Shown here piece after piece: positions 1-32,393 of a stretch of 32,393 bases of DNA (position 1 is its first letter; each line of letters begins with the position of its first letter). Location of the stretch: assembly GCA_029260055.1 (NCBI GenBank), contig JAJDDX010000283.1, positions 1 through 32,393 on the forward strand. The letters run 5' to 3'. The notes beneath the pieces were generated by a model. It was not told the DNA's origin. It saw only the letters and a list, made by a program, of their open reading frames with translations, and did no database searches. The DNA is from Phycisphaerae bacterium (lineage in GTDB: Bacteria; Planctomycetota; Phycisphaerae; UBA1845). The translations under genes and the position numbers were made by a program.

Positions 1-1
1 G

Positions 2-2014
2 CTTGAGAATGTCGTCGGTCGGAATGATGCTCCCTTGCAGCCGGCGAGCACTGAGGAGGTCTTAGAGATCGTACGGCGGCGGAAGATCAAGCCGAACGCA
101 AACTACGAAATCTTCCGCGAGCGCGATAACGTCATCCGGACGTTCATCGAGACCTACCGAGCGAGCAACAAGGAGTTCCCGACTGACGCGGGCTCGGCCG
201 AGTACGAAAAACGGATGAGGTCCGCGTATCCGATTCATCCGGAGGTGTTCGATCGGCTCTATTCCGACTGGTCTACGTTGGACCGCTTCCAGCGGACACG
301 CGGAGTGCTGCGGCTCATGGCGGCGGTGATACACGAGCTGTGGGAAAAGGAAGACCGGAACCTGATCATCCTTCCGGGGATGATCCCGATCGAAGAGCCC
401 GACGTTCGCAAAGAGCTGACGCGGTATCTGGAGCCGACATGGTCAGCCGTCGTGGAAGCTGATGTGGATGGTCCTGATTCGACGCCGCTTGCGATCGACC
501 GGGAGAACAGCACGCTCGGGCGATATTCGGCTACGCGGCGCGTGGCACGCACGATCTTCCTCGGGACGGCGCCGCTGCATGGCACGGCAAACCGCGGCAA
601 GGCCATCCGGCAGATCAACCTCGGGTGCATCCAGCCCGGTGAGAGCGTCAACACTTTCGGCGATGCGCTCCGCCGACTCCAGAACAAGGCCACATACCTC
701 AACACGGATGGCGAGCTGACCTACTACGACACCGCGCAAAACATCAACCGTGATGCCGAGTCACGGAAGGCCGGCTTCTCGGATGAGGACGTGAAGCATG
801 CGGTTCGCGAGGCACTGAAGAAACACGAGAAAGAACGCGGCGATTTCGCGCGGGTGCACGCATGCCCGCAGTCACCGTCCGACGTGGCCGATGATCACGA
901 TGCGCGGCTTGTGATCCTCAGCCCTGAGTTCGAGCATCTTGCCAACAAGGATGACAGCCCCGCCCTCGAAGCGGCGAAGGAATTGCTCGCATCGCGCGGT
1001 TCGGGGCCGCGAATCTACCGCAATACCCTGGCATTCGTGGCGGCCGACCGAACGCGCCTGAATGAGCTCGAGGATGCCGTTCGTTGGGCGCTCGCGTGGA
1101 CGGCGATCGATGACAAGAAGGACGATCTCGACCTCAATCAGTCGCAGATTCGGACCGTCACGGTGAAGCGGCGCGAATGGCAGGGTGTCGTCGAGCAGCG
1201 TATCCCCGAGACCTATTGCTGGCTGATCGTGCCAGGGCAACCGGATCCGCACGCCGACGTCGAATGGCATGCACGCCGTTTGTCCGGGCAGGATCCCCTC
1301 GCGCAGCGTGCGTCGAAGAAGATGCGGGCGGACGAGCTGCTGATCCCTCAGTTCGGCGGAACTCGGCTGCGCATGGAACTCGATCGAGTGCCGCTATGGC
1401 GCGGGGACGACGTTGAGGTTCGGCTACTTGCCGAGGATTTTGCTCAGTACCTCTACCTGCCTCGGTTGACAAGCCCGGGTGTGCTCGTTGGGGCGATTGC
1501 CGATGGTGTGGATCTTCTGACTTGGCAAAGTGAGACGTTCGCCTACGCGGAATCGAAGGAGGAGGGCGGCCGGTATGCCGGTTTGCGTTGTGGCGAGGGG
1601 GTTCGTCCGGCGATCGATGGGCCCGGTCTGGTCGTGAAACCGGACATCGCTGCCGCTCAGCGTGAGAGGGACATGGGCCCGCCCGGCGGTGGCGACGTGG
1701 TAGACGATGGCGAAGAGAGCCGATCGACGAAGCCGGGCAGCGGTGACGGCCCGGAGCCCGAGCACAAGGAGCCTGCGATCCCGCGGCGTTTCTTTGGGGC
1801 TGTGTCGCTTGACTCGCGTCGGCTCGGACGCGACGCGGGAAGGATTGCGGAGGAGGTCATCGCGCACCTTGCCGGCATCGAGGGTGCTCAGGTTCGCGTG
1901 ACACTCGACATCGAGGCCGACGTCCCCAAGGGCGTGGAACAGGCAATCGTCCGTGCTGTCACCGAGAACTGCCGCACGCTCAACTTCAGCTCGCACGGGT
2001 TCGAGCGGGATTGA
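2..2014 (+). CDS. DUF499 family ATP-binding protein, C-terminal part (5' end outside window)
   Basis: The reading frame is open to the left edge, so the first usable start (TTG at 35) is unlikely to be the true one; about 670 C-terminal residues are visible. I recognise the family by general resemblance: a middle region of the DUF499 type, a Pro/Gly/Asp-rich linker near visible residues 550-590, and a final domain containing GRDAGRIAEEVIAHLAG and TENCRTL. The ATPase Walker motifs would lie upstream, outside the window. DUF499 proteins are large ATP-binding proteins often found beside DUF1156-type DNA methylases and helicases in predicted phage-defence loci, so a defence role is likely but cannot be proved from this fragment. 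No stop or frameshift breaks the visible part, and the C-terminus looks complete. The next gene is convergent. Confidence 0.8.
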   Translation, partial: LENVVGRNDAPLQPASTEEVLEIVRRRKIKPNANYEIFRERDNVIRTFIETYRASNKEFPTDAGSAEYEKRMRSAYPIHPEVFDRLYSDWSTLDRFQRTRGVLRLMAAVIHELWEKEDRNLIILPGMIPIEEPDVRKELTRYLEPTWSAVVEADVDGPDSTPLAIDRENSTLGRYSATRRVARTIFLGTAPLHGTANRGKAIRQINLGCIQPGESVNTFGDALRRLQNKATYLNTDGELTYYDTAQNINRDAESRKAGFSDEDVKHAVREALKKHEKERGDFARVHACPQSPSDVADDHDARLVILSPEFEHLANKDDSPALEAAKELLASRGSGPRIYRNTLAFVAADRTRLNELEDAVRWALAWTAIDDKKDDLDLNQSQIRTVTVKRREWQGVVEQRIPETYCWLIVPGQPDPHADVEWHARRLSGQDPLAQRASKKMRADELLIPQFGGTRLRMELDRVPLWRGDDVEVRLLAEDFAQYLYLPRLTSPGVLVGAIADGVDLLTWQSETFAYAESKEEGGRYAGLRCGEGVRPAIDGPGLVVKPDIAAAQRERDMGPPGGGDVVDDGEESRSTKPGSGDGPEPEHKEPAIPRRFFGAVSLDSRRLGRDAGRIAEEVIAHLAGIEGAQVRVTLDIEADVPKGVEQAIVRAVTENCRTLNFSSHGFERD

Positions 2015-2096
2015 GGTCGCGGTCAGTGTCGTCAGCGAGCCAACACCAGGCGACTCGATCACCACATCGGTTCCAGACGGCGCCCGACGATGCCCG

Positions 2097-2140
2097 CGCC
2101 GGTCAAACACGTGCTCCATCGTGAAGACGGACGACCGGCG
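2097..2140. terminator. Possible weak bidirectional terminator
   Basis: An inverted repeat, CGCCGGTC and GACCGGCG, with a 28-nt loop lies between two convergent genes ending at 2014 and 2154. The long loop and lack of a T-run make it weak; the placement is the main support. Confidence 0.25.
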
Positions 2141-2153
2141 TTGCGGCTCCGCA

Positions 2154-2504
2154 TTACCCACCGACAGCCTGCTGAGAATCGAGCTTATCCTCCAGCCGCG
2201 TTAGCTGTTCGGCGATCTGCACCAATTGCCCCTCGACCGTGGTCAACCGGCTCTCAACCCGCTCACGCAGAATGCGCTTCAGGTTCAGGCATGTTGCGAT
2301 CGTCGTGTGCCGGCTGGCGGCCGCCGCTTTCGGCAGGTGCTGGTAGTCCATGGCCGTTTCTGGGAACCATGTGTGAATCCCATCCTCGTCGATCTTCGGC
2401 TTCGGACCGCCCCGTGGCCCCACAGGCTTTCGTGTTTGGAGAACCAAGACGATCGTCTTGTCCTTCAGCGCAAAGACCTTGTAGTACGCATTCTGTTTCT
2501 TCAT
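2154..2504 (-). CDS. Hypothetical 116-residue protein with C-terminal coiled coil
   Basis: I do not recognise this protein. The frame stays open further upstream, but the ATG at 2504 is preceded by AGGAAGG at a good distance, giving a start MKKQNAYYKVFALKD. The first 30 residues alternate polar and hydrophobic residues like beta strands. A Pro/Gly/Lys-rich stretch and a middle section follow, and residues about 80-112 form a heptad-like helix with Leu/Val/Ile spacing, probably a coiled coil that self-associates. There is no signal peptide or membrane segment, so it is probably cytosolic. It is on the same strand as the kinase gene upstream (stop at 2748), but the 243-nt gap argues against one tight operon. 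The gap shows no clear promoter or second gene. It may be cargo of the proposed island. Confidence 0.6.
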   Translation of the reverse strand: MKKQNAYYKVFALKDKTIVLVLQTRKPVGPRGGPKPKIDEDGIHTWFPETAMDYQHLPKAAAASRHTTIATCLNLKRILRERVESRLTTVEGQLVQIAEQLTRLEDKLDSQQAVGG

Positions 2505-2747
2505 CCCGTTCCTTCCTTCGGCGCAGTATGGGTCGCCGCACCGACGCGCGACCTGACGCGGTCGATCGGCGGAGCCGCTTTCGGCGACCAGCGCGCCGCG
2601 AATCGCCACGAATGGACGGTCGTCACGCCCCACGCCTGTTCTCACCTATCTCTTGCGGACCAGGCGCCGTAACGTCAGAGCCGAAGCAGCCCTCGGCGCC
2701 CTTCCAGCGACGCCAGCATCTGTGCCTCAACCCCGTAACGGAGTGTC

Positions 2748-5700
2748 TTACTCATGTTGTTGACGAGCCGAGTCCGCGCTGGTGGTTCCGATGATCAGGG
2801 CGGTGGCCTGCGCCACGAGCGTTTGATTTTCCGGCATCGCGGCAACATGTCCATTCGCCATTGATCGCTCAGCCTCCTTTAGTGCCGCACTGGCCTCGTC
2901 TGCATGGCCGAGTTCCTGATGGGCCATCGCCGCGAGCGACGCGCTGGCTGGCCGACTTGCAGTAGATACAAGCAGTGCGGCCTGCGCTGTGGCGAGTGCT
3001 TCGTCGTAGTGGTGCAAACGAAATCGCAGCAGGCCGAGTGCCATGAGTAGGCGATCGTTCTCAGGTGCCAAGCGAGATGCGTACTCCATCCACGCTGCCG
3101 CACGGCGATACTCCTCGGCTGGCAACGCAGGCTCCTTCGCGATCGACCACATGCGATTGTGGAACCACAGGGGGTGGTGCGACAGCCGATCGAAGCGTTC
3201 CAGTGCAAATGCTCTTGCCTCCGGAGCTAGACCCCGTGCGGAGTTCTCGATGAACTCACGCGCAGCGGCGGGTGATGCCTCTGATTCACAGGCCGTCCAA
3301 ACCGCCCTTTGTGCCTGTCTCGTGATCGCTCGTTCGTGACGGCTACCAGGCTGCCATTCGCTCTCCCAAAGCCGTGCCACGTTGTCCGTGCCTTGATAGC
3401 CGCCCGAAGCCGATGCGAGCCTGAGGCCGTCACGATCCATCGCCAAGGCGTTGACACCGCCAAACTGGTCGCGAAGGGTCAGGACCTCTCGGCCATCGCG
3501 CAGATCCCACACCTTGATCAGGGCGTCCGTCGCGCCGGAAATCAGCCTGTTCTCCGACGGATGAAACACGACTCCCTTGACACCAGCGGTGTGGCCAACG
3601 AGGTCGGCATGTTGCCCGGCGTCACGCGCGAATGCAGGCGTCGTATCAAGCCAACGGAGCGAGTGCAGTCGTACTACTCCGTCCTCGCCGCCAGCCGCAA
3701 GCGTTCCGCGATCGGTGCTCAACGCGAGGGCGTGGATGGCACTATCGGAAAGACCACGCTGATCGGTGGATTGTCCGGCATCAACGCTCCAAATTCGAAT
3801 GCTTCCATCGCTTGTAGCCTGCCGGTCCCGCCTGCCTGCGGCGGAAGCTAGCCATCGGCCCGTCGCGTCCAGAAAAACCAAGTCATTGATAGGGCTCGAA
3901 TCCGCCTTCAGTCGCTTGATTAGCGTCGCTTGCTTGAGGTCACTCACGTCCCACACAAGTACGCTACCGCCATCGTCGCCACCAGCTACACGCTTCCCGT
4001 CGTCGCTGATTGCTACCGAATGGAACCAGTGGTGCGCCCCGTCGCCGGGGAGCGCCACGATCGGCTCGCTGCAGTCGTCGAGGCGCCACATGAGCACCCG
4101 ACCGCTCACCAGCCCCGTCGCATCGCAGCCGGTGGCGGTCACCAGGATGTCGAGTCGTCCTCTGCGAGTGCAGGCTAGATCGTCGATTCCCTCTTTGTCG
4201 CGGAGGTACCTGCGGGCGATCGGGGCTCCGTCGTGGCTGCTCCAAACGACGAAGCCATCGTCACCGCTGCCGGCTGCTGACACTAGCTTCGTGCCGTCTC
4301 TCGAAAACGCTACCGCAGTCGCACTCGTATTGTGCTCCCGCAACACGGTTACATCTTCTGCTTCCGCCGTCCAAGTCTTAACGGCACCGTCCCGGGATGC
4401 CGTGACGAACTGTCCGTCCGACTTCGATATGACTCCGATGATGTATTCTTCGTGTCCGCGAAGGGCAGACACCATTGTCCGGTTGCCCGGCTGGTATTCC
4501 CATTCAGCGGCCGATGCTGGGCGTGCCGCATCCACGCTCATCTCCCAGATACGGAGAATCTTGTCGCCACCGACGGAAGCAAGCCGCGTACCCGTGGGGT
4601 TGTAGGAAAGGTCCATGACGCCGGCCTCGTGGCCATCGAGTACATCGATCGTTCTTCCACGACATGTGCCCGCGGCTCCGTCACGACACGCCTTGGCGCG
4701 TCTTATGCTCTCGTGGACGTCCCACAGCCGAACCGTCCGATCGGTTGACGCAGACGCCAATAGCTGACCGTCCGGACTAAATGCCACATCGTTTACATGG
4801 TCGTTGTGCCCGTCCAAGACGGTGGCCCCGGCTGCATTTCCGTTCTCGATGACGTCGGGCAGGCTCCACAGCCTGACAGTCTTGTCCAGGGAACCAGAGG
4901 CGAAGATCACCCCATCCGGGCTGAACTCGAGACTCACGATTGGTCTGCCATGCCCCTGCAGCTCGGCCAGCAGCTTCGGCTCATCGCGAATCTTACCCGG
5001 CTCGGCTGCAGCTGTGCCCAGGGTGTCCGCCCGGGCGCCGAACTCCAATACCTGGATCGTATCGAGCGTACTCATCGCAAGAACTGTGCCCGAAGGGTGG
5101 AATGCCACCGCCTGAACAGTCGCAACGACCGGCCACTCAAGTGTTGGCACGCCCTTGGGAAACGCCTCCGCACTCCAGAGACGGGCATAGTGTCGCGGAC
5201 GTCCGCCGACATCGATGCTCGTAGAATCGAAGACCAAGCTACCGTCAGGGCTGAAGGCTAGCGCGATGGAAGACCCGATCGTTTCTTGATCATCCGTGAA
5301 AGGCAGCCCTGCCTTGGTGTCGTACAGCGTCCTCGCGAAGCGACCGGCGCTGTTTGTGCACAGAGCCAAGCGATGCTCTGACGGGTCGATCGCGAATGTC
5401 GTGAGATTGGGCTGGACCTCCACGAGCATCGCCGTGCTCTGATCAAGCCGGGCGCTCAGGTGCCGGAGTTCCCAGGTGTCGTGCTCGGTGCCCAATGACT
5501 CCAGGGTTGTCCGCGCCGTCGCTATGTCCTTCTCACGCAACGCTGATTGGACCCTCTCAAGAGTCAGCGCGTACGTTTGTGCCTTGGCGTTCTCTGCCTC
5601 ACGCTGCGCCTTCTGCTCAGAATCGCTCTGATGCCGCGCGGATTCGCTCGTCATTCGTGCGGAGCGAGTTACCGCTGCGAGGGCGCCGGCCAATGAGAGG

Positions 5701-6881
5701 AACACCACTACAAGGGCAGTGACCAGCATTCTGTGACGCCTGCAGAACATCCGAAACAGATACGGCGCGGACGGAGGGGCAGCTTTGATCGGTTCGCGGT
5801 TCAAGTACCGCGCGATGTCTTCGGCCATCGCCTCAGCCGAGGCGTAGCGCCGCTCGCGATCCTTGTCGATCGCGGTCAGCACGATCGTCTCGATGTCACC
5901 CCGCAACTTGGCGTTCACGGCGCTCGGCCGAATTGGGATGCCTTCTCGTACAACCCGGGTCGCCTCAAAGATCGGCACCGCACCGACCTCATACGGAAGT
6001 CGCTCGCAGAGTACTTCGTAAAGAACGAGCCCGAGCGAGTAGACGTCACTTCGCGTGTCGAGCCCGGCCGGATCACTTTCGCATTGCTCAGGGCTCATGT
6101 ACTGAAGCGTTCCGACAAGCTGGCGCACATCGGTGCGCATCGTCGTGATTGCCAGGTCGGAGTCCGTTGATCGTGCAACACCGAAGTCGATCACTTTCGC
6201 TCGGCCGCTTCGATCCACAAGGATGTTGTTCGGCTTGAGGTCTCTGTGAATGACGCCCTTCTGATGGCCATGGTGGACCGCGTCGCAAACTTGCAGCATG
6301 AGCTCAAGACGCTGCTTAGTGGAGAGTCGTTCGTCCGCGGCATACGCCGTGATAGTGCGCGCGTCCGGGACGTACTCAAGAGCGAAGAACGGTATTGCAG
6401 CACGGCCGCCCGGCGTCCGGTGCATGCCGGCTTCATAGACCTGGGCAATGTGTGGATGCCGAAGCCGTGCGAGGATCTGCGATTCGTACTGGAAATGTCG
6501 CAGCGCATACCGGGTTGACATCCCCTCATGCATGATCTTCAAAGCTACGATACGCTCGGGATCATCCTGCCGAGCCTCGTAAACCGTGGCCATTCCACCG
6601 GATGCAATGACGCCCAGGATCGTGTACTGACTGACTCGGGTGCCGATCAGCGGGTCGTGCTCGGGGGCCGTCTCGCCGTCGGCTGGACCGCGCTCGCATT
6701 CCGCCGGCCGCAGGAAGTCAGCTGATGCCTGCTCGTCATGGGCGAGCAGCGAGAGGATCTCGGCTCTCAGGTCCTGGTCGCCCTTACAGGCGTCGGATAG
6801 GAAGTCTTCGCGCTGGCTGGAAGGCAATACAGAAGCTGCGTCAAACAACTCCTGAACACGCTGCCAATGGGCTGTGGGCAT
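2748..6881 (-). CDS. Transmembrane Ser/Thr protein kinase with WD40 repeats (module 1 kinase)
   Basis: This 1377-residue protein has a short N-terminal helical domain (1-60; WQRVQELFDAA and GDQDLRAEILSLL) shared with the two other kinases here. A Hanks-type kinase domain spans about 86-360: glycine loop IASGGMATVYEA, Lys115, Glu133, catalytic HRDLKPNN with Asp214, and DFG at 232-234, so it should be active. A membrane helix lies at about 385-404, then a short coiled coil to about 455. About ten WD40-type repeats follow (to about 1195), several ending in RLWD or RIWS, forming one or two beta-propellers, then a TPR-like helical tail. The propeller side would be outside the cytoplasmic membrane. 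The ATG lies 3 nt after the sigma factor stop, so the two are very likely co-translated. Phosphorylation of the partner sigma factor is a reasonable guess. Confidence 0.93.
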   Translation of the reverse strand: MPTAHWQRVQELFDAASVLPSSQREDFLSDACKGDQDLRAEILSLLAHDEQASADFLRPAECERGPADGETAPEHDPLIGTRVSQYTILGVIASGGMATVYEARQDDPERIVALKIMHEGMSTRYALRHFQYESQILARLRHPHIAQVYEAGMHRTPGGRAAIPFFALEYVPDARTITAYAADERLSTKQRLELMLQVCDAVHHGHQKGVIHRDLKPNNILVDRSGRAKVIDFGVARSTDSDLAITTMRTDVRQLVGTLQYMSPEQCESDPAGLDTRSDVYSLGLVLYEVLCERLPYEVGAVPIFEATRVVREGIPIRPSAVNAKLRGDIETIVLTAIDKDRERRYASAEAMAEDIARYLNREPIKAAPPSAPYLFRMFCRRHRMLVTALVVVFLSLAGALAAVTRSARMTSESARHQSDSEQKAQREAENAKAQTYALTLERVQSALREKDIATARTTLESLGTEHDTWELRHLSARLDQSTAMLVEVQPNLTTFAIDPSEHRLALCTNSAGRFARTLYDTKAGLPFTDDQETIGSSIALAFSPDGSLVFDSTSIDVGGRPRHYARLWSAEAFPKGVPTLEWPVVATVQAVAFHPSGTVLAMSTLDTIQVLEFGARADTLGTAAAEPGKIRDEPKLLAELQGHGRPIVSLEFSPDGVIFASGSLDKTVRLWSLPDVIENGNAAGATVLDGHNDHVNDVAFSPDGQLLASASTDRTVRLWDVHESIRRAKACRDGAAGTCRGRTIDVLDGHEAGVMDLSYNPTGTRLASVGGDKILRIWEMSVDAARPASAAEWEYQPGNRTMVSALRGHEEYIIGVISKSDGQFVTASRDGAVKTWTAEAEDVTVLREHNTSATAVAFSRDGTKLVSAAGSGDDGFVVWSSHDGAPIARRYLRDKEGIDDLACTRRGRLDILVTATGCDATGLVSGRVLMWRLDDCSEPIVALPGDGAHHWFHSVAISDDGKRVAGGDDGGSVLVWDVSDLKQATLIKRLKADSSPINDLVFLDATGRWLASAAGRRDRQATSDGSIRIWSVDAGQSTDQRGLSDSAIHALALSTDRGTLAAGGEDGVVRLHSLRWLDTTPAFARDAGQHADLVGHTAGVKGVVFHPSENRLISGATDALIKVWDLRDGREVLTLRDQFGGVNALAMDRDGLRLASASGGYQGTDNVARLWESEWQPGSRHERAITRQAQRAVWTACESEASPAAAREFIENSARGLAPEARAFALERFDRLSHHPLWFHNRMWSIAKEPALPAEEYRRAAAWMEYASRLAPENDRLLMALGLLRFRLHHYDEALATAQAALLVSTASRPASASLAAMAHQELGHADEASAALKEAERSMANGHVAAMPENQTLVAQATALIIGTTSADSARQQHE

Positions 6882-6884
6882 CCT

Positions 6885-7475
6885 TTACCCCCGGCGGATC
6901 GACGTGTCGCCTTTCGACAGTTCCCGGTGGAGCCAGGCACGAGCCACACGCCAGTCGCCCTGGACCGCACGGCGGGAGATTCCGAGTGCGGCCGCGGTTT
7001 CCTCCTCTGTCATACCGACGAAGTACCGCAGCATCACCACCTCCGCCTTCCGCGAGTCCTCTTGCTCGAGCCGTTCCAGCGCCTCATCGACAGCGAGGGC
7101 TTCCGTCGGATCCTGCTGAAAGAACGCGGGCGCATCATCCAAGCTGACGCGCTGCTGCTCGCCACCGCGTTTGAGACGCTTCCTCTTACGTGCGTCATCG
7201 ATGCGGATTCGGCGCATCGCTCTCGCCGCTGCTCCAAAGAAATGACGCCGGTTGGCCCAGTCCACGTCCTTCCCGTCGAACAGGCGGAAGAACGCCTCGT
7301 GGACGAGGGCGGTCGGCTGGAGCGTATGACCACCCGCCTCCGCGGACATCTGGTGGCTGGCGAGTCGGCGCAGCTCACCATAGATCACGGTCCAGAGCTG
7401 AGTACGAGCGGACTCGTCCCCGTCGCCCGTGGCAACGAGTAGGTGGGTGATCGGGCTATCGTTGGGCGTTGGCAT
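6885..7475 (-). CDS. ECF-type RNA polymerase sigma factor, Sigma70_ECF/TIGR02999-like (module 1 sigma)
   Basis: A 196-residue ECF sigma factor. Region 2 includes YGELRRLA, TLQPTALVHEAFFRLF and the basic stretch IDDARKRKRLKRGG (residues 32-105); region 4 has a helix-turn-helix around residues 155-187 (EEETAAALGISRRAVQ, then WRVARAWLHREL). The frame is open for 62 more codons upstream, but I place the start at the ATG at 7475. This gives exactly the same length as the module 2 paralogue, starts just before the conserved SITHLL motif, and leaves the predicted promoter (7516-7544) upstream of the gene. The ribosome site is weak. The Sigma70_ECF group is expanded in planctomycetes and commonly sits beside Ser/Thr kinases rather than anti-sigma factors; no anti-sigma gene is present here. 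It forms an operon with the downstream WD40 kinase. Confidence 0.92.
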   Translation of the reverse strand: MPTPNDSPITHLLVATGDGDESARTQLWTVIYGELRRLASHQMSAEAGGHTLQPTALVHEAFFRLFDGKDVDWANRRHFFGAAARAMRRIRIDDARKRKRLKRGGEQQRVSLDDAPAFFQQDPTEALAVDEALERLEQEDSRKAEVVMLRYFVGMTEEETAAALGISRRAVQGDWRVARAWLHRELSKGDTSIRRG

Positions 7476-7515
7476 CCGCAGGTTCCAGGGGAAAACGCGC
7501 TCGGGGCCACTTGTC

Positions 7516-7544
7516 AGTGTATCAATTCGAGTCAGTCGATTCAA
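7516..7544 (-). promoter_or_regulatory. Predicted sigma-70-type promoter of the module 1 sigma/kinase operon
   Basis: On the minus strand TTGAAT (7539-7544) and TACACT (7516-7521) are separated by exactly 17 nt. The same layout with nearly the same hexamers occurs before the module 2 sigma gene. The predicted transcript start is about 30-35 nt before the ATG at 7475. Confidence 0.55.
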
Positions 7545-7906
7545 GTATGTCTTGACCCTGCCGTGCCGTAGTGACATGTCCGTGCCGCGATTCTGCGGGG
7601 TGAGGCGGGCTCCTGTCACTCGCACCGACCGGCACGAGCCGGCCCTCCCGGACTCCCGCACAGATTTCGGGTCACGCGGTTATTTGACGTGCTCTCTGGG
7701 TACACATGACGCATGCCTGCTGGTTGGTGAACGCAAGAGCCAGCCGCTGGAGCAGGTCACTCTCGGTGACGCGATGCGACGAACCGCTTAATCGGCGTCT
7801 ACGACGGGGCCACCGCTACCAGGCCCAAGCTCGGCGGATGACCGGTGTTGCCTTGGGTTGCTCGGGGTGGGCACTTAACAAATGTTGCGATGAGGAGTCA
7901 TCAAAG
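7545..7906. other. Divergent intergenic region between module 1 sigma gene and exported-protein gene
   Basis: About 360 nt without a convincing gene. It must hold the promoter of the rightward exported-protein gene. TTGACG near 7684 and TACACA near 7701 are too close together (11 nt) to form a standard promoter, so the site may be of a non-housekeeping type. The reading frame of the exported protein is open to 7706, but codon choice and the later ribosome site argue that this stretch is not translated. Confidence 0.4.
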
Positions 7907-10900
7907 ATGGAAAAAGCATCGTTTCACTTCGACACATGCGACTCGGCCGTCAACAGGGGCAGGCGCCGTTGGCTCTGGCGCACCGTGGCAATTGCGGTGG
8001 CCATGAATACGCTGGCCGCTGGCCACGTCCTACTTCAAGCGTGCGAATTCTCTGAGATCGAGAAGCTCGTCGCCGCGGATGCGCCCGGCGGCTCACTCGG
8101 GTCGTCTGTATGTATCGCTGGCGACATCGCGGTCGCCGGTGCTCAGGATGATGCTGGTGGCTCCGTGTACGTATACCGGCTAGCCGGAGAAGACTGGATC
8201 GAACAACAGAAACTGATGCCGAGCGACGGTGTCGGCGGCTCATTCGGAGCAGCGATCGCGTGCGATCGGGACACCATTGTCGTAGGTGCTCCAGGTGCAG
8301 ATGCAACATACGTCTTTCAGTTCGACGGTGTGGCTTGGACTGAAGAGCAGAAACTCACCGCCGGTGATGGTGTCGTTGGCGACATGTTCGGTCGGCGCGT
8401 CTCGTTGTGCAGTGATGTCGTGGTAGTAGGGGCCGATCTCGATGACGATGCCGGCACCTCATCGGGTTCGACCTACGTGTTCAGGTATGCCGGCGGAGTA
8501 TGGATCCCGGAGCAGAAGCTCACGGCCGCGGATGCGGCCGCTGGAGACCGTTTCGGGTTCGCCGTCGCCTGCGAGCTGAACACCGTCATCATCGGAGCGT
8601 TCGAGGACGAAGGCGGGACTGGTTCTGTTTACGCATTCGGTTTTGACGGCCTAGCGTGGGTGCAAGATCAGAAGCTAGTCGCGGGCAGTCCGGCGGCAGC
8701 ATTCGGTGTGGCCGTAGCGATCGATGGCGATGCGCTGGTCGTTGGTGCGACAACTGACGGGCCGTCTGGCTCCGCGTTTGTCTTTCGGCACGACGGTGCG
8801 CAGTGGATCGAAGAGCAGAAGCTCACAGCATGCGACGGCATGCCGGGAGACACATTCGGATTCGCCGTCGCTATCGAGGGCGACACGGCTGTCATCACCG
8901 CCTACTTGGATGACGATTTGGGTGGGAACGCGGGATCTGCGTACGTGTTCCACTTTGATGACGGAACGTGGGTGGAGAGGGCGAAGCTAACGGCGAGTGA
9001 TGCCGCCCCAGCCGCAGTCTTTGGCTACTGCGTTGATCTCGCCGCTGGTCATATGGCTGCGGGCGCTGTCGGCGCTGACGGTGGTTCGGGCGCAATGTAC
9101 CTGTTCGATCTAGCTTGTGACGCTGCGCCCGCCACTCCGACGATCTACTGGACCGAGACCAGCACGGCGCCGCGGGTTGTGCGGGACCGATGCTCCTCGG
9201 AGGTCCTGGTAGATACCGAGATCGACGCCAACCTGTCCCAGCCGCACGGTATCGCGCTTGATGTGGCCGGTGACCGCATGTACTTCACTGATGCCGCGGA
9301 CGCAGACAAGATCAAGAGCGCCAGACTTGACGGTAGCGACTTGCAGGAGATCCTGCTGTCACCGCCAACGACCGTGAATAACCCACGCGGGATTGGCCTG
9401 GATCTCAGTCAAAGCAAGATGTACTGGGTCGAGACACACGGCCCAAAAATCCGGCGAGCGAACCTGGATGGGACGGGCGTGGAGAAGCTGCTTGATACTG
9501 GGTTGTCTCAGAACGACTGGCTGGCGCTCGACCTGGTTAATCGTAAGTTCTACTGGTCGGATTCCGGCAACGGTACGATCAAGCGTGCGAGCATGGACGG
9601 TTCGATTCCCGTCACGCCCGAGGTCTGCTTGGGTGGGTTGGATCACCCGGCAGGCATCGCGATCGACCCGGTGCGCGGAAAACTGTATTGGGCAGAGGCC
9701 GGCGTCGATCTCATCAGGCGTGCCAACCTCGATTGCACAGGCGTCGAGGATCTGCTTACCACGCAGTTGGAGGTGCCCACGGAAGTTGGTCTTGCGTTGG
9801 ACGTGGATCGTGGCCGGGTGTACTGGACCGACGGACACACCGACGTGATCTGGAGTGCCGACTCCTGCGATGGATCAGACGTGCGGGAGGTCATCACGAC
9901 GGGTCCGTCGCCGCGTGGAATCGCGCTCGATCTGACCAACGTGGTGCCATCGGCTGACTGCGGCGACAACGGCGTGCCGGATTTCTGCGAAGGCGATGAC
10001 GACAACGACGGTGTGCCAAACGACTGCGACATTTGCTCCGGTACGGCACATGGCGAGTGCGTCAACGACGGCGGTTGCGCGTGCAGCGATCTTGACGGCT
10101 ACCCCAACTTCGACGACCTGAACGACTGCACGTCCGATTCGTGCGTTTGCGGTGTCGAGGCCCACGCGCCGGAGCCCGTGGATACGCCTTGCGGCGACCC
10201 GAGCAACACCGACTGTGACAACCCGAATACCTGCGACGGTGAGGGTATCTGCCTCGACAACTACGAGTCCGCTGGCACCATATGCGAAGATGGCTTCTTC
10301 TGTACCTCTGCGAGCGGGATGGCCGGTGCCCCGGATGCCTGCGATGGGGCGGGCGGCTGTCACGGCGTCCCGGCCAACTGCGACGATGGCCAGTTCTGTA
10401 CTGGCACTGAAACGTGTAACGAGGCCACGGATACCTGCGACTCCTCCAGTAATCCCTGCCCGGAGACGTCGTGCAACACATGCCAGGAGGAGACGGACAC
10501 CTGCTTCGACCCGCAAGGAACGCCGTGCGACGACGGTGCTCCCTGCACGGAACAAGATGACTGCGACGGCCTAGGGGCGTGCGCCGGCACATTCGCAGAT
10601 TCGGATCTCGACGACATATGTGACGCGGAGGACAACTGTCGTCTGTGGAATCCAGATCAGACGGATTGCGACGACAACTTGGTCGGCGATGTGTGCGACA
10701 TTGCCGACATTGGTACCCCTTTACCGGAGGATCGGTTCGACATCGAAGGGACAACCGTGTCCTGCACGTCGGACGACGATTGCCTTGTCGGCCTGAATCC
10801 GGAGTCGCAGGTGTACTGCATCCATCCACCGAACGATCCGGGTGGCCTGGGCACCTGCTATGTGCAGAAAAACCGCTATGTCTCGATCGATCCGAGCATT

Positions 10901-11536
10901 GAGACAAGTTGCGCGCCGACGGGCCGGCGCGTGACGCTCGATGTGAACGGCAACGGTGTTTACGAACCGGGAATCGATGTCGTGATCGGCTGGGTCGGTG
11001 AGCCGACCGAGCTGACGATCACGGGGCCGCCGGACATGCCCGAGCCGTCACCTCAGCTCCTCGCCCGGATCGTGTCCGAGGCTTCCGCCCATTACCGTGA
11101 CTGGACCCGTCAGCACAGCGGCCAGCCGTGGGTGGATGCGACCGTTCAGGTCGGTGACTGTGAGGTTTCACCGGACCACACCTACTTCGTGCAGGCGATC
11201 GAAGAGGGGGCCGACGAGACCGACGAGGCGAGCTACTCCGAACCCCTCGTTCTTAGGACGACGACATTGTTCGGCGACGTGACCGGCGGATCGGCCGGCA
11301 CCCCGCCGGACAACATCTGCAACTTCAAGGACATCGCGGCCGTCGTAAAAGCGTTCCAAGGCGACCAGGACGTGCCGAAGGTCTGGTGCGATCTTCAGGG
11401 CGGAACGCAGACGCCGGAGATCCCGGACTTCTCCGACATTAGCTTCGGAGACATCGGCCGCGCGGTGGGCTGCTTCCAGGGGGACCCTTACCCGTTCCCG
11501 GCGCCCTGCGACTGTCCGGGGCAAGCGTGTCCGTAA
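7907..11536 (+). CDS. Large exported FG-GAP / YWTD beta-propeller, Cys-rich, dockerin-like protein (module 1)
   Basis: A 1209-residue exported protein. I chose the ATG at 7907 because GAGGAG lies 9 nt upstream; the frame is open for 67 more codons. A basic stretch (GRRRW) and a hydrophobic segment at about 26-46 form a long signal peptide. Residues about 50-405 hold seven FG-GAP-like repeats (integrin alpha type; recurring QKL, FG and VYVF motifs). Residues 412-680 form a YWTD, LDL-receptor class B type propeller (YWTE, YFTD, YWVE, YWSD, YWAE, YWTD). Residues 682-896 are Asp/Cys-rich with probable calcium-binding and disulphide character. Residues 897-1209 are shared with the module 2 protein and end in two dockerin-like segments (GDVTG..NICNFKDI and FGDIGRAVGCF). 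It is divergent from the module 1 sigma/kinase operon. The ligand is unknown; a surface or extracellular binding role is inferred. Confidence 0.88.
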   Translation: MEKASFHFDTCDSAVNRGRRRWLWRTVAIAVAMNTLAAGHVLLQACEFSEIEKLVAADAPGGSLGSSVCIAGDIAVAGAQDDAGGSVYVYRLAGEDWIEQQKLMPSDGVGGSFGAAIACDRDTIVVGAPGADATYVFQFDGVAWTEEQKLTAGDGVVGDMFGRRVSLCSDVVVVGADLDDDAGTSSGSTYVFRYAGGVWIPEQKLTAADAAAGDRFGFAVACELNTVIIGAFEDEGGTGSVYAFGFDGLAWVQDQKLVAGSPAAAFGVAVAIDGDALVVGATTDGPSGSAFVFRHDGAQWIEEQKLTACDGMPGDTFGFAVAIEGDTAVITAYLDDDLGGNAGSAYVFHFDDGTWVERAKLTASDAAPAAVFGYCVDLAAGHMAAGAVGADGGSGAMYLFDLACDAAPATPTIYWTETSTAPRVVRDRCSSEVLVDTEIDANLSQPHGIALDVAGDRMYFTDAADADKIKSARLDGSDLQEILLSPPTTVNNPRGIGLDLSQSKMYWVETHGPKIRRANLDGTGVEKLLDTGLSQNDWLALDLVNRKFYWSDSGNGTIKRASMDGSIPVTPEVCLGGLDHPAGIAIDPVRGKLYWAEAGVDLIRRANLDCTGVEDLLTTQLEVPTEVGLALDVDRGRVYWTDGHTDVIWSADSCDGSDVREVITTGPSPRGIALDLTNVVPSADCGDNGVPDFCEGDDDNDGVPNDCDICSGTAHGECVNDGGCACSDLDGYPNFDDLNDCTSDSCVCGVEAHAPEPVDTPCGDPSNTDCDNPNTCDGEGICLDNYESAGTICEDGFFCTSASGMAGAPDACDGAGGCHGVPANCDDGQFCTGTETCNEATDTCDSSSNPCPETSCNTCQEETDTCFDPQGTPCDDGAPCTEQDDCDGLGACAGTFADSDLDDICDAEDNCRLWNPDQTDCDDNLVGDVCDIADIGTPLPEDRFDIEGTTVSCTSDDDCLVGLNPESQVYCIHPPNDPGGLGTCYVQKNRYVSIDPSIETSCAPTGRRVTLDVNGNGVYEPGIDVVIGWVGEPTELTITGPPDMPEPSPQLLARIVSEASAHYRDWTRQHSGQPWVDATVQVGDCEVSPDHTYFVQAIEEGADETDEASYSEPLVLRTTTLFGDVTGGSAGTPPDNICNFKDIAAVVKAFQGDQDVPKVWCDLQGGTQTPEIPDFSDISFGDIGRAVGCFQGDPYPFPAPCDCPGQACP
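10595..11536 (+). repeat. Long direct repeat, copy A: shared C-terminal module
   Basis: This 942-bp coding stretch matches 16774-17703 almost codon for codon; the only length difference I see is four extra residues (PPDM type) near 11027-11040. Long runs are identical in DNA, for example around 10790-10820 and 11400-11450. It encodes a Cys-containing block followed by two dockerin-like segments. Confidence 0.85.
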
Positions 11537-11558
11537 TCACCCTTCCTGCCGGCTGGCC

Positions 11559-11590
11559 GCTCATGCCCGTGGCTCGTCGCGGGCATGAGC
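11559..11590. terminator. Bidirectional hairpin terminator between convergent genes
   Basis: An 11-bp perfect stem (GCTCATGCCCG and CGGGCATGAGC) with a 10-nt loop lies between the stop at 11536 and the convergent kinase stop at 11640. There is no T-run, so it may act with Rho or as an mRNA-protecting structure. Confidence 0.55.
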
Positions 11591-11639
11591 CGAGCTGGCG
11601 CGTCCTCTGGGCTCCCTTGCCCCCTCCGGCCGGGGTCGC

Positions 11640-13793
11640 TTACGGCAACTCGCCGAAATGGAGCGAGCGGTAATCAGGAAGCTCATCAGCATTGACTCGG
11701 TAGGCATCGCTGACGACTCGCGGGTGATCAACCTCACGCCCCTCGGCATCGATTATCCAGCTTACTGAGTTTTGACCACCAAGTGCCACAAGACCGACCG
11801 CGACATGTGACCCTTCGAAGAACGTACGAGTCGGCGGTGCCACCAACGAGTACGGCCGGATGGTTGCACATGCCTCCGCCGGCTGGAGAACCCGGTACCA
11901 GGCGACAGTTGACGGCATGTGCTGCGAGCCGGCGTTGAAGGGCTCGCGATGCCTGACACCCAACTCCGGCCGAAGCGTAAACACGACAACCGGCTTGTAA
12001 ACGCCCTGAGCCTCTCCGAGCGTGGCTTGCCCGGGCAACGTAGCAGTATCCCCTGCGAGAACCAACAGTCCAGCATCAGGCATCCAGTAGATTGCCGCGA
12101 TGGCCCCATCGTGCCACGCCTCGTAGAGAACTTGGCCCTCCAGGCTGTAGACGCGGACAGAGCGAAGCGAGTTGGACGCATGAGCGAAGACCGCAATAAT
12201 CTCCTGCCCAGGATTGCCGTGGAACACATCGGCAAGCAGCATCTCAGTGGTCGGGGCGAAATCAGCGCCCGTCGATCCTACGTTGGGCGGGAGTTCCCCC
12301 GTCAAGACTTCGCCGACCCACTCGGGATTGTCGTCATCGCGTCCAATATCGAAGACGTGGAGCCGGCCTCGCTCCGGTCCGTCAAAGCACAGCGTGAACC
12401 CAACTACTGCTAGAGGCCGACCATCGAACGCTGTGGGTGATCGCACGAGCTGACAAGCGGCAATCCCGTCCTTCTGTGGAGATTCCCAGGCGTAGAGCAC
12501 CCTCCCGGCGAATGAGACCACCTGTGCCCCTCGGTTCCCCTCCGTCACGACCGTCGTGTACGGGCGAAGGTTCGCGTACACGATCGACAGGCTCGTCGCG
12601 ATGGCTACGACCGCCACCATGACTACACAGCCACAGGCAGTCGAAGCGTACGGATGCCGCCTGACCCATCGCACCGCGCGCGCCCATGCCTTGGGTGGCC
12701 CAGCCTCAATCGGCTCGCGGTCCAGGAATCGGCGAACGTCACGGCCGAGGTCCGCGGCAGATTGGTAACGCTTCGCGCGGTCCTTCTCCAGTGCCGTCAG
12801 AGCGATCGTCTCGAGGTCGCCGCGGAGCTTCCGATCGACCGTGCTCGGGCGAGCCGGCGGCTGCTCGCAGACCACGCGCGCAGCGACATGGATTGCGGAG
12901 CGTCTTACATCGTACGGCAGGGTCCCGCAGACCAGCTCGTACAGCACGACGCCCAGCGAGTACACGTCACTTCGCGTATCAAGATCCAGCGGATCGGCGT
13001 GGCACTGCTCCGGGCTCATGTACTGAATCGTACCGAGAAGCTGCCCAACTTCCGTGTGCACGCTCGTAAGGGCGACATCGGAATCGGTCGCCCGGGCTAT
13101 GCCGAAATCGATGATCTTCACTTGCCCGTGCCCATCCACCAGGATGTTGCCGGGCTTCAGGTCACGGTGAATGATTCCTTTCTGGTGCCCGTAATGCACG
13201 GCGTCGCATACGTCGGCGAATAACTCAAGCCGATCGTTCGTTCCGAGGGACTCCTCATTGCAGTAGTCAATGAGCGTACGGGCGTCCGGGATGAACTCCA
13301 TCGCGAAGTACGGTAGCTCAGCTCCGGACGCATCCTCGAAAGTGCCGGCATCATGCACTTGAGCGATGTGAGGGTGTTGCAGCCGCGCGAGTATCTCGGC
13401 TTCGTGCTCGAATCGGCGCGGTGCTGACTTTGTGTGAACGCCTGCCGACATCACTTTCAGGGCGATCGTACGCCTGGGGCGATCTTGCTCGGCCTCGTAG
13501 ACCGTTCCCATTCCTCCCGACGCGATGCGGCGGGTGACGGTGTAGCGACCGACGCTTGTGCCGACCAACGATGGTCTCTCGATTGCCGGCGCCGTGTGGT
13601 CGGAAATCTGACTGCCCGGCTCCATGAAGTCACCGCGCGCCGAACCGTCATGCTCCAACAGTGAGAGGATCTCGGCGCGGAGGTCATCATCGCCGCCACA
13701 GGTCTCGGCCAGGAACCGTTCGCGCTCGCCGGCTGGTTGTGCCAAGGCTGCGTCAAAAAGCTCTTCCACGCGCTGCCACAAAGCGGAGTCCAT
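11640..13793 (-). CDS. Transmembrane Ser/Thr protein kinase with unfamiliar C-terminal domain (module 2 kinase)
   Basis: A 717-residue kinase. The frame is open to 13865, but the ATG at 13793 matches the family start (MDSALWQRVEELFDAAL) and lies 2 nt after the sigma stop, so the pair should be co-translated. Residues 1-60 are the conserved N-terminal helical domain. The kinase domain spans about 84-360: IASGGMGTVYEA loop, Lys113, HRDLKPGN with Asp211, DFG at 229-231. A membrane helix lies at about 385-406. The remaining 300 residues should lie outside the membrane; they are neither WD40 nor TPR but resemble the module 3 kinase tail, with conserved positions such as RVYSLEGQVLYEAWHDG and IYWMPDAGLLV. 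The DVFHGNPGQEIIAVF stretch recalls FG-GAP/VCBS repeats. A sensor role is inferred from its position. Confidence 0.93.
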   Translation of the reverse strand: MDSALWQRVEELFDAALAQPAGERERFLAETCGGDDDLRAEILSLLEHDGSARGDFMEPGSQISDHTAPAIERPSLVGTSVGRYTVTRRIASGGMGTVYEAEQDRPRRTIALKVMSAGVHTKSAPRRFEHEAEILARLQHPHIAQVHDAGTFEDASGAELPYFAMEFIPDARTLIDYCNEESLGTNDRLELFADVCDAVHYGHQKGIIHRDLKPGNILVDGHGQVKIIDFGIARATDSDVALTSVHTEVGQLLGTIQYMSPEQCHADPLDLDTRSDVYSLGVVLYELVCGTLPYDVRRSAIHVAARVVCEQPPARPSTVDRKLRGDLETIALTALEKDRAKRYQSAADLGRDVRRFLDREPIEAGPPKAWARAVRWVRRHPYASTACGCVVMVAVVAIATSLSIVYANLRPYTTVVTEGNRGAQVVSFAGRVLYAWESPQKDGIAACQLVRSPTAFDGRPLAVVGFTLCFDGPERGRLHVFDIGRDDDNPEWVGEVLTGELPPNVGSTGADFAPTTEMLLADVFHGNPGQEIIAVFAHASNSLRSVRVYSLEGQVLYEAWHDGAIAAIYWMPDAGLLVLAGDTATLPGQATLGEAQGVYKPVVVFTLRPELGVRHREPFNAGSQHMPSTVAWYRVLQPAEACATIRPYSLVAPPTRTFFEGSHVAVGLVALGGQNSVSWIIDAEGREVDHPRVVSDAYRVNADELPDYRSLHFGELP

Positions 13794-13795
13794 TT

Positions 13796-14386
13796 TCAAT
13801 CCCGTCGCGCGGCCGTGTCGCCCTTGGATAGCTCGCGGTGCAGCCATGCCTTGGCCACGCGCCAAGTCACATCGACACTGCGAGGCGAGATACCGAGCAC
13901 GGCTGCGGTTTCGTCGATCGTCAATCCGGCAAAGTAACGAAGCATGACGACCTCGGTCTTTCGGGCGTCGATCTTGCGAAGGCCCTCGAGCGCCTCGTCG
14001 ATCGCCAGAACTTCCGCTGGATCCTGCTCGAAGATCGGCGGGTTCTCTTCGACGTTGGCCCGCTGCCAGCCACCGCCACGTTTGAGGCGCTTCCTCTTAC
14101 GAGCGTCATCTATGCAGATTTGGCGCATGCCTTGAGCGGCCGCTACGAAAAAATGCCGGCGATTCGCCCAATGAGTGTCACGGTCCCCGAACAGGCGGAT
14201 GAAGACCTCGTGAACGAGCGCGGTGGGTTGGAGCGTGTGGCCAGGTCGCTCAGCCGCCATTTGGTGCTGGGCAAGTGCACGCAGTTCGCTGTAGACCGCA
14301 CTCCAGAGCTGCTCCCTGGCGGATGCGTCGCCCTCCTCGATCGCGCCGAGGAGTTGGGTAATGGACTCTCCGGGTGTCGTTTCCAT
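13796..14386 (-). CDS. ECF-type RNA polymerase sigma factor, Sigma70_ECF/TIGR02999-like (module 2 sigma)
   Basis: A 196-residue paralogue of the module 1 sigma factor. Region 2 contains YSELRALAQHQMAAE, TLQPTALVHEVFIRLF and IDDARKRKRLKRGG; region 4 contains the helix-turn-helix DETAAVLGISPRSVDVTWR followed by AWLHRELSKGD. I use the ATG at 14386, with GAGG about 10 nt upstream, rather than the 23-codon longer frame, because the longer form would place the predicted -10 and -35 boxes inside the gene. The recognition helix differs from that of the other two sigma factors (PRSVDVTWR against RRAVQGDWR and RRTVQVDWR), so target promoters may differ. It is co-transcribed with the kinase that follows, and no anti-sigma factor is present. 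Confidence 0.92.
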   Translation of the reverse strand: METTPGESITQLLGAIEEGDASAREQLWSAVYSELRALAQHQMAAERPGHTLQPTALVHEVFIRLFGDRDTHWANRRHFFVAAAQGMRQICIDDARKRKRLKRGGGWQRANVEENPPIFEQDPAEVLAIDEALEGLRKIDARKTEVVMLRYFAGLTIDETAAVLGISPRSVDVTWRVAKAWLHRELSKGDTAARRD

Positions 14387-14426
14387 GGAGCGATAGCCTC
14401 TGAGTGTGCGTTCCACCAAGTCACTT

Positions 14427-14455
14427 AGTGTACGACTTTGGCGAATTCGACTCAA
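14427..14455 (-). promoter_or_regulatory. Predicted sigma-70-type promoter of the module 2 sigma/kinase operon
   Basis: Minus-strand TTGAGT (14450-14455) and TACACT (14427-14432) are 17 nt apart, matching the module 1 promoter in both hexamers and spacing and in the TCGA that follows the -35 box. The transcript start would be about 35 nt before the ATG. Confidence 0.55.
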
Positions 14456-14574
14456 GCTTCAACTGACTCTGCGATCGGCGAAAACCTGCGCCCTGTCATG
14501 CGGGCCGACGCTTGGACGGTGAAAGGCAGCCCAACGCATGCTGCCGCTGATGTGGATTCGTATGGAGAGAAGTC

Positions 14575-17500
14575 ATGCAGCGTGGAACTACCAGCACGGT
14601 CCTTCTGGCAATCCTGATCTCGTGTGGCGTGGCCACAGCGTGCCGCGCGAGTACGCTCTATGTTGACGCAAACGCAGCGGGCGCGAACGACGGCTCGAGT
14701 TGGTGTGATGCTTTCGTGGCGTTGCAGGATGCACTAGCCGTCGCGGCGGCGGCGGACGGGTCCATCAACGAGATACGTGTCGCCCAGGGAGTCTACAAGC
14801 CGGACGGTGGCGTCGGTCAGACGCCGGGGGACCGCGCGGCGACGTTCCACCTGCTGGACGGCGTAGCACTCAAGGGCGGCTATGCAGGCTGCGGTGCGAC
14901 CGATCCCGATGAACGCGATCCTGCCCAATTCGTCAGTACGTTGAGCGGTGACCTGAACGGAGATGACGGCCCCGGACCATTCGACGGTAACTCCGAAAAT
15001 GCCTTCCATGTCGTTACCGGGAGCGAAAGGTATGACACCGCTATCATCGACGGGTTTACCATCACGGCGGGGAACGCACACGGTGCGTTCCCGGACAACG
15101 AAGGTGGCGGCATGCTCAACAACGTGGGAAACCCGACAGTCACCGGCTGTACCTTCGCCGACAACACTGCCGTGAACGGAGCGGGGATGATGAACAGAGG
15201 CGGAAGCGTGCCAACGATCACTGCTTCGACGTTCGTCGGCAACTCGGCGGATAACGACGGTGGTGGGATCTACAACGCCAGCAGCGACCCGATAGTGAAC
15301 AACTGCGCGTTCCTCGGAAACAAGGCTACGGAAGGAGGGACGTCGTACGGCGGAGGAATGGCCAATTACACGGCGAGCCCTTCCGTGACCGACTGCGCGT
15401 TCGTTGGGAACTCCGCCGGCACCTCGGGTGGCGGGATGTCCAATCGCGAGCGCAGTTACCCGACGGTCAGGAGCTGTACCTTCAAAGGCAACACGGCCTC
15501 AAGTGGTGGCGGCGGCATGTGCAACCTCGACCTCAGTAGCCCGGCCGTAATCAACTGCATCTTCACGGGAAACGAGGGAGGAACGAGCGGCGGCGGCGGG
15601 ATGTGGAACGGGATTGACAGCAGCCCGAGGGTTACCAACTGTCTCTTCACCGGGAATGAGTCGTTGGATGAAAGTGGTGGTGGAGGTGGAATGCGGAACG
15701 AGGTCAGGAGCCACCCGATCGTGACCAACTGTACGTTCTACGCGAACCTAGCCAGCATCGGTGGAGGCATGCGCAGCAATGATGACTGCAATCCGACGGT
15801 TGAAAACTGCGTCTTCTGGCAGAACGTGCCCGATCAGATTGATGACCTAGCCGCTTCGGTTACTACGGCGACCTACAGTTGCATCCAGGGGGGCTGGCCC
15901 GGGCTAGGCAACATCGACGAGGATCCTCTATTCGTCGATCCTATCGGCCCGGACGGCATCCCCGGCACTGAAGACGACGACCTCCGGCTTTCCCCGGGAT
16001 CGCCCTGCATCGACGTGGGTGATAACACCGTAGTCGATGCTTGTCTCCCCGACCTCGACAGGAACTGGCGCATCGTGGATGGCGATGGCGACGAGATTCC
16101 GGTTGTGGACATGGGGCCGTACGAGTTCGGCAGCACCCCATTAGAAGAGTGCGACGACGGCGCACTCTGCACCGTAGATTCGTGCGATCCTGCCATCGGC
16201 TGTGTGTACGAGGCGCTGCCGGCCGGCACGGCCTGCGGTGACCCAACTGACACCGATTGCGACAACCCAGATACGTGCGACGGTTTCGGGCATTGCGTTC
16301 AGAATTACGAGCCGGACGGCTTCGCCTGCGGTGACCCAAACGACACCGATTGCGACAATCCGGACACGTGCGACGGGACGGGGCAGTGCCTTCAGAACAT
16401 GGAGCCTGACGGTGCAGCGTGCGGTGATCCGGCCGATACCGATTGTGACCACCCGGATACCTGTAACGGCGCCGGGGCCTGCCTGCCGAACTTCGAGCCT
16501 GCGGGCACGAGTTGCGGCGACCCGGCCACGGGCGAGTGTGATGGCGCCGATAGCTGCGATGGATTGGGGAGCTGCCTGGCCAACAACGAGCCCGTCGGCA
16601 CGCCGTGTGGCGATCCCACGGACACCGATTGCGACAACCCGGATACGTGCGACGTGGCTGGCACATGCTTGCCCAACTACGAGCCCCCGGGGACACCGTG
16701 CAACGACGGCGAGCCCTGCACCCTAGACGACGAATGCCAAGGCGACACTCCGGGCACGTGCGCCGGTGAGTACGTGGACGCCGACGTTGACGCGGTGTGC
16801 GATCCGCTGGACAACTGCCGGCTGTACAACCCGGATCAGGCGGATTGCGATGAGAACGACATCGGCGACGTGTGTGACATCGCGGACCACGGGAGGCCCA
16901 GGGCTGAAGGCCGGTTCGATCTCGCCGGGACGATCGTGAGCTGTACGTCGGACGATGATTGCCTTGTTGGCCTGAATCCGGAGTCGCAGGTGTACTGCGT
17001 GCATCCGCCGAACGACCCGGAGGGCGAGGGCATCTGCTACATCCAGAAGAATCGCTACATCTCGATCGACCCGACGCCTGTGGCGGCGTGCGCTCTAACG
17101 GCACGGCGCGTGACGCTGGATGTCAACGGCAACGGCGTATACGAACCCGGAATCGATGTCGTGATCGGCTGGGTCGGTGAACCGATGGAGCTCGCGATCA
17201 CCGGCCCCGAGCCATCGCCTCAACTCCTCGCCCGAATCGTGGCCGAGGCTGCTGCCCATTACCGCGATTGGACTCGCCAGCACAACGGCGAGCCGTGGGT
17301 CGATCCGACCGTCCAGGTCGGTGACTGTGAGGTGTCGCCCGGGCACACGTACTTCGTTCAGGCCATCGAACAGGGTGCCGACCTAGCCGACGAAGCCAGT
17401 TATTCGGAGGTCGTGGTTCTGAAAACCACAACGCTGTTCGGCGATGTCACCGGCGGGGCGGCCGGTACACCGCCAGACAACATTTGCAATTTCAAAGACA

Positions 17501-17703
17501 TCACGGCGGTCGTGCAGGCGTTCCAGGGGGACCAGCGGATACCGAAGGTCTGGTGCGATCTGCAAGGCGGAACGCAGACGCCTGAGATTCCGGACTTCTC
17601 CAACATTAGCTTCGGCGACATCGGTCTTGCGGTAGGTTGCTTCCAGGGTGAAGTCTATCCGTTCCCGCAGCCGTGTGAATGTCCGGGGCAGGCATGCCCG
17701 TGA
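14575..17703 (+). CDS. Exported parallel beta-helix, Cys-rich, dockerin-like protein (module 2)
   Basis: A 1042-residue exported protein with a clear signal peptide (residues 1-25: TVLLAILISCGVATACRAS) and a ribosome site GGAGAG just before the ATG. Residues about 26-500 form a right-handed parallel beta-helix of the kind seen in polymorphic outer-membrane and pectate-lyase-like proteins: repeated GGGM, CTF and GN motifs about 28-30 residues apart (for example GCTFADN, NCAFLGN, NCLFTGN). Residues 524-733 are Cys/Asp-rich and include five exact-length 31-residue units. Residues 734-1042 are nearly the same as the C-terminus of the module 1 protein, ending in two dockerin-like segments. It is divergent from the module 2 sigma gene, with 188 nt between the starts. 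I see no catalytic motif; surface display or binding is more likely than enzyme activity, but this is an inference. Confidence 0.88.
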   Translation: MQRGTTSTVLLAILISCGVATACRASTLYVDANAAGANDGSSWCDAFVALQDALAVAAAADGSINEIRVAQGVYKPDGGVGQTPGDRAATFHLLDGVALKGGYAGCGATDPDERDPAQFVSTLSGDLNGDDGPGPFDGNSENAFHVVTGSERYDTAIIDGFTITAGNAHGAFPDNEGGGMLNNVGNPTVTGCTFADNTAVNGAGMMNRGGSVPTITASTFVGNSADNDGGGIYNASSDPIVNNCAFLGNKATEGGTSYGGGMANYTASPSVTDCAFVGNSAGTSGGGMSNRERSYPTVRSCTFKGNTASSGGGGMCNLDLSSPAVINCIFTGNEGGTSGGGGMWNGIDSSPRVTNCLFTGNESLDESGGGGGMRNEVRSHPIVTNCTFYANLASIGGGMRSNDDCNPTVENCVFWQNVPDQIDDLAASVTTATYSCIQGGWPGLGNIDEDPLFVDPIGPDGIPGTEDDDLRLSPGSPCIDVGDNTVVDACLPDLDRNWRIVDGDGDEIPVVDMGPYEFGSTPLEECDDGALCTVDSCDPAIGCVYEALPAGTACGDPTDTDCDNPDTCDGFGHCVQNYEPDGFACGDPNDTDCDNPDTCDGTGQCLQNMEPDGAACGDPADTDCDHPDTCNGAGACLPNFEPAGTSCGDPATGECDGADSCDGLGSCLANNEPVGTPCGDPTDTDCDNPDTCDVAGTCLPNYEPPGTPCNDGEPCTLDDECQGDTPGTCAGEYVDADVDAVCDPLDNCRLYNPDQADCDENDIGDVCDIADHGRPRAEGRFDLAGTIVSCTSDDDCLVGLNPESQVYCVHPPNDPEGEGICYIQKNRYISIDPTPVAACALTARRVTLDVNGNGVYEPGIDVVIGWVGEPMELAITGPEPSPQLLARIVAEAAAHYRDWTRQHNGEPWVDPTVQVGDCEVSPGHTYFVQAIEQGADLADEASYSEVVVLKTTTLFGDVTGGAAGTPPDNICNFKDITAVVQAFQGDQRIPKVWCDLQGGTQTPEIPDFSNISFGDIGLAVGCFQGEVYPFPQPCECPGQACP
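16234..16698 (+). repeat. Five tandem 93-bp coding repeats (31-residue Cys/Asp-rich units)
   Basis: Units begin at 16234, 16327, 16420, 16513 and 16606, each exactly 93 bp. The consensus is close to CGDPTDTDCDNPDTCDG, then G.CL.N.EP.G. Four cysteines per unit suggest disulphide-stabilised modules, and the Asp spacing suggests calcium binding. A single similar unit is found in the module 1 protein near 10189. The fourth unit is the most divergent. Confidence 0.9.
16774..17703 (+). repeat. Long direct repeat, copy B: shared C-terminal module
   Basis: The second copy (930 bp) of the module at 10595-11536. The dockerin-like segments read GDVTGGAAGTPPDNICNFKD and FGDIGLAVGCFQGE. Confidence 0.85.
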
Positions 17704-17721
17704 TGTAGGCGCTCCAGGGGG

Positions 17722-17754
17722 CGGTGGCGCGTGTGGCTACGATCCGCGCCGCCG
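17722..17754. terminator. Possible terminator between convergent genes
   Basis: A 10-bp stem with one G-T pair (CGGTGGCGCG and CGCGCCGCCG) and a 13-nt loop follows the stop at 17703 and precedes the convergent kinase stop at 17827. There is no T-run. Confidence 0.35.
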
Positions 17755-17826
17755 GCTCCGCTCGGTGTCTTCGCGAAGCTCGATCGGGCCTAGTTCATAT
17801 ACGAGCGCGCGGTGTGGCGCCCCATG

Positions 17827-20049
17827 TCATGGCGACGGCTTGGTATGTTCGATAGTCGATGTCGGCTGTCTCGCCGCGGCATTTGGCGGTGGCAAATCGC
17901 CCAGGCGAAACGTATCCGGCGGGGGGAGTTCGGCATCGCTAAGCCAGTACGTATCCGTAACGGTGCGGGTGCCGCGCACGTTGTTCCCATGCTGATCGAT
18001 GACCCAACCGACAACTCCGTTGCCGTCGCGTTCTCGCACAACTACTTCGACATGAGAACCGGGCGCCCAGTGGCGATTCGTGGGCACGACGAGGTCGTAC
18101 AAGGACATCACTGGATATGTATCAAGTGGCAACACGAAGCGGTACCATTCCGCGCCTCCGCTCGTTCCGGGCTCCTGGTGATTCAGGAATTCTCGCGAAC
18201 GGTCATCCTGGCTCAATCGAAGAGCGAATACCACATTAGGCCTGTGGGGGCTTGCAATCGGTGTTCGGGCCCGGTGAGCAGGTGCGTTCGTGATTGCTGC
18301 CGCAACCAGCAGGCGCGCTTGCGGCATCCAGTACAGATGCCCCACGCTCCCATCGTGCCAGGTTTCGAATCGGACCCGTCCCCGGAGGTCATATACTCGA
18401 ATCGACCGCTGTGAGTATGCATGCGAGAAGACCACAACGACCTCGTCGCCGGGGCACTCGGCAAAGACATCGGCCACGACAAACGCCCGGTCCGGATTGA
18501 ATCCGGCCCCGTCCTTGGCGCCCGCACCGCCCGGTAGATCCTCATCTAGAACCTCGGAACACCACAGCGGATCGTCCAAACCACGACTGGTGTCGAACGC
18601 ACATAGCTTCCCGCGATGAGGTCCGTAGTATTTTGAGCCGAACCCCACGATCGCGAGCAGCCTACCGCCGGACTCGCGAGGCTGCCTCACGAGATGTGCG
18701 AACGCAATGCTATTTTTCTCATCGGACCCCCACGCATGCAAGGTCTTGCCGCTGCGGGCAAGAAGCCGTGCCCATCGATTCGCGTCGGCTACTTCCACGC
18801 GGGAAGGGCGCGCGTCGAGAAAACGCACCGCCGAGACCGTCCCAACTGCGATACAAGCGGCAATGAACATGCAGCCTGCCGCCGTTGTTACGTAGGGGTG
18901 TCGGCGCACCCACCGTGTCACCCGCGTTGTCACGGTCGGCGACTTGGCGTCGATGGGCTCGCCGCTCAAGTAAGCCCTCAAGTCACGCGCTAGGTCGGCG
19001 GCGGACTGATACCGTCTCGCTCGATCCCGTTCCATGGCACGGAGTAGGATGAGCTCAAGGTCACCCTTCAGTTTCTTCCTTATCGTGCCGGGGCGGACCG
19101 GATGGGCCTCGCAAACCGTTCGGATCGCGGAGTGGATACTCGACTCAGATACCTCGTACGGCAGCCTTCGGCAAAGCAGTTCGTATAGCATGATGCCGAG
19201 CGAGTACACGTCGGTGCGAGTGTCGAGATTAAGAGGGTCGGCTTCGCACTGCTCGGGGCTCATGTACTGGAGAGTTCCAACTAGTTGCCCGACGTCCGTC
19301 TGGAGGGTGGTGACGGCGATGTCGGAATCGGTAATGCGCGCGACGCCAAAGTCTATGATCTTGACGTGGCCGTCAGAGTCAACCAGGACATTCCCCGGCT
19401 TCAAGTCGCGGTGGATGATGCCCTTTTGATGTCCATGGTGCACGGCATCGCAGGCCTGAACGAACAAGGACACCCTCGCGCGAATGTCGATCTTTCTTTC
19501 CTCGACGTAACTCGTGATCGGAAGTGCACCGGGAACATGCTCCATGGCGAAGTATGGTACCGCGACCCCTGGCGCCTTCGGATGCTCGAACGTACCGGCT
19601 TCATAGACCTGCGCGATATTGGCGTGCCGCAAATGCCCGAGGATTAGCGACTCATGCTCGAAGTGCCGGAGCGCGTAGCGTGACGTGATCCCGGACCGGA
19701 CCGCCTTAAGGGCGACACGTCGCCTTGGGTTTTCCTGCTCCGCTTCGTAGACGTTCCCCATCCCGCCGGTGGCGATGACGCCCTTGATCACAAACGAACC
19801 AACGCGCGTGCCGATCAGTGTTTCGGCGCCCATCGTCGCCTCTAGAGCGTTATCCTCGGCTCGCGTCTCAGGTGGCCGCATGAAGTTGTCGGCAGCGCGG
19901 TTATCGTGCTCCATTAGAGACAGGAGCTCTGCCTGCAAGTCGAGATCGCCATCACAGGCCTCAACCACGGCAGCCCTCCGCTGCCCCGCCGGCAGGGTCG
20001 TGAGTTCATCGAAGAGCTGACGGATGCGATGCGACTGATCTGAACTCAT
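17827..20049 (-). CDS. Transmembrane Ser/Thr protein kinase with unfamiliar C-terminal domain (module 3 kinase)
   Basis: A 740-residue kinase whose ATG overlaps the stop of the sigma gene by 4 nt (ATGA), the tightest coupling of the three modules. Residues 1-60 are the shared N-terminal domain (HRIRQLFDELTTLPAGQR). The kinase domain spans about 85-360: IATGGMGNVYEA loop, Lys115, HRDLKPGN with Asp215, DFG at 233-235, SPEQ in the activation segment. A membrane helix lies at about 388-408. Residues about 415-715 are a putative extracytoplasmic domain matching that of the module 2 kinase (IRVYDLRGRVRFETWHDG, LYWMPQARLLV, WYRFVLPLD, LGDLPPP), followed by a short disordered Pro/Thr-rich tail that the module 2 kinase lacks. 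All catalytic residues are present. Control of the partner sigma factor is inferred from gene order. Confidence 0.93.
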   Translation of the reverse strand: MSSDQSHRIRQLFDELTTLPAGQRRAAVVEACDGDLDLQAELLSLMEHDNRAADNFMRPPETRAEDNALEATMGAETLIGTRVGSFVIKGVIATGGMGNVYEAEQENPRRRVALKAVRSGITSRYALRHFEHESLILGHLRHANIAQVYEAGTFEHPKAPGVAVPYFAMEHVPGALPITSYVEERKIDIRARVSLFVQACDAVHHGHQKGIIHRDLKPGNVLVDSDGHVKIIDFGVARITDSDIAVTTLQTDVGQLVGTLQYMSPEQCEADPLNLDTRTDVYSLGIMLYELLCRRLPYEVSESSIHSAIRTVCEAHPVRPGTIRKKLKGDLELILLRAMERDRARRYQSAADLARDLRAYLSGEPIDAKSPTVTTRVTRWVRRHPYVTTAAGCMFIAACIAVGTVSAVRFLDARPSRVEVADANRWARLLARSGKTLHAWGSDEKNSIAFAHLVRQPRESGGRLLAIVGFGSKYYGPHRGKLCAFDTSRGLDDPLWCSEVLDEDLPGGAGAKDGAGFNPDRAFVVADVFAECPGDEVVVVFSHAYSQRSIRVYDLRGRVRFETWHDGSVGHLYWMPQARLLVAAAITNAPAHRARTPIASPHRPNVVFALRLSQDDRSREFLNHQEPGTSGGAEWYRFVLPLDTYPVMSLYDLVVPTNRHWAPGSHVEVVVRERDGNGVVGWVIDQHGNNVRGTRTVTDTYWLSDAELPPPDTFRLGDLPPPNAAARQPTSTIEHTKPSP

Positions 20050-20642
20050 GGATCCGCTGACACGAAACGTGTATCACCCTTTGACAGTTCCCGGTGAAGC
20101 CAAGCGCGCGCGAGTCGCCAATCGACTTGGACGGTCCGGCGGGAAACACCCAACACCGTCGCCACCTCACCTTCAGTCAGCCCGGCGAAATAGCGGAGTA
20201 GGACCACTTCGGCTTGGCGCGCATCTTCCTGCTCCAGCCGGCCCAGGGCGTCGCTTACCGCCAGTAACTCCACCGGATCCTGATCGGACACGGCAAGGTC
20301 ATCGACTGTCTCCGCACGTCTGTGGTTGCCTCCACGCTTGAGGCGGTTCCTCCTACGTACGTCATCTACTCGGATTTGGCGCATCGCTCGTGCGGCCGCT
20401 CCAAAGAAATGCCGCCGACTCGTCCAATCCGTGGGGTGTTCGCCGAACAGGCGGAAGAACGCTTCGTGGACAAGAACCGTGGGCTGAAGCGTCTGCCCCG
20501 CATGCGCCGCGCCAAGCTGCCGTTGAGCCAGCCGGCGCAGTTCTCCGTAGATCACAGTCCAGAGCTGTTGCCTTGCGCCTTCATCGCCATCGCTCGCCGC
20601 CGCCAGGAGGCGAGTCACAGGTACGTCAACAGGTCCTTTCAT
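20046..20642 (-). CDS. ECF-type RNA polymerase sigma factor, Sigma70_ECF/TIGR02999-like (module 3 sigma)
   Basis: A 198-residue ECF sigma factor, paralogous to the other two. It starts MKGPVDVPVTRLL with GAGG 6 nt before the ATG at 20642, and there is no longer frame to confuse the start. Region 2 contains YGELRRLAQRQLGAAH, TLQPTVLVHEAFFRLF and VDDVRRRNRLKRGG; region 4 contains GEVATVLGVSRRTVQVDWR, then AWLHRELSKGD. The conserved Ala in TLQPTALVHE is Val here, and DDARKRKRLKR is changed to DDVRRRNRLKR, so it is the most divergent of the three. The stop codon overlaps the kinase start. It lies divergent from the kelch protein gene, with 264 nt between starts. Confidence 0.92.
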   Translation of the reverse strand: MKGPVDVPVTRLLAAASDGDEGARQQLWTVIYGELRRLAQRQLGAAHAGQTLQPTVLVHEAFFRLFGEHPTDWTSRRHFFGAAARAMRQIRVDDVRRRNRLKRGGNHRRAETVDDLAVSDQDPVELLAVSDALGRLEQEDARQAEVVLLRYFAGLTEGEVATVLGVSRRTVQVDWRLARAWLHRELSKGDTRFVSADP

Positions 20643-20668
20643 GCCACCCTCATGTCCTACTTATCTTC

Positions 20669-20685
20669 TCGACTCAATAGTAGCA
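20669..20685 (-). promoter_or_regulatory. Possible promoter element of the module 3 sigma/kinase operon
   Basis: On the minus strand an extended -10 type sequence, TGCTACTAT (20677-20685), runs into TTGAGTCGA (20669-20677). The second element is the same TTGARTCGA motif that holds the -35 box of modules 1 and 2, but there is no matching -10 box 17 nt downstream here. Confidence 0.3.
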
Positions 20686-20906
20686 GATTGTGTCCTGTGG
20701 GTGCACTTGTTTTCCAGGACTGGGTCGCCGAGACCGGGTGCCATGCCCAGTGCGCTGCCGGTTGCTGCGGTGCGAGCCCGCCCTGCGCCGTGGATAGGGC
20801 CATGGTCTTTCTCAAACACCCTGCGCTTCGCAAGGCCAGAAGGCGTACGTGTTCCCGGTAGATTCTCGGTTTCGACTTACGACTTCAGAAAAGAAGGAGA
20901 GAAAAG

Positions 20907-21995
20907 ATGCAGCTTTCGCGCCTGACAATTCTCGTTTCGGCTTTCAGCACCCTTGCATGTTGCCTGCATGGCTCGACATCCCGGGCCGCGTGCCAGGATA
21001 GTTGGTCTCCTGAGCCACCGTTAAACGAGGCCAGGCACTTCCTTGGCGCCTGCACGGCGCCGTGCGGTGATATTTATGCGATCGGGGGCGGGGCAGGTAT
21101 GACGCGGGTCGCCACTGTGGAGCGGCTCGCCTACGATGGCGAGAATTACGCTGCCTCGTGGGAGACACTGCCCGATATGCCTACCGCTCGGACGCAGCCT
21201 TCCGTGGTCTGTACAAACGGCTTCATCTATGTGATCGGCGGAAACGACGGTGCCGCATCCGATTCGGTGGATCGGTACGATCTCTGGACGGAGACCTGGA
21301 GCGCGATCGAACCCCTCAACCTGGGGCGCAGCAACGCTGGCGCGACGATCGATCCGTACGGGCGAATCTGGGTCATCGGCGGAAACGTCGGCGGCTACAC
21401 TACGACCGTCGAAATCTACGACCCCGCGAGACCTTCGGACGGCTGGGTGTTCGGGCCGGACCTAGTGACCCCGCGCGGTTACGCTGGCGCTTTCACTGAT
21501 AGCCTCGGTCGGATCTGGGCGATCGGCGGGAGTACTACCGGACCATCACATACCTCGTCGATCGAGCGAATCGACTCCTGCGGTGGCGGCTGGGAGGTTC
21601 TTGGCCTCGAGGTCCCCGGTGGCGTTTCGCAGACCGACTACTCCGTCCTTGGCGAAGACCAGAAGGCCTACATCGTGGGCGGGTGGATGCCGGGAGGCAG
21701 CAACCGTGTCCTCCAGCTCGACTCTGTCACAGAACGGTGGTTGGAGTGCACGCCGATCAGCCAGTCTGTCAACGGGCCAGCCCTCACGCTCGGCGCCAAC
21801 GGACGCATCTTTAGGATTGCCGGGCACACCGGGAGCAGCACATCGCAGTCGATGGTGGAGTCTCTTGACACAAGGTCTCCGCCGGTTGGCGCTGTACCGG
21901 CAGTCTCCGATTGGGGCGTCGCAATCATGGCCCTTCTGGTCCTCGGCGCTGCGACTGTTTCGTTCCGCCGTCTAAGGACGACGGCAATCGCCTAG
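20907..21995 (+). CDS. Exported kelch-repeat protein with IPTL-CTERM-like sorting tail (module 3)
   Basis: A 362-residue exported protein. The ribosome site AAGGAGAG lies just before the ATG. Residues 1-28 form a signal peptide (LTILVSAFSTLACC, cleavage probably near SRAA). Residues about 35-320 contain about six kelch repeats, each with a diglycine (YAIGGG, YVIGGN, WVIGGN, WAIGGS, YIVGGW, FRIAGH), which would close a six-bladed beta-propeller. The tail (residues about 328-362) has VPAVSDWGVAIMALLVLG, then a hydrophobic helix and FRRLR, closely resembling the IPTL-CTERM signal used for sorting by an archaeo/exosortase-type system; no sortase gene is in the window. It occupies the same position relative to its sigma/kinase operon as the large proteins in modules 1 and 2, but lacks their dockerin-like block. 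Confidence 0.9.
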   Translation: MQLSRLTILVSAFSTLACCLHGSTSRAACQDSWSPEPPLNEARHFLGACTAPCGDIYAIGGGAGMTRVATVERLAYDGENYAASWETLPDMPTARTQPSVVCTNGFIYVIGGNDGAASDSVDRYDLWTETWSAIEPLNLGRSNAGATIDPYGRIWVIGGNVGGYTTTVEIYDPARPSDGWVFGPDLVTPRGYAGAFTDSLGRIWAIGGSTTGPSHTSSIERIDSCGGGWEVLGLEVPGGVSQTDYSVLGEDQKAYIVGGWMPGGSNRVLQLDSVTERWLECTPISQSVNGPALTLGANGRIFRIAGHTGSSTSQSMVESLDTRSPPVGAVPAVSDWGVAIMALLVLGAATVSFRRLRTTAIA

Positions 21996-22233
21996 CGAAG
22001 GAGCTGGATTGTTGGGGCAGGCGTTGGCCGGACTGGCCCGAAAAACCACGGTTCGCCGCACGGATGTAAACGGTCGTTCCGCTGACCGGCCGAGTCGCGT
22101 GCCTGCGATCCGTCGTGGGCACGTGTCTGGCCGGTTTCGGCCGGCACGCCCGTTCGACTCCTGTTCACCTCCTGCGGGTCGCCACGAGTTCCGGTGGGCT
22201 TGGCAGAAACTCCAACTGGAAAGGTCCGCGGCG
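21996..22233. other. Intergenic stretch after the kelch gene, nothing clear
   Basis: No convincing gene or RNA. Short inverted repeats around GGCCGG occur near 22023-22040 and 22120-22140 but are too short to call terminators. Confidence 0.4.
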
Positions 22234-22455
22234 TTAGCACTGACGCGCGAGCCGCTCGGCGAGCCCCAGCACGGCCTGCAGGTCGGCTTCGTCCAAGCCT
22301 ACGCAGACCGCGATCAGGTCATGGAGTAGGGGGGCACTCCTGGCGCAAGTGCCACCGGGAGTGTCACCGGGGTCCGAGCCAGGTGCCAGATCGGCGTTTT
22401 CACTAGCGCCAGAGCGGTTCCGTGCAGGCGGAGCGCCTCCCTTACAAGGAGGAAG
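22234..22455 (-). pseudogene. Reading-frame remnant, possible C-terminal tail of a recombinase or other protein
   Basis: A minus-strand frame of 73 codons without a start, ending in TAA at 22234-22236. Its last part, LLHDLIAVCVGLDEADLQAV followed by LGLAERLARQC, has coding-like codon choice and helix-like pattern, like the end of a real protein. It emerges from the antisense strand of the tRNA fragment, where an in-frame TGA (22456-22458) separates it from AIQDLNL. Integrase genes of elements that use tRNA genes often end beside or across the attachment site, so this may be a severed integrase tail. The identification is a guess. Confidence 0.3.
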
Positions 22456-22482
22456 TCACAGGTTCAAGTCCTGTATCGCCCA
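22431..22482 (+). other. Putative attachment site: 3' fragment of a tRNA-Val(UAC) gene
   Basis: The 52 nt fold as the 3' part of a tRNA: anticodon stem CCTCC/GGAGG, loop CTTACAA with anticodon TAC (22443-22445), variable AAGTC, T stem ACAGG/CCTGT with loop TTCAAGT, acceptor strand ATCGCCC and discriminator A. The expected 5' acceptor strand GGGCGAT and most of the D arm are absent upstream, so it cannot be a working tRNA gene. Such displaced 3' ends mark the far end (attR) of elements integrated into tRNA genes. From its orientation the element would lie to the left. Confidence 0.75.
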
Positions 22483-22527
22483 GTCTTGGCTGGTGGTCTG
22501 ACCGGTCCCGAAGGGCGCGACGCGGCG

Positions 22528-24408
22528 TTACCCCCCTGTCCGGATGCGCTCGGTGGCTTCGAGGGCGGCCTTCGCATCAGCGTGCCCCGGGCTCAGCACG
22601 AGGGCCTGTCGGAACGCGGCGATGGCCTCATCGTAACGCCTTGCCGTCCCGAGCGTCTTTCCCAAATCAACACGAATGTTCGCGACGTTGGGCGCGAGTT
22701 TGACGGCTGACTCATAGGCTTCGATGGCCTCATCGAGATCGCCCCGCCGCCGAAGCGCGAGCCCTAAGTTTGCATAGACACCCGCGTGGTTCACCTCGAA
22801 ATCGATGGCCTTCCTGAAATGATGGATCGCCTCATCCACACGACCGAGGTTGAGCAGCAAAACGGCCATGTTGCTGTGCGTGGCGGCAAGGTCCGGCTTC
22901 AACGCCAAGGCGGCATTGTAGTGCTCCAAGGCTTCGTCTCTCTTCTGCTGCCGCGTGAGCACAATGGCGAGGTTGTTGTGCGCGTCCGGATCGTTCGGAT
23001 GAAGCCGAAGCGTTTCGCGATTGTGCTTGGCCGCGGCCTCCAACTCGCCGCGAGCCTCCAGAATTTTCGCCAAATTGTGGTGTGCAAGCCACGCGTCCGG
23101 ATTCCGCGCGAGCGTATCGCGCCACAGCGTCTCGATATCTCTATAGATCATCCCCTGTCGCGCCGTTAGAACGACAAGGACGAGCAAAACCACGCCCTTC
23201 GCCAGCGCGGGCACGACGGGTGCCTTGGACGCCTCTTTGGCGGCCGCTTTCCTGCCGCGGCCGCGCGCCGGAGCCGGTGACCTGCTAGCGAAGCGATCGA
23301 GCGCTTTCGATAGCAGAGCCGCGATCAGTACGATCGGCCCGATGCTCGCGAGATACTGAAAGTGATCCGCCACGAACGAATATCGGAACGGATAGACGTC
23401 AATGAAGCCCAGCGCCGGAACCAGCGTGCCGCCGAAGAATAGCGCGGCGGTAAGCGGGCCGCGCCCGATCCGGCGTTGTAGTACGCGTAGTACCGTGAGC
23501 AAAACGACTACCGCGGCAGGGAACAGGTACTGCCACCAAACCGCCTGACTGATGTCCCAGCGCGGATAGACGAACATCAGCGGGAAAGGCAAGACGAGCT
23601 TGCCCAGGTAGAACCACGCCGCCCGCCCGGCGACGAGGGTTCGTTCGATGCCCGTCAACGTCCAATCGCGACCCTCGGCGCCCACGTGGTGGCGCTCCAA
23701 CCAGACGGTCAGTGCGGCTGTCGCAAGCCCGATCGCGAGCATTGGCACGATCGCGAGCACTTCGCGCCTTGGCAGCGTCCCGCGCTTCCACCAGTAGATC
23801 AGAAGAATGGCAGCCGGCAGCGAACAAGTGACCGTCTTGCTCAGCAGGGCGCATATGAACAGGACGAGTGCTAGCCAATACATGCCGAACCGACGAGGTC
23901 CGCCTCGTTCGCCTGCGTCGATTGGCGCGAAACGAAGAAACGCCGTCAAGCTGGCGAGGTAGAAGACTCCGGAGAGCACGTTCTTGCGTTCCGTGATCCA
24001 CGCGACCGATTCGACATGCACGGGGTGCAGCGCGAAGATCGCGGCTGCCAGCCACGCGCCGGGCACCGACAACTTGCGAAGTAGGAACCAAAGAAGCACG
24101 GCGCTAAGCGCATGGAGAACGACGTTGATGAAGTGATAGCCTGCCGGCGAGGCGCCCCACGTTTGGTACTCCAACCAGAAGGTCGTGAACACCATCGGGT
24201 AGTATTGCGGCGTGGCCCCGATTTCGAACCAGATTCGCCCAAGCCCGTCGAAGGACCGTAGCGTGTCGTTCTGTGTGACGTATGCGTCGTCGTCCCAGAT
24301 GAACCCGCCGCGCATGGCAGTGCTGTAGGCGACCACGCACGCCAGGCCGATCAACCCGATGCCCAGTAGCGTTCGTGTCGAGGGTTTGCTCATGTGGGGT
24401 GTCGCCAC
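22528..24408 (-). CDS. Multi-spanning membrane protein with C-terminal TPRs, TMTC-like
   Basis: A 626-residue protein. Residues 1-400 contain about ten membrane helices. The first extracytoplasmic loop carries GGFIWDDDAYVTQN, with the acidic pair typical of GT-C type glycosyltransferase folds, and HPVHVESVAWITERKNVLSG follows near residues 120-140. Residues about 430-620 are six TPRs (NPDAWLAHHNLAKILEARGE type). This layout matches bacterial relatives of eukaryotic TMTC O-mannosyltransferases, so a lipid-linked sugar transferase is possible, but substrate and activity are unknown. I use the GTG at 24408, which has GAGG at a good distance; an ATG five codons later (24393) has no ribosome site. 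It follows the CAP gene by 58 nt on the same strand and is likely in that operon. It is the first gene to the right of the tRNA scar. Confidence 0.85.
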   Translation of the reverse strand: MATPHMSKPSTRTLLGIGLIGLACVVAYSTAMRGGFIWDDDAYVTQNDTLRSFDGLGRIWFEIGATPQYYPMVFTTFWLEYQTWGASPAGYHFINVVLHALSAVLLWFLLRKLSVPGAWLAAAIFALHPVHVESVAWITERKNVLSGVFYLASLTAFLRFAPIDAGERGGPRRFGMYWLALVLFICALLSKTVTCSLPAAILLIYWWKRGTLPRREVLAIVPMLAIGLATAALTVWLERHHVGAEGRDWTLTGIERTLVAGRAAWFYLGKLVLPFPLMFVYPRWDISQAVWWQYLFPAAVVVLLTVLRVLQRRIGRGPLTAALFFGGTLVPALGFIDVYPFRYSFVADHFQYLASIGPIVLIAALLSKALDRFASRSPAPARGRGRKAAAKEASKAPVVPALAKGVVLLVLVVLTARQGMIYRDIETLWRDTLARNPDAWLAHHNLAKILEARGELEAAAKHNRETLRLHPNDPDAHNNLAIVLTRQQKRDEALEHYNAALALKPDLAATHSNMAVLLLNLGRVDEAIHHFRKAIDFEVNHAGVYANLGLALRRRGDLDEAIEAYESAVKLAPNVANIRVDLGKTLGTARRYDEAIAAFRQALVLSPGHADAKAALEATERIRTGG

Positions 24409-24466
24409 GGAGCGCCTCGGGAAATGACGGTCCCCTGGAACGCTCCTGCCTGTCTTGACGTGGCGG

Positions 24467-25162
24467 TCAGTTTCGCGGGCGACCGAAGGACAACGTCCAG
24501 TAGTGGCCCGAATAGTAGCCCACGCCGACTTCGGTGAAGTCGGGGTTCATGATGTTGGCGCAATGGCCCGAGCTGCCCATCCAGCCGTCGACCACACGCT
24601 CGGGGCTCGGCTGTCCCCACGCTATGTTCTCGCCGAAAGCGCTCCAGAGATAGCCTGCCAGATCGATTCGATCTCCGGCACCGCGCCCGTCGGGGTCCGT
24701 GTGATCGAAGAAACCGCTCAGCGCCATGTTCATCGAGTGGTTTCGGGCGGCACATTGAAGCACGTCGTTCGATGTCAACGGCCCCGCGGATCCGAAAGTG
24801 CCCTCGCTCCCGCAGTCGGCGCCTTCCGCGCGTCGTTCGTTGAGCAGGTCGATCACTTCGCTTTCGAATTGCGACCAGTCCGCGACCCAGTCGACAACGG
24901 CCTCGCAGTAGCTCTCGTCGTCGCCCGGCAGGTCGGGAAGATCGTCGGAGGCGCCGTTGCCGCCGCCGCCCACATCGCCTCCGCCGTTGTCGTTACCCCC
25001 GGCGTTGTCGTTGCCGCCGCCGGCCGGCTCATCCGCTCCGCCTCCACCGCCGATCGGTGGCGTCCACACGTCCGGTTGCGGTATGCACCCGAGCGTGGCG
25101 AAACACAATGTGACGAAAGCGGCGATCGTTGGCTTCACGACGGTGGCTGAGCGCCTGATCAT
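24467..25162 (-). CDS. CAP-domain (SCP/YkwD-like) lipoprotein
   Basis: A 231-residue exported protein. The N-terminus has a hydrophobic signal followed by ATLGC, a plausible lipobox, so it is probably lipid-anchored. Residues about 35-75 are a Gly/Asn/Asp-rich linker. The CAP domain spans about 85-231, with LLNERRAEGADC, AARNHSMNMA, FFDHTDPDG, GENIAWGQ, GHCANIMNPDFTEVGVGYY and WTLSFG; the conserved His and Glu positions of the YkwD-like branch are present. CAP proteins are secreted and of varied or unknown function in bacteria. The ATG lies only 3 nt after the stop of the upstream CAP gene, and the two proteins are clearly paralogues from a tandem duplication. Confidence 0.9.
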   Translation of the reverse strand: MIRRSATVVKPTIAAFVTLCFATLGCIPQPDVWTPPIGGGGGADEPAGGGNDNAGGNDNGGGDVGGGGNGASDDLPDLPGDDESYCEAVVDWVADWSQFESEVIDLLNERRAEGADCGSEGTFGSAGPLTSNDVLQCAARNHSMNMALSGFFDHTDPDGRGAGDRIDLAGYLWSAFGENIAWGQPSPERVVDGWMGSSGHCANIMNPDFTEVGVGYYSGHYWTLSFGRPRN

Positions 25163-25165
25163 GGT

Positions 25166-25783
25166 TCAATCTATCGGCTGGCCGAAGGTCAACGCCCAAT
25201 AATTGCCGGCGTAGTAGCCCACGCCGGTTTCGGTGAAGTCGGGGTCCATGACGTTCGCGCAATGGCTCGGGCTGTCCATCCAGCTCTGGACCACGCGCTG
25301 CGGGCTGGTTTGCCCGGACGCGATATTCTCGCCCCACGAGGACCAACTGTATCCCGCCAGTTCTATTCGGTCGCCGGCGCGGAGCCCGTCGGGGTTAACG
25401 TGGCCGAAGAAGTTCCGGATGGCCATGTCCAGGGCGTGATTCCGGGCCGCGCACCGAAGTTTGTCATCCAGCCTGAGCGGATCCGTCGGGCCGAACCGGC
25501 CTTCGTATCCGCATTCGGCTCCCTGGCGACGGTGCTGGTTGACCAACTGAAGGACTTCGACTTCGAATTCGACCCATGCGCCGTCCCAACTCGAGTCCAC
25601 CGCGCAGTAATCGTTCGGGTCGGTCACGATGACCGCGCGGCCGTCGCTGGCACCGCTGCCGCCGACGAGTTCATTGAAAAGCTCGAATTGCCCGCTGCAT
25701 CCGGGCGTCACGGACAAGAGGGCGGCGGCACTAAGGGAAGCCAGGACGCTGGGCACGCCCAGGCGGGCACACATATGGCTCAT
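25166..25783 (-). CDS. CAP-domain (SCP/YkwD-like) exported protein
   Basis: A 205-residue protein with a signal segment (VLASLSAAALLSVTPGC; PGC may be a weak lipobox, otherwise a normal signal peptide). The CAP domain spans about 65-205, with LVNQHRRQGAECGYEGRFG, AARNHALDMA, FFGHVNPDG, GENIASGQ, SHCANVMDPDFTETGVGYY and WALTFG. It lacks the long Gly/Asn linker of the next gene. The start at 25783 has no good ribosome site; an ATG three codons later (25774) is equally possible. It is first in a three-gene leftward run with the second CAP gene and the TMTC-like gene. No promoter box stood out in the 150 nt between it and the clpC terminator. Confidence 0.88.
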   Translation of the reverse strand: MSHMCARLGVPSVLASLSAAALLSVTPGCSGQFELFNELVGGSGASDGRAVIVTDPNDYCAVDSSWDGAWVEFEVEVLQLVNQHRRQGAECGYEGRFGPTDPLRLDDKLRCAARNHALDMAIRNFFGHVNPDGLRAGDRIELAGYSWSSWGENIASGQTSPQRVVQSWMDSPSHCANVMDPDFTETGVGYYAGNYWALTFGQPID

Positions 25784-25928
25784 GGGTCACATCCGTTGTT
25801 TGACATCCGAGTCAGAGTCCGGGTTGGCCTCCGCCAACAACATTATCGGTCGGGTGTCGACCTTCGTGTGACCTCCAAAAGCCGGGGCGCGAGTATACCA
25901 AGCTGGGCGTGCTTCGCACGCGCTACCA

Positions 25929-25970
25929 CAAAAAAACCGCGAGATCGGCCTTTCAGGACCGATCTCGCGG
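25929..25970 (-). terminator. Strong intrinsic terminator of clpC
   Basis: A perfect 12-bp stem (25937-25948 and 25959-25970; CCGCGAGATCGG and its complement) with a 10-nt loop is followed on the minus strand by a run of seven Ts. It lies 44 nt beyond the clpC stop. Confidence 0.92.
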
Positions 25971-26013
25971 TGTGTATCCGTCTATAGCGACGAGTCCCGT
26001 TGCGGGGCGGCGT

Positions 26014-28530
<2,517 letters not shown>

Positions 28531-28680
28531 ATTCGGGCGTCTCCTACGCAGCCGCACCAACGCGTCGTGTCCGTTTTCGGACCGCGCATCGCACAAACTG
28601 CCAAAAACAGTGGTTGGCCACCAGGGCTTCGCCGCCCCGCTTACCGTCTCATCGGCTTGCAAGGGTCGGCCGGCCACCAG

Positions 28681-28713
28681 GTGTGCTCACCCCGAAAACC
28701 GGGCGGAGCACAC
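28681..28713 (-). promoter_or_regulatory. Hairpin at the predicted 5' end of the clpC mRNA
   Basis: GTGTGCTC and GAGCACAC form an outer 8-bp stem, and CCCG/CGGG around an A-rich loop form an inner stem. It begins 4 nt after the predicted -10 box, so the clpC leader (about 180 nt) would start with this stem-loop. It may stabilise the mRNA or be regulatory; it has no T-run, so it is not a typical terminator. Confidence 0.4.
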
Positions 28714-28716
28714 TGG

Positions 28717-28745
28717 ATTCTAGCCACGTCCGAGAACGCCATCAA
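28717..28745 (-). promoter_or_regulatory. Predicted sigma-70-type promoter of clpC
   Basis: Minus-strand TTGATG (28740-28745) and TAGAAT (28717-28722) are exactly 17 nt apart. No CIRCE or CtsR-type operator is apparent nearby. The remaining 230 nt up to the divergent small gene hold nothing I recognise. Confidence 0.6.
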
Positions 28746-28977
28746 CCGGCGCCGGTCGCTGACGACTTTACGCAAGCCCACGTGTCTATCGACACGCGAC
28801 GCGGCTCGTATGAAAGGGTTACGCCGCGCAATGCCTCCCCCGGTAGGACTACGTCCCAAAACCCGCGAAGTTCGCTCTGGGAGCGTCGACGGGCCCTTTC
28901 CGGGAGGCTACAGTAACTCAATTCGGATCCGGGGCTGCCCGTTTCAGGCGCGATCGTTTCGTAAGGGAAAAAGACCG

Positions 28978-29148
28978 ATGCTCAGGCCGTACGTCGTCTA
29001 TTACAAGTTCAAGAACCCCGGCGACAAGAAACCGGGCGCCGTCAAGCAATTCCGTCTCTACGCGGAAACCCTCGAAGACGCGCGCCACATGGCGGCTCGC
29101 CAGGCCAACTACCCCGACATCGAAGTGCTTTCGATCAAGGCGGCGTGA
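28978..29148 (+). CDS. Small conserved-looking hypothetical protein (56 residues)
   Basis: The protein starts MLRPYVVYYKFKNPGDKK at the ATG at 28978, with AAGGGAAA about 10 nt upstream. A much longer frame runs from 28207, but it is antisense to clpC and I regard it as spurious. The composition (basic, Tyr-rich, an AETLEDARHMAARQANYP helix and a final strand IEVLSIKAA) suggests a small alpha/beta cytosolic protein. It resembles short proteins I associate with planctomycetes, but I know no function. Its stop codon is 1 nt from the stop of the convergent kamA-type gene. Confidence 0.75.
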   Translation: MLRPYVVYYKFKNPGDKKPGAVKQFRLYAETLEDARHMAARQANYPDIEVLSIKAA

Positions 29149-29149
29149 C

Positions 29150-30346
29150 CTACTCCGGGCCGTCGACCACGTCGAAGAGCGGCTCGGGATCGAACCGCGG
29201 AGCGCCATACCCCACCGCTGGCTCGAGTTCGTCGAGCCAACAGGCGTCGTCGTTGCGCTGGTAGATCATGAACTGGCCGCGAAGTGCCGGATCCTTGGCA
29301 CGGATGTACCGCAGGTAGATGTAGCGATCATCCACCGAGAGTATTTCGATCTTGCCCGTCTCGTGAGACATCGCGAATCGAGCGCGGCGAGCCAGCCCGG
29401 AGCCCTCTTGCAACGCCTCGTTGAAGATCTCCCATCCGCGCACGATCGGCACCTCGTAGGGTTCGTTGCCCTCGGTGGGGCGGCCCTGGAAGAGGTAGTA
29501 GGGGGCGCATCCGATGAACGACAGCTTCCGGTATAGATCCGTCAGGACCTCCGGATCGTTGTTGACCCCTTTGACGAGCGGGCACTGGTTGACACAGATC
29601 ACGCCGTTTCGAATGAAGCAGTCAATCCCCGCGATCGCCTCGTCGGTCAGTTCCCGCGGGTGATCGAAGTGCGCCATCAGGTAGATGCGCTTTTGCGGCG
29701 TGGAGTACTTCCTGAAGACCGCCTGCAATTCCGGATCGCGCGTAAGCCGCCACGGATCGAACGCGGGCATCTTCGAGCCGATCCGAATGATCTCCACGTG
29801 CTCGATGTCTCGCAGCGCCTCGATGATCTCGGTGAGCCGCCGCGTGCTCATCAACAGCGGGTCGCCGCCGGTCAGCAGCACGTTCCGTACGTTCGGATTC
29901 TCGGCGATATAGGCCAGCCCGCCCGACACATCGTTCGTAGTTTCCTCGTTGTCGTTCATGAACAGCCGCTTGCGGAAGCAGTAACGGCAATAGGCACCGC
30001 ACACCTCGTTGCACAGAAGTAGCACCGTGTCAGGGTACTTGTGCTGAACGCCGCGCGCGACGGTCACCGCCCGTTCGTTGCTCGCGTCAAGTTCACCCCA
30101 GTCCCGAAGCTCCTCGAGCCGGGGGATGATGAGCTGCTTGATGGGGTCGTTAGGGTCGGTCCAGTCGATCAAGTCGAGGTAGTAGTCATTCGCCCGAAAC
30201 ACGTACTTTTCCGCTACCAGCTTAAGCTTCGCCCGCTCATCTGCAGGGATGTTCGGGATCCGATCGAGATTGCGGATGTAAGTGACCCGCCGCCCGGGAT
30301 CGACCCATTCGTCGAGTTGCGGGAGCGGTAGCAAGCTTGATGTCAT
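29150..30346 (-). CDS. KamA-family radical SAM protein (lysine 2,3-aminomutase-like)
   Basis: A 398-residue protein. The ATG at 30346 is preceded by GGAGG 6 nt away, so the 46-codon longer frame is rejected. The radical SAM cluster motif CGAYCRYC is at Cys116, Cys120 and Cys123, followed by FRKRLF; LLTGGDPLLMS (SAM-binding GGDP) and RIGSKMPAFDPWRL follow, all typical of KamA. These enzymes move an amino group on lysine or a related amino acid using SAM, an iron-sulphur cluster and pyridoxal phosphate. The C-terminus has HETGKIEIL where classical lysine 2,3-aminomutase has the PLP-binding GGGGK, so the Lys may still hold PLP, but the substrate may differ. The EF-P modification role of EpmB is an alternative; no efp or epmA gene is adjacent. 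Confidence 0.9.
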   Translation of the reverse strand: MTSSLLPLPQLDEWVDPGRRVTYIRNLDRIPNIPADERAKLKLVAEKYVFRANDYYLDLIDWTDPNDPIKQLIIPRLEELRDWGELDASNERAVTVARGVQHKYPDTVLLLCNEVCGAYCRYCFRKRLFMNDNEETTNDVSGGLAYIAENPNVRNVLLTGGDPLLMSTRRLTEIIEALRDIEHVEIIRIGSKMPAFDPWRLTRDPELQAVFRKYSTPQKRIYLMAHFDHPRELTDEAIAGIDCFIRNGVICVNQCPLVKGVNNDPEVLTDLYRKLSFIGCAPYYLFQGRPTEGNEPYEVPIVRGWEIFNEALQEGSGLARRARFAMSHETGKIEILSVDDRYIYLRYIRAKDPALRGQFMIYQRNDDACWLDELEPAVGYGAPRFDPEPLFDVVDGPE

Positions 30347-30475
30347 GTCATTCCTCCGTCCGACTATGGTGGAATCCGCACGAGAAGGGCCGGCTCGACG
30401 AGCGAGGGCGCCCGGAGCCGCCGAACCGGACAAACCGGTCCGCATGAGCCCGCGTACGAAAAGATATACACCCTC

Positions 30476-30503
30476 AGGATACACGCCGAGGAGGCAGTGG
30501 CAA
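30476..30503 (-). promoter_or_regulatory. Possible promoter of the kamA-type gene
   Basis: Minus-strand TTGCCA (30498-30503) and TATCCT (30476-30481) are 16 nt apart, about 130 nt before the ATG. A second AT-rich candidate, TATATC, lies just downstream. The rest of the 310-nt gap holds only the hairpin at 30584-30615. Confidence 0.35.
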
Positions 30504-30583
30504 CTGCGACTGCTTCATGGCGCTTCGAAATCGAGCGCAGCGGGGCGATCGTGACCGTGTTTTAGATCGGACCGTGCCGGAAA

Positions 30584-30615
30584 CCGCGCAACATGGTGTG
30601 GGGTAGGTTGCGCGG
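30584..30615 (-). terminator. Hairpin terminator of the membrane repeat-protein gene
   Basis: A perfect 9-bp stem (CCGCGCAAC and GTTGCGCGG) with a 14-nt loop, followed on the minus strand by TTTCC, 43 nt beyond the stop at 30658. The T-run is short. Confidence 0.6.
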
Positions 30616-30657
30616 TGATCTATATAGCGGAATCGCTGGGCCAGGGGCAGACGCGTG

Positions 30658-32393
30658 TCATTCTCCGGCGTTGCAGTTCCAGAAACACGCCAACGTGCAC
30701 GGTTCGCAGATCAGGAAGTCGAAGATGAAGAAGCCGAGCAGGATCCCCGCGGCCGCGGTCGCCAACACCGCCAGGCCGGCCAGCACGACGATGCCGGTGA
30801 GCGTCACAGCCCCAAAAGCGGCACTGCCGGCCGCCACCCCCGCCCAGATCAGCCCGCCGATCGCCGCACCATCCGTCACCACCCTCCGCAGCGTGTCCGG
30901 CGATCCGCCCGCGCTCCGGACGAGGGCCTTGTCTGCCGAGCCGGTACCGAGGCCCAGGCCCGAGCCGGGGGCTTGGATGACCTCCTCGCCGCTGACGACC
31001 GCCAGGACCCGACCCGGATTCGCCGCGACCCAGTCCCGTAACACGTCGAGATTCCGGCCCGAGCCCGCTTCCAGATCGTCGAGGGCGGCAAGCAGCCCGG
31101 TATCGCTCAAATCCATCGGGACCGTGACCGCCGTTGTGGTGCCGTCCCGCTCGACGGTGACCTCCACCGAGCTCGAATCCTCCGACCACATGCAAGTGAC
31201 CGTCTCCCCGAGCCCGGTAACGCGGGTCGGCCGAAGCCGCTCATCCACGGTCACGCGCGCCTCGCCCTCCGGGCCGACGTAACCGAACCCGCTGATTCGG
31301 CTCTGGCTGCGGTACATCGTCGCGGCGATGCCGGCGTCCGTGTCATTGGCAGCCGCCGCGATGTCGACGTAGGGATCGAGCGTGATCGTCGCGGTGCCGG
31401 CCGGCGCGTCCGCAAGCGTCGTCACCGATTCGAGCGGGTATAGCGAGAAGGACCACTCGCCCTCGTTCCATGCCCCGTGCAGATACCACCCCGACGCGAG
31501 GAACTCGCCGTGCCACGGCGACGTGACATCGGGCGTATCCTCGTTCCACCACTCACCCTCGAACCGGTCGCCCGCCCATGTCGCTTCGAGTCGGTAGGTC
31601 GTGCCGTCATCATGGCTTTCAGTGACCGAGAGGCTGTCGCCCTCATGTACGATCTCGGCCGTGCCGTATTGCGGGTCCACATCCGAGAAGACCCAGTTGA
31701 CGCTGACGCTGCTCCACGTCCCGGACAGTTCACCGGCCGCAGGAGCGCGGGTCCGGTCCATCGAGTTGTACCAGTCGTCGTAGCCGTCCCACTCGCCGCT
31801 GATGCGCGTGGCATCGGTCGATAGCTCGCCCGCCCAGTCGAAGCCGCCGGACGTACCGGTCAGCGCGGCCGCCTCACGGTCGAACCGGGCAAGGCGCCCG
31901 AACGAGCCGCTGTCGAGTCGCTCGTGTACGTAGATCGAATCGCCCGTGTCCACGACGACCCGAGCCCCGCGATGCGGTGCGGCACTGGCCGACTCACGAT
32001 CGCCGCCCACCCATCGGCCTGACAGCTCGCCTTCCGTTTCGTCGGAGCGATCATAGTGCGTCGCGTTGAAGATGAGGCCGGTTGTCGCGTCAAAGCCGCT
32101 GGTCACCAGCATCATCCGATCGCCGTTGTCGAAGATCAGGCCCTCTCCGCCGCCTCCGCTCGAGGAGAAGCCGAACGCGTCGCCAAAGCCCGACTCTGTC
32201 CCCGCCGGCTCGTGCAGCCCGTTGAACTGCCCCTCGTCGGGCCATTCGCCGGCGTCGTCGAGTACGCTGATGAGTACTTGATCCCGGTCGACCGCCACGA
32301 CGGCTGTCTCGTCATCGGCGGAGCGTGTCCACAGACCGGTGGTTCGGTAGTCGGCGCGTGCCGCGCGGTAGAGCGTGAGGTCCTGCTCGCTGC
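30658..32393 (-). CDS. Hypothetical membrane-anchored repeat protein with Cys-rich tail (5' end outside window)
   Basis: The frame is open to the right edge, so at least 578 C-terminal residues are visible and the start is outside; the GTG at 32298 is unlikely to be the true start. I do not recognise a named family. The first 300 visible residues are Gly/Trp/Asp-rich beta sequence with recurring ELSGRW, RISGEW, ELSGTW, RFEGEW and LHGAW motifs, each roughly 35-45 residues apart, like a repeated beta-sheet domain. A mixed region follows. Near the C-terminus one or two hydrophobic segments (AAIGGLIWAGVAAG, then GIVVLAGLAVLATAAAGILL) lead into FFIFDFLICEPC and a final Cys-rich tail, CxxCxxxCxxxC. 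An exported, membrane-held protein is likely. It ends at a hairpin terminator. Confidence 0.8.
   Translation of the reverse strand, partial: SEQDLTLYRAARADYRTTGLWTRSADDETAVVAVDRDQVLISVLDDAGEWPDEGQFNGLHEPAGTESGFGDAFGFSSSGGGGEGLIFDNGDRMMLVTSGFDATTGLIFNATHYDRSDETEGELSGRWVGGDRESASAAPHRGARVVVDTGDSIYVHERLDSGSFGRLARFDREAAALTGTSGGFDWAGELSTDATRISGEWDGYDDWYNSMDRTRAPAAGELSGTWSSVSVNWVFSDVDPQYGTAEIVHEGDSLSVTESHDDGTTYRLEATWAGDRFEGEWWNEDTPDVTSPWHGEFLASGWYLHGAWNEGEWSFSLYPLESVTTLADAPAGTATITLDPYVDIAAAANDTDAGIAATMYRSQSRISGFGYVGPEGEARVTVDERLRPTRVTGLGETVTCMWSEDSSSVEVTVERDGTTTAVTVPMDLSDTGLLAALDDLEAGSGRNLDVLRDWVAANPGRVLAVVSGEEVIQAPGSGLGLGTGSADKALVRSAGGSPDTLRRVVTDGAAIGGLIWAGVAAGSAAFGAVTLTGIVVLAGLAVLATAAAGILLGFFIFDFLICEPCTLACFWNCNAGE

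Follow-up and report, generated by a model that had tools for sequence, protein, structure and literature searches.

Islands that occupy tRNA genes and are accompanied by displaced fragments of those genes are well known (PMC4383910). In one described system, that of the Myxococcus phage Mx8 (IntP/IntX; Tojo 1996), attP lies inside the integrase gene according to the passages that treat this phage in two sources (PMC4383910, PMC6070905), and in the corresponding passage of the second, a review, integration replaces the 3' end of int and the altered integrase is still active with modified specificity (PMC6070905). Integrases whose genes are split on integration are known from archaea, and a review calls them exclusively archaeal (PMC8371274). 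The locus described here lies in a 32,393-nt stretch of DNA, hereafter the window, which is an entire contig (C205) of a Phycisphaerae bacterium genome (GCA_029260055.1). We conclude, with a probability of about 0.87, that a tRNA fragment in the window is the attR of a ~42.9-kb island at tRNA-Val(UAC), and that the attP of this island lies inside its int gene so that integration severs the int tail.

The initial annotation had proposed that positions 22431-22482 are the 52-nt 3' part of a tRNA-Val(UAC) gene lacking its 5' strand, and had predicted an intact tRNA-Val with the same 3' end and a tyrosine recombinase nearby. The coordinates proved exact. Over its 52 nt the segment (GAGCGCCTCCCTTACAAGGAGGAAGTCACAGGTTCAAGTCCTGTATCGCCCA) agrees at 50 positions with the 3' end of an intact tRNA-Val(UAC) located on the minus strand of contig C92 (C92:20508-20581). 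The sole differences, at 22458 and 22474, are both halves of one T-stem pair; the fragment has A-T there, the intact tRNA G-C. The predicted gene and recombinase are thus both on C92, one compensated T-stem pair apart from expectation, and the missing 5' strand is borne out by the lack of a D-arm and by the scores considered below. Scanning the whole genome (7.63 Mb, 500 contigs) for the 34-nt tRNA-Val core with up to three mismatches located it at two sites only, the window fragment and the intact gene on C92, and the reversed 34-nt pattern, used as a control, had no match in the 7.6 Mb. Elsewhere in the same genome a 124-nt tRNA-like sequence (L005, G000:C194:9238-9361) matches Rfam with 42.9 bits and is not called by ARAGORN.

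A tyrosine integrase gene (481 aa, Phage_integrase domain) overlaps the intact tRNA-Val in antisense orientation and ends within it as ...WAMQDLNLRLPPCKGGALAN, and its last codons are the reverse complement of the 3' half of this tRNA; the catalytic region (HALRTTF...HYQDF) is present in this retained protein. The low end of C92, as its reverse complement, is identical to window positions 1-63 at 58 of 63 nt. All five mismatches have G on C92 (C92:1-63) and T in the window, likely a systematic contig-end error. The same two contig ends carry the halves of a split hmaC gene in matching orientation, with positions 3-283 of the PADLOC HmaC profile covered on C92 and positions 264-940 in the window. 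The remaining two HmaC matches of the genome, on C405 and C266, are at other places and do not represent these halves. C92 and the window probably adjoin within one island. After joining, the intact tRNA-Val and the fragment point the same way and span ~42.9 kb (20,507 + 22,482 - 63). The overlap and the split hmaC therefore put the island on the left-hand side of the fragment with three sigma/kinase modules inside it, which agrees with the initial annotation, where the island had been placed on that side and the DUF499 gene (i.e., hmaC) and all three modules had been regarded as cargo; all are enclosed between the tRNA-Val on C92 and the fragment. Base composition does not set the island apart from its flank, G+C being 0.61-0.64 on either side out to 30 kb.

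Beyond int, C92 encodes a replication-type HTH protein, a DnaB-like helicase, HmaA, HmaB and the first part of HmaC, and the three genes that together define an Hma defence system (hmaA, hmaB and hmaC) are all present, hmaC being split over the two contigs. Three units of similar make-up occupy positions 2748-21995 of the window. Every unit pairs an ECF sigma factor with a Ser/Thr kinase and has a large repeat protein that is transcribed divergently (Table 1). A C-terminal stretch, GDVTGG..DNICNFKDI..V..FQGD, is common to two of the repeat proteins. The closest relatives of the module 3 kinase in the genome are the other two module kinases (48 and 51%), with values of up to 46% elsewhere in the genome. 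Because kinases of this kind are frequent in the lineage, with 23 strong matches in the present genome, the array is best regarded as cargo by position rather than as a proven mover.

Table 1. Features of the window and their coordinates.
Feature	Position	Strand	Basis
Overlap with low end of C92; putative left continuation of island	1..63	.	58/63 identical
HmaC (DUF499 ATPase), C-terminal part; N-terminal part at C92:3-1325(-)	2..2014	+	PADLOC HmaC profile
Ser/Thr kinase with WD40 repeats, module 1	2748..6881	-	Pfam
ECF-type sigma factor, module 1	6885..7661	-	ORF; family inferred by similarity to third sigma factor
FG-GAP/LDL-receptor-b repeat protein, apparently exported	7706..11536	+	Pfam
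Ser/Thr kinase, module 2	11640..13865	-	Pfam
ECF-type sigma factor, module 2	13796..14455	-	ORF; family inferred by similarity
Large repeat protein, apparently exported	14575..17703	+	ORF
Ser/Thr kinase, module 3	17827..20049	-	ORF; homologous to modules 1 and 2 at 51% and 48%
ECF sigma factor, module 3	20046..20642	-	Pfam Sigma70_ECF 5.5e-56
Kelch-repeat protein, weak IPTL-CTERM signal; last gene before integrase tail	20907..21995	+	Pfam
Predicted orphan C-terminal tail of island integrase, 65 codons	22237..22431	-	In-frame translation; homologous tails in G031 and seven other genomes; class-wide profile search
Displaced 3' part of tRNA-Val(UAC); putative attR core, island right end	22431..22482	+	50/52 identity to C92 tRNA-Val; A-T allele as in five other genera
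Predicted crossover stretch, 27 nt identical in both copies, centred on anticodon arm CCTCC-CTTACAA-GGAGG	22431..22457	+	tRNA/fragment comparison
TMTC-like TPR protein; predicted first chromosomal gene right of island	22528..24408	-	Pfam TPR; position beyond attR

On the minus strand, the frame of int passes through the fragment and stays open for 65 further codons (22431-22237), ending LHDLIAVCVGLDEADLQAVLGLAERLARQC. Judged from their frame and translation, these 65 codons are the predicted severed C-terminus of the island's own integrase. The tail in the window is of a divergent subtype without the AWP motif, and a single-sequence search with it returned mostly chance matches besides one in genome G031, so a ten-row profile was needed. 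G031 (Planctomycetota bacterium CSMAG_2662) provides a second complete case: an integrase 53% identical to that on C92 overlaps an intact tRNA-Val, and another contig carries a displaced tRNA-Val fragment with the same breakpoint as in the window and a homologous in-frame tail. In G401, which has the same integrase and an intact tRNA-Val, there was no clean second tRNA-Val fragment and only a decayed orphan-tail remnant elsewhere, and the viral contigs searched yielded no useful relative.

In the mechanism we propose, the tyrosine recombinase would recombine the attP of the element with the anticodon-arm region of the tRNA-Val(UAC) gene, whereupon the 3' copy supplied by the island would restore the tRNA-Val (now on C92) and the native 3' part would end up displaced at the right end. 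While the element is circular, int would read antisense through the tRNA core and end with the 65-codon tail, and a full-length integrase of ~543 aa in total would be made. The integration crossover would sever this tail and leave it at the far end of the island beside the displaced tRNA fragment, and int in its integrated form would gain a short new end from antisense tRNA codons to give the 481-aa protein. As the retained integrase keeps the catalytic region, the enzyme would be altered rather than destroyed.

The T-stem difference indicates which of the two copies is likely to be native. Matching tRNA-Val genes were found in five other genera of the family (60 relatives searched), and since all five carry the A-T pair of the fragment, the fragment would most simply be the original chromosomal 3' end, the G-C allele of the intact gene having come with the island. 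This distribution of alleles would place the crossover within 22431-22457, around the anticodon arm and short of the first T-stem difference (22458). Translated antisense in the integrase frame, the codon concerned is TGA with the native A-T allele and CGA with the island G-C allele, and the full-length int-tail ORF is open only with the G-C allele owing to this TGA in the native fragment. The compensated change therefore leaves the tRNA paired and the integrase frame open, and it may have been selected for keeping that frame open. No empty site was found among the relatives compared, all of other genera, and the neighbourhoods of tRNA-Val are not conserved between genera, the five relatives with matching tRNA-Val having unrelated neighbours. 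The TMTC gene to the right of the fragment is multi-copy in every genome, and synteny of the right flank can therefore not be read from it.

To place this locus among others, 13 further integrase/tRNA loci were examined with up to 60 kb of flank. Seven of the 13 have a displaced tRNA fragment on the integrase side (28-54 nt; tRNA-Gly, His, Asn and SeC), and at all seven the int frame is open for 57-94 codons past the fragment and ends in a common motif. In related genomes, tails accompany nine additional tRNA fragments of this displaced kind (Val, Gly, His, Asn and SeC), and most tails end roughly as DxxLxxVIxAWPxLPxAVRAGIxAMVKA. Among 30 related int ORFs, 24 overlap an intact tRNA in antisense orientation. 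With the ten-tail profile, matches at E <= 0.01 were obtained in 259 of the 397 genomes of the class, a count based on at most 15 scored candidates per genome and including weak matches without individual inspection. Antisense T-arm sequence lies upstream of 49 of 69 distinct tails against 0.12 expected, where the 360 nt upstream of the motif end were searched, the expectation was taken from the rest of the same strand and the 69 tails include the profile-defining cases. Between closely related tail pairs dN/dS is 0.23-0.65, on short sequences with few substitutions, and constraint as protein is therefore indicated.

At several loci the catalytic domain, flagged with a profile of the catalytic core only, and the tail are joined in one ORF, each of these ORFs being N-terminally truncated or on a short contig. 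In one such ORF (L169, G019:C250) a tRNA-Lys-like 3' core lies between catalytic domain and tail, the arrangement predicted for attP. The long open frames at L141, L164, L165, L166 and L168 were rejected as full-length integrases on inspection. The in-frame tails and the single-ORF loci together therefore argue that attP is inside int and that integration swaps the C-terminus of the integrase. In genome G125 a second displaced fragment has its tail in another frame, which would be expected were the tRNA read in another frame by the integrase of a second island; two tRNA-Gly fragments lie there (G125:C18, L112-L114) beside one tRNA-Gly, both displaced and each with a tail in a frame of its own, probably two accreted islands. 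At G303:C1 (L105-L107) a displaced tRNA-Gly fragment occurs together with a 42-nt exact copy, inverted, inside the island. The genome of the window itself has further matches to the integrase or to the tail on C28, C34, C266, C282 and C77 (L170, L171, L058, L059 and L060), several beside tRNA genes; C266 also carries a diverged HmaC match, and integrase-like ORFs lie on both sides of a tRNA-Gly(UCC) at L048/L049 (G000:C433:158-2467).

It is conceivable that the tails are small genes in their own right, located at the right ends of islands (e.g., recombination directionality factors) and in frame by coincidence, as most of them stand alone as open frames of 80-150 codons and could have start codons of their own. 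However, in each of the ten cases checked a single open frame led straight from the antisense tRNA core into the tail, this frame was that of int in nine of ten (eight with a known int frame and the window), and several loci hold the catalytic domain and tail in a single ORF, and we consider coincidence unlikely. The fragment could also be the old end of a different, decayed island and the integrase on C92 could belong to a newer, unrelated one. Accretion at one tRNA does occur in the class, as the two fragments at one tRNA-Gly in G125 illustrate, but only one displaced fragment is present in this genome, and the contig overlap and split hmaC tie both ends together, leaving this history quite improbable.

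Both ARAGORN and Rfam (RF00005) report a whole tRNA at 22412-22482, which raises the question of whether this is a real, if unusual, tRNA-Val gene. Its Rfam score, however, is 34.7 bits compared with 74.6 bits for the intact tRNA-Val, the D-arm is absent, the predicted fold is not a cloverleaf, and resemblance to tRNA-Val begins abruptly at 22431, the breakpoint also found in G031. A full tRNA is called because GAGCGGT upstream of the fragment is able to pair by chance with the acceptor strand. The automatic call is misleading, the sequence is a fragment without a 5' part, and we find a functional gene at this position scarcely credible. The same can be said of a chance or random duplication of a tRNA piece without involvement of integration: other routes to tRNA fragments exist, but this fragment lies at the end of an element, the int of this element overlaps the intact copy, the tail is in frame, and the same layout recurs in nine other cases.

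If the fragment is the attR of an island with attP inside int, as we favor, the tail most likely affects the direction or stability of the integrase, by analogy with Mx8, and its loss may switch the enzyme between an integrating state and one of maintenance or excision. Islands in these bacteria appear to change their integrase whenever they insert. Whether C-terminus switching is a general regulatory device of Planctomycetota islands, in which a conserved helical tail, present in the circular form only, would set the direction or stability of the integrase until integration removes it, is a proposal we advance tentatively, at slightly worse than even odds; if true, directionality would be written into the DNA junction itself. 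The separation of a conserved C-terminus on every integration makes direction control of tRNA-targeting integrases testable. The boundaries fixed in this way for the present island enclose a defence system together with a signalling array of three modules, and an orphan integrase tail beside a tRNA fragment offers a simple marker of island ends in fragmented Planctomycetota genomes.

The island resembles the tDNA islands catalogued by Islander (PMC4383910) in having an intact tDNA, an adjacent tyrosine integrase that here overlaps it, a displaced 3' fragment at the other end in the same orientation (after joining of the contigs) and an anticodon-type crossover subsite. Islander ends lie 2-200 kb apart on one replicon; here the ~42.9 kb are spread over two contigs, linked through the 63-nt overlap and the split hmaC, and the C-terminus of the integrase also marks the second end. 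As described for Mx8 in the passages cited above (PMC4383910, PMC6070905), attP would be inside the int coding sequence and the 3' end of int replaced on integration, and the int frame does continue across the attachment core into element DNA here, with single-ORF examples elsewhere. In comparison with what those passages report for the phage, many islands, several tRNA targets and a whole class are concerned here, and the severed part is a conserved C-terminal motif. We found no description of such class-wide use in bacterial islands with a conserved severed C-terminus in the open-licence papers searched, and this aspect appears to be new. With the archaeal suicidal (SSV-type) integrases (PMC8371274) the locus shares an attachment site inside int and a gene split into parts at opposite ends of the element. 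In that type the catalytic domain is separated on integration and excision needs another integrase, whereas the 481-aa protein retains the catalytic tyrosine and the loss is confined to a short C-terminal tail. Integration-dependent immunity of mycobacteriophage BPs (PMC4557955) is similar in that an attachment site lies in a regulatory gene and protein length depends on the integration state; in BPs the gene encodes the phage repressor, whereas here it encodes the integrase itself.
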